Positions 1-46,944 of a stretch of 46,944 nt of DNA are shown one piece after another; position 1 is the first letter of the stretch, and every line of letters begins with the position of its first letter. The notes under the pieces are model-generated. The model was not told where the DNA came from and did no database searches. It worked only from the letters and a program-made list of their open reading frames with translations. Made by a program: the position numbers and the translations under genes. Origin of the DNA: an uncultured Desulfuromonadales bacterium (lineage in GTDB: Bacteria > Desulfobacterota > Desulfuromonadia > Geobacterales > CAIOGM01); contig CAIYUY010000167.1 in the NCBI GenBank assembly GCA_903929485.1, positions 1 to 46,944 on the forward strand, in the 5' to 3' direction.

Positions 1-83
1 GAACCGTGAATAGTGAATAGTGAAGGGTGAATTGAACCCGAACCGTTTCGTTTTTATTCACCATTCACCATTCACCTTTCACG
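1..83. repeat. Imperfect inverted repeat of GTGAATA/ATTCACC units
   Basis: GTGAATAGTGAATAGTGAAGGGTGAAT (about 5-31) faces ATTCACCATTCACCATTCACCTTTCAC (about 56-82). Confidence 0.75.
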
Positions 84-282
84 GGTTTATTCACCTTGGT
101 TTCGTGGGTTTTTGCTTTTAGCAGCGGGGAGTATACCCGGTTACAGCCGCGGCCTCAACTCATTTTCGCTCCTTTTCGCATAAGACTCTTTCCCTCTGCC
201 CGTCTAAAACAGATAAACAAGGGCCGAGTTCTTCCATACGAGTATCGAAAAAGGAGTGCTGACTGCAGGTCGCCAAGGAACT

Positions 283-353
283 GCTTATCAAACAGAAGCA
301 GATTCTTCGCCATGCTTTCTACTACGCTCCGCACAAGTCGCTCGGAATGACAT
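283..353 (-). repeat. Dispersed repeat (TGTCATTCCGAGCGA...GAAGAATCTGCTTCTGTTT type)
   Basis: Reverse complement resembles TGTCATCCTGAGCAACGCGAAGGATTTGCTTCTGTTT near 44025-44062 and its copy near 45452-45492. Confidence 0.55.
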
Positions 354-397
354 CTTTTGGAGTTATCAAGGTACTGTCTTTGCAGCAATCACCTGCG

Positions 398-742
398 TCA
401 ATACGGCCGAAGTTGTTTGCCGCTGCCGATGTGCCAGTGGAGATGCTTTGAAGACTGGTAATCCCCCAGGTTGGTGTAGACGCGGGCGGCGCCGAAGCGG
501 CTCATGAAATCCCCGGCAATACTCTTCGCCACACGCATCAGTTCCAGGAGCAGCTCATTGTCTTCCTCCTCCAGGGTCAGAAGCGATTCGATATGCTTTT
601 TGGGGAGAAGGACCACGTGCTGTTCCCAAAGAGGGTTGGAATGATGAAAGGCAAGGAGCCGTTCGTTCTCAAAGCAGACCGGTACGATTTGAAGGCCGGT
701 CAGAATCTTCCCGCAATAGAAGTCACAGACTGTTTCGATCAT
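398..742 (-). CDS. HIT (histidine triad) family protein
   Basis: 114 aa with HLHWHIGSG triad motif and HVVLLPKKHIESL region typical of HIT proteins. Confidence 0.9.
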   Translation of the reverse strand: MIETVCDFYCGKILTGLQIVPVCFENERLLAFHHSNPLWEQHVVLLPKKHIESLLTLEEEDNELLLELMRVAKSIAGDFMSRFGAARVYTNLGDYQSSKHLHWHIGSGKQLRPY

Positions 743-964
743 GATTGAATTCTTCCTCCATAGCCTTTTTTAAGTGCCCGATCAGGCAATCATACACCTC
801 TGATCCGGTTTTTGTCGACTGACATGAATCAATACGGAAAAAGGAAAGAACCGGCAAAGAGACTCAAAGGCTGTTGGGTTACGCAATGATACCGAGCTCT
901 TACCTTTACAATCTGGGACGCGGGAATTGTTACCGGGAGGAAGATCTGTCACTCGCCCTGCTGA

Positions 965-2296
965 TCACCGCAAGCAGTGAAACACTCCCCTGCACCAGAG
1001 ACAGGCGCCGCAGGGAACTGTACGGATATGGCAATCCTGCTCAAACGCTTCACTCTGGACATAATCACAGGGGGCCAGAGTGCAACTGGAGCAGGCAGGG
1101 TAATCGTACGCCAACACGGAACGGCGAAAATCACTGAACTCCCGACTATTCCAGATATCCGGGATGGTCATCCCCGCCAGATTACCGAACAGCTTGGGCT
1201 GAACCTGCTGGCTCCAGCCGCCGGCATAGCAGTCAAACCGCCTCCAGAGGAAATAACAGGGGGAAATATCCCCCTGCCAGGAGACGAAGGCGCTCCCCTC
1301 TTCCACGAAGCTGCAACTTCGCTCCTCGCGAAGCGACAGCTCCGGCAGCCTCAGCTCCAGACCACTCTCCGCCGCCGCCTCCCGCGCCTGGGTAAAGACC
1401 CCCTTCACCTCCTCCAGCCGGTGATAATCCAACCTGATAAGCTTCTTTATATCCACGAGGATGCCCCGTTGGGCCGCATCCCTCTTAATCCCTTCCACCA
1501 ACTCCACAATGGCCTGCTCTTCCGGGGTCCGGGCGTACCGCAAAAAGCGGACCTGAAAATAGCGGCTGATATCAACCCCCTGTTTCTCCCCCACCCGCTT
1601 CCATTTCAGGAACAGCTCCATTGCCTCGGCGGTGCAGTCGCCAAACAACGCCTCGCCGGCATGCTGCTCGTCATAGGGGAGAAGGTGAGAGACAATGGCA
1701 AATGAGGCGCCACGGCGGGCGGCCCACCGGAGAGCCGCCGGGAGCTCGTGAAGATTGCGGCGCATGGCGACAAACTCCACCCCCACCCCTACGTCGGGAC
1801 GATGATGGCTCTTTTTTGCCCCGGCAAGGGCGCTTAAGGCCCGCTCCACCCCCTCCAGCTCCCCCCCCTGACGGAACTCCCGAAATTTTTCAGGAGATAC
1901 CGAATCCAGGGAGAAACAGATCCTGTCCACCCCGGCGGCCACCAGGGAGTGCGCCCGCTGGTTGGACATGAGGAGGCCATTGGATTGAAAACCGACCCAG
2001 CCGTTTCCAGGGAGGAGCTGTTTCCCTCTCCCGACGAACTCCTCCAGGTTTGGATGGAGCAGTGGTTCACCCACACCGTTGAGGATAAGGGCATCCAGGT
2101 GAGGAATGGTCGGCTCCAGGGAAGCAAAAAAGAGCGGGTCAAGGTCCCCTTCCTGAGCCGGACTCCCCTGCCGCTGTGTCACACACATGGCGCAGGAAAG
2201 ATTGCAGCGGGTGGTGATCTCCACAAAAAGCTTGGACGGATGGTCGCGTAACGCCGGCGGGATGATGGTAAGGGGAGAAATAATCCGACTATTCAT
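965..2296 (-). CDS. Radical SAM protein with SPASM-like C-terminus
   Basis: CNLSCAMC radical SAM motif; C-terminal Cys clusters (CSF...SPCYF, CSSCTLAPC). Start placed at MNSRI. Confidence 0.88.
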   Translation of the reverse strand: MNSRIISPLTIIPPALRDHPSKLFVEITTRCNLSCAMCVTQRQGSPAQEGDLDPLFFASLEPTIPHLDALILNGVGEPLLHPNLEEFVGRGKQLLPGNGWVGFQSNGLLMSNQRAHSLVAAGVDRICFSLDSVSPEKFREFRQGGELEGVERALSALAGAKKSHHRPDVGVGVEFVAMRRNLHELPAALRWAARRGASFAIVSHLLPYDEQHAGEALFGDCTAEAMELFLKWKRVGEKQGVDISRYFQVRFLRYARTPEEQAIVELVEGIKRDAAQRGILVDIKKLIRLDYHRLEEVKGVFTQAREAAAESGLELRLPELSLREERSCSFVEEGSAFVSWQGDISPCYFLWRRFDCYAGGWSQQVQPKLFGNLAGMTIPDIWNSREFSDFRRSVLAYDYPACSSCTLAPCDYVQSEAFEQDCHIRTVPCGACLWCRGVFHCLR

Positions 2297-3152
2297 GGGG
2301 GTTCCGTTGATGTTCCAGGAGCAGCAGCGCAATGCCCCCCAGTATGGCCACGGACGCCATTACCAGCCGGAGGGTCACGTTTTCACCCAGGAAGATGATT
2401 CCCCCCACGGCGGCAATGACCGGAACAGCCAGTTGCACTGTCCCGGCGCTGGTGACCTTCAGGCCGGGGAGGACTCTATACCATAAGGCATACCCTGCTC
2501 CGGACGCCACTCCTCCGGACAGGAGCGCATAGCAGAACCCGGCGGTATCCGGAGTGGCGTCTCCAGCTGTCATGACACTCACTGCCGCGGCAAGCGGAAC
2601 AGCCCGGAGAAAATTCCCCGCTGTAACCCTGGCAGGATCACCCGTTCCTCTCCCTCGCAGAGAATAGATACCCCAGGCAACCCCGGAGCCCAACATCATG
2701 AGAGAGCCGGAGAGTGGCGGAGCCGAGAGACCCGGCAGCAGTAACCCCACCAGACCGCCAAGGGCGACAACAAGACCCAGGAACTCTCCCCTGGACAGAC
2801 GTTCTCCTTTCCGGATACCGTGGCCGATCATCGTTATCTGGACGGCGCCAAAGAGGAGGAGCGCGCCGGTGGCCGCGGACAGAGTAGTATAGGCAAAAGA
2901 AAAACCAGCGGCATAAGCAAATAACGCGCAAGCCGACGGCCAATTCCCTCTCCCCACAACCGCGCCGTGCCCCCCGCGGGTGATGAGCCAAAGAATCACC
3001 GCGCCGGAGATCAAGCGGATCGTCGTGAAACTGGCGGCGTCAATACTGCTGTTTTTGAGAGCGACACGGCAGAGGAGTGAATTCCCTCCAAAAGCAATCA
3101 TGGCCAGTGAGGTCAAGAAAATGAGACGGGCAGATGACATCAAGCGCCTCAA
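2289..3152 (-). CDS. EamA/DMT family transporter
   Basis: 287 aa, hydrophobic TM-rich, FGGNSLLCRVALK...AASFTTIRLISGAVIL typical of EamA. Confidence 0.85.
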   Translation of the reverse strand: MRRLMSSARLIFLTSLAMIAFGGNSLLCRVALKNSSIDAASFTTIRLISGAVILWLITRGGHGAVVGRGNWPSACALFAYAAGFSFAYTTLSAATGALLLFGAVQITMIGHGIRKGERLSRGEFLGLVVALGGLVGLLLPGLSAPPLSGSLMMLGSGVAWGIYSLRGRGTGDPARVTAGNFLRAVPLAAAVSVMTAGDATPDTAGFCYALLSGGVASGAGYALWYRVLPGLKVTSAGTVQLAVPVIAAVGGIIFLGENVTLRLVMASVAILGGIALLLLEHQRNPHE

Positions 3153-3278
3153 AAGCGTTTGTAAACTTACGGCTCTATCTTCGTCCCCAGCAGTATCAAG
3201 AACTGGGCCAGCCAGGCAGGGTGAGCGGTCCAGGCCGGGGCGGTAACCGGTATGATCCGAACTGTGAAGTGATCTCTG

Positions 3279-3578
3279 CTATGCCAGCATCTCCCAGAGG
3301 GCGATCCGGGCCGGTTCCGCCACCAGGTCAGGCACCCTGGAAAGGAATGCCTGGAGATGGGGAGTTGCCAGATGCTTGTCCAGCTCTTCCTTGCTCACCC
3401 AGTTCTCATAAAACATGAAAACGGTTCCATCGTCACAGGATTGATGAAAGTCGTAGTTGAGGCATCCGCTTTCCCTCCTGGTAGGCCCTATCAACGCAAG
3501 GCACTCCTCCCTCAGCGTCTCTTCCATCCCTGCCTTTGCTCTGAATGTGGCCACAACGGTAACTTTTTTTTCCCGCAT
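3279..3578 (-). CDS. Antibiotic biosynthesis monooxygenase (ABM)-domain protein, putative quinol monooxygenase
   Basis: 99 aa; VVATFRAKAGMEETLREECLALIGPTRRESGCLNYDFHQS...FMFYENW. Confidence 0.9.
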   Translation of the reverse strand: MREKKVTVVATFRAKAGMEETLREECLALIGPTRRESGCLNYDFHQSCDDGTVFMFYENWVSKEELDKHLATPHLQAFLSRVPDLVAEPARIALWEMLA

Positions 3579-3608
3579 GCTGTTACTCCTTTCATAGGGA
3601 TGTCCAAA

Positions 3609-4418
3609 CTACAGGTCGCTGAGAATCTGCATCCGCTTGGCGCGATACTCTTCCTCGGTGATCAGCCCCTTCTTCTTCAGCTCATTCAGGGTGGCAAGAC
3701 GCTCCGCAAGCGGACGAACCTCCCCACCCTTCTTCGTCACCGGGGATGGCTGAACAATGACGGGAGCCGGTTTCACGGTAACTGTCGCCTTGGGATCGAA
3801 CAGCACCCAGTCTCTTCTTGTTATCTCGAAGGTTCGGTCGTCACCGGGGACCAGCAACCACTCCCCCGACGCCGTACTCCGCCGGGAACCGACTGCTATG
3901 AGCCGGAAATCACGATCCAACGCATCCAGGCGAGAGCGCCCCTCATCCTTCACGACACCGAAGATGAGATTGAGCTTCCCTCCTTGGTAGAACAACCGTC
4001 CGGAAGTAGCCTTGGGTGTGTTCCCCCCCAGAAGAGTTTTGTAAAGAGCGATAACGGTGAAGGTCACGTCCTCCCCCGGACCGGCCTGACGAAGAGCCTG
4101 CCGCAGATGGGGGACCAGCAGTTGCAGCGCCCCCCGGGTGAACAGCGGAGTCGGCTTATCCTTCAAACTATCACGCACCTGCACGGAATCGAGGAGACCG
4201 ACAAGCAGATCTTCACTCATCTCCAGGGGGTGGTTGTTGGGGACGACTGGAACATTCCCGGAGGTATCCCGGGGCGCCAGGGCCACATACCCCTCCCGCG
4301 TCTCCCAGACAACCTTCCTCTCCCCGGCATGGGCCGCGGAAAAGATCGGGGAAAGCGTCACAAGCGCCAGGTTGAGAGCTATCAGCAGGGTGCGCGACCA
4401 TCCGGAAATCCTGTTCAT
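3609..4418 (-). CDS. Secreted protein with C-terminal SHOCT domain
   Basis: Signal peptide; C-terminal LAERLATLNELKKKGLITEEEYRAKRMQILSDL. Confidence 0.8.
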   Translation of the reverse strand: MNRISGWSRTLLIALNLALVTLSPIFSAAHAGERKVVWETREGYVALAPRDTSGNVPVVPNNHPLEMSEDLLVGLLDSVQVRDSLKDKPTPLFTRGALQLLVPHLRQALRQAGPGEDVTFTVIALYKTLLGGNTPKATSGRLFYQGGKLNLIFGVVKDEGRSRLDALDRDFRLIAVGSRRSTASGEWLLVPGDDRTFEITRRDWVLFDPKATVTVKPAPVIVQPSPVTKKGGEVRPLAERLATLNELKKKGLITEEEYRAKRMQILSDL

Positions 4419-4609
4419 CGTGTTCCTCCTTGTCGGCGGTTATCCATACCCTTGGGTAGCGCTCATACACGCGCCAAGACCGAAAGAAGAGTACGTCTTG
4501 AAGAAAATTATGTCCACAATTTTGATGCCTGAAGCAGCCTCTTCGAAACAAAAAGGGACACCCGCGCGCCCCTTTCCGTAAAAAACTTTTTTTGCAAACC
4601 GTCTCGACC

Positions 4610-5140
4610 TCAGAACGGCAGTTTCCCATATCCCATGAGGCCAATGGCCGGGACAAAGAGACAGGTGAAGCTGAGAATCAGAAACATCCAGGCGGCAACC
4701 TTGGCGTTGATCTTGCCGTAGGTCACTCCCGTGACGGTGAAGCAGATAACGACGAAGGTCGTACACATGAATCCCAGGTAAGGGACCACATCGATGATGC
4801 TCTTCCCGTCGGGCTTCACTCCGCCGCCCGTGAAGTAGAGAACCGCATACATGGCGCAGACAATGCCGACCACCAGGGCGCCGTTCCCCACAGTCCGCAT
4901 ATCTTCGATCCCCGTCAGGAGAACGTGAGCCGTTTGCAGGTAGAGTACGCCGAAGACAAAGAGCAGCCCGCCGGTGAAGGGGTCCTTGAAGAGCGCTGTC
5001 TGAAGAAGGGCCCCGATGACGACAAGGGTTCCCACAACAGCGGTAACGAATCCGGTGCTTTTCGCCTCGCCGGAACCGAGGAACAGCAGACCTACGGGAA
5101 CCCACATCATGCAGATCAACAGAAGCAGTGCCAACGTCAT
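4610..5140 (-). CDS. AmiS/UreI-like small integral membrane transporter
   Basis: 176 aa, about 6 TM segments; family call rests on size, TM pattern and neighbourhood (porin, DUF4242). Confidence 0.55.
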   Translation of the reverse strand: MTLALLLLICMMWVPVGLLFLGSGEAKSTGFVTAVVGTLVVIGALLQTALFKDPFTGGLLFVFGVLYLQTAHVLLTGIEDMRTVGNGALVVGIVCAMYAVLYFTGGGVKPDGKSIIDVVPYLGFMCTTFVVICFTVTGVTYGKINAKVAAWMFLILSFTCLFVPAIGLMGYGKLPF

Positions 5141-5184
5141 GGTCCTTCTCCTTTTCCCAGCCTCGTTGCAGGGAAAGTGTTAAG

Positions 5185-5457
5185 TTATTCCGCGGTGGTC
5201 GGATCGATGATAGTCCGGACTTCGTTGACGCTGTTGGCCGGGAAGCCCCCCTGCTTGGCATGCTCCAACACCATCTCCTTGTTGGGGGCGATGTAGATGC
5301 AGTAGATCTTGTCGTCGGTGACATAGCTCTGCACCCACTGGATCCGGGGACCGAGTCCCTGGAGAACGGAGCAAGACTTCTGGGATATTGCCTGAAGGTC
5401 CTGGGGAGGAATATTTCCGGCTCCGGGGAGTTCGCGTTCTATAACGTATTTTGGCAT
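5185..5457 (-). CDS. DUF4242 domain protein (SCO4226-like, possible metal binding)
   Basis: 90 aa, MPKYVIERELPGAGNIPPQDLQAISQKSCSVLQGLGPRIQWVQSYVTDDKIYCIYIAPNKEMVLEHAKQGGFP. Confidence 0.85.
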   Translation of the reverse strand: MPKYVIERELPGAGNIPPQDLQAISQKSCSVLQGLGPRIQWVQSYVTDDKIYCIYIAPNKEMVLEHAKQGGFPANSVNEVRTIIDPTTAE

Positions 5458-5545
5458 GGTCCGTTCCTCTGGTGAAACAGGTTGGGGTTGAGGTAAAAGT
5501 TTCAGGTTTCAGGGTAAATCGCACTGTCGATCTGTCAGGCGTTTT

Positions 5546-5590
5546 CAAGTGTTAACCCCTCCCCCTCGGCGGAGGAGGGGTTAACACTTG
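5546..5590 (-). repeat. Perfect 17-bp inverted repeat between porin and DUF4242 genes (no T tract)
   Basis: CAAGTGTTAACCCCTCC (5546-5562) / GGAGGGGTTAACACTTG (5574-5590), 11-nt loop. Confidence 0.9.
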
Positions 5591-5602
5591 GTGCAAAAGT
5601 TG

Positions 5603-6871
5603 TTACCAGTAGTACATGGTTCCCAGGGCGAGACTGTTTGAGTGCTGGGTGGCGGAGTCGGCCCAGGTGTTCTGGGCATAGGCGAATTCGGCGACGAACT
5701 GTATGAATTTGTTGAGATTATACACGACCATGGCGTCCACCGCCTCCTGCTTGAACATGGGGACACCATACGCTGTGTAGCTGCTCCTCTGGCTCTTGTC
5801 GTAAGCGGTCTCAATCTGCCGGTTTTGACCGTAGTTGACGCCCAGCTTCCATTCGGGGTTCAGTTGGTAGGTCGCCTGGGCAAGGAAACCGAACTGGGTC
5901 CGGTTACAACCGGAACCATCCACCGCGTTTGAGTTTGTGGCGCTTATGGCCGCCAATGTGCCGTCCTGGGCGCTGATCATGCCGAGACCTTCGCCCACAT
6001 AACTGGACGCATGGAGCTGAATCCCTCCGATACCCAGCGTTACGCCTGCATCACCACCCACCGAACGCTCGTAGCCGCCGGGGCGAAAAGTTGCGGCATC
6101 ATCGCGGGTCGCCCCCTGGTACAGGGCGGACATCCATGCTTGCAGGTTGTTGTCTTTCCCCAGGGTCGTGGCGTAGGAAATCTCCGTCTCGAAGCGCGGC
6201 ATGGGTGTCTTTGCCGTCTGAGCACTGACGTTGTAGGGTTCGCCAAGTTCGAAGGAGACTTTCAATCCGCTGAAATCGGGCGTGGTATAGCGAAGTTGAG
6301 CGCTGAAGTTTGTGTAGAGATATCCATAGCCGATATGCCCCAGCGTAGTGGTGGTGCCGGGAGCCGGAACAACCCCAGCCGTCAGGAGAGTCATGTCATT
6401 GAGGATGCTCTTCCCCTGGTAAAGATTGAGAGCACGACCGGCAAGCAGTTCCCCGTATTGTCCCTTTGCGGTATAGAAGAATTCGCGGAAGTCGATGTTG
6501 GGGCTTGTGTTGAATCTGTTCTGACCATTACCGGAGCTTGAATTCTGGATGCTGGGATAGATGCCGACTCGTACGGACGATTCCACGCCATTAACGATGG
6601 GCGCCTTGACGTTGAAGGCTATCACCGACGGCAGAAGCCCGACGGTTACTTCGTTAGCCTGATACTGGCCGGGACCGCCATTGAGAAACGATACCGACCT
6701 GGTCCCGGATGGTTTGGCGCTGGCCGACATGTAGGTATCAAATACATCCACGATACCATCGGTGCTGAGTTGCCAGCCGTTCTCCCCACCGATAACGAAG
6801 GCGGCGTTGGCCGTCCCCAAGGCCGACAGGGTCATGAGGGCGGCGCCTGCTACTGCTCTGAATCTTTTCAT
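5603..6871 (-). CDS. Outer-membrane porin
   Basis: Signal peptide MKRFRAVAGAALMTLSALGTANA; alternating beta-strand pattern; terminal aromatic ...LALGTMYYW. Confidence 0.8.
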   Translation of the reverse strand: MKRFRAVAGAALMTLSALGTANAAFVIGGENGWQLSTDGIVDVFDTYMSASAKPSGTRSVSFLNGGPGQYQANEVTVGLLPSVIAFNVKAPIVNGVESSVRVGIYPSIQNSSSGNGQNRFNTSPNIDFREFFYTAKGQYGELLAGRALNLYQGKSILNDMTLLTAGVVPAPGTTTTLGHIGYGYLYTNFSAQLRYTTPDFSGLKVSFELGEPYNVSAQTAKTPMPRFETEISYATTLGKDNNLQAWMSALYQGATRDDAATFRPGGYERSVGGDAGVTLGIGGIQLHASSYVGEGLGMISAQDGTLAAISATNSNAVDGSGCNRTQFGFLAQATYQLNPEWKLGVNYGQNRQIETAYDKSQRSSYTAYGVPMFKQEAVDAMVVYNLNKFIQFVAEFAYAQNTWADSATQHSNSLALGTMYYW

Positions 6872-6967
6872 AGGTACTCCTCCTTGTAGGTAGCCCGACC
6901 GGGGCGCATGCATCCGTACGGGTCGAGCGGTGATTGTTGAACGTTGTCCCAGGGTATAATCGAAACT

Positions 6968-7008
6968 AAAAAAAGGAGCGGGGACCGGAGGCAATAAATC
7001 CCCGCTCC
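6968..7008 (-). terminator. Intrinsic terminator located in the leader of the porin transcript
   Basis: Minus strand: GGAGCGGGGA-14 nt-TCCCCGCTCC-TTTTTTT, 10-bp perfect stem and T7 tract. Confidence 0.85.
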
Positions 7009-7154
7009 AACAACCACGATATCGTTCCTGACGAAGAGGCTCGTGAGATTAATAAAAACGCCGTTCTTCTCGTATCACCCATCAGTATCCATCCGGAGCC
7101 TGTCCATGGTCACCGGCAAGATGCGGCGGCCGGCTGAAGCAGGATGATCACCTT

Positions 7155-7173
7155 CAGCAAGGTTGATGCCAAG
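7155..7173 (-). promoter_or_regulatory. Sigma54 (-24/-12) promoter facing the porin
   Basis: Minus strand CTTGGCATCAACCTTGCTG; GG-N10-GC exact. Confidence 0.8.
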
Positions 7174-7290
7174 AAGTAGAACAGTGGTTTTTTAGTTAAA
7201 AAATGAACAAATTTAAGAACTTATATAAGTATAAGGAAAAATGAGATCTTGGGTAGATACTGGGCAATAAATTATATTTACTTTTTATTT

Positions 7291-7325
7291 CAGTGTGTTA
7301 TACAGTGTGTTGCAGTATGCCACAC
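7291..7325. promoter_or_regulatory. Candidate shared activator site (UAS)
   Basis: Direct repeat CAGTGTGTT (7291-7299, 7303-7311) and GTGTG-N11-CACAC (7305-7325), about midway between two divergent sigma54 promoters. Confidence 0.45.
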
Positions 7326-7437
7326 CGTGGAGTTATTTCCCAAGTCGTCGAGTGCGACGTAAACGGCAAGAACGCTCCTCCCGTACTTCAGCCGCCAGCA
7401 ATCAACCCTGCAAAAAAATAAAAACCATGTTTGGCTA

Positions 7438-7456
7438 TTCGGCATAGGTTTTGCTA
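7438..7456 (+). promoter_or_regulatory. Sigma54 (-24/-12) promoter of first ADH operon
   Basis: TTCGGCATAGGTTTTGCTA; GG (7441-7442)-N10-GC (7453-7454). Confidence 0.8.
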
Positions 7457-7509
7457 TACTATTTCCTTTGTAAAGGGCCTCTGCTCCACAAGCGGCCAAG
7501 GAGAGCTAC

Positions 7510-8679
7510 ATGGCGGTACCTGCTCAGGATAGTAGCCTGCAACATTGCAAATTCGAAGTCCCCGAGATCATCTTCGGCAGGGGGATGTTGAAACACGTCG
7601 GCTCCTGCGCCCGTCGTCTGGGGGGGCACAAGATATTCCTGGTGAGCGATCAGGGACTGTTCAAGGCCGGGTGGGTGGACCGGGTCATGGTCAGCCTCCT
7701 GGAGGCGGGTCTCCAGTTCGTCTATTTTGACCAGATCAGCTCCAACCCCAAGGATTTTCAGGTGGAGGAAGGGGCCAGGGAGTATCTGCGACAGGGGGCG
7801 GACGTCATCGTCGGACTGGGGGGAGGGAGCGCCATGGACGCCGCCAAAGGGATCGCCATTCTGGTCTCCAATGGGGGAAGAATCTACGATTTTGAGGGAG
7901 CCAACAAGATCAATCGCCCCCTGCCGCCACTGGTTCTCTGTCCCACCACCTGCGGCACCGGCGCCGACGTTTCCCAGTTCGCCATCATCAGTGACAGCAG
8001 GCGTCGCTGCAAGATGACCATCATGAGTCGCTGCGTGGCGGCTGACATCAGCCTCACCGACCCGGACGTCCTGGAAACCCTCCCCGACGAATTCGTCGGC
8101 GCCACCGCCACCGACGCCATGAGCCACGCCGTGGAGGCGTTTTTCTCCGTGGCCGCCACCACCCTCACCGATGTCCACGCCATCCGGGCGGTGCGACTCC
8201 TCTCCCAGAGTTTTGTCCGGGGGGTGAAAGAACGACAGCGGGAAGACCTGGAAAACCTTGCCCGGGCCAGTCTCCATGCGGGTATGGCCTTTTCCAACTC
8301 GCTTTTGGGGATCGTTCATGCCCTGGCCCATCCCATCGGCGGCTACTATGACGCCAATCACGGCAGCGTCAACGCGGTCCTCCTCCCCCAGGTGGTCAGA
8401 TACGCTCTCCCCGTGGTGGAGGAAAAACTCCCGGAACTGGCCTGGGGACTTGGAGTGAGAAGCGAAGGGAGAGAAAGTGACGTCGCTGAAGCGGTGCTGG
8501 AGGCTATCGACTCCCTACTGGAAGCCGGCGGCGCCCCACGCAGCCTCCGGAGCCTGGGGGTCGTTCGTGAAGACCTTCCCGAACTGGCCACCCGGGCACT
8601 GAACGATGCCTGTATCCTCACCTCCCCCCGTCAGGCAACCAAGGAAGACCTTCTGTCGATCCTGGAGAGGGCCTACTGA
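7510..8679 (+). CDS. Iron-containing alcohol dehydrogenase
   Basis: GLGGGSAMDAAKGIA, PTTCGTGADVSQF, HALAHPIGGYYDANHG. Confidence 0.93.
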   Translation: MAVPAQDSSLQHCKFEVPEIIFGRGMLKHVGSCARRLGGHKIFLVSDQGLFKAGWVDRVMVSLLEAGLQFVYFDQISSNPKDFQVEEGAREYLRQGADVIVGLGGGSAMDAAKGIAILVSNGGRIYDFEGANKINRPLPPLVLCPTTCGTGADVSQFAIISDSRRRCKMTIMSRCVAADISLTDPDVLETLPDEFVGATATDAMSHAVEAFFSVAATTLTDVHAIRAVRLLSQSFVRGVKERQREDLENLARASLHAGMAFSNSLLGIVHALAHPIGGYYDANHGSVNAVLLPQVVRYALPVVEEKLPELAWGLGVRSEGRESDVAEAVLEAIDSLLEAGGAPRSLRSLGVVREDLPELATRALNDACILTSPRQATKEDLLSILERAY

Positions 8680-9878
8680 TGCAGGAAGTCAAACGCACCC
8701 CCATCGATGAGGGGATCATTGACCGTCTGTTGGGTCTGGACAGCTCAAAAATAGGCTTTTACTCCGACGTCAAGCAGAAGATTCAGGAGCTTGAAGCCGC
8801 CAACCTCAACCTCCGAACAAAACAGAACGAACTTCAGGCGATATTTGACGCCATCGGAGATGGGGTGGCCATCTACGACGACAACGGCTGCATCCAGTAC
8901 CGCAATCATGTCTGCCCACGCCTCTTTCCCATGGAGACCATGATCGGCTCCTCCTGCCGGTGGCTCCTCCATCCCGACCGGGAACAGCACACCCATGATG
9001 ATTGCATCGTGGCGGCGGCGTTAAACGGCGAGAGCCGCAACCTTGCCTTCACTACCTCGGAAAACGGACTCGCCCGCTATTTCGAGGCATCGGCCACCCC
9101 CATCAATGATTCGCACGGGGAACGCCGGGCATTGCTCTTTCTCCGGGAGGTGACTCAGCGACGCCTCCAGGAACTCCAGCTCATGCAGTCGGAAAAAATG
9201 GCATGTGTGGGGCTGCTGGCGGCCGGGGTAGCCCATGAGATCAACAATCCACTCACCTCCGTGGCAGGGTATGCCGAGGCGCTCATCCGACGGTTTCGAG
9301 ACGATCCGGAACTGGTGGAGGACCAACGGCTGGAAGTCTTTCACCGGTACCTGGAGGTGATCATCCGCGAATCCTACCGCTGCAAGGGGATCATCAACGG
9401 ACTTCTCACCTTCAGCCGCAAATCCGACGGCTCCACGGAGAACGTGGATATCAACAAGGTCGTGCGGGAAGTACTGGAACTGGTCCGTCCCAAGGCCGCT
9501 GCGGAAAGAGTAACCATTGAAGAGCGGCTTGCCCCGGAACTCCCCCCCATCCGGGGGGATGCGGCCGGACTCCGGCAGGTTTTCATGAATCTGATAATGA
9601 ACGCCCTCCAGGCAATTAACGGCGCCGGAGAGATCATCCTTACCAGCTTCACCCATGAAGAGAGAGTACTGGTTACGGTAAAGGACTCGGGGTGCGGCAT
9701 ACCGCAGGCGCTGCTGGATCAGATCTGGGACCCCTTTTTTACCACCAAAGCCGTCGGCCAGGGAGTCGGCCTGGGGCTGGCGGTAACCTACAATATCATC
9801 CACCGCCATGGAGGAGAAATCATCGTGGAAACCCGTGAGAATGAAGGTGCCTGTTTTACCGTGAGGTTACCGGCATGA
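8679..9878 (+). CDS. PAS sensor histidine kinase (NtrB-like)
   Basis: PAS region, HEINNPLTSVAGYAEAL H-box, HATPase motifs GLRQVFMNLIMNALQA, GQGVGLGLAV. Confidence 0.93.
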   Translation: MQEVKRTPIDEGIIDRLLGLDSSKIGFYSDVKQKIQELEAANLNLRTKQNELQAIFDAIGDGVAIYDDNGCIQYRNHVCPRLFPMETMIGSSCRWLLHPDREQHTHDDCIVAAALNGESRNLAFTTSENGLARYFEASATPINDSHGERRALLFLREVTQRRLQELQLMQSEKMACVGLLAAGVAHEINNPLTSVAGYAEALIRRFRDDPELVEDQRLEVFHRYLEVIIRESYRCKGIINGLLTFSRKSDGSTENVDINKVVREVLELVRPKAAAERVTIEERLAPELPPIRGDAAGLRQVFMNLIMNALQAINGAGEIILTSFTHEERVLVTVKDSGCGIPQALLDQIWDPFFTTKAVGQGVGLGLAVTYNIIHRHGGEIIVETRENEGACFTVRLPA

Positions 9879-11266
9879 CCGGAAATTCGGGAGGCAAGGG
9901 GATCAAGCTCCTCGTCGTCGAGGATGAGAGGCCGCTTCGGGAACTGCTCCGGGAGGAACTCTCCCGCAGCGGCTACAAGGTGGAGACCGCCGCCGACGGC
10001 ATCGAGGGGCTCGCCAAGTACGGCGTCGAGCTCTTCAATGTGGTTCTTCTGGATATCAGGATGCCGGGAATGGACGGGGTTGAGGTTCTCAGCCGGATGC
10101 GGTACGAGTCGACCTTGCCGGAGGTCATCGTCTTTACCGGCCACGGCACCATCGAGACCGCCGTGGAGTGCATCCGGCAGGGGGCCTACGATTATCTCAC
10201 CAAGCCGGTGAAGCTGGATGAACTGGAACTCGTCATCCATAAGGCCGCCGAAAAGAACCGGCTCCGCCTGGAGAACATCAACCTCAAACTGGAGGTGAGC
10301 AAATTCGAAAACCACCAGCTCGTCGGGAAAAGCTCGGCGATTCTGAAGGTTTTGGATATTGTCGCCCGGTGGGGGCGCGTGGACGAGCATGTGCTCATCA
10401 CCGGAGAAAGCGGCGCCGGCAAGGAACTGGTCGCCCGGGCGGTCCATGACGCCAGTCCCCGGCTGCACAAGCCCTTTGTGACGGTGAACTGCGGTCGGCT
10501 CAACGTTCATACCGCCGAAAGCGAACTCTTCGGTCATATGCAGGGGGCTTTCACCGGAGCGATGAAGGGACGGGCGGGGCTGTTCGAGTTGGCCGACACC
10601 GGCACCCTCTTCATGGATGAGGTCTCCGAGATGCCGCTGGACGTCCAGGTCAAACTCCTCCGGGTCCTGGAGACGAGCACCTTCCGCCGACTGGGGGGGA
10701 ATCGGGACATCAGCGTGGATGTCCGTTTCGTCTTCGCCTCCAATAAAAATCTCATGGAGTGCGTCAACCGGGGTGAGTTCCGTGAAGACCTTTACCATCG
10801 GGTCAACCTCCTCCTGGTGGATATCCCCCCTTTGAGGGAACGGAAAGAGGATGTCATCCCCCTGACCTGGTTCTTCCTCAAAACCTTCAATTCCGCGCAC
10901 AGCAACGCCTGGGAGATATCCGACGACGCAGTGGCGTCGCTGTGCGCCTACGATTGGCCGGGCAACGTGCGTGAACTGCGCAACACCATCCGGCGCGCCT
11001 GCATCCTTGCTCCGGAATCGGTCATCACCGCCGACCTTTTCCCCTTTGCCTCACCCCGACCGGCGCCTACGCCAATCCCCATGAATGTTACGCCGGTCGC
11101 CCCGGCAATGGCAACGCCATCGGCACAGCCACTTTGGGTCATGGAAAAGGCGCATATCCAACAGGTTCTGGAGCTGGTGGAGGGGAACAAGAGCAAGGCC
11201 GCCCGTATCCTGGAAATCGACAGGAAGACCCTTTACACCAAGCTGGAACGGTACGGTTTGAGTTGA
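9875..11266 (+). CDS. Sigma54-dependent response regulator (NtrC family)
   Basis: Receiver DIRMPGMDG; AAA+ GESGAGKE, GAFTGA, FMDEVSEMPLDVQ; C-terminal Fis HTH (NKSKAARILEIDRKTLYTKLERYGL). Confidence 0.96.
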   Translation: MTGNSGGKGIKLLVVEDERPLRELLREELSRSGYKVETAADGIEGLAKYGVELFNVVLLDIRMPGMDGVEVLSRMRYESTLPEVIVFTGHGTIETAVECIRQGAYDYLTKPVKLDELELVIHKAAEKNRLRLENINLKLEVSKFENHQLVGKSSAILKVLDIVARWGRVDEHVLITGESGAGKELVARAVHDASPRLHKPFVTVNCGRLNVHTAESELFGHMQGAFTGAMKGRAGLFELADTGTLFMDEVSEMPLDVQVKLLRVLETSTFRRLGGNRDISVDVRFVFASNKNLMECVNRGEFREDLYHRVNLLLVDIPPLRERKEDVIPLTWFFLKTFNSAHSNAWEISDDAVASLCAYDWPGNVRELRNTIRRACILAPESVITADLFPFASPRPAPTPIPMNVTPVAPAMATPSAQPLWVMEKAHIQQVLELVEGNKSKAARILEIDRKTLYTKLERYGLS

Positions 11267-11381
11267 GAGCCGGCAAAGGCACACTCCCCGGGATCTATAC
11301 TATGTGTATTTTTGCAACAGCTTCGCGGACGGGGTGGCGCGGCACACCCCAACTGTTTCAATTCTCTACAGCAGCACAACC

Positions 11382-12458
11382 ATGACTTCCCTGGACCTCC
11401 CTGAACTCCTCAGGCAGGAGGGGCTCTGTCATCCCGTTACCCTGACCCTCGCCGTCACCGGTCAGTGCAATCTGAACTGTTCCCACTGCTGGGTAGGAGC
11501 CGGCGCCCCCGCTTCACTCCCTCACCTGCCATCACCGGCGGCTCTTGCCATCATCCACGAATTCGCAGCTCTGGGGGGGAGGAGCATCCGCTTCACGGGG
11601 GGGGAGCTCCTCCTTCATCCCCAGTGGCTAACCTTGCTCACCTCTGCCCGACAGAGCAGGTATGACTCCATCTCCCTCCAGAGTAACGGCATCCTCTTCA
11701 CGGAGAAGAGTGCGATTGCGCTCCGTGAACTTGATTTCTCCGGAATCTCCATCCAGATAAGCCTTGACGGCGCAACAGCCGCGTCCCATGATCTGGTGCG
11801 AGGAAAAGGAGCTTTCTCAAAGGCTCTGAGGGGGATCAGCATGCTGACCAACGTCGGTCTCGGCCCCAGGGTGACCATCTTCCTCACGGAGATGCGCCAC
11901 AATCTGGAAGAGATTCCCGACCTGCTGGAACTTGCGGAAGCGCTGGGGGTCGCAGCCGTCGTCACCGGCGCCCTCGTCCGCTGCGGTCGGGCTTCTGAAC
12001 AGTCGAGGATCTCTCCTCCCGATCCGGAACAGTACCTGCGGCTGCTGGACCGGTTGGCGAACGATCAACCGTTTCGCCGTCGCTATGAAGAGATGGGGAC
12101 GACAGCAGCGGTGGAATGGCGAATGAATCCCACAGCCAGGCAGGAATGCTGCACCTTCATGAAAAACCCCTACCTGTCGCCCGACGGGGTGCTGTACCCC
12201 TGCACCCTCTGTCACGCAAAAGATTTCAGTGTCTCTGAAGTTTTCAAGAATGGACTCGTCGCCGCCTTTCGCGAAGCTGTTCCGCTCTGGTCATCCCTGA
12301 TGCAGATCAGCCGCCATAGGAGCAAAGCCCTGCCGGAGTGTCAAAACTGCCCTGAACAGGCAGCCTGCGCCGGTGGATGCATGGGACGGGCCTGGGGGAG
12401 TCACGGCAATCTCCTGACGGCGGATGACCGTTGCGAGGTGAGAAAGGCCGTAGGTTAA
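11382..12458 (+). CDS. Radical SAM/SPASM protein
   Basis: CNLNCSHCW; FTGGELLLHP; C-terminal CQNCPEQAACAGGC. Start at MTSLDLPEL assumed. Confidence 0.9.
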   Translation: MTSLDLPELLRQEGLCHPVTLTLAVTGQCNLNCSHCWVGAGAPASLPHLPSPAALAIIHEFAALGGRSIRFTGGELLLHPQWLTLLTSARQSRYDSISLQSNGILFTEKSAIALRELDFSGISIQISLDGATAASHDLVRGKGAFSKALRGISMLTNVGLGPRVTIFLTEMRHNLEEIPDLLELAEALGVAAVVTGALVRCGRASEQSRISPPDPEQYLRLLDRLANDQPFRRRYEEMGTTAAVEWRMNPTARQECCTFMKNPYLSPDGVLYPCTLCHAKDFSVSEVFKNGLVAAFREAVPLWSSLMQISRHRSKALPECQNCPEQAACAGGCMGRAWGSHGNLLTADDRCEVRKAVG

Positions 12459-12517
12459 AGCGGGGGTAATTTAGCTGAGCCACGTGGGAGAGGGAGTGAC
12501 TCTTCCTGTAAAAATGA

Positions 12518-12552
12518 AAAGAGCCGATCTGATTGCTCGAGATCGGCTCTTT
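12518..12552. terminator. Intrinsic terminator (for the Cys-rich ORF, possibly bidirectional)
   Basis: AAAGAGCCGATCT / AGATCGGCTCTTT perfect stem; T-rich tail in minus direction. Confidence 0.85.
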
Positions 12553-12576
12553 GTACCATATTTACCAATTCCAGTA

Positions 12577-12720
12577 TTATTCACTCTTTCCGGAACAGCA
12601 ATCTTCGTTGACTGCCTTGACCTGCCCTGTACTACAGCAGACCGGCTTCTGTTCAACTACTACGGTTTCTTTCTTCTCACCACATTTAGAACCTTCTTCT
12701 TTCGTTCCACATTTACACAT
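12577..12720 (-). CDS. 47-aa cysteine-rich, metallothionein-like small protein
   Basis: MCKCGTKEEGSKCGEKKETVVVEQKPVCCSTGQVKAVNEDCCSGKSE: 7 Cys of 47; own terminator. Confidence 0.65.
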   Translation of the reverse strand: MCKCGTKEEGSKCGEKKETVVVEQKPVCCSTGQVKAVNEDCCSGKSE

Positions 12721-13044
12721 GTTTCGTTTCCCCTTTTTTTCTTTGTTGCTTATGATCACCCATACTCTCATTTTTCAGCCACAAAGGCTAGTTTTAAAGC
12801 AGGGGTGAATTTGTTCTCCAGCGATCACTTGCCATCGCTGCTTGGCTCTGTCTCAGGGGAGACCGGGAAGAGACAGCCGGCCGCTTCCCGTTGAGAAAAG
12901 CCCCTCCCCCCTGATCACCGTGAACAACTGCACCATCATGGGGTGATGAGGATTTCGTAGACAACGGATCGGTCGCAGTCATCCGGAAAAATTTAACGAC
13001 TCTCGACTCCCGAATTCTTTACCATAAGCTGGACGGGGTACGAA

Positions 13045-13428
13045 CTAACGCCACTCCCATGAAGTCAAGGAGTACGGTGTTTCCTTGTTCCAAGATTGCC
13101 ACCAGACGACCGCCATCGCTGTTTTTTCCTGTCCGGCCCAAAGCACCTTCAATTTGAGACGGTAGCTCATTCCCGCGACAACTTGTTCTTCCACGCCGAG
13201 AATGGTGACCAGAGTCAACTGTTCAGTTACTGCGTTGTTCCCCTTCCGGATCACCTTTTCTTCTTCCTTGACCGCGAAGTTCGCGGCTGCGACCACCTCG
13301 GCTTTATCCGCAGCGGCAGGAGAATTAGCGCCAACGGCCTCCGGCTTTATTACCCGACAGCAGCAGGCGGACAATGAGGCCACGGAGATACAACCAAGGA
13401 TAGAGATTGAAATAAGCTGTTTTTTCAT
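13045..13428 (-). CDS. Small lipoprotein
   Basis: MKKQLISISILGCISVASLSACCC lipobox LSAC. Confidence 0.75.
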   Translation of the reverse strand: MKKQLISISILGCISVASLSACCCRVIKPEAVGANSPAAADKAEVVAAANFAVKEEEKVIRKGNNAVTEQLTLVTILGVEEQVVAGMSYRLKLKVLWAGQEKTAMAVVWWQSWNKETPYSLTSWEWR

Positions 13429-13827
13429 ATGATCCCCTTTATTTTCGCCGCCCCGAAAAGTCGCGCCATCGAAAGTGTCAACCTGTTTCGGGGTCACAAA
13501 TGCCGACTTTATCATCTCCCGGCAAGGGCTGTAAACTTTTATCTGATCCCGCCGGCTCTCTTGGTGGGAGTAACGGATGTAATCATGAATGTCCGCCTCG
13601 CCTTTCTCGTCACCTTCCCTCTCCCCACAAAGCATAAATTTCCTCATTGCTCCGGGACTCGCTCCCAGCCGACGGGGTAAAATTCCCCACTGTGTATAAT
13701 ATCCCTAGCGGCGATAAACCCATATTCACATAAAGCTGTTACATTATTCCCCGACATATCTACCCACCTCCCCCTGAAGCATACCGCGCAACGCCCATAA
13801 CATACCGTTTCCAAACCATTGTTACAA

Positions 13828-13845
13828 TTGGCATCTTCCTTGCTA
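13828..13845 (+). promoter_or_regulatory. Sigma54 (-24/-12) promoter of second ADH
   Basis: TTGGCATCTTCCTTGCTA; GG (13830-13831)-N10-GC (13842-13843). Confidence 0.85.
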
Positions 13846-13974
13846 TAGGATACTCATAGGATGCGGGGTGCAATAAAAGCAGCTTACAGCAATTACTTTT
13901 TGCAGCATCGCCCAGAAGAGAATAGAACGTAGTTTACCCAAAAGCAGCACACACCCCACAAGGAGGAAGCACCC

Positions 13975-15180
13975 ATGTCGCACAACAAAGACGTAAAACG
14001 GACCCTGAAGAACGAAAGACTGGAATACCCCATCAAGATGATGCACGCCTATCCTTCAGTAAATGTCGGCTGGGGCGCACATACCATGGTGGGCAACGAC
14101 GCCAGGGCTCTGGGGATGACCAATGCCCTCATCGTGACCACCGGCCTGAGAGGGACGGGGATTGTTGAGACCATCCAGGGGGTGCTGAAATCCGCCGGGG
14201 TCTCATCCGAAGTGTTTGACAAGGTAACTCCCAACCCCAAGGATTTTGAAGTCATGGCAGGCGCCAAAGTGCTGGCCGCCGGCAAATTCGACGGAATCAT
14301 CAGCCTGGGTGGCGGCAGTTCCCATGACGCCTGCAAGGCGATCAAACTCGTTCACAGCCACGATGGCCAGGATGTTCGGAGCTTTGAAGGAGCCTTCAAG
14401 GCCACCAAGGCCAACACGATTCCCCAACTGGCCATCAACTCCACGTCGGGTACCGGTTCGGAAATCTCCTGCTTCTCCATCATCAATCATACGGACAAAA
14501 AGTACAAGATGGCTCTCTTCGATCCCAACTGCACCCCCAGCAAATCAGTCAACGATCCGTTGATTCATCAATGCATGCCCGGCGACCTGGCCGGTTACAC
14601 CGGCATGGACGCCCTTGCCCACGGAGTTGAAGCAATCACTTCTCGTCTGGGAGTCGTCTCCGCCTACGGCCCCGGCCTGAGCGCCATCTCTCTGATTTTC
14701 GCCAACCTGCGTCAATCAGCCATGAACAGGAACAACGACAAAGCCATCGAAGCGATGGTCTGGGCGGAAATGGCGGCGGCCTACAGCTTCAATAGCGCCG
14801 GCCTGGGGCTGATCCACAGCATGGCTCATGCCTTGGGTGGAATGTATGACGCTCCCCATGGCCTCTGCAACGCCATCGGCCTTGGCCCGGTCATGAAGTT
14901 CAACCTCCCCGCCTGCCCCGAACGGTTCAAGATGATGGCGCAGGCAGCCGGTATTAACGTATGCGGCATGTCCGACATGCAAGCCGGTGACGCATTTATC
15001 AAGGCTTGCCTGGAACTGAAGGCGGATCTGGGGATCACCAAAACCTTCCGGGATCTCGGCCTGCTGGAGAAGGATATCGAAGGGCTCTCCCGTTTCTCCG
15101 TGAACGACATCTGCACCGAGGGAAACCCCACCGACACCGGCCTGCAGGATATGATCAAGATCTTCAATGAGTGCATGTAA
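13975..15180 (+). CDS. Iron-containing alcohol dehydrogenase
   Basis: SLGGGSSHDACKAIKLV, NSTSGTGSEIS, GLIHSMAHALGGMYDAPHGLCNA. Confidence 0.95.
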   Translation: MSHNKDVKRTLKNERLEYPIKMMHAYPSVNVGWGAHTMVGNDARALGMTNALIVTTGLRGTGIVETIQGVLKSAGVSSEVFDKVTPNPKDFEVMAGAKVLAAGKFDGIISLGGGSSHDACKAIKLVHSHDGQDVRSFEGAFKATKANTIPQLAINSTSGTGSEISCFSIINHTDKKYKMALFDPNCTPSKSVNDPLIHQCMPGDLAGYTGMDALAHGVEAITSRLGVVSAYGPGLSAISLIFANLRQSAMNRNNDKAIEAMVWAEMAAAYSFNSAGLGLIHSMAHALGGMYDAPHGLCNAIGLGPVMKFNLPACPERFKMMAQAAGINVCGMSDMQAGDAFIKACLELKADLGITKTFRDLGLLEKDIEGLSRFSVNDICTEGNPTDTGLQDMIKIFNECM

Positions 15181-15214
15181 GTTGCGCTGAGCCGTCAAGT
15201 TTTTCCGTAACCAT

Positions 15215-15265
15215 ATGCCGTCGGCCCCAAGGGAGAAAACCCTCAACGGGGTCGGCGGCATTATT
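15215..15265 (+). terminator. Probable terminator after second ADH
   Basis: ATGCCGTCGGCCCC ... GGGGTCGGCGGCAT followed by TATTTC. Confidence 0.65.
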
Positions 15266-15286
15266 TCATAGAGCTACGAGGCCACC

Positions 15287-16189
15287 ATGATCACGCAACA
15301 AGGGGTTAAGGATTTTCTCCAGACAGGTGGCTACATCGCCGACGACGCCATTGCCACCGCGGTTTTTCTGGCTCTCCGGATGGAAAAGCCGATCCTCATC
15401 GAAGGGCCTCCCGGTGTGGGGAAGACCGGTCTGGCCAAGGCGCTCTCGTCGGCGCTGGATTTTCCCCTGGTGAGGCTGCAATGCTACGAGGGAATTGACG
15501 AGGGAAAAGCGCTCTATGACTGGGAGTACGGCAAACAGTTGCTGTACACCCAACTGCTGCGCACCCAGTTGGACGGCTATCTCTCCGTCTCCGCCGACCT
15601 GCGCGAGGCGGTGGAGCGGTTGGCATCGGAAGAGAGCCTCTTCTTTTCCAAAAACTTTCTGGTGCAGCGCCCCATTCTCCGGAGTTTCCTGTCGGAGAAA
15701 CGCTCGTTACTCCTCATCGACGAGATCGACCGCTCCGACGACGAATTCGAGGCGCTCCTCCTGGAGTGCCTCAGCGACTTTCAGGTCTCCATCCCCGAAT
15801 TGGGGGTCATCGAAGCCAAGCGAAAGCCGTTGACGATCCTCACCAGTAACGGCACGCGGATGATCTCCGATGCTCTTCGCCGGCGCTGCCTCTATCTCTA
15901 CATCGGTTATCCCGAATTGGAGCGGGAAGTGGCCATCGTCCGGGTAAAATTCCCCGAACTCTGCGAAGTTCTGGCGGGACAGATGGTGGGATTCCTCCGG
16001 AAGGCCCGGGAGCTGAATCTGCGCAAACCACCCAGTGTCTCCGAAACCCTGGACTGGGCCCAAGTGTTGACGATCATGAAAGCCACGGAGCTTACCAGCG
16101 AGATAGTGGCCAATACGGTGGGGGTGATCGCCAAGCACCAGACGGACATCCTGAAGGTAACCGACTTGGCTCGGCAGGAATTGGGGTAG
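15287..16189 (+). CDS. MoxR-family AAA+ ATPase
   Basis: LIEGPPGVGKTGLAKAL Walker A; LLIDEIDRSDDEFEALLLE Walker B. Confidence 0.94.
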   Translation: MITQQGVKDFLQTGGYIADDAIATAVFLALRMEKPILIEGPPGVGKTGLAKALSSALDFPLVRLQCYEGIDEGKALYDWEYGKQLLYTQLLRTQLDGYLSVSADLREAVERLASEESLFFSKNFLVQRPILRSFLSEKRSLLLIDEIDRSDDEFEALLLECLSDFQVSIPELGVIEAKRKPLTILTSNGTRMISDALRRRCLYLYIGYPELEREVAIVRVKFPELCEVLAGQMVGFLRKARELNLRKPPSVSETLDWAQVLTIMKATELTSEIVANTVGVIAKHQTDILKVTDLARQELG

Positions 16190-16191
16190 CC

Positions 16192-17607
16192 ATGGAACGG
16201 ATCATAGCCCGCTTCGTTGCCGCTCTGCGTGAAAGCGGCATCCGGGTCTCCCCCGGTGAAACTCTGGATGCGGTTCAGGCCTTGGCCCTGGGGGGGATGG
16301 AAGGACGTAAATTGTCCCGGCAACTCCTCCGACTGACCATGGTGAAGAATCACAACGACATCCCCCTCTTCAATGATATCTTTAACCGTTTTTTCAGCCG
16401 CTTCAAACCTGACGAAGGGGAAGATGATCACCGTGGCCCGACTGATCTCCCCCTCGTAAACATGGAGGGGGAATTCAGCTACCTGGACCAATTGCAACAT
16501 GACGACCATGACGAACCGGGCCCACTCCTCAAATTCCATGGCGATATGGATCCTGAGGATCTGCAAGAGCTGAAAAGTCTCACGGAGATAGATCCCGATG
16601 ATTCGGACGGCCAGGAGATCATCGTGCAGATGAAGGGGTACCGGGGGAAGGCAAAGGCTCCCCGCCCCACACGGCGCTATACGCAAAACCCGCTTACCAT
16701 GGAGATAAATAAAAGCACCGGCGTCCAGCGAGGGATCACCTTTTCTCCCGAAGAGCAGGCCGCCATGCAGGATGTGGTTGCCCGGATGATGCTCCGCCTC
16801 CGTAAAGACATGCGAAGGATGAAAAACGATCAGAGCCGCGGCAAACTCCATGTCATCAAGACGATCCGAAAAAATTATCGCAATGACATGATCCCGTTCC
16901 AGGTGGCGTTGCGCCGCAAGCGTCGGGAAAAGCCGCGACTGGTGGTGCTCTGCGACGTCAGCTTTTCCGTAAGCCATGCTTCCCGTTTCATGCTGCTTCT
17001 GCTCCATACCCTGCACAACCAGATGCTGAATGTCCGGAGCTTCATCTTTAATCGGGAGGTGGCGGAGATCACCGAAATGCTGGCCAACATGCCGGTGAAC
17101 GACCTGATGGAGACCATCGACAAGGGGGATATCGTCGATCCGGACGAAAACAGCAGCTTCGGCACGGTTTTTCTCAACTTCAAGAGCAGGTATCTGGAAA
17201 ATATCAGGGGAAGGCCGGCCTTCATCATCCTGGGGGACGGCCGGAATAACTACGGTGAAGCCAATGACTGGGTGCTGGACGAACTCCGGGAAAAAGCGCG
17301 CTATATCCTCTGGCTTACCCCGGAAGAGCGCGAGACGTGGAGTCGCGGCGACTGTCTTATGGAGACCTACGGCTCCTATTGTGATAAGGTGGAGGTCGTT
17401 AAAACGGTGGAAGAGTTGGGCCAGGTGGTGGAAGAGCTGCTGAGGGACATCTACGCCGACCAAGCCCATCCCCTGGACCGAAAACTCTTGCGGGAAACCA
17501 AGGCCGCCGAAGCTGCCCAATCGTCAAATTATCAGGATTATTACACCCGTGGCTCCGGATCGGGGAGTCAACCGGCCTTTGACCCTGGCGGTCGGAGCCA
17601 CTGGTAA
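16192..17607 (+). CDS. VWA-domain (CoxE-like) protein
   Basis: VVLCDVSFSVSHASRF MIDAS-like motif; adjacent to MoxR. Confidence 0.9.
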   Translation: MERIIARFVAALRESGIRVSPGETLDAVQALALGGMEGRKLSRQLLRLTMVKNHNDIPLFNDIFNRFFSRFKPDEGEDDHRGPTDLPLVNMEGEFSYLDQLQHDDHDEPGPLLKFHGDMDPEDLQELKSLTEIDPDDSDGQEIIVQMKGYRGKAKAPRPTRRYTQNPLTMEINKSTGVQRGITFSPEEQAAMQDVVARMMLRLRKDMRRMKNDQSRGKLHVIKTIRKNYRNDMIPFQVALRRKRREKPRLVVLCDVSFSVSHASRFMLLLLHTLHNQMLNVRSFIFNREVAEITEMLANMPVNDLMETIDKGDIVDPDENSSFGTVFLNFKSRYLENIRGRPAFIILGDGRNNYGEANDWVLDELREKARYILWLTPEERETWSRGDCLMETYGSYCDKVEVVKTVEELGQVVEELLRDIYADQAHPLDRKLLRETKAAEAAQSSNYQDYYTRGSGSGSQPAFDPGGRSHW

Positions 17608-17636
17608 GGCGCAAGTCAATAAAAAGGAGTAAGAGA

Positions 17637-17873
17637 ATGAGTTGTGACGACAAGAATCACCAGATGCATATGTGTGCTCTCAAGAGACGGGGACTTGAAG
17701 AGTGTATCGAAAACTTTTCCAACAAACCCACGGTTCAATGCCGAAAGTGCGGTGTCATGGCCAACAGCTCGCAAAACCTCTGCGCCGCTCACCTGCTCCA
17801 GGAGGCCCCCAATGTGGAAGGAGGCCATGGCAACGTGGCTCTCGATGAGGTGGGAGAACCGCACTCGGGATAG
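17637..17873 (+). CDS. Small Cys-rich hypothetical protein
   Basis: 78 aa with CRKCGVMANSSQNLC; SD-like AAAAAGGAGTAAG upstream. Confidence 0.6.
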   Translation: MSCDDKNHQMHMCALKRRGLEECIENFSNKPTVQCRKCGVMANSSQNLCAAHLLQEAPNVEGGHGNVALDEVGEPHSG

Positions 17874-17901
17874 GTAGTTGAAACTAAAAAAGAGGCATGA
17901 C

Positions 17902-18033
17902 ATGAAAGAGAGAACCGGCGTTACCACCTTAAAGGGGAATCCCGTCACCCTGCTGGGCCCGACGCTGCAGGTGGGGGGGGCACCTATTGTTACCAGGCAG
18001 CTCCCCATGGACGGCATCCGCGGAGGATACTAA
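17902..18033 (+). pseudogene. Tpx-like (thiol peroxidase) N-terminal remnant, 43 aa
   Basis: Manual translation MKERTGVTTLKGNPVTLLGPTLQVGGAPIVTRQLPMDGIRGGY*; first ~28 aa resemble Tpx N-terminus (KGNPVTLLG..L.VG..AP). Confidence 0.5.
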
Positions 18034-18048
18034 ACAAGGAGGATCGTC

Positions 18049-18213
18049 ATGAGCCGGATGCTGCTTGCCGCGGGGAGATATGTTCAAGGGGCGAAAGCCT
18101 TGAGGGAAATCGGGACGCACGCCGCCCGGTTCGCCGTGACTCCGCCCATGGTGGAGGCCGCCATCATCACCGCCGATGCCCTGGGAACGGCATACCGGAG
18201 GTCCCCGCGGTGA
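18049..18213 (+). pseudogene. Glycerol-dehydrogenase-like N-terminus fused to C-terminus, 54 aa
   Basis: Manual translation MSRMLLAAGRYVQGAKALREIGTHAARFAVTPPMVEAAIITADALGTAYRRSPR*; GRYVQG...L.EIG is GldA-like N-terminus, VTP.MVEAAI..ADALG is GldA-like C-terminus. Confidence 0.5.
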
Positions 18214-20129
18214 AAACTCTCCGTGACTTCAAGACTCACCAAGACGAACTGGAGATGAAGATTGAGGAGCTGAGAAACTCACGGGAGGAACTTGAGGCGT
18301 CCCGGAACAAGTTGGCGCTCCTCTACGATTTCGCCCCGGTGGGGTATTTCACTCTGGACCGCCACGGAGCCGTCAAAACCGTCAACCTGACCGGTATGCG
18401 CATGCTGGGGAGGGAATCAACGGAACTGGTCAGCCGGGAATTCCGGGAGTTCGTGGCTGAGGAAGAGCGATTTGTCTTCAAAACGTTTTTTCATGGGATA
18501 TTTAACGGAAACGGCAAGGAAACCTGCCGTTTGCGGCTTCTCATGAGTAATCATCAGCCGCTCTATGTCCGGATCGAGGCCATGGCCACGGAATCAGGGG
18601 AAGAGTGCCTTGTCGTACTGGTGGACATCACCGAGCGGCGTCGGGGAGAGCAGGCCCTGCTGGAAAGCGAATACAATCTGACCAAGGCTCAGGCCATGAC
18701 CCATGTGGGTTCATGGAGTTACGATCCCGCCACCGGCGAGGTTAAGGCATCCGACGAATTGCTGAAGATCATGCGGCTCACACGCAAGGAGGTAACTCCC
18801 GACGCCTTTGCCGGTGTCATCCATCCGGAAGATCATGATACCGTCATGGAGCATCTTCGCGTCGGGAGGGAAGAGGGGAGGAGTTACGAGATCGAACATC
18901 GTCTCCGCTTTGACGATGGCGGCACACGTTGGGTCTACACCATCGTGGAGGCGTCGGTGAACAGCAGCGGCAAGGTTCTCAAACTCTACGGTACGACCCA
19001 GGACATCACCCTGCGAAAGAAGGGGGAGGTGGAGCTGAGAAATAAAACCAACGAGCTGCAGGCGATCTTCGATTCCATCAGCGACGGCATCGTTGTCTAC
19101 GACCATGACGGCCTGGTTCAACACCACAATCTGATCACTCCGCAACTCTTCCCCCGGAAGCTCCTCCCTGGAAAATCCTGCCGTGAACTGTTTCATCCGG
19201 ACATTCCCCGGCACCGGGAGTGTCCGGTGGAACTGGCCATCCATGGCCGTCGTGTGGAGAGATCCCTGGTTGCCGAAGGAGAGGGGGGGAAAAGTCAATA
19301 CGTGGATGTAACCGCCACCCCTATCAGTGGCGAATTGGGAGAGAACAACCGGGCGCTCCTCTTTTTCCGGGACATCTCGGAAAAACGGCTCCAGGAGATG
19401 CGCCTGATCCAAACGGAAAAGATGTCCAGCATCGGAGTCCTGGCCACAGGGATCGCCCATGAGATCAACAATCCACTCACCTCGGTGGCCGGCTACGCGG
19501 AGGCGTTGCAGCGGCGCTTCCGTGACCAGCCCGAGCTGAAGGAAGATCCCCGGCTGGATGTCTTTCCCCACTACCTGGAGGTAATCATCCGTGAATCCTA
19601 TCGCTGCAAGGGGATCATCGACCACCTGCTCAACTTCGGCAGAAAATCCGATGGGATGAATGTCAAGGTGGAGATAAACGAGTCGCTGGGGGAGATTCTC
19701 GAACTGATCAGGAACCAGCCGGGCTATAAACGGATAAAGGTCGTCACCGGTCTGCAACGGGATCTCCCCCCGGTCCTGGGGGACCCTTCCGGACTCCGGC
19801 AACTCTGCATGAACCTGCTGATAAACGCCCATCAGGCCATCAAAGGGGCCGGCACGGTGGAGGTAACAACGGCATACACCGCGGGCGGGATGGTCACCAT
19901 CACCATCCGTGATACCGGTTGCGGCATGAAGCAGGGGATCATGGACCGGATCTGGGAACCTTTATTCACCACCAAGGAGGTGGGAAAGGGGGTAGGCCTG
20001 GGACTGGCGCTCACCTACAACATAATCAAACGTCACGGCGGCGACATCAGGGTGGAGAGTCGGGTGAACGAAGGATCGCTCTTTACGGTGACGCTGCCGG
20101 CCTCCGGGGAGGGGGGGGTCAGATTTTGA
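18210..20129 (+). CDS. PAS sensor histidine kinase, paralog of 8679..9878
   Basis: GTG start; multiple PAS; HEINNPLTSVAGYAEAL; HATPase GKGVGLGLAL. Confidence 0.93.
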   Translation: MKTLRDFKTHQDELEMKIEELRNSREELEASRNKLALLYDFAPVGYFTLDRHGAVKTVNLTGMRMLGRESTELVSREFREFVAEEERFVFKTFFHGIFNGNGKETCRLRLLMSNHQPLYVRIEAMATESGEECLVVLVDITERRRGEQALLESEYNLTKAQAMTHVGSWSYDPATGEVKASDELLKIMRLTRKEVTPDAFAGVIHPEDHDTVMEHLRVGREEGRSYEIEHRLRFDDGGTRWVYTIVEASVNSSGKVLKLYGTTQDITLRKKGEVELRNKTNELQAIFDSISDGIVVYDHDGLVQHHNLITPQLFPRKLLPGKSCRELFHPDIPRHRECPVELAIHGRRVERSLVAEGEGGKSQYVDVTATPISGELGENNRALLFFRDISEKRLQEMRLIQTEKMSSIGVLATGIAHEINNPLTSVAGYAEALQRRFRDQPELKEDPRLDVFPHYLEVIIRESYRCKGIIDHLLNFGRKSDGMNVKVEINESLGEILELIRNQPGYKRIKVVTGLQRDLPPVLGDPSGLRQLCMNLLINAHQAIKGAGTVEVTTAYTAGGMVTITIRDTGCGMKQGIMDRIWEPLFTTKEVGKGVGLGLALTYNIIKRHGGDIRVESRVNEGSLFTVTLPASGEGGVRF

Positions 20130-21801
20130 ATCTCCCCGCCATCATTTTGAGCTGTTCCGCCAGCCGGGCAAGATCTTCCGAACTCACCTCCACCTGCTTG
20201 CTGTTTGAGGTGATTTCAGCCACGGATCTGTCGGCGGCGGCAATATCCTGAGCTATGGTTTCGGACGCGCCCGTTATCTGAGCCACATTGGTAGTGACCT
20301 CTTGCATCCCCTGGGCGGCGTGAGCTATATTGCCGGCGATATCACTGGTCACCGTCGTTTGTTCCTCTATAGCCACCGCCGTGGCGCCGATCATTTCATT
20401 CACTTCCTGAATCGTATGGGAGATCCGATCTATATCCTCCACGGTCTCGTGGGTGGATAACTGGATATTTTCTATTTTTTCCCTGATCCCTTCGGTGGCC
20501 CTGGCCGTTTGCTGGGCCAGCATCTTGATCTCACTGGCGACTACGGTGAACCCCTTGCCGGCGGCGCCGGCCCTGGCCGCCTCGATGGTGGCGTTCAGCG
20601 CCAGGAGATTGGTCTGGGCGGAAATGGCGGCGATGGTCTCGGAAACCTTGCCGATCTCCAGAGCCGCCCTCCCCAGGGAAGCGACCTTTTCCGACACGTC
20701 TCCTGCCTGGGAAACGGCATTTTCCGCCATGGCGTGCGCCCTGGAGGAGGTACGCGAAATCTCACCGATGGTGGAGGTCATCTCCTCCGTAGCCACTGAT
20801 ACCGTATTAACGTTCGTGCTGCTCTGTTCCATGGCCGCCGCCACGGAGAGCATGTTGCTGCTCATCTGTTGCGCCGCGGCGGCCACACCCATGATACGGG
20901 ACGATGTCTGACCGGTGCAGGAATTCATCTGCAACGAAACAATGGAGAGTTCCGTGGCTGACGAAGAGAGGGTATGTACCCCGTCCGCCATCTCGCCGAA
21001 CAGTCGCTTCAGGTTTGCCGCCATCTGATTCAGTGCGCCGGCCAGTTCCCCCATCTCGTCCTTGGAGGTGACGGAAATGCTCTGCGTCAGATCGCCATCC
21101 GCCATCTTGTTGGCGAAAAGAACCCCCTGTCTCACCGGACCGATGATGCTGCGGGAGATATAGAGCCCGATGACAATAATAAGCGACAGGATTACTGTAT
21201 TTACCACGACAATTACCAGCATGGATTTTTTGAGAATGGCGGCCGCTTCACTTTCCATCTCCGCGCACTTTTTGTTCACCAACTCAACGAGCTTGTCGAT
21301 CCCCGTGCGATGCTTGACATACTCCGGCTCAAGACGGTTCTTCATGATTTCAGCGGCGGCCTCCTTATCCCCGCTCAACAGAGCGGGAACAAAGCTTTCT
21401 TGCGCACTTTTGTAGAACATGGACGCCGACCGGTACGCATCTTCCATGAGGGCGGTTTTGATCTCTCCCGGCGGCAACTCTTTCTTCCAGAATTCATGCC
21501 GCTCTTCGAAATCCCCCTTCAGCTTGGTGAATTCCTTGATATAAATCTGTTTTTTGCCGCCATCCGGTTCATTTTGGAGCCGTTGCAGCGTGAGATATGA
21601 TTCGATGATATATTCGGGTGGCGGCAGGATGTCGGCGGCAAGGTCTTTTCCCTGGACGATCTCCTTGTAGAGCGGACCATTCACCTTCAATTTTTGCAGA
21701 ATAATGAAGGTAGACAGCGAAGAGATACCGATTCCGAGTATAGAGACGATAACTAGCAACAACATTTTTGCGGATAGTTTCATCGCGTCAATCCCCAGCA
21801 T
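20119..21801 (-). CDS. Methyl-accepting chemotaxis protein
   Basis: 4HB-like N-terminus, HAMP, signalling hairpin ISAQTNLLALNATIEAARAGAAGKGFTVVASEIK. Confidence 0.95.
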   Translation of the reverse strand: MLGIDAMKLSAKMLLLVIVSILGIGISSLSTFIILQKLKVNGPLYKEIVQGKDLAADILPPPEYIIESYLTLQRLQNEPDGGKKQIYIKEFTKLKGDFEERHEFWKKELPPGEIKTALMEDAYRSASMFYKSAQESFVPALLSGDKEAAAEIMKNRLEPEYVKHRTGIDKLVELVNKKCAEMESEAAAILKKSMLVIVVVNTVILSLIIVIGLYISRSIIGPVRQGVLFANKMADGDLTQSISVTSKDEMGELAGALNQMAANLKRLFGEMADGVHTLSSSATELSIVSLQMNSCTGQTSSRIMGVAAAAQQMSSNMLSVAAAMEQSSTNVNTVSVATEEMTSTIGEISRTSSRAHAMAENAVSQAGDVSEKVASLGRAALEIGKVSETIAAISAQTNLLALNATIEAARAGAAGKGFTVVASEIKMLAQQTARATEGIREKIENIQLSTHETVEDIDRISHTIQEVNEMIGATAVAIEEQTTVTSDIAGNIAHAAQGMQEVTTNVAQITGASETIAQDIAAADRSVAEITSNSKQVEVSSEDLARLAEQLKMMAGRFKI

Positions 21802-21899
21802 GACACCCCCTCCTTCACACTTAAAATTCCACATTTTTGAAAATCAAAGACAAAAAAGCCGTTCTCGGGCGTTTTTCTCAAGGGATGCGCAAACAGCCG

Positions 21900-21938
21900 A
21901 ATCCGTTCACCCTTCGACAAACCGAGGGTGAACGGATT
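21900..21938. repeat. Palindromic dispersed element / hairpin
   Basis: AATCCGTTCACCCT (21900-21913) / AGGGTGAACGGATT (21925-21938), CTTCGACAA loop. Confidence 0.8.
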
Positions 21939-21972
21939 CAATTTCAAGTACCGATTTATTTTCAAAATCGCC

Positions 21973-23913
21973 TTACTGCACCGTCAGCTGATCGGCCACC
22001 AGAGTCCCCACGGCGACGGTCACGACACCGACGACAGTCGTGCTTCCGGGGCGACTCACATAGGCGCCATCATACCCCCCCTGCAAGGTAACGGTGATGC
22101 CAAGCCGGTTCAGGTTCAGACCGCCGGAGAAAGAACTCTCCGTTGCCTGAATCAGATCACCGCTTGTCGCCGCCGCATAAGCCTGCAGCAGAGTCTGGTA
22201 ATAAGAAGTTCCTATCCGAACGGGGAGCAGCGTGCTGCTGAAAGTGGGGGTTACGGTGCAGTCGGCGGTAATGGGAGCAGTGGTGTAGCTGTTACCGACC
22301 AACGTCCCGCCACATCCGGTTACCGAGAGAATCGTATAACCGTTATCAGGTGTGACGGTAAACGAAATTGTTTTATTGAACTCCACCACCTGCTGGAGAA
22401 GAGGAGTGATGCTGCCGTGGGACGTATTCACCGGCGTCACTTTATAGGTGACGGGTGACACCCCGATGACGGTAAACGTGTAGGAGGCAATGGCGCCCAC
22501 CAGCGGACTGCTCTGGGAGCCGGAGTTGATGGAGGTGGAGTCATTACCATCAACGGCCAGGACGTAGATCGTATGAGCGCCGGATGTCAGGGGTGAGGTG
22601 GTCGCACTGAAATAACCGACAGCGGGAGTTGCCGCCAGCCAGACTCCCCGTTGAGTATCGACCTGATAATAAACGGTGCGTACCGGTGAACCGGTGGAAC
22701 TGGCGGCGGTGAGGGTGAAAGTTGGAGTCGTGGTGGTAGTCGTATCTCCCACCAAAGGAGAGACGGTGGTGAGCAGCGGGCTCAACGGGACGGGAGTTTC
22801 CGCTATGACCGTCACGTTGTTACTGAAGTTGTTAGCCACATAGACGGTGTTAGTTGTCAGGTTTACCGCAACCGCCCGGGGTTGAGCACCGACGTTAAGA
22901 GTCGACACGGAAAAATTATTACCGCCGTCAATCACCGTGACGCTATTGTAACCGGATTGATTGTTGGCGACATAGACCTTGCCGCTCACCGGATTCACCG
23001 TCAATCCCACGGGCTGTCCTCCCGTGGCCACCGTTTTTATGATCGTGTTGGTATCGTCAATTACGGACACACTGCCGCTATTGGCGATATAGTTGACTGC
23101 GTAGGCCAGGTTGCTTTTCGGGTTCACCGCCACGGCATTATAGCAATTACCTCCAACGACACCCACGGTGTTCAGCACGGTATCGGTGTTACCGTTAATT
23201 ATCGTCACAGTCCCATTATAATTAGCGACATAAACCTTATTGGTCCCCGGATTAACCGCCACGGCCTCGGGACTTACCGGCGTGACTCCGGGATCCGCCA
23301 CCAGGGGAATCGTTTTGATTCCGTTAAAGCCGTCAATCACCGTAATGCTATCCCCCAGATTATGAGCGACATAGACCTTATTGGTCACAGGATTTACCGC
23401 CAGCGCCCAAGGCGCCGACTTGACCCCCAGATCGATGGTGGTAATCGCATCAGTCGAACCGTCGATGACCGTCACGCTGTTACCCTGTTTATTGGCGACG
23501 TAAATCTTGTTACTCTCCACATTCACCGCCACCGCGCAGGGATAGGCTCCCGTGTTAATCACGGTGCCGACACTCCCGGTGGCCCCGTCTATTACCGTCA
23601 CATTGCCGGATCCGGAGTTGGTGACATAAATCTTATTAGTCCGCGGGTTTACCGCCACAGCGTTAGCCGAATACGTGGCGGTGCTCCCCGTCCCCACTGT
23701 CGCTTCGGAAGTGCCGGTGGCGCCGTCGATCACCGTGACCGTGGCGGGATTATAGATATGGTTTACGACATAGATCTTGTTGGTTACCGGATTAACCGCC
23801 ACGGCCCAGGGGCTTACCCCGGTGGGGATGGGGTTCTGGGCCGAGACAACCATCGGCAACCAGACCAGCAGCATCAGCTGGAGAAAAGAGACCTTGCAGA
23901 TAAGCTTAACCAT
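21973..23913 (-). CDS. Secreted YVTN-family beta-propeller protein with C-terminal repeat region
   Basis: Signal peptide; many A-V-A-V-N-P..NK-[VI]-Y-V-A-N...V-T-V-I-D-G repeats. Confidence 0.88.
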   Translation of the reverse strand: MVKLICKVSFLQLMLLVWLPMVVSAQNPIPTGVSPWAVAVNPVTNKIYVVNHIYNPATVTVIDGATGTSEATVGTGSTATYSANAVAVNPRTNKIYVTNSGSGNVTVIDGATGSVGTVINTGAYPCAVAVNVESNKIYVANKQGNSVTVIDGSTDAITTIDLGVKSAPWALAVNPVTNKVYVAHNLGDSITVIDGFNGIKTIPLVADPGVTPVSPEAVAVNPGTNKVYVANYNGTVTIINGNTDTVLNTVGVVGGNCYNAVAVNPKSNLAYAVNYIANSGSVSVIDDTNTIIKTVATGGQPVGLTVNPVSGKVYVANNQSGYNSVTVIDGGNNFSVSTLNVGAQPRAVAVNLTTNTVYVANNFSNNVTVIAETPVPLSPLLTTVSPLVGDTTTTTTPTFTLTAASSTGSPVRTVYYQVDTQRGVWLAATPAVGYFSATTSPLTSGAHTIYVLAVDGNDSTSINSGSQSSPLVGAIASYTFTVIGVSPVTYKVTPVNTSHGSITPLLQQVVEFNKTISFTVTPDNGYTILSVTGCGGTLVGNSYTTAPITADCTVTPTFSSTLLPVRIGTSYYQTLLQAYAAATSGDLIQATESSFSGGLNLNRLGITVTLQGGYDGAYVSRPGSTTVVGVVTVAVGTLVADQLTVQ

Positions 23914-23946
23914 ATCGTCCTCCCTATCCTGGCATCGTTTCAATAA

Positions 23947-24765
23947 CTACTGGTTAGGAGCATTGACCGCCGGCCAGACCGGTGGCGCCAGATCCGGCGA
24001 TGTGGGAGGCGGCCAGATATACGTGGGAGCAGCGGGATTGGCCGTTTTACTTAAATCACCGTGGCACATGGTATTGTTATAGCAGCCGGGAGCTGTCCCC
24101 ACGGGGGCGCCGTCACGAGTGGCCAACAGGTTGTTGAAGGTGGTATAGTTGGTATAAACCGGCGCATAGACGGATCCGGTGAAGTAACGGAAACGATGGT
24201 GTTTCACTCTGTTATGGCAGGGGTAACAGGCGGGGGCGTTATCCGCGGAAACAACTGCGTGAGTATGCTGCATCCAATCGGGGCTTTGACCGTTCCAAGC
24301 GTCATGTGGCATCCCCATGGTATGGAAATGACAGTTATTGGCATCAAAACAGTTCACATTGTGAGAAAGGGAGGTCCCCTTGTAATCGGCGCCGTGACAG
24401 TTCTGACAGGAGAGAAAGCCGGAGATGACATTATTGGCAAGGACCCCGGGCGATCCCTTGGCCATGTCGCCATGGGCGGAGGGCCAGTCCGCATAAAAAG
24501 GTCCGGGCGGAACCGAATGCAGATGGCATGCATTATTGCAGGTTATCTTGGCGCTCCCCCCCAGAAGGTCCTGCCCGTGGCACTCCTTGCACTGCCCCGG
24601 TGACGCTACGTACTGAAGCCCATGGGAGATGGGGGATTCCCACCCGGTGGTGTGCTGCGTCGCCTGGAATGACGGCGCAGCCGAGTTTGACGAGCCACAC
24701 CCGCAAACAGCAATCAAAAGAGCGCCGCCCGCGAGAAACCTGCTACTGAATTTTATTATTTTCAT
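23947..24765 (-). CDS. Multiheme c-type cytochrome lipoprotein
   Basis: LIAVCGC lipobox; CKECH, CNNACH, CQNCH, CFDANNCH, CYPCH, CYNNTMCH. Confidence 0.85.
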   Translation of the reverse strand: MKIIKFSSRFLAGGALLIAVCGCGSSNSAAPSFQATQHTTGWESPISHGLQYVASPGQCKECHGQDLLGGSAKITCNNACHLHSVPPGPFYADWPSAHGDMAKGSPGVLANNVISGFLSCQNCHGADYKGTSLSHNVNCFDANNCHFHTMGMPHDAWNGQSPDWMQHTHAVVSADNAPACYPCHNRVKHHRFRYFTGSVYAPVYTNYTTFNNLLATRDGAPVGTAPGCYNNTMCHGDLSKTANPAAPTYIWPPPTSPDLAPPVWPAVNAPNQ

Positions 24766-24787
24766 CGTAAACTCCTTCGGTTAGCGG

Positions 24788-25261
24788 TTATCGGTGACAG
24801 CCCATGCATTTCTCGTTATTGGCCCGGCCGTGGCATTTGTAGCAGCTCCCCGGATCCATCTTACCGTCAATCTTGTGCTGGGTCATGTAATCACCGCGAT
24901 GGGGGATCATCCGGTCGGGACGGTCGCCGTACTTCAGCGCCGGCTTCATGTTCTCCTTGGAGACATGGCAGTCGTTGCAGAAAGAGCGTTTATGACAGGT
25001 GGCGCACAACTGGTCATTCTGCCCTGCATAGTACCTGTGGTTGAGAATGAACTGGGTGGAATGATTGAAGGCGGCGAAGGGCTTGAGAATCCCCTTTACC
25101 TGGTCCTCGTGGCATTCGGAGCAGCTCACCCTCCCCTCTTCCAACGCCTCGGGGTGAGAAGCGGGAAGAGAACCTCCGGAGGCGGCTTGAGCTGAGTAAA
25201 CCGTGGCGGTGAGTAAGCCGGCCAGAGCTGCGACTATGGCAATAAGCCGAGTTAATTTCAT
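24788..25261 (-). CDS. Pentaheme c-type cytochrome
   Basis: Signal peptide; CSECH, CATCH, CNDCH, CYKCH, CMGCH. Confidence 0.92.
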   Translation of the reverse strand: MKLTRLIAIVAALAGLLTATVYSAQAASGGSLPASHPEALEEGRVSCSECHEDQVKGILKPFAAFNHSTQFILNHRYYAGQNDQLCATCHKRSFCNDCHVSKENMKPALKYGDRPDRMIPHRGDYMTQHKIDGKMDPGSCYKCHGRANNEKCMGCHR

Positions 25262-26658
25262 TTGTGCGCTCCTTTGCCTTCAGTGGTGAAATTATAAACA
25301 ACCTTGAGAAGTCCCTTGACTTCGTCGTTATAGTCGGGGTTCTGACCGTAGCTGATATCCCCAGAGACCAGGAGGTGGGGGGTGATGCGGTATCCCAGGG
25401 ATGCCAGCAGTTCAAAAGCGCTCCCCCTGCCGTTGATATTCTGGTTGTAGAGCTGGGCTATGCCGTCAAAGGCCGCCACATAGGCATGATTATCGTACAT
25501 GGCATAGCCGCGCAACTCATTGTACCGGGTCGCCGGAGTAATCCCCGCGGTGGGCGCCACATCCGCGCCATCTACCCGGTGATAGGAGAAACCGGTTCTC
25601 ACCTTGTTATCGGCAAAAGCGCCGCGCAGATCAAAACCGTACCGATTGGAGTTTCCCTTGACCTCACGGTTATAGCGGCGGTAATCAGCCGAGAGTTCCA
25701 CAGTCTTGGTAGCGGCCAGCGTCACGGTGGCGCCGTAACGGCGCATCTTATCGTTGATCGTGGGATTGAAGAGTGAAGGGAGGTTGGAAGCGGAGAAATA
25801 GTTTCTCGGATTTTGGTCGGTATACTCACCATTCAGCGAAAGCTTATCCGCAGGACGAACCGTCAGCAGGTAGCTGTTCTCGGCAATCCCCGATGAGGCA
25901 AGATCATAGGTGGTATGACCATTCAGATCCGCCATCTTGAAGGGGCTGAGCCAGACATCTCCCCCCACCAATTGACGATAGGACCGGAGCGATCCAGGTG
26001 CGATATAACCATCGGAACCGGCGACAAGCGCGCCATTACTGATGACGGTCCGTATCCCCCCCTCGTAAAGGGTGGAGACTCCCAGTTCCAGCATCCCCGC
26101 CACGCGCGAGCTTACCCTCCCGCCAACGATGGTATCACCCTTGTTACCGCTTTCATAAAACTTGACGGGTGTCCCGGCAACGTTCACCGTTGTCTGTTTT
26201 TGATAATCCAGTTTGCTGGGGGCGCCGCCGAAGGCCGAAAGAGTCAGCCCCAGGGGGAGGTCCGTGCGGAAGCTGACGCCATCTATCTGCTCGTTGGCCA
26301 GACCGTCAAAGACAAACACTCTTCCCGCCTTGACCTGGGCGTTATTGGTGGGGAGGCGGTAATCCAGATAGAAGTAGGTCAGGTTGCCGTTGTAACGATC
26401 CTCACCAGGGAGCGTACTCCCCATGGTGACATCGCCCCATCCATTGAAATGGAGGGAAAGCCCCTCGGTACCGAGCTTGGTGGCGTCGATCGTCAGATAC
26501 TGCGTCGCCGGGGCCTGAAACTTTTTATCGAAACCGGGCGCGGCATACTGCTGAAATCGCAGATAGGTTGCGGAGTCCATGGAATACTCCGGCGCGGCCG
26601 CCGCCAACGTCGGCATCAGGCACAACATAACTCCAAGAAAACATTTCATTCGTCGCAT
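25258..26658 (-). CDS. Outer-membrane beta-barrel (electron-conduit-type porin)
   Basis: Signal peptide MKCFLGVMLCLMPTLAAAA; alternating strand pattern; overlaps pentaheme gene by 4 nt (ATGA). Confidence 0.78.
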   Translation of the reverse strand: MRRMKCFLGVMLCLMPTLAAAAPEYSMDSATYLRFQQYAAPGFDKKFQAPATQYLTIDATKLGTEGLSLHFNGWGDVTMGSTLPGEDRYNGNLTYFYLDYRLPTNNAQVKAGRVFVFDGLANEQIDGVSFRTDLPLGLTLSAFGGAPSKLDYQKQTTVNVAGTPVKFYESGNKGDTIVGGRVSSRVAGMLELGVSTLYEGGIRTVISNGALVAGSDGYIAPGSLRSYRQLVGGDVWLSPFKMADLNGHTTYDLASSGIAENSYLLTVRPADKLSLNGEYTDQNPRNYFSASNLPSLFNPTINDKMRRYGATVTLAATKTVELSADYRRYNREVKGNSNRYGFDLRGAFADNKVRTGFSYHRVDGADVAPTAGITPATRYNELRGYAMYDNHAYVAAFDGIAQLYNQNINGRGSAFELLASLGYRITPHLLVSGDISYGQNPDYNDEVKGLLKVVYNFTTEGKGAHK

Positions 26659-26787
26659 CTGTCACTCCTTGCAAAGGTTTCTCGCATGCAAACGGGCACG
26701 CAATTCTGTTATGTACGATCTTCGTAAGACGCCTATACTTCAAGCCCCATGGATTGATAATTTCATGAATAAGCAGAAAACTTTATT

Positions 26788-26816
26788 TATATATATCAAC
26801 CAGGGCGGCCTGTCAA
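26788..26816 (-). promoter_or_regulatory. Sigma70-type promoter of porin-cytochrome cluster
   Basis: Minus strand TTGACA-N17-TATATA. Confidence 0.75.
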
Positions 26817-26855
26817 GCGTCACATTTTTTTGTTTTTCTGCCGCGACAAGGCGCT

Positions 26856-27203
26856 CTACTCATCATCGCGATTATAGTCATCCTGAAAGCGGATGATATC
26901 ATCCTCCCCAAGATACTCACCGCTCTGAACCTCGATGATACAGAGCGGTATCCTGCCGGGATTCGCCAGACGATGAAGTGTTCCCATGGGAATGAAGGTT
27001 GACTCATTCACGTTGAGGATAAATTCACGGTCACCACTGAGTACCTCCGCTGTCCCCGAAACCACGATCCAATGTTCGCACCGGTGGTGATGCATCTGAA
27101 GCGAGAGCCGCTGCCCCGGATGAACTTCTATCCGCTTGATCTTGTAGCTCTTATTCTCTTCGAGAACCGTATAGGTTCCCCATGGTCGTTCACCGATTTC
27201 CAT
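26856..27203 (-). CDS. Cupin, mannose-6-phosphate isomerase type II-like
   Basis: MEIGERPWGTYTVLEENKSYKIKRIEVHPGQRLSLQMHHHRCEHWIVVSGTAEV. Confidence 0.92.
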   Translation of the reverse strand: MEIGERPWGTYTVLEENKSYKIKRIEVHPGQRLSLQMHHHRCEHWIVVSGTAEVLSGDREFILNVNESTFIPMGTLHRLANPGRIPLCIIEVQSGEYLGEDDIIRFQDDYNRDDE

Positions 27204-27205
27204 GG

Positions 27206-28033
27206 TCAGCTCCTTGATGAAAGGTATGATCGCAATGCCTCGCGCCAACCCTGTGGGGTGAAACCGGTATGGCGTGAGAGCTTGCCGCACTCCAGGGTCG
27301 AGTAAAGGGGACGAGGCGCCGGCCGGTTCAGCTCCTTCGTCGTCATGGGGTGCACCGTCACCGGCATACCCGCCTCGGTGAAGATCGCCCGAGCGAACTC
27401 GTTCCAGGAACAGAAGCCGGCGTTGGCCGCGTGATAGGTCCCCCGACAACGATGGTCAATGAGCGCCCCGATTGACTTGGCCAGATCCACGGTCCAGGTG
27501 GGAGAACCGATCTGATCATCCACCACGGAGAGCTCCGTCCGTTCAGCGGCAAGACGGAGCATGGTCTCCACGAAGTTCTTTCCGTGCAGGCCATACAACC
27601 ACTGGGTCCGAATGATGAGATGATCCGGATTGAGCCGGGCATTATTCTCACCCAGGAGTTTGGATTCCCCATACACACTTAATGGTCCGGTGGGATCATC
27701 CTCCAGGTAGGGACTCCCCTTGCCGCCATCAAAGACGTAATCGGTGCTGATCTGGACCAGTTTAGCGCCTATATCCGCCGAGACTCCGGCCAGATGCCCT
27801 ACCCCATCACCGTTGACCGCATACGCCGGCTCACGGTTGGTCTCGCAGCCGTCCACATCGGTGTAAGCGGCGACATTCACCACCACCTGGGGTTTCAGTG
27901 TCAGAAGAACCGTCCTGACCGAATCAGGTGAGGTGATATCGATCTCGCCAATATCCACCCCCCGTATTTCACCGGAGAGAACCGTCATCAGGTCCCGCCC
28001 CAGCATGCCGTTAGCGCCAACTACAAGAATCAT
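27206..28033 (-). CDS. rfbD: dTDP-4-dehydrorhamnose reductase
   Basis: MILVVGANGMLGRDL; ISTDYVFDGGKGSPYLEDDPTGPLSVYGESKLLGE. Confidence 0.94.
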   Translation of the reverse strand: MILVVGANGMLGRDLMTVLSGEIRGVDIGEIDITSPDSVRTVLLTLKPQVVVNVAAYTDVDGCETNREPAYAVNGDGVGHLAGVSADIGAKLVQISTDYVFDGGKGSPYLEDDPTGPLSVYGESKLLGENNARLNPDHLIIRTQWLYGLHGKNFVETMLRLAAERTELSVVDDQIGSPTWTVDLAKSIGALIDHRCRGTYHAANAGFCSWNEFARAIFTEAGMPVTVHPMTTKELNRPAPRPLYSTLECGKLSRHTGFTPQGWREALRSYLSSRS

Positions 28034-29106
28034 GATCTGCTCCCGTACATCTGCTCGTAATAATCCCGGTAGGCTCCGGAAGTCACCTCGCGCACCCATG
28101 CCTGGTTTTCCAGATACCAGTCGATGGTCTCCTTTATCCCCTGCTGAAAGGTGTAGACCGGCTCCCATCCCAATTCCGTCATGATCTTGGAGGCATCAAT
28201 GGCATAACGCCGGTCATGTCCCGGCCGATCCTTAACGTAGGTGATGAGCCCTCGACTTGCTCCGGCGGCTCTCCCCAGTCGGCCGTCCAGCAGATCACAG
28301 ACCAGATTAACGATGTCGATATTCTGCCACTCGTTATTGCCTCCGATGTTGTAAACTCCTCCCGGCGTCCCCTTGGTAAGAACCGTCTCCACCGCGGCGG
28401 CATGATCCCGGACATGAAGCCAGTCGCGGACATTGCGTCCGTCACCGTAAACCGGCAGCGGCTGTTCGCCGATGATGTTGGCTATCAGGAGTGGAATCAA
28501 CTTCTCGGGAAAGTGGTACGGGCCATAGTTGTTGGAGCAGCGGGTATTGAGGGTCGGAAAACCATACGTCTCGTGATAAGCCCGAACCAGGAGGTCGGCG
28601 CCGGCCTTGCTGGCGGAATAGGGAGAGTTAGCCGCAAGAGGAGTCTCCTCGGTAAAATAACCGGTGGCGCCAAGGGAGCCGTAGACCTCGTCGGTGGAGA
28701 TCTGCAGGAAGCGAAACGGCTCTTCCCCCCCTTTTCGCCAGTGGCGACGAGCCTCTTCCAGCAGGATCTGAGTCCCCAGCACGTTGGTCCGGACAAAGAG
28801 CTCAGGCCCCTCGATGGAGCGATCCACGTGGGACTCGGCTGCGAAATGAACCACCCCGTTTATCCGCTCCTCAGCCAGTATCCGCGACACGCTCTCCCCG
28901 TCGCAGATATCTCCCTTGACAAACCGATAGCGGGGATTCGCCTCCACCCCTTTCAGGTTTTCCAGGTTTCCCGCGTAGGTAAGGAGATCGAGATTGATCA
29001 CCCGACACTCCGGCTGGATCGCCAGGAAGTGATGGATAAAGTTGGAACCGATGAAGCCGGCCCCGCCGGTTACCAGCAGAGCCTTGGGAACGAACAATTC
29101 AGTCAT
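28030..29106 (-). CDS. rfbB: dTDP-glucose 4,6-dehydratase
   Basis: LVTGGAGFIGSNFIHH; HFAAESHVDRSI; STDEVYGSLG; YSASKAGADLLVRAYHETYG. Confidence 0.96.
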   Translation of the reverse strand: MTELFVPKALLVTGGAGFIGSNFIHHFLAIQPECRVINLDLLTYAGNLENLKGVEANPRYRFVKGDICDGESVSRILAEERINGVVHFAAESHVDRSIEGPELFVRTNVLGTQILLEEARRHWRKGGEEPFRFLQISTDEVYGSLGATGYFTEETPLAANSPYSASKAGADLLVRAYHETYGFPTLNTRCSNNYGPYHFPEKLIPLLIANIIGEQPLPVYGDGRNVRDWLHVRDHAAAVETVLTKGTPGGVYNIGGNNEWQNIDIVNLVCDLLDGRLGRAAGASRGLITYVKDRPGHDRRYAIDASKIMTELGWEPVYTFQQGIKETIDWYLENQAWVREVTSGAYRDYYEQMYGSRS

Positions 29107-29124
29107 AATTCCTCCACAATACAG

Positions 29125-31173
29125 TTAGTAATTGTTCATCTTTCCATAAGAACCGATCCCGGCGAGGCTCAAACTGACCATGAACTCCGTGGCGTCGGTC
29201 CGATGCTGGTACGAGAAGGCTATTCCCCAGCACTGGTGGTGGTATTCAAGGGAAACCAGATTTTCCAGGAGGGTGCTCCCCGGAACCACATACCGCCCGG
29301 TGTAGTTCAGCGTGAACCGATTACCCAAAGGAACCCCCAGACGAGCCTCGAGATAATCCCAGGAGTTGACGGCGTAATGATACCCCAGGGATACAAGAGC
29401 CTTGCCGACAATGCGATACTCCGACGCCACGTCAACCGAAGTGAAGCGAACGTCATAAACATTGAAACGGCTGTCGGTGAACAGGGTGAAGTTATTCAGC
29501 GGCGCAAGACGACTCTCCACTCTCATATCGGAAAATTGTCTGGATTCCCATACGTTTGACAGAAGATCCCTTCCGGTGCGCCGAAAATCATATCCCTGGC
29601 TGAGCCGCAGGTACAAGAGTTCCCGGTACTCCGACGTACCGTCGTCGGTACGAAACCTGCCGGTGAAATAGTTGGTCAGAGACCAGGTCAGCATACTCTG
29701 GTTGGTCAGTTTATCGTTATAGTCAAAAAAAGAGGGAGGGGTCGTGACAAACGAATCGACAAACAGATAGCTGAGTTCCGGAATCAATACGTGACGAAGC
29801 CGCTCCACTCCTCCCCGGTTAATCTCATAGACACGAGTCAGGGTGCTTGACGCTGCGCCCCCGGCTGTCGCCGTCCCGAACAATGTCCCGCCGTTATCGG
29901 CGGCGCCATAAGCATTGTATGCCGACTCCCCGTACCCCCCCCAGGCGGTGAGATCAAGCAACGGGTCGGGAGAAGCATAAACGGTCAAGAGCGGGGCCAC
30001 CCGCAACCGCTGCCCTTGCAGTCCCGTCTCTCGATAGAAATTAGTAAAATCGGAATCCACGGAAAAGAAGAGCGGGTCGGCAACGGGACGCTTGATCCCT
30101 GTAAACGAGATCGTGGGGAGTTGCTGCAGCGTCGTGCTGTTATTTTCACCAACCAGGTCATAAACGTACTTGACCTGGGGCGTCAACGACCAGAATTCAC
30201 CGTTTTTGGTGACAAAGGCGTTTGTTTCCAGGTACTGGCGGTTATAGTCACCGCTGCTGGTTCCGTAATCGCGCAAAAAATTCTGGTCGGTGGCCAGTTC
30301 CACGGAGGTCTTGAAACTGAGGGTGGGAGAGAAATATTCCTGATGCTTTTCCCGGATCATCCCTCTGACTTGATCCTGGGAGGTGTCATAGATCAGATAC
30401 CCGTTGGCGGAACCGCTACCGCCATTGAAGCGAAGATAGCGATAGTCAACCTCTGTCCCCACACCTCGCTTGCTTTGCATATCAAGGGATACGGTCGCTT
30501 CCTGGCTTGGGTTGATATTCAGATAGTAGGGGATTTCCAGGAAGAATCCCTTCTTGGAAGAGCTCCCCAGACGGGGAATCAGGAGTCCAGACTGCCGCTC
30601 CCGGGAAACGGGGAGAATAAGATAGGGGAAATAAAATACCGGGATATCCGCCACCGAAAAAATCACATGCTTTCCCGAGGCGTACCTCTCACCAATATCA
30701 ATTTCCGCCGCGCTGAACCGCCAGGCGGGAGGATTCACTTCGCACATGGTAAGCGTCCCTCCGCTCACCGTATATTCCTTGTCTCCCCGCTTTTCGATCT
30801 TCTCGCCGGTGACCCGTGTCCCCCCTTGCTTGATCTCGAGAAAGGCGTTAAAAATGGTCCCTTCCTGGGCGCCGAAGTTGAGAGAGACCCGATCGCCACG
30901 GAGAAGATCCCCCTTCCGCTCCACGCTCACCTTCCCCTGGGCCGACACTGTTTCCTCCGACCTGTCATAGGAAACAGTGTCGGCTAGAAGGGTCAGGCCG
31001 TTGCGAATAATCCGGACATTTCCGGCGGCGGTAACACGCACGCCATTCCCATCGCTGATCATCCGGTCGGCGGTCACGGTGAGGGGAAGCTCTTCACCAC
31101 CGGCGCCGGACGGAACCAAGGAAAGCAGTGTCAGCAGCAGGATGAATCTCCGCTTGAGGAAAAGAGCTCTCAT
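29125..31173 (-). CDS. lptD: LPS-assembly protein LptD
   Basis: OstA-like N-terminus, conserved CEVNPPAWRFSA region, beta-barrel C-terminus. Confidence 0.92.
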   Translation of the reverse strand: MRALFLKRRFILLLTLLSLVPSGAGGEELPLTVTADRMISDGNGVRVTAAGNVRIIRNGLTLLADTVSYDRSEETVSAQGKVSVERKGDLLRGDRVSLNFGAQEGTIFNAFLEIKQGGTRVTGEKIEKRGDKEYTVSGGTLTMCEVNPPAWRFSAAEIDIGERYASGKHVIFSVADIPVFYFPYLILPVSRERQSGLLIPRLGSSSKKGFFLEIPYYLNINPSQEATVSLDMQSKRGVGTEVDYRYLRFNGGSGSANGYLIYDTSQDQVRGMIREKHQEYFSPTLSFKTSVELATDQNFLRDYGTSSGDYNRQYLETNAFVTKNGEFWSLTPQVKYVYDLVGENNSTTLQQLPTISFTGIKRPVADPLFFSVDSDFTNFYRETGLQGQRLRVAPLLTVYASPDPLLDLTAWGGYGESAYNAYGAADNGGTLFGTATAGGAASSTLTRVYEINRGGVERLRHVLIPELSYLFVDSFVTTPPSFFDYNDKLTNQSMLTWSLTNYFTGRFRTDDGTSEYRELLYLRLSQGYDFRRTGRDLLSNVWESRQFSDMRVESRLAPLNNFTLFTDSRFNVYDVRFTSVDVASEYRIVGKALVSLGYHYAVNSWDYLEARLGVPLGNRFTLNYTGRYVVPGSTLLENLVSLEYHHQCWGIAFSYQHRTDATEFMVSLSLAGIGSYGKMNNY

Positions 31174-32447
31174 CCCTGGAACAACAGGGCAGGCTGATGA
31201 AGAAGCAGGCCCCGAACCTCGCCGACCAGATGCAGTGAACCGGTAACCAGAATGAGATCATCGGCCCCTGCCCGTTGCGAGGCCAGGGCGACTCCTTGAG
31301 CCACGTTTCCCATGGCAACCACCCTTCTTCCCCCCTGAGCGACGCAGAGAGCCTCTAACTCCACCGTCGGCGTCGCCGAGGGGAGGTCAACAGTGACGAC
31401 TATCACCTCCTGGGCCGCGGCCATGAGCGGTCCCAGCACCCCTTCCCGATCCTTGTCCGCCATGACCCCGACCAGAAGGATCAACCGCTGCCGCGGTATC
31501 CGTTTCAGGGAGACGAGCAACGCCGCAACCCCGGCCGGATTATGGGCGCCGTCCAACAGCAGCCTGGGCGGCCCGGGGAAGAGCTCCATCCGTCCGGGCC
31601 AGGAAGCGGCCCTGATGCCGGTGGCGAGGGAGGAGGAGACGGAGGGGAAACCCTGTTCCGTCAGGAGTTCGGCGGCAGCCAGGGCGCAGGCGGCGTTATC
31701 CGCCTGATAATCGCCGGGTATCCCCGGCTGGAGGCCAAGGAAAGATCCGTGCAGACCATGGTAATCAAGACGCTCTTGACGCCACTGAGCCCTAAACTCC
31801 CTGCCGCAGCAAAAGAGAGGAACGCCTCGGGCGGCGGAGGTTGCGGCGATGACGGAAAAGGCCTCCTCATCCTGGGAGGAAGAGACCACCGGACCGGCGC
31901 CGGAAATGATCCCGGCTTTTTCACCGGCGATCTCTTTCACCGTGTCGCCAAGGTAACGACAATGATCCAGGCTTACCGGAGTTATGATGGAGAGGATGCC
32001 GGGAACGGCGTTAGTGGCGTCCAGACGGCCCCCCATCCCTACCTCCAGCAAAGCCAGCTCAACTTTTTCCCGAGCAAAACTCAAGAGGGAGATAGCGGTA
32101 ACCAACTCAAAGAAGGTCGCCTCCGGAGGGGCCACGGCAAGCACTTCTTCCGCCAGGGGGACGAAAGCATCCCGGGACAGTTCAACGCCATTGATCCGGA
32201 ACCGCTCGGTAACGCTGATGAGGTGAGGCGAGGTAAAAAGTCCGGTTCGGTACCCCCCTTCCCGCAGAATAGAGGCAAGAAACGCCGCGGTGGAACCTTT
32301 GCCGTTGGTGCCGGCGATATGGACGACAGGGAATTGCCGTTGGGGATTGCCGAGACGATGAAGTATCGTGCAAACGGTCTCAAGCCCCGGACGTATCCCG
32401 AACCGTCCGCGAGCGAAGAGGCCGTCTCGTATCTCGTTAAAGGTCAT
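31170..32447 (-). CDS. folC: Bifunctional folylpolyglutamate/dihydrofolate synthase
   Basis: HIAGTNGKGSTAAFLASIL; LLEVGMGGRLDATNA; LLDGAHNPAG. Confidence 0.95.
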   Translation of the reverse strand: MTFNEIRDGLFARGRFGIRPGLETVCTILHRLGNPQRQFPVVHIAGTNGKGSTAAFLASILREGGYRTGLFTSPHLISVTERFRINGVELSRDAFVPLAEEVLAVAPPEATFFELVTAISLLSFAREKVELALLEVGMGGRLDATNAVPGILSIITPVSLDHCRYLGDTVKEIAGEKAGIISGAGPVVSSSQDEEAFSVIAATSAARGVPLFCCGREFRAQWRQERLDYHGLHGSFLGLQPGIPGDYQADNAACALAAAELLTEQGFPSVSSSLATGIRAASWPGRMELFPGPPRLLLDGAHNPAGVAALLVSLKRIPRQRLILLVGVMADKDREGVLGPLMAAAQEVIVVTVDLPSATPTVELEALCVAQGGRRVVAMGNVAQGVALASQRAGADDLILVTGSLHLVGEVRGLLLHQPALLFQG

Positions 32448-32456
32448 GGGTCGGGA

Positions 32457-33302
32457 CTAGTGATGAAGCATGGCAAGAAGCCGTGCAAGGGTTTGGCGCA
32501 TCTCCTTCCGGTTGATGATCAGATCAACCATCCCGTGGTCCAGGAGATATTCGGCCCGCTGAAACCCTTCGGGCAGCTTCTGACGGATGGTCTGTTCAAT
32601 GACTCGAGGCCCCGCAAAACCGATGAGAGCCTTGGGTTCGGCAATATTAATATCACCCAGCATGGCGAAACTTGCGGTAACACCGCCGGTGGTGGGGTCG
32701 GTGAGGACCGAAATGAAGGGAAGACTTTGCTCCCTCATGATCGCCAGGGCGGCGGAAGTCTTGGCCATCTGCATGAGGGAGAGGATGCTCTCCTGCATCC
32801 GGGCGCCGCCGGAGGCGGAGAAAATGATGAACGGGGAACGCGCGGCCACGGCCCGTTCTATGGCGCGGGTGATCTTCTCCCCCACCACGCTTCCCATGCT
32901 CCCCCCCATGAAGGAGAAATCGAAGACGGCGACCTGGATCGGCATCCCTTCGAGGCGGGCTTCTCCGCAGATAATGGCATCCCGGGCGCCCCCCTTACTC
33001 AGCGCCCCCTGTATCCGGTCGGCGTAGCTTTTGGTATCCTTGAAGTTAAGAACATCCACCGAGATCAACTCCGCGTCATACTCCACGAAGCTCTCCTCAT
33101 CCAGGAGCAGTTCCAATCGCCTGCGGGCGCTGATTCGAAAATGAAAATCGCACTTGGGGCAGACGTTGCAGTTTTTTTCCAGGTCACCGGAGTAAAGGTT
33201 TTCGCCGCAACTTTGACACTTGATCCAGAGTCCTTCCGGAACCTTGGTCCGTTTCTCCTCGGTCTGCGCCATCGGCGCCCTGTCTCTACTGAACCATCCC
33301 AT
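32457..33302 (-). CDS. accD: Acetyl-CoA carboxylase carboxyltransferase subunit beta
   Basis: Zn finger CQSCGENLYSGDLEKNCNVCPKCDFHFRI; SASGGARMQE; GFAGPRVIEQTIRQKLPEGFQ. Confidence 0.97.
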   Translation of the reverse strand: MGWFSRDRAPMAQTEEKRTKVPEGLWIKCQSCGENLYSGDLEKNCNVCPKCDFHFRISARRRLELLLDEESFVEYDAELISVDVLNFKDTKSYADRIQGALSKGGARDAIICGEARLEGMPIQVAVFDFSFMGGSMGSVVGEKITRAIERAVAARSPFIIFSASGGARMQESILSLMQMAKTSAALAIMREQSLPFISVLTDPTTGGVTASFAMLGDINIAEPKALIGFAGPRVIEQTIRQKLPEGFQRAEYLLDHGMVDLIINRKEMRQTLARLLAMLHH

Positions 33303-33318
33303 GGTAACTCCGATTCTC

Positions 33319-33385
33319 AAGTTCTAGGTTCTATGTTTTATGTTCAAGGTTCTAGGTTCTAGGTTCTAGATTCTAGGTTCAACGA
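33319..33385. repeat. Degenerate heptanucleotide tandem repeat (GTTCTAG)n
   Basis: GTTCTAGGTTCTATGTTTTATGTTCAAGGTTCTAGGTTCTAGGTTCTAGATTCTAGGTTC. Confidence 0.85.
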
Positions 33386-33434
33386 TGAGGAGATTTACCA
33401 GAAAAGAGCGGCTCTGTCAATCTTCGTGCCTATT

Positions 33435-34235
33435 TCATGAAACATGACGGACCGCATCTTTCAGGGATTTCACCAGAACGGCGACTTTTTCCCCAAGCTC
33501 GTCCCCCTGATATTGCTCGAACAGTGCAACCAGCGCACTCCCCACCACGACACCGTCAGCTACCGCCGCCATCTGCGCGGCCTGCCGGGGGGTGGAGATA
33601 CCGAAACCGACGGCAACCGGCAGGTCGGTACGCTCCCTGATCCCGGCGACGGCGCCGGCCACGCTCCCCGAGACCTCTTGTCGGGCGCCGGTGACGCCGG
33701 TGACGGAGACATAATAGAGGAAGCCGCTCCCCTGCCGACTGGCCAGGTCGATGCGCCGGTCGTCGGAGGTGGGGGTCAACAGGCTGATCAGGTCGATACC
33801 GGAGCGCTGCAAGAACCCACGCAGCTCACCCGACTCCTCGGGAGGGAGATCCACCAGAAGCAGTGCGTCGATACCGGCGGCGGCGGCGTCAACGGCAAAC
33901 CGTTCCAACCCGTAGGTGAAAACCGGATTGTAATACCCCATGAGCAGGATGGGGATCCGGCTGGTCAGGCGGGCTCTTTTGACGCACTCCAGGATCGCCG
34001 GCAGGGTGGTTCCCGCCAGGAGCGCCCGCTGGGAGGAACGCTGAATGGTGGGACCGTCGGCCATGGGGTCTGAAAAGGGAACCCCCAGTTCGATGATGTC
34101 GGCCCCTGCATGCTCAAGGATGCCGATAAGTTTTTCCGTGGCAAGAAGATCCGGATCGCCGGCAGTGATGAAGGTCACCAGCCCTTTTTCATTACGACTC
34201 CGAAGCTCGGCAAATTTCAGTCCTATTCTGCTCAT
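33435..34235 (-). CDS. trpA: Tryptophan synthase alpha subunit
   Basis: [36 protein letters not shown]. Confidence 0.97.
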
Positions 34236-34393
34236 GGTATGCCTGTTCTCCTTCCCTCGGGCTGACGACTTTATGGCAATAATCTCTTGGCAAGCGTCTC
34301 ACCGCACTCTTCGTACTCCATGAACAGAGCGCTTGTCAAGATGGAATCAGTAACGGGACATCCATGAGCAGCATGAACCCGGCGCAAAACCTG

Positions 34394-35245
34394 CTACGGC
34401 GCCGCCTGCCGGGGATAATCTCGCAGGGAATCCGCCAGCTCTTCCGGAGTATACCGGTTGATCCGCCGGCGGATGAAAATGGCGGAGATCACCAAAGGGA
34501 GAAAGACGATGAAGAGGCCGGATACGGCAATTGTCACCTCCCCAATGAGCAGCGCCATGGAGAGGTTGAAGGCGATGACGGAAAGATAGAGGATCGGACC
34601 GAGAAAAGCCTTGAAGGGGAGTAACCGAACCCCAGCCGGGGGTTGGAGACCGGCGGAGCGGGAGGCGAACCGCTGCAGGGCGAAGATCATGACGGCGCTG
34701 ACAAGCCACCATCCCAAGTAGTTACTGAGAGGAACCCCGAAGTGATGCCCCTTCTCCCGGTAGCCATAGATCTGCCCCAAAAACCAACGCTTCCCCTGGA
34801 GGGAGACCGGATCAATGATAATGTCCAGATAAGCCTGGAGGAGTGAGCCGAGAAGGAGCAGGGAGAAGGATTTTCGGAGGGAGCGGGTTTCCAGAGGGAT
34901 CAGATTCCAGCGCCACCCGCGCAAGGGCGCCAGGATAAAGAGCGCCGTGCTGTAGCTGCAGTAACAGAGAAAGACATAGGAAAGGGAATCGAAAAAAGGG
35001 ACGCCGGCGATCCAAAGCTCCCGATTGCTGGTGGCGTCGATATAATAATACCAGCCGTAGGGAAAACCGTTGTTGATGGAAGAGAGCTCCGAGGCGAAGG
35101 AGATCAGGTAGCCTACGATGGTGAAGGAGATAACGGCCCGCCACCCCAGGTGGAGCACCGCGGCAAGGAGATAGGCGGCAAAAAACGCGAAGACATAGGG
35201 ACGGCACGTGAACGTCCCCAGCGCAATGTCAAATAAACCACTCAT
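34394..35245 (-). CDS. Carotenoid biosynthesis (CruF/DUF422-like) membrane protein
   Basis: 283 aa TM protein; SFASELSSINNGFPYGWYYYIDATSNRELWIAGVPFFDSLSYVFLCY. Confidence 0.78.
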   Translation of the reverse strand: MSGLFDIALGTFTCRPYVFAFFAAYLLAAVLHLGWRAVISFTIVGYLISFASELSSINNGFPYGWYYYIDATSNRELWIAGVPFFDSLSYVFLCYCSYSTALFILAPLRGWRWNLIPLETRSLRKSFSLLLLGSLLQAYLDIIIDPVSLQGKRWFLGQIYGYREKGHHFGVPLSNYLGWWLVSAVMIFALQRFASRSAGLQPPAGVRLLPFKAFLGPILYLSVIAFNLSMALLIGEVTIAVSGLFIVFLPLVISAIFIRRRINRYTPEELADSLRDYPRQAAP

Positions 35246-35255
35246 AAAACGGACA

Positions 35256-36305
35256 TCAGAAGAAGGTCCCGATGATGCTCCCCAACACGGATATGGGGCC
35301 GGAGTCAGCCAGCCCGTCCATCGCCTTTTCGGTCTTCTTCAGGGCAGCCGTAGCCTCAAGATAGAGTTTGTCGTCGTTCACCAGCTTTCCCATGGTTCCC
35401 TGGCCGCTGTTGATCTTGGCGGCAATCTCCTTAACATTCCTGGAGGCGTCGCGGGCCTCCAGGTAGAGGGCGTCATCGTTCACCAGTTTACCCAGGCTCC
35501 CCTCCCCCTTGTTGACCTTGGCTACGATCTGTTGGAACTCCCGCGCCCCCTCGTTGAGCCCCGCCACTGCCCCCTTGGCGCTCTCGTAGAGACGATCGTC
35601 ATTCATGAGTTTGCCGATACTCCCCTCCCCTCGGTCGATCTTGCCGGAGATGTTCTTCAGACTGGCTGTCATTTCGCTGGCGTTGGCATACAGGGTCCGG
35701 TCGTTGAGCAGGAGAGCCATGGAGCCGTTCCCATGGTCAAACTTGGCGGTGATACTGTTAATGTTGGCAAGCGTCCCCTTGATGTTCCCCCGGTTTTCAT
35801 CAAGAAGTGACGACAACTTTCCCATGATCTCGTTCTGGTTCCGGTTCAGGTCGGTGACCAGAAGCTTGGCGTCCTTGGTCAGATCGCTGACGTTATCCAC
35901 GATGATGTCGATATTGGCCACGTCGCGACTGGTGACGCTGCTCCCCTGGGGAAGAAGCGCGGCTGCGGGGGTGCCGAAGGAGAGCCCCAAAAACTGCCCC
36001 CCCAACAGGTTGGTAAGGCGCAACGTCGCCACCGAATCAGCCCTGATGACCGTTCCCGGCTTTACCTCGAAGTCGATGCGTACCTTATCTCCTTCAAGCC
36101 CGATTTTCTTGATGGTCCCCACCTCTACACCGGCCAGACGGACCGAATCCCCCACCTTAAGACCGGTGGTGCTGGATAGATAGGTCTTGTAGGGGACATT
36201 CTTCACGAAAGGATTCCACTTCTCTCCCATTTCCAGCATCACCCCCAGAAGGATGAGCCCCGTAATGAAGAAAAACCCGACCTTTTTTTCAATGGATACC
36301 GACAT
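35256..36305 (-). CDS. MCE/MlaD-family protein with C-terminal tandem repeats
   Basis: N-terminal TM; TTGLKVGDSVRLAGVEVGTIKKIGL; repeats G.GS.GKL.ND..LY..A. Confidence 0.93.
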   Translation of the reverse strand: MSVSIEKKVGFFFITGLILLGVMLEMGEKWNPFVKNVPYKTYLSSTTGLKVGDSVRLAGVEVGTIKKIGLEGDKVRIDFEVKPGTVIRADSVATLRLTNLLGGQFLGLSFGTPAAALLPQGSSVTSRDVANIDIIVDNVSDLTKDAKLLVTDLNRNQNEIMGKLSSLLDENRGNIKGTLANINSITAKFDHGNGSMALLLNDRTLYANASEMTASLKNISGKIDRGEGSIGKLMNDDRLYESAKGAVAGLNEGAREFQQIVAKVNKGEGSLGKLVNDDALYLEARDASRNVKEIAAKINSGQGTMGKLVNDDKLYLEATAALKKTEKAMDGLADSGPISVLGSIIGTFF

Positions 36306-36338
36306 AAGAAAAACCTCCAGGGATAAAACCGGCTAGAG

Positions 36339-37133
36339 CTACATCATGAGCCGCGTCAGGAAATAGTCCAGGGCGAGAATAGACATGAACGACAACACCA
36401 CGGATCGCGTCGTCGATTCACCGATCCCCCTGGGTCCCCCCGTCGTCCGGAAACCGATGTAACAGGAGACAAGGGCGATGGTGCCGCCGAAGACGAAAGC
36501 CTTCACCATCCCGGCGCCCACCTCATGGAGTGTCAATGACGTTCTGAGACTGTCGAAATAGGCGGAATAGGAGATGAATATCTTCGGATGGAGGTGACTG
36601 ATCATCCCGCCGCCAATCATCCCCACCACATCGGCATAGACCACCAGAATGGGGACGCAGATGATACTGGCGACAAAGCGGGGCATGGCCAGATAGCGGA
36701 CCGGGTTGATATCCAGAGTCTTGAGGGCGTCAATCTCCTCGTAGACCTTCATGACCCCAAGCTCCGCGGCCATTGACGACCCGACCCGACCGGCCACAAG
36801 AAAGCAGGTCATGACCGGTCCCATCTCCCTCACCATGGAGTAACCCACAATGGCGCCGATAATATTCTGACCGCCATATTTGTAAAGTTCAGCCCCGGTC
36901 TGAAGCGCCAGCACCATCCCCACAAAGAAGGCCATGACCGTGGCGATAGGAACCGTCTCGTAACCGAAGATCACCATCTGCTGCAGAATGGCCGGCAGAT
37001 TGCGAGGCGCCTCCCGAAAAAAGTAGATGATCTGCCCCAGCAAGGTCATGAACTCACCGACTATCTGGGTAAAATTTATTATTTTTTTTCCGGTTTTTTC
37101 AATGAATCCGACCACTGCCCCCCCCATCTCCAT
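36339..37133 (-). CDS. MlaE-family ABC transporter permease
   Basis: VGMVLALQTGAELYKYGGQNIIGAIVGYSMVREMGPVMTCFLVAGRVGSSMAAELGVMKVYEEIDAL. Confidence 0.95.
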   Translation of the reverse strand: MEMGGAVVGFIEKTGKKIINFTQIVGEFMTLLGQIIYFFREAPRNLPAILQQMVIFGYETVPIATVMAFFVGMVLALQTGAELYKYGGQNIIGAIVGYSMVREMGPVMTCFLVAGRVGSSMAAELGVMKVYEEIDALKTLDINPVRYLAMPRFVASIICVPILVVYADVVGMIGGGMISHLHPKIFISYSAYFDSLRTSLTLHEVGAGMVKAFVFGGTIALVSCYIGFRTTGGPRGIGESTTRSVVLSFMSILALDYFLTRLMM

Positions 37134-38592
37134 GTTCCGTCATTGCTTCTCCCCAGGAAATCCCCAAGGGGAGCCAAAAGAAACTGAGGCGCACCCCATT
37201 CTCCGTACTCCGGTATCTGACCAGCCCTTTAAGCAGTCTCAGATCGGTGGCCGACTCTCCCCCCCGATAGGAAACCAACGGGAAGAGCTCATAGGCCAAC
37301 TCCTTCCCCCGCTGTTCGTGCCAGTAAAAATTCCAAAGAAAAGAGACCGCCGAATCACCTTCATCGTTCCACCGCTGCTGGTACAGTCGCCAGAAGGGAG
37401 CCCAGCTCTTTTCTATCCCTTCCTTGTCAAACACCGGCTCCACCGGGGCGGGAACCGAAACGGAACTTACCCCTCGCTCGTCTCGACGGTAAAGATAGAG
37501 GGGCCAAAGGGTGGTTTGCCGCCGGCTCATGGCGGCCTTGGGCCATCGTTCCTGAAAATCATTAAAAAGAAAATAAAAGATCCGACGGCGATCCTCTTCA
37601 AAGAGATCGGTCTCCATCCGATCGTGACGGTACAGGGGCCAGAGAAACCATTCCCTCCTCTTGCCGGGACTCCGTTCATCCGAATAGAAAGGGAGAAAAC
37701 GATCCACCTCCAGACCGGCGCCCCGTCCCGTAACCCAGAAGGGCCAGAACCAGTCGGTTTCGCTGACCCCCGTCTTCCGGTTATCGGAAAAACCGAAAAA
37801 GGGCCAGAGAAAGCGTCGGGAGGTAATCTGCGGGCCGTCGGCCAGGGCAAAAAGCGGCAACGCCGTGATCTTCGTCACCGGATTGTCACTGTTAAGATCA
37901 AGTTTTTCGTAGAAGAAAAACGGCCAAGCCAGGAAGTGCTTCTCATACACCCCCTCTTTATGCCCTTGGCCGTAAAGGGGCCAGAGCTGAAACCCGCTCT
38001 CCTTCTCCCCCTCCACCGTGGAAAAGAAGGGATACAGGTAATTACGCGTGGTGGTCCCCTTGTTCACGGTCCGGCCATAAAGGGGAAACATGACGAAATG
38101 GTACTCGTCTTTCCAGAACCTTTCATAGGCGTCACCGTAGAAGGGAAAGATCCAGAGATAGGGACCGTATTTGGGTGACTTCCCCTTCAGATAAAGGGGG
38201 AAGAACATGGAGCTCTCTTCCTCCCCTCCCGGTTCATTCCGGTGAAAGGTATTGATCTGGAAAAGTCCACGGACGGCCTGCACCCGCTCCACCTCCGGCC
38301 CGGATTCGGAGGAAACGGCGGGATAGAGATAGTCGCTCTTTACGCCGGCATGGAGAGCGTCATTTTCCCGATAGAAAAAAGGCCTCACGGCAAGGATGGA
38401 ATCCTCCCGACTCCGTTGAAACTTCAACAGCGGGCCAAGAATGGAAAGATTACTGAACCGCTCCTTGGGACTGCTCCGATAATCGATCAGCGGCCAGAGA
38501 GTAAAGATTTCCCCCTCTTCCGTAGCAACCGCGGGGGAAGCCAACAGCAACAGCGCCGCAACGACCAGGATATACCTTCCCAAAGAGGTCAT
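37099..38592 (-). CDS. Secreted aromatic-repeat protein (W-P-[LF]-[FY] motifs), unknown function
   Basis: Signal peptide; repeated TLWPL, MFPLY, QLWPLYG, AWPFFFY, FLWPFFG, WFWPFW, FLWPLYR, TLWPLYLY. Confidence 0.8.
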   Translation of the reverse strand: MTSLGRYILVVAALLLLASPAVATEEGEIFTLWPLIDYRSSPKERFSNLSILGPLLKFQRSREDSILAVRPFFYRENDALHAGVKSDYLYPAVSSESGPEVERVQAVRGLFQINTFHRNEPGGEEESSMFFPLYLKGKSPKYGPYLWIFPFYGDAYERFWKDEYHFVMFPLYGRTVNKGTTTRNYLYPFFSTVEGEKESGFQLWPLYGQGHKEGVYEKHFLAWPFFFYEKLDLNSDNPVTKITALPLFALADGPQITSRRFLWPFFGFSDNRKTGVSETDWFWPFWVTGRGAGLEVDRFLPFYSDERSPGKRREWFLWPLYRHDRMETDLFEEDRRRIFYFLFNDFQERWPKAAMSRRQTTLWPLYLYRRDERGVSSVSVPAPVEPVFDKEGIEKSWAPFWRLYQQRWNDEGDSAVSFLWNFYWHEQRGKELAYELFPLVSYRGGESATDLRLLKGLVRYRSTENGVRLSFFWLPLGISWGEAMTEHGDGGGSGRIH

Positions 38593-38690
38593 GAGACCGC
38601 CATCCCCCTATCGGAATAAGAGCCCGTGGCGCGCAACCACCCTGTTCCCAAACCGGAGCGTGGGAACGGTAGAGTTCCGGTCATCGTCAC

Positions 38691-39218
38691 TCAATATTTT
38701 CCGTCGGCATAGTCGACCCAGCCGCCGGCCGTGACCAGAGCCTGATCAAAAGGGGCCAGCTCAAAAACAAACCGCTCCCGGCGTCCGCCGCCGCGAACGA
38801 CTCCCGTCTGAAGGGAAATATCCAGATCGATAACGACGTCATCAGCTCCCGCGAAGGAAAAGAGCAACTCCAGAAGCTCCGGTGAAGCTTCGATGGCAGC
38901 CATGCCGCAGTTGAACATGTTCTGCCGGAAAATCCGGGCGAAAGAGCCGGCGATAACCGCGGTGATGCCGTTCACTTCGAATACCCAAGGGGCATGCTCC
39001 CGTGAAGAACCGCACCCGAAGTTGTCCCGGGAAACGATGACCCGGGCGGTGCGGCACTTCTCGCTTTTGGGATCGAATCCGGAAAGTTTCAGATCCTCCA
39101 GGATATACGGCTTCAGGTCTTCCTTGGTTATCTCGGTAAGATACTTGGCCGGGATGATCTCGTCTGTATTTATGTCCGACCGGTCCAAAAAGAGGGCAGG
39201 TCCGCCGAATGTTTTCAT
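38691..39218 (-). CDS. leuD: 3-isopropylmalate dehydratase small subunit
   Basis: DINTDEIIPAKYLTEI; RDNFGCGSSREHAPW. Confidence 0.9.
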   Translation of the reverse strand: MKTFGGPALFLDRSDINTDEIIPAKYLTEITKEDLKPYILEDLKLSGFDPKSEKCRTARVIVSRDNFGCGSSREHAPWVFEVNGITAVIAGSFARIFRQNMFNCGMAAIEASPELLELLFSFAGADDVVIDLDISLQTGVVRGGGRRERFVFELAPFDQALVTAGGWVDYADGKY

Positions 39219-39264
39219 GAAATACTCCTTGATATCCTGTTCATCTCTGTAAATATTGTTTATT

Positions 39265-40548
39265 TCAGAGATAGTTCCTCGGGTCGGCGATGACCCCCTC
39301 CATGGCGGTGGCCGCGGCGGTGGCGGGGGACATGAGATGCACCATCCCCCCCTTTCCCATCCGTCCCCTGAAGTTCCGATTGGTGGTGGAGGCGCAAGCC
39401 TCCCCCTCGGCAAGGACCCCGGAGCTCATCCCCAGACAGGCGCCGCAGGTGGGATTGGTGACGCAGAAGCCGGCGTCCATGAATATTTCCATAAGCCCTT
39501 CACTCAGGGCGTCCTTATAAACCTGGGGGGTAGCCGGGGAGAGTATTCCGCGCACTGTCGGCGCGATCTTGCGCCCCTTGAGGATCGCCGCGACAATCCT
39601 CAAGTCTTCCAGACGACCGTTGGTGCAGGAGCCGATATAGACCTGATCCACCGGTGTCCCCGCCATTTCCACCACCGTCTTCACCAGATCCGGTTTATAG
39701 CCGTAGGTGACCACCGGCTCCAGCGTCGTGACATCAATGTTCATGACGTTATCATAAACGGCGTCGGCATCGGAACACCATCTGGTGAAATCCGCCAGAG
39801 CCGCCTCTTTTGTGGCGTACTCTCCGGAGATGAAGGGCCAAAGATACTCCACCGTGGTCATGTCCGGCATGCAGATACCGGAAGTGCCGCCGGCCTCGAT
39901 GGCCATGTTGCAGAGCGTCATGCGGGATTCCATGCTCATGGAATCCACTACCGTTCCGCCGAATTCCATCACCCGGTCGGTGGCGCCGTTGACACTGATC
40001 AGACTGATGACGTGAAGGATGACATCCTTGGCGTAGACCCCCTTCTGCAGAGTGCCGGTGAGGTTAAACCGGATACTCTTGGGCTCGCGGAAGGCGCAGA
40101 CCCCCTTGAGTATCCCCACCTCCAGATCAGTGGTTCCCACCCCGGCGGCGAAGGCGCCGAAAGCGCCATGGGTACAGGTGTGGGAGTCACCCATGATAAC
40201 CGTATAACCGGGACGAATAAACCCCTTTTCCGGGAAGAGGGCGTGGCAGACACCGTTGGCCCCCACATCGAAAAAGTCCTTGATGTCATGACGGTGGGCC
40301 CATTCACGCAGGATCTTGGCCTGAGTCGCGGTCTTGGTGTCCTTGCTGGGGGTAACGTGGTCGATAACGGCTTTGATCCTTGAGGTATCGAAGACCCGGT
40401 CCTTCCCCCGCGCCATGAGATCGGCAATGGCGATGGGAGTCGTAATCTCGTGGCACATGACGACATCCAGACGAAGCACCCGGGTTCCGGGAAACGGCTC
40501 ATCAATCACGTGACTGGCAAAAATCTTTTCGGCGGTGGTCATCCCCAT
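39265..40548 (-). CDS. leuC: 3-isopropylmalate dehydratase large subunit
   Basis: GDSHTCTHGAFGAFAAGVGTTDLE; YIGSCTNGRLEDLRIVA; NPTCGACLG; STTNRNFRGRMG. Confidence 0.92.
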   Translation of the reverse strand: MGMTTAEKIFASHVIDEPFPGTRVLRLDVVMCHEITTPIAIADLMARGKDRVFDTSRIKAVIDHVTPSKDTKTATQAKILREWAHRHDIKDFFDVGANGVCHALFPEKGFIRPGYTVIMGDSHTCTHGAFGAFAAGVGTTDLEVGILKGVCAFREPKSIRFNLTGTLQKGVYAKDVILHVISLISVNGATDRVMEFGGTVVDSMSMESRMTLCNMAIEAGGTSGICMPDMTTVEYLWPFISGEYATKEAALADFTRWCSDADAVYDNVMNIDVTTLEPVVTYGYKPDLVKTVVEMAGTPVDQVYIGSCTNGRLEDLRIVAAILKGRKIAPTVRGILSPATPQVYKDALSEGLMEIFMDAGFCVTNPTCGACLGMSSGVLAEGEACASTTNRNFRGRMGKGGMVHLMSPATAAATAMEGVIADPRNYL

Positions 40549-40694
40549 GGGGCAGTTTCCTTTCTCGGCGAGAGAGTAGTGGCTTGATAAATACGAGACA
40601 ATACCAGATGGCACGTTTCGTGTCGATACCGGATTTCATTTTGTTCAAGAAAAGTCCGTCAAGACTCCTCAGCTGGACAAGCCGGAACCAAACA

Positions 40695-40860
40695 GGACGC
40701 GGATGAACGCCGATGAACGCGGATCTAAAACACAGATTTCAGTCCATTACGACGGGAAACTGGTTGGTGAATATCTTATGATCGCATAAACCCTCGGAAG
40801 CAGCCGGTGGTCAGAGCGAATAAGAGGTTGATCCGCGTCCATCCGCGTTTATCCGCGCAC
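40695..40860. repeat. Inverted pair of dispersed repeats (GGACGCGGATGAACGCCGATGAACGCGGAT)
   Basis: GGACGCGGATGAACGCCGATGAACGCGGAT (about 40695-40724) and ATCCGCGTCCATCCGCGTTTATCCGCG (about 40831-40857). Confidence 0.75.
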
Positions 40861-41011
40861 AACGGTTTTGAATTTTCAAGTTTGTTTAGAAATTGTAAAA
40901 GACTTCGTGTACTTTGCATTTTTGTGGTTCAAAGGTTATTTATTTTGCCCGACGCACCTCTCATGATATACTTGCTGCTACAACTTTTAGTAAGAAAGGT
41001 CACCACTCCCC

Positions 41012-42052
41012 ATGGAACTTACCTTTACCCATAACAACGGGGCAATCGACGAGCTCATCGACAGACTCATGGAAACCGCCGGAGGGATTCATAACCCCAA
41101 GATCATCCGCGAGATGGTCATCACCGCCCTCAAGGCCGGCCAGGAGAGCGATTACCCGGCTGACCTGAAGCTGATCCGCTCCACCATGAAGGAGATGCGC
41201 TATACCAACAAGGTCTTCGCCCCCTACCGGCGCCGACGGAAGGTGACCATTTTCGGTTCGGCCCGGACCTTGCCCAACGATCCGATCTATATTAACTGCG
41301 TCCGTTTCAGCCGGGAACTGGCCCGCCGGGGGTACATGATCATCACCGGGGGGGGGCCCGGCATCATGCAGGCCGGTAATGAAGGGGCCGGGAGCGAGAA
41401 CTCCTTTGCCGTCAACATCAGGCTCCCCTTCGAACAGTCCCCCAACCCCATCATGTCCGCCACCCCCCGGCTGATTACCTACAAATATTTTTTCAACCGA
41501 AAGGTTGCGTTTGTCAGGGAGGCGGAAGCCATCGCCGTTTTCCCCGGCGGCTTCGGCACATTGGATGAGGCCATGGAGGTCTTCACCCTTATCCAGACCG
41601 GCAAGACCTCACCCAAACCGCTGGTCCTCATTGATGACGGCAACGGTTTCTGGGAAAACTGGCTGGCATTTGTCAAACAGCGGCTGCTGGGGATGAGCCT
41701 CATCTCCGGAGAAGACTTCTCCCTCTTCACCATCACCAGCGATCCGGACGAGGCGATTTCGGTCATCGAAAACTTTTACCGGAATTACCACTCTCTTCGG
41801 TTTGTCCGGGGGAAATTGGTTATTCGCCTGAACCGGCAATTGGAGCCGGAGGAGATTCGGACCATCGAAACCGAGTTTCCCGAGCTTTACGAGCCCGGCA
41901 GCCGAATCACCATCACCCCTCCCCTGCCGGAAGAGAAGGACGAACCGGACCTGCTCCATCTCCCCCGCATTCTCATGAGCTTTGACCATCATCGCTACGG
42001 ACTTCTCATCGCCTGCATCTGGAGGATTAACTCCTTCCCCTTGATCAATTAA
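41012..42052 (+). CDS. LOG family (lysine decarboxylase-like fold) protein
   Basis: GGGPGIMQAGNEGAG; PGGFGTLDEAMEVFTLIQTGK. Confidence 0.93.
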   Translation: MELTFTHNNGAIDELIDRLMETAGGIHNPKIIREMVITALKAGQESDYPADLKLIRSTMKEMRYTNKVFAPYRRRRKVTIFGSARTLPNDPIYINCVRFSRELARRGYMIITGGGPGIMQAGNEGAGSENSFAVNIRLPFEQSPNPIMSATPRLITYKYFFNRKVAFVREAEAIAVFPGGFGTLDEAMEVFTLIQTGKTSPKPLVLIDDGNGFWENWLAFVKQRLLGMSLISGEDFSLFTITSDPDEAISVIENFYRNYHSLRFVRGKLVIRLNRQLEPEEIRTIETEFPELYEPGSRITITPPLPEEKDEPDLLHLPRILMSFDHHRYGLLIACIWRINSFPLIN

Positions 42053-42076
42053 TTTGACATCGGACGAAAAAAAATC

Positions 42077-42105
42077 TTGACAACCTTATTACTCATGATT
42101 AATGT
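42077..42105 (+). promoter_or_regulatory. Sigma70-type promoter of cold-shock gene
   Basis: TTGACA-N17-TAATGT. Confidence 0.6.
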
Positions 42106-42159
42106 ACGCAAGGAAGGTTCGGGTGGGTCAAGACTGTAAAGAAGGCAAAGGAGTGAAAC

Positions 42160-42363
42160 ATGGCACAGGGAAAAGTAAAATGGTTCAATGACGCGAAAGG
42201 GTTCGGCTTCATCGAGCAGGAGAGCGGCGAGGATGTCTTCTGCCACTTTTCAGCCATCCAGGGTGACGGCTTCAAATCCGTTGCCGAAGGCGAAGCCGTC
42301 ACCTTCGACGTGGTCAACGGTCCCAAGGGGCTCCAGGCCGCCAACGTCAGAAAAGCCAAGTAA
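42160..42363 (+). CDS. Cold-shock protein (CspA family)
   Basis: [33 protein letters not shown]. Confidence 0.98.
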
Positions 42364-42387
42364 TCCGGCGACAACAAACATGATGAA

Positions 42388-42426
42388 GAAGGCCCCCGTA
42401 AGCTCATGAGCCGCGGGGGCTTTCTT
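42388..42426 (+). terminator. Intrinsic terminator after cold-shock gene
   Basis: AAGGCCCCCG ... CGGGGGCTTTCTT. Confidence 0.85.
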
Positions 42427-42449
42427 CATTCACGAAGGACAGCCCACCC

Positions 42450-43844
42450 GTGATTGCGCTACTTGACCACAAGACCCTGATTTTCTACTCCATAGCTTGC
42501 AACCTGGCGCTCCTGTCGGTGCTGGTTCACACGTGGCGGACCCGAAGAAGCTACCCCGGCTTTACTACCTGGATCGCCGCCACCGGTTCCTATGTGGCGG
42601 GCAGCGCCATAAATCTCACCATGATAGCAAGAGGCGTGGCGGCAGGCGGTTCGCCGCCGGTCATGGCGGTACTCTGCGGGCAGTTCCTGCTGCTGTTACA
42701 TCTGGCGCTGCTGTACGAGGGGATAGTAGAGTACTGCCTCCTGCCGCGGCGCCGGCTCCGATCCACCCTGACCCTGCTGCTCCTTGCCGCCTTTGTCGCC
42801 TGCGGCGCGTATACGGCTCTGGCATCAGACAGCATATCGGCCCGCATAATAGTCAGCTCCCTGTTTTTCGCCCTCTTCGATTTGCGCATCGCCCTTGAGC
42901 CGCTGGTGGGCGCCGGACGACGCTACAAAACCACGCCACTCCTTTGCGGCATCTTCATCACGCTGGCCATCCTCTTCCTCCACCGCGCATACATCCTTGC
43001 GTCTTCTCCCCCCTTTATCAGATATTACGACCTGTTGCAGCATGAATCTCATACAAAAATAGCCATGATCGTCGGCATGGTGAGCATGATTATCATAACC
43101 TACTGCTTCATCGCCATGACCAGTGAACGGGTGGAACAGGAGCTGCGCGAAGCCCGGCAACGGGAACTGGAGCTGAACGAGCGACAGCGGAGGTTCTTCG
43201 ACCTGGTGACCCACGAATTCAAGACCCCCCTGGCGATCATCGATCGGGCGGCTCAGTTCATCAGCCACCGGCTGAACGGGCGGGAGCCGGAGCTCCAGGA
43301 ACGGCTCACCGCCATCCGCGCCGGCAGCGGCAGACTGCGAGCCACCGTGGTTGCGTATACCGACATTCCGGTCCTGACGCGGGGGGAGCTGCATCCGGAC
43401 GGAGCTCCGGTGACCTTGAAGGAAATCACCCTGAAAGTCCTGGCCGAGAGTCGCCAACTGCACCCGGAGCGGACCCTGAAGCTGACGCCGGGGCCGGAAC
43501 TCCTCCCCCTGCGATGCGATCCCCGTCTCATCGCCCACCTCATGGGGATCATCATCGACAATGCCGTCAAGTTCTCTACACCCGAGAAACCGGTGGAGCT
43601 CGCCATTACCTTGGAAGGCGAACATCAGACCTTCCGGGTCAGCGACCGAGGGATCGGCATCCCCCCCGGGGAACTTTCCACCGTCGCCACCCGCCCTTTT
43701 CGCGCCGCCAACGCCTCCGAATTTCCCGGTTCGGGGATAGGGCTGCATACCGCCCGCTACATCGCCCATCATCACGGAGGGGATCTGATCCTGGAGAACC
43801 GGAACGGCGGCGGTTTGACGGTAACGCTTCTTCTTCCCTGCTAA
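42450..43844 (+). CDS. Membrane sensor histidine kinase
   Basis: GTG start; multi-TM N-terminus; FDLVTHEFKTPLAII H-box; GSGIGLHTARYIAHHHGG. Confidence 0.9.
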   Translation: MIALLDHKTLIFYSIACNLALLSVLVHTWRTRRSYPGFTTWIAATGSYVAGSAINLTMIARGVAAGGSPPVMAVLCGQFLLLLHLALLYEGIVEYCLLPRRRLRSTLTLLLLAAFVACGAYTALASDSISARIIVSSLFFALFDLRIALEPLVGAGRRYKTTPLLCGIFITLAILFLHRAYILASSPPFIRYYDLLQHESHTKIAMIVGMVSMIIITYCFIAMTSERVEQELREARQRELELNERQRRFFDLVTHEFKTPLAIIDRAAQFISHRLNGREPELQERLTAIRAGSGRLRATVVAYTDIPVLTRGELHPDGAPVTLKEITLKVLAESRQLHPERTLKLTPGPELLPLRCDPRLIAHLMGIIIDNAVKFSTPEKPVELAITLEGEHQTFRVSDRGIGIPPGELSTVATRPFRAANASEFPGSGIGLHTARYIAHHHGGDLILENRNGGGLTVTLLLPC

Positions 43845-44065
43845 ACCCCGACGCCCGACATGCCCCGCCGGCAACCGCGCGTACCCTGCGACTTCGTTTT
43901 TTGTATTACTCCTAGTCCTCCGCGAGAGACCGCAACCGTTTGAAAAGCAGATGCTTCACTACGTTCAGCATGACAAACCTTCGTTGTCATCCTGCGTCTT
44001 GCCTGTCATTGCATCTCTTGCTTGTCATCCTGAGCAACGCGAAGGATTTGCTTCTGTTTAAAACG

Positions 44066-44204
44066 TTGATGCTCTCGCAAATTCTCTTTTAAGACGTCAT
44101 TGCGAGGAGCAAAGCGACGAAGCAATCTCAGTAGTTTCATGATGTTAGAGAGATACTGGATTGCTTCGCTTCGCTCGCAATGACAGAATTTGCGAGAGCA
44201 TCAA
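44066..44204. mobile_element. MITE-like insertion with 20-bp perfect terminal inverted repeats
   Basis: TTGATGCTCTCGCAAATTCT (44066-44085) / AGAATTTGCGAGAGCATCAA (44185-44204); absent from paralogous site near 45499. Confidence 0.7.
44096..44184. repeat. Inner GTCATTGCGAGGAGC... inverted-repeat element
   Basis: GTCATTGCGAG ... CTCGCAATGAC ends; internal GCGACGAAGCAATC / GGATTGCTTCGC. Confidence 0.8.
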
Positions 44205-44408
44205 GCGTTGATTGCGACAACAGCGCTGAAAATGCAGCGTTTCCCGATAAGACGGCAAGAACAACCTCCCCTCCCCACACGATCAATCTCATAAAAACTC
44301 CCCCTCTCCCCTCAGTGGGAGACCTGTCCTTAAGCGGCCTGCCCTGAGCGGAGTCGAAGGGAGTCGAAGGAGGGTCGGGGCGAGGGGTGGTCCTGGTTTC
44401 ACCTCCTG

Positions 44409-44490
44409 ACACAATTAGTCACAATTGGTCATAATTCAGTCATAATTGGGGGTCCGCCACCTATATGCAAAATAGTGTGGTATGGGTGGT
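44409..44490 (+). promoter_or_regulatory. Conserved upstream block of PEP-CTERM gene A with three phased GTCAYAATT repeats
   Basis: Near-identical to 45836-45918; repeats start at 44418, 44428, 44439. Confidence 0.7.
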
Positions 44491-44539
44491 GGAGTTAGCC
44501 CCGCCGCAAGCGGGAGATTTCATCCTTCGAGGAGGCAGC

Positions 44540-45223
44540 ATGTTACAACGAGCAGTACAGGGAGTAGTGGTCCTGGCGTTACTGATGGCGGTAGTGACCG
44601 GTCCGGCAGGGGCCAGTGTGAATCTCGCCATTATCGGTTCGGCGCAAATCAGCGGCGACGCCACGAACACACCGCACAACCTGATCTACGACTCAAGCCA
44701 GTCCCTGCTCTGGCTGGACTACAGCTATGTAGCCGATTGGTCGAACGCGATGAGCTGGGCGGAAACACTGATTCTCACCAATGTCAACACCCCCGCCTAC
44801 ATCGTTAACTTTTCCAGTGGCTGGCGGCTGCCGACCGTCGATAATCCTACTGCTTGGAACTTAACTGCCGATTCCGAGATGGGGCGCCTCTACTACACCA
44901 ATTTGGGCCTCACGCAGAATAATGGTGTGACTGATGTGCGTAGCGCCAATCAACGTCCCTTTGTAGATATTCGGCGGAGTTTTTACTGGTCGAGCACGGT
45001 TTTTACCGGTTCTGGTGCTGGTACTGGAAATATCACCTGCGCCTTCGACACCACTAACGGCTTCCAAGGCGGGAGCGATAGCATTAACACCATCTACCCT
45101 GCCCTGGCTGTTCATTCCGCATCGCTTGTCGCGGTGCCCGAACCCTCCACCTATGCTCTCCTCTGTCTCTCCCTGGGCGTGGTGGGGTTTGCCCGTAAGA
45201 AGATGGTGCGAAGTAATGGATAA
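44540..45223 (+). CDS. PEP-CTERM sorting-domain protein with DUF1566/Lcl-like region
   Basis: Signal peptide; GWRLPT...FYWSST; C-terminal VAVPEPSTYALLCLSLGVVGFARKKM. Confidence 0.88.
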   Translation: MLQRAVQGVVVLALLMAVVTGPAGASVNLAIIGSAQISGDATNTPHNLIYDSSQSLLWLDYSYVADWSNAMSWAETLILTNVNTPAYIVNFSSGWRLPTVDNPTAWNLTADSEMGRLYYTNLGLTQNNGVTDVRSANQRPFVDIRRSFYWSSTVFTGSGAGTGNITCAFDTTNGFQGGSDSINTIYPALAVHSASLVAVPEPSTYALLCLSLGVVGFARKKMVRSNG

Positions 45224-45582
45224 TTGACAGTTGATAATTGACAATGAGGTTCGCGTGCCGCGCCGGCACATTAAACCGAAGTCGCAGGTGGCGTGCGTCG
45301 GCAACCGTGCGCACCCTGCGACTACGGTTTTTGTTTTACTCCGCGTCCTCTGCGAGAGCCCGCAACCTTTTTGAAAAGCAGATGCTTCACTACGTTCAGC
45401 ATGACAAACCTTCGTTGTCATCCTGCGTCTTGCCTGTCATTGCGTCTCTTGCTTGTCATCCTGAGCAACGCGAAGATCTGCTTCTGTTTAAAGCGTTGCT
45501 TGCGACAACAGCGCTGAAAATGAAGCATTTCCTGATAAGACAGCAAGAAAAAAACTCCCCTCCCCACCCGATCAATCTCCTC

Positions 45583-45751
45583 AGGTGATTCGCGATAAAG
45601 ACAATACCACCTCAATATATTTACCCTGTATGACTGTAGGGATACCCCTTGCGGGTATCCTGTTCTTAAATCATTAATCAGGGGCGCCCGCAAGGGGCGC
45701 CCCTACAAAAAACGCTCAGAATAATGGTAGGTTTTTTGTGGCGAATCACCT
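45583..45751. mobile_element. Small inverted-repeat insertion in copy B
   Basis: AGGTGATTCGC (45583-45593) / GCGAATCACCT (45741-45751); contains GTAGGGATACCCC and GGGGCGCCCGCAAGGGGCGCCCCTAC; absent between matching flanks in copy A. Confidence 0.65.
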
Positions 45752-45835
45752 TAGAACTCCCCCTCTCCCCTCTGTGGGAGACCTGTCCTGAGCACAGTCG
45801 AAGGAGGGTCGGGGTGAGGGGTGGTCCACCTCTCC

Positions 45836-45918
45836 CGACACAATTAGTCATAATTGGTCATAATTTAGTCATAATTGGGGGTCCGCCACCTATAAGCAAA
45901 ATAGTGTGGTATGGATGG
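45836..45918 (+). promoter_or_regulatory. Conserved upstream block of PEP-CTERM gene B
   Basis: GTCATAATT repeats starting at 45847, 45857, 45868, followed by GGGGGTCCGCCACCTATAAGCAAAATAGTGTGGTATGG. Confidence 0.7.
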
Positions 45919-45971
45919 TTCATGAAAGAGTTTCCAACCAATCAACCATGTTCACAACGGAGGTAGTAATC

Positions 45972-46601
45972 ATGTTAAACCGTATCAAGGCAGTAATCAC
46001 GGCGGCAGTTTTGTTGGGCGGGGTCTCCGCGAGCCAGGCCGACGTCATCATCAACGTGGAGCAGGTCGGCAGCAATATCGTCGCCACGGGGAGCGGTACG
46101 ATCAATCTCACCAGTTTGACCAATGGATCTCCCAATCACTTTGATGGCTATATTGCGCCCGGAGTTGCAGAGGTGGTCGTTGGTAGCTCTGCTTACATGA
46201 ATATGTGGACTATTCTTCCAGGCCCAAAGAGCTTCGGAGCAAATATCTATGGGTCTTATCCTAATAGCACTACCGGTGATCTTTTCGGAATGGGTGGTGC
46301 AAATATGGGCGATAACAAGCTTTGCACACCTGTAGGTTATGTCTCAGGTTTTTCGCTTTCCGGCAGCTCCACATGGAACAACCAGACGTATGCCACTTTG
46401 GGTGTGACGCTGGGCACTTCTACTACATGGAACTGGGGAACCGGGGCAACCGCCGACTCCCTCACCGTGCATATCGGTCCTGCCGCTCCCACCGCCGTCC
46501 CCGAACCCACCACCTATGCTCTCCTCTGTATCTCCCTGGGTGTGGTGGGGTTTGCCCGGAAAAAGATGAAGCACAATGAACAATTGACAATGGATAATTG
46601 A
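45972..46601 (+). CDS. PEP-CTERM sorting-domain protein
   Basis: Signal peptide MLNRIKAVITAAVLLGGVSASQA; C-terminal TAVPEPTTYALLCISLGVVGFARKKMK. Confidence 0.88.
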   Translation: MLNRIKAVITAAVLLGGVSASQADVIINVEQVGSNIVATGSGTINLTSLTNGSPNHFDGYIAPGVAEVVVGSSAYMNMWTILPGPKSFGANIYGSYPNSTTGDLFGMGGANMGDNKLCTPVGYVSGFSLSGSSTWNNQTYATLGVTLGTSTTWNWGTGATADSLTVHIGPAAPTAVPEPTTYALLCISLGVVGFARKKMKHNEQLTMDN

Positions 46602-46669
46602 CAATGTAGGGGTGATTCACGAATCGCCCGTTTTGATTCGCCCGCCTTAGAATCGCCCGCATTTCGTAG

Positions 46670-46689
46670 GGGCACGGCATGCCGTGCCC
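46670..46689. repeat. 20-bp perfect palindrome within dispersed repeat
   Basis: GGGCACGGCATGCCGTGCCC, followed by GGCGCGCCGTGCCCC. Confidence 0.85.
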
Positions 46690-46738
46690 TTACGGCGCGC
46701 CGTGCCCCTGCTTTTAAATCTTGTTCCGAGGTAACATC

Positions 46739-46944
46739 ATGTCGACACTGATGATCTGGCTGCTGCTGGTCGCCGCCTTGACTGCATTTCTCTACTTTGA
46801 TTACCACGCAGCCCGACGCTTCTTCGATAACACCGGAGGCCGCAGCGCCGATTTCACCCGCTGGTGGATCTCACAAAGTGTCGCCAAGCTCTCCCTGGTG
46901 GCCGCCGTGCTGGTCATCGTTACCCTCGCCCTCGCACTGCAAAA
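46739..46944 (+). CDS. Membrane protein, truncated by window end
   Basis: MSTLMIWLLLVAALTAFLYFDYHAARRFFDNTGG...WWISQSVAKLSLVAAVLVIVTLALALQ, open at the edge. Confidence 0.6.
   Translation, partial: MSTLMIWLLLVAALTAFLYFDYHAARRFFDNTGGRSADFTRWWISQSVAKLSLVAAVLVIVTLALALQ

Follow-up and report, generated by a model that had tools for sequence, protein, structure and literature searches.

ErcA/ErcS is the ethanol-oxidation regulatory network of Pseudomonas. Work on mycofactocin has, to our knowledge, been carried out almost wholly in mycobacteria. In Mycobacterium smegmatis, the two-component system MnoSR is needed for growth on 1,3-propanediol/ethanol and is tied to the mno operon (PMC11303327). 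Haft reported in 2011 that mycofactocin is present in Geobacter uraniireducens, proposed a link to PF00465 dehydrogenases, and tied the PF00465 paralogs of this bacterium to mycofactocin through phylogenetic profiling (PMC3023750). Sigma is not mentioned in that paper (PMC3023750), and a literature search found no report of sigma-54/RpoN control of mycofactocin. The presence of mycofactocin in Geobacter is already known, and its proposed sigma-54 control is apparently new.

The locus described here lies in a window of 46,944 nucleotides, the whole stretch of DNA that was analyzed, from an uncultured bacterium of the Geobacterales. We consider it probable (roughly 0.78), on the strength of sequence comparisons, that a PAS kinase/NtrC-type pair encoded there co-induces a porin, an operon composed of an alcohol dehydrogenase and the pair itself (ADH1-HK-RR), a second alcohol dehydrogenase (ADH2), and mycofactocin synthesis for anaerobic alcohol oxidation.

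Conserved promoters and a common enhancer

Three sites with GG-N10-GC spacing that conform to TTGGCAY-N5-TTGCW are present in the window: TTGGCATCAACCTTGCT upstream of the porin (7156-7172, minus strand), TCGGCATAGGTTTTGCT upstream of ADH1-HK-RR (7439-7455, plus strand) and TTGGCATCTTCCTTGCT upstream of ADH2 (13828-13844, plus strand). The RpoN consensus of G. sulfurreducens is TTGGCACGGTTTTTGCT (PMC2725144). The original prediction had proposed the same three sites, with coordinates off by a base or two, and had called them near-identical; this is a fair description of the -24 and -12 boxes, except that the ADH1 site has TCGG where TTGG is expected. When the window was scanned with an approximate -24/-12 matrix, the porin, ADH1 and ADH2 sites were the three top matches (16.1, 13.5 and 16.1 bits). 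In random sequence of equal length generated by a first-order Markov model, 1.75 sites of at least 13 bits and 0.43 of at least 15 bits are expected, so that within the window alone the three sites are modestly above chance. It had also been suggested that these intergenic regions be compared across related genomes, and the -24/-12 elements were indeed kept at orthologous places in clusters spread over four families of the order: 16 of 16 for the porin, 16 of 16 for ADH1, and 13 of 13 for ADH2, the last count being the clusters that have that region on the contig. At the divergent porin and ADH1 promoters, pairwise identity was 76% and 74% versus 33% and 34% in the spacer. The comparative sequence support for the three promoters being real and evolutionarily conserved is decisive.

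Conservation extends to elements flanking the -24 boxes of the two divergent promoters (61-68% pairwise identity versus 33% in the spacer). An AT-rich element, AAAACCACTGTT, is located just 5' of the porin -24 (7180-7191, minus strand), and another, AAAACCATGTTT, upstream of the ADH1 -24 (7421-7432, plus strand). A further element, AAACCATTGTT, is found upstream of the ADH2 -24 (13813-13823, plus strand). A search for the AT-rich element and the -24/-12 boxes as a single pattern of fixed spacing gave 0 matches, because the distance from element to promoter varies by about 3 bp between promoters; alignment on each -24 was used in its place.

The follow-up also found an element that was absent from the original prediction, an enhancer formed by a tandem pair of 17-bp dyads (TGTGG-N7-CCACA) with centers 18 bp apart. 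Two sites of at least 18 bits exist in the window: TGTTGCAGTATGCCACACCGTGGAGTTATTTCCCA (7308-7342; 23.7 bits), common to the divergent porin and ADH1 promoters, and CGGGGTAAAATTCCCCACTGTGTATAATATCCCTA (13673-13707; 25.6 bits), upstream of ADH2 and part of a block conserved in 13 genomes. The enhancer position is fixed at all three window promoters. When three mismatches were allowed, a pattern of one dyad proved too permissive (422 matches). The tandem consensus with up to two mismatches still leaves background, and in genomes that have the cluster its matches with 0-1 mismatch are located within or next to it. A matrix built solely from ADH2 enhancers detected their counterpart between porin and ADH1, with a mean best score of 9.2 versus 0.64 ± 0.79 in shuffles.

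A sigma-54 site and the tandem enhancer also precede mftA in a mycofactocin operon, mftABC-OYE-etfA-fixC-fixX-etfB, located on another contig of the same genome, where the site again fits GG-N10-GC within TTGGCAY-N5-TTGCW. This arrangement was found in 13 of the 13 genomes readable at that place, with a matrix that had not been trained on these upstream sequences. In 12 mftA upstream regions outside the training set the mean tandem-site score was 29.7, versus -8.2 ± 1.3 in shuffles, statistics that overstate independence because the genomes are related; none of 300 column-permuted matrices reached the mean score. The best site was at -161 to -163 in all 12, and the 13th genome (G027) agrees. 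When 54 sigma-54-like sites of the window genome were scored for the enhancer, those of the porin, ADH1, ADH2 and mftA reached 23.7-25.6 bits and the next one 7.7. The tandem enhancer is weak in L051 (14.7 bits) and L053 (8.8 bits).

Genes of the cluster and of the mycofactocin operon

The kinase and the GAFTGA activator are located where the original prediction had placed them. The kinase (8679-9878, plus strand; 399 aa) is a PAS sensor histidine kinase with PAS_4, HisKA and HATPase_c domains and no transmembrane segment apparent by hydropathy (19-residue maximum, 1.07). The activator (9875-11266, plus strand) has the domains of an NtrC-family response regulator: a receiver with a phospho-acceptor, D60, that is invariant among orthologs, an AAA+ domain with GAFTGA (GAFTSA or GAYTGA in some orthologs), and a Fis-type HTH (HTH_8) with a nearly invariant recognition helix region (EIDRKTLYxKLERY). 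Fifteen full or partial orthologs were found in relatives at 70-91% identity, other matches being at or below about 45%; at least 28 proteins of the window genome match the activator query. The best NCBIfam model is that of AtoC (NF008469), with 406 bits against a cut-off of 714, and the activator is therefore not AtoC. A second PAS histidine kinase (18210-20129, plus strand) is conserved at the cluster end.

ADH1 (7510-8679, plus strand; 389 aa; PF00465/PF25137) and ADH2 (13975-15180, plus strand; 401 aa) are iron-containing alcohol dehydrogenases that pass the PF00465 cut-off and show DAxxH, HxxAH and DAxHG, which include the Asp/His metal ligands. They are the only PF00465 proteins in the window genome. 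More specific labels were rejected: ADH1 is ErcA-like, with 423 bits for NF041833 (cut-off 550), and ADH2 is nearest to the NDMA-dependent methanol dehydrogenase model TIGR04266, with 304 bits (cut-off 625). NPKD, a motif close to the NAD site that Haft associates with mycofactocin (PMC3023750), is also found in the 1,3-propanediol oxidoreductase 3bfj and has, for that reason, no proof value for a nicotinoprotein.

On the minus strand, the porin (5603-6871) has a signal peptide and a C-terminal YYW; its AlphaFold model, a barrel of about 16 strands resembling DcaP and general porins, is of low confidence (pLDDT 50), and its top Foldseek matches were all porins (DcaP 6eus, E 4e-12). It is followed by a SCO4226-like small protein (5185-5457, minus strand; Pfam PF14026, 97 bits) and, two genes downstream of the porin, by an AmiS/UreI-like small inner-membrane channel (4610-5140, minus strand; 176 aa; PF02293, 27.3 bits, cut-off 25). 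The channel gene is beside the porin in 16 of 16 clusters and is the sole "amide" hint at the locus. In all clusters whose contig covers the region, ADH2 is directly followed by a MoxR-type AAA ATPase (15287-16189, plus strand; MadB-like, NF047784, 297 bits, below the cut-off of 475) and a VWA CoxE-like protein (16192-17607, plus strand; PF05762; MadC-like, NF047783, 165 bits, below the cut-off of 600). A literature search for a link between MadB/MadC and an alcohol dehydrogenase found nothing. The radical SAM/SPASM gene (11304-12458, plus strand; probable ATG at 11383; PF04055) has no enhancer of its own in the window and has one in several relatives. Several clusters that are otherwise intact lack it; an obligatory role was rejected for that reason, and the gene is accessory.

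Within the mycofactocin operon, MftA (NF040489, 46 bits, cut-off 30), MftB (TIGR03967, 55, cut-off 33) and MftC (TIGR03962, 343, cut-off 265) were identified, and no match to MftF, MftD or MftE was found among the scanned proteins of the operon. No member of TIGR03971 or TIGR03989, the SDR or Zn-type mycofactocin partners, is above cut-off in the window genome. By Haft's rule (PMC3023750), with the PF00465 pair the only one present, ADH1 and ADH2 are left as the candidate mycofactocin partners. In several relatives the mft genes map close to the cluster; in G027 some 1.5 kb separates them from the second kinase.

An activator ortholog and MftC occur together in 15 of 58 genomes, both are absent from 42, and the activator occurs alone in one; G052 has the cluster and no MftC match over the cut-off. 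Five genera are mixed for presence and absence, and activator and mycofactocin are concordant within them. The orthologs of ADH2 (at least 73% identity), which are confined to the 16 cluster genomes, occupy exactly the same 16 genomes as those of the activator. The shared dyad also co-occurs with the activator across genomes, as far as sequence can tell.

A proposed alcohol regulon and its alternatives

Since a common promoter and enhancer are found at the porin, the two dehydrogenases and the mft genes, the anaerobe appears to switch them all on together. The kinase and activator would form a two-component system, and the phosphorylated activator would bind the tandem enhancer, which lies 96-135 bp 5' of the -24 boxes, and drive sigma-54 polymerase (an rpoN gene is assumed) at the four promoters. 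Activation of ADH1-HK-RR would lead to positive autoregulation, and transcription of ADH2 may read through into the MadB/MadC-like genes. The presumed inducer would elicit coordinated alcohol uptake and anaerobic oxidation by the iron-type dehydrogenases, whose bound NAD, if they are nicotinoproteins, is probably re-oxidized by mycofactocin, with electrons likely leaving via ETF/FixCX to quinone. The promoters and enhancers, their conservation and co-occurrence, and the gene content are demonstrated from the DNA. The common tandem enhancer and the co-distribution of activator and ADH2 orthologs favor the original proposal that porin, ADH1-HK-RR and ADH2 make up a single regulon centered on the kinase/NtrC pair. 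Its description as local did not hold, given the mycofactocin operon with the same promoter and enhancer on another contig. The suggested extension to further genes is favored by synteny for MoxR/VWA, which follow ADH2 wherever the region is on the contig, and not for the radical SAM gene.

That the GG-N10-GC sites are chance matches, as the Markov expectation for the window alone would allow, has a negligible probability in view of the conservation of about 45 orthologous promoters at exactly corresponding positions, the diverged spacer and the common enhancer. A different activator could serve real promoters and the enhancer, the neighboring pair being only a target or a regulator of something else. 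The numerous proteins matching the activator query mean that another activator could use the enhancer, linkage is no proof of binding, and in L229 another HK/activator pair (11727-15115) is found beside mft. Nonetheless, we regard this as improbable: only the 9875-11266 activator sits in every cluster, and its orthologs, with their conserved recognition helix region, track the enhancer-bearing genes.

A more substantial objection accepts the shared regulation and holds that the dehydrogenases use free NAD, that mycofactocin serves another enzyme, and that the signal is redox or carbon status instead of alcohol. Both dehydrogenases are below the nicotinoprotein equivalog cut-off, and a soluble PAS kinase would fit a signal from within the cell, either redox or a metabolite. 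This explanation is rather doubtful, because ADH1 and ADH2 are the sole iron-type alcohol dehydrogenases, no SDR or Zn-type partner is over cut-off, and Haft linked the G. uraniireducens PF00465 paralogs to mycofactocin (PMC3023750).

The co-induced alcohol regulon remains the preferred reading. We give about even odds to a fuller version, in which anaerobic Geobacterales carry out mycofactocin-dependent alcohol respiration by means of a dedicated sigma-54 two-component regulon, with entry via the porin and the AmiS-like channel, oxidation by iron-type nicotinoproteins, electron flow from mycofactocin to ETF/FixCX to quinone, and the cofactor made only when alcohol is present. A common promoter and enhancer for the cofactor and two dehydrogenases are a direct regulatory argument for the identity of mycofactocin's enzymes in these bacteria. 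The regulon reading predicts alcohol as the inducing condition and ETF/FixCX as the electron outlet, the mycofactocin question can be put to the test in cultured relatives, G. uraniireducens for example, and the enhancer motif permits regulon prediction in other genomes.

Comparison with known systems

The locus resembles NtrC/AtoC-type sigma-54 systems in its receiver, GAFTGA AAA+ and Fis-type HTH domains, its -24/-12 promoters and a dyad enhancer about 100-170 bp upstream. It differs from AtoC in model score (406 versus 714), in the tandem TGTGG-N7-CCACA enhancer, and in having alcohol and mycofactocin genes as targets. As in Pseudomonas ErcA/ErcS, an ErcA-like iron alcohol dehydrogenase gene adjoins a sensor kinase gene; here, however, ADH1 is under the ErcA cut-off of 550 and forms one operon with an NtrC-type regulator. 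MnoSR is likewise a two-component system linked to alcohol use, a likeness in described role; sigma-54 activation is not part of its description, and beyond the mno operon no evident MnoR sites were found (PMC11303327). With the mycofactocin system (PMC3023750; in mycobacteria, PMC6529628 and PMC11778925) the genome shares MftA, MftB and MftC over their cut-offs. Unlike the described mycofactocin systems, the operon continues with OYE2, EtfA, FixC, FixX and EtfB, behind a sigma-54 promoter and enhancer.

Sigma-54 promoters of the porin and dehydrogenase genes

The window is a single contig from a draft genome of 5.36 Mb, related to bacteria of the Geobacteraceae/Desulfuromonadales type. In the original prediction, three exactly spaced GG-N10-GC promoters served a porin (5603..6871, minus strand) and two alcohol dehydrogenases, ADH1 (7510..8679) and ADH2 (13975..15180), as a local regulon around a histidine kinase and an NtrC-type activator. 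The -24/-12 sites were found with this exact spacing at 7156-7172 (minus), 7439-7455 (plus) and 13828-13844 (plus). They are the window's top three with an approximate matrix written from the published consensus, and they fit well the G. sulfurreducens RpoN consensus, TTGGCACGGTTTTTGCT (PMC2725144). Since random sequence of the same composition is expected to yield 1.75 sites of at least 13 bits and 0.43 of at least 15 bits, the three sites are only suggestive when judged inside the window alone.

The activator protein was used to query 58 genomes of the order. An ortholog with at least 70% identity was found in 16 (the window's own included, one match being clipped by a contig end), and the remaining matches did not exceed about 45% identity. 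To the limits of the contigs, the gene order is constant: AmiS-like channel and porin on one side, and ADH1, kinase, activator, in some cases a radical SAM gene, ADH2, MadB, MadC and a second PAS kinase (HK2) on the other. The cross-genome comparison proposed with the original prediction showed that the -24/-12 elements are kept at the porin (16/16), at ADH1 (16/16) and at ADH2 (13/13, counting clusters with this region on the contig). The divergent porin and ADH1 elements are separated by 249-278 bp in every cluster. Pairwise identity averages 76% and 74% in these two promoters, 64% in the enhancer described below and 61-68% in the AT-rich elements by the -24 boxes, versus 33-34% in the remaining spacer.

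A tandem enhancer shared with the mycofactocin operon

Alignment of the ADH2 upstream regions revealed a near-invariant block, TTCCCCACTGTGGATAATATCCATAG. When a matrix derived from ADH2 only was applied to the porin/ADH1 spacers, the best matches fell mostly in one narrow place, with a mean best score of 9.2 versus 0.64 ± 0.79 in dinucleotide shuffles. The window's own spacer gave a weak single-site result (p about 0.1); the strength of this test for the candidate enhancer is gained from the genome set and the tandem arrangement, not from the window alone. The full enhancer is a tandem pair of 17-bp dyads, TGTGG-N7-CCACA, spaced 18 bp from centre to centre. At 18 bits or more the window holds only two such sites, one in the porin/ADH1 spacer (7308-7342) and the other upstream of ADH2 (13673-13707). 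Across about 566 kb, counting the window and the related loci, 54 sites reach this score, and 44 of them have a sigma-54 site 20-260 bp downstream. In the window, the end of the enhancer is 135 bp from the -24 box at the porin, 96 bp at ADH1 and 120 bp at ADH2.

Scanning near sigma-54-like sites in the window's genome produced one extra match, on contig C33. Among 54 such sites, ADH2, C33, porin and ADH1 scored 23.7-25.6 bits, with no other above 7.7. Downstream of the C33 promoter, TTGGCATCAGCATTGCA, is a short ORF that ends in ...VEELAIDGICGVY and encodes a mycofactocin precursor (NF040489, 46 bits, cut-off 30). Next come MftB (55, cut-off 33), MftC (343, cut-off 265), an OYE-family mycofactocin oxidoreductase (960, cut-off 793), EtfA, FixC, FixX and EtfB. 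A conserved AT-rich element, AAAACC-NN-TGTTT, lies directly upstream of the -24 box in all four promoters (7180-7191, 7421-7432, 13813-13823 and upstream of mftA). The mft operon carries the identical promoter and enhancer type in the 13 genomes where the region was readable. No mft upstream sequence was in the training of the enhancer matrix, and 12 such regions had a mean tandem score of 29.7 versus -8.2 ± 1.3 in shuffles, a score matched by 0 of 300 column-permuted matrices; the best site was at -161 to -163 in 12/12. The predicted regulon thus acquires a common enhancer at porin/ADH1 and ADH2, and it is not merely local, as it would include mft on C33.

Other enhancer sites were observed in relatives. 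A third tandem enhancer lies between activator and ADH2 in loci L041, L042, L045, L046, L047, L049 and L050, in several cases preceding the radical SAM gene (11304..12458 in the window); only in L043 does a clear sigma-54 site follow the third enhancer. This interval also contains MoaA genes (L045, L046) and a MOSC gene (L045). Three relatives have the tandem enhancer close to the cluster, with TTGGCG-type sigma-54 sites about 185-203 bp downstream of it (L041 14870-19339; L043 17775-19812; L045 19368-19621). Those of L041 and L043 precede HdrC/HdrB-like genes, followed in L041 by HdrA and MvhD-like genes, and a heterodisulfide-reductase-like complex may be part of the regulon in those relatives.

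Activator, dehydrogenases and mycofactocin

MftC scored above cut-off in 14/58 genomes, a contig-end fragment being the fifteenth. The activator ortholog is present in all 15; of the other genomes, 42 lack both and G052 has only the activator (Fisher p 5e-13, a value inflated by the relatedness of the genomes). Five genera that mix genomes with and without the genes are fully concordant. ADH2 orthologs (at least 73% identity) occur in exactly the 16 activator genomes, other matches reaching at most 44%. In several relatives mft adjoins the cluster or lies within about 10-80 kb of it on one contig; in G027 the distance to HK2 is about 1.5 kb.

According to Haft (PMC3023750), a genome with mycofactocin always has a partner dehydrogenase from one of three families, and in G. 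uraniireducens the signal is carried by PF00465 paralogs, Gura_3568 among them. The window's genome has no PF00465 proteins besides ADH1 and ADH2, and no SDR (TIGR03971) or Zn-type (TIGR03989) partner in it scored above cut-off. The equivalog labels AtoC, ErcA, NDMA-methanol-dehydrogenase, MadB and MadC were tried, and the proteins fell outside them.

NtrC-family activators, once phosphorylated and bound to an upstream dyad, use their GAFTGA loop to remodel sigma-54 polymerase. This motif, claimed for the activator (9875-11266), does occur in the window protein and in most of its orthologs, a few having GAFTSA or GAYTGA instead; D60 does not vary, and the HTH hardly does. The kinase (8679-9878) combines PAS, HisKA and HATPase domains and shows no evident membrane segment, so the signal sensed is likely internal. 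Kinase and activator genes overlap or touch within the ADH1 operon, which implies that the pair would be positively autoregulated from the ADH1 promoter.

Neighboring genes and known systems

A strong hairpin without a long T run (-34.9 kcal/mol) lies between ADH2 and madB, at about 15215-15260 (plus). Transcription from ADH2 into MadBC would have to cross it, and MadBC may therefore be expressed at a lower level. Another, at 5552-5591 (minus), just past the porin stop, has a 20-bp stem (-39.6 kcal/mol). Both are possibly terminators or expression-dosing elements. By fold search on a low-confidence model, the porin is probably a porin-type barrel. Also near the cluster, at 965-2332 (minus), is a radical SAM/SPASM putative metalloenzyme maturase (TIGR04311, 607 bits, cut-off 400), with homologs in loci of G002 and G037.

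Eight relatives from four families have an ADH2 with 94-99% identity, whereas in seven others, all from a single family, identity is 73-77%; MadC shows the same two classes. The regulator, unlike the 94-99% class of ADH2, stays at 70-77% outside the genus. This pattern suggests that the ADH2-MadB-MadC block (13975-17607 and orthologs) was replaced or horizontally transferred.

A different recurrent, enhancer-like box, TGTCGG-N5-TTTACA, is found about 75-155 bp before at least six other sigma-54-like sites in genome G000 (contigs C19, C36, C60, C117, C239 and C363; L083, L087, L088, L094, L103 and L110); we take it to resemble the PEP-CTERM/PrsR regulon box. In the literature searched, with most subscription papers outside its reach, no paper combined mycofactocin with RpoN, and no prior report was found of the common enhancer, of mycofactocin in the regulon or of a regulatory tie to ADH1/ADH2. 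Prior knowledge covers the types of regulator and promoter as well as the presence of mycofactocin in Geobacter.
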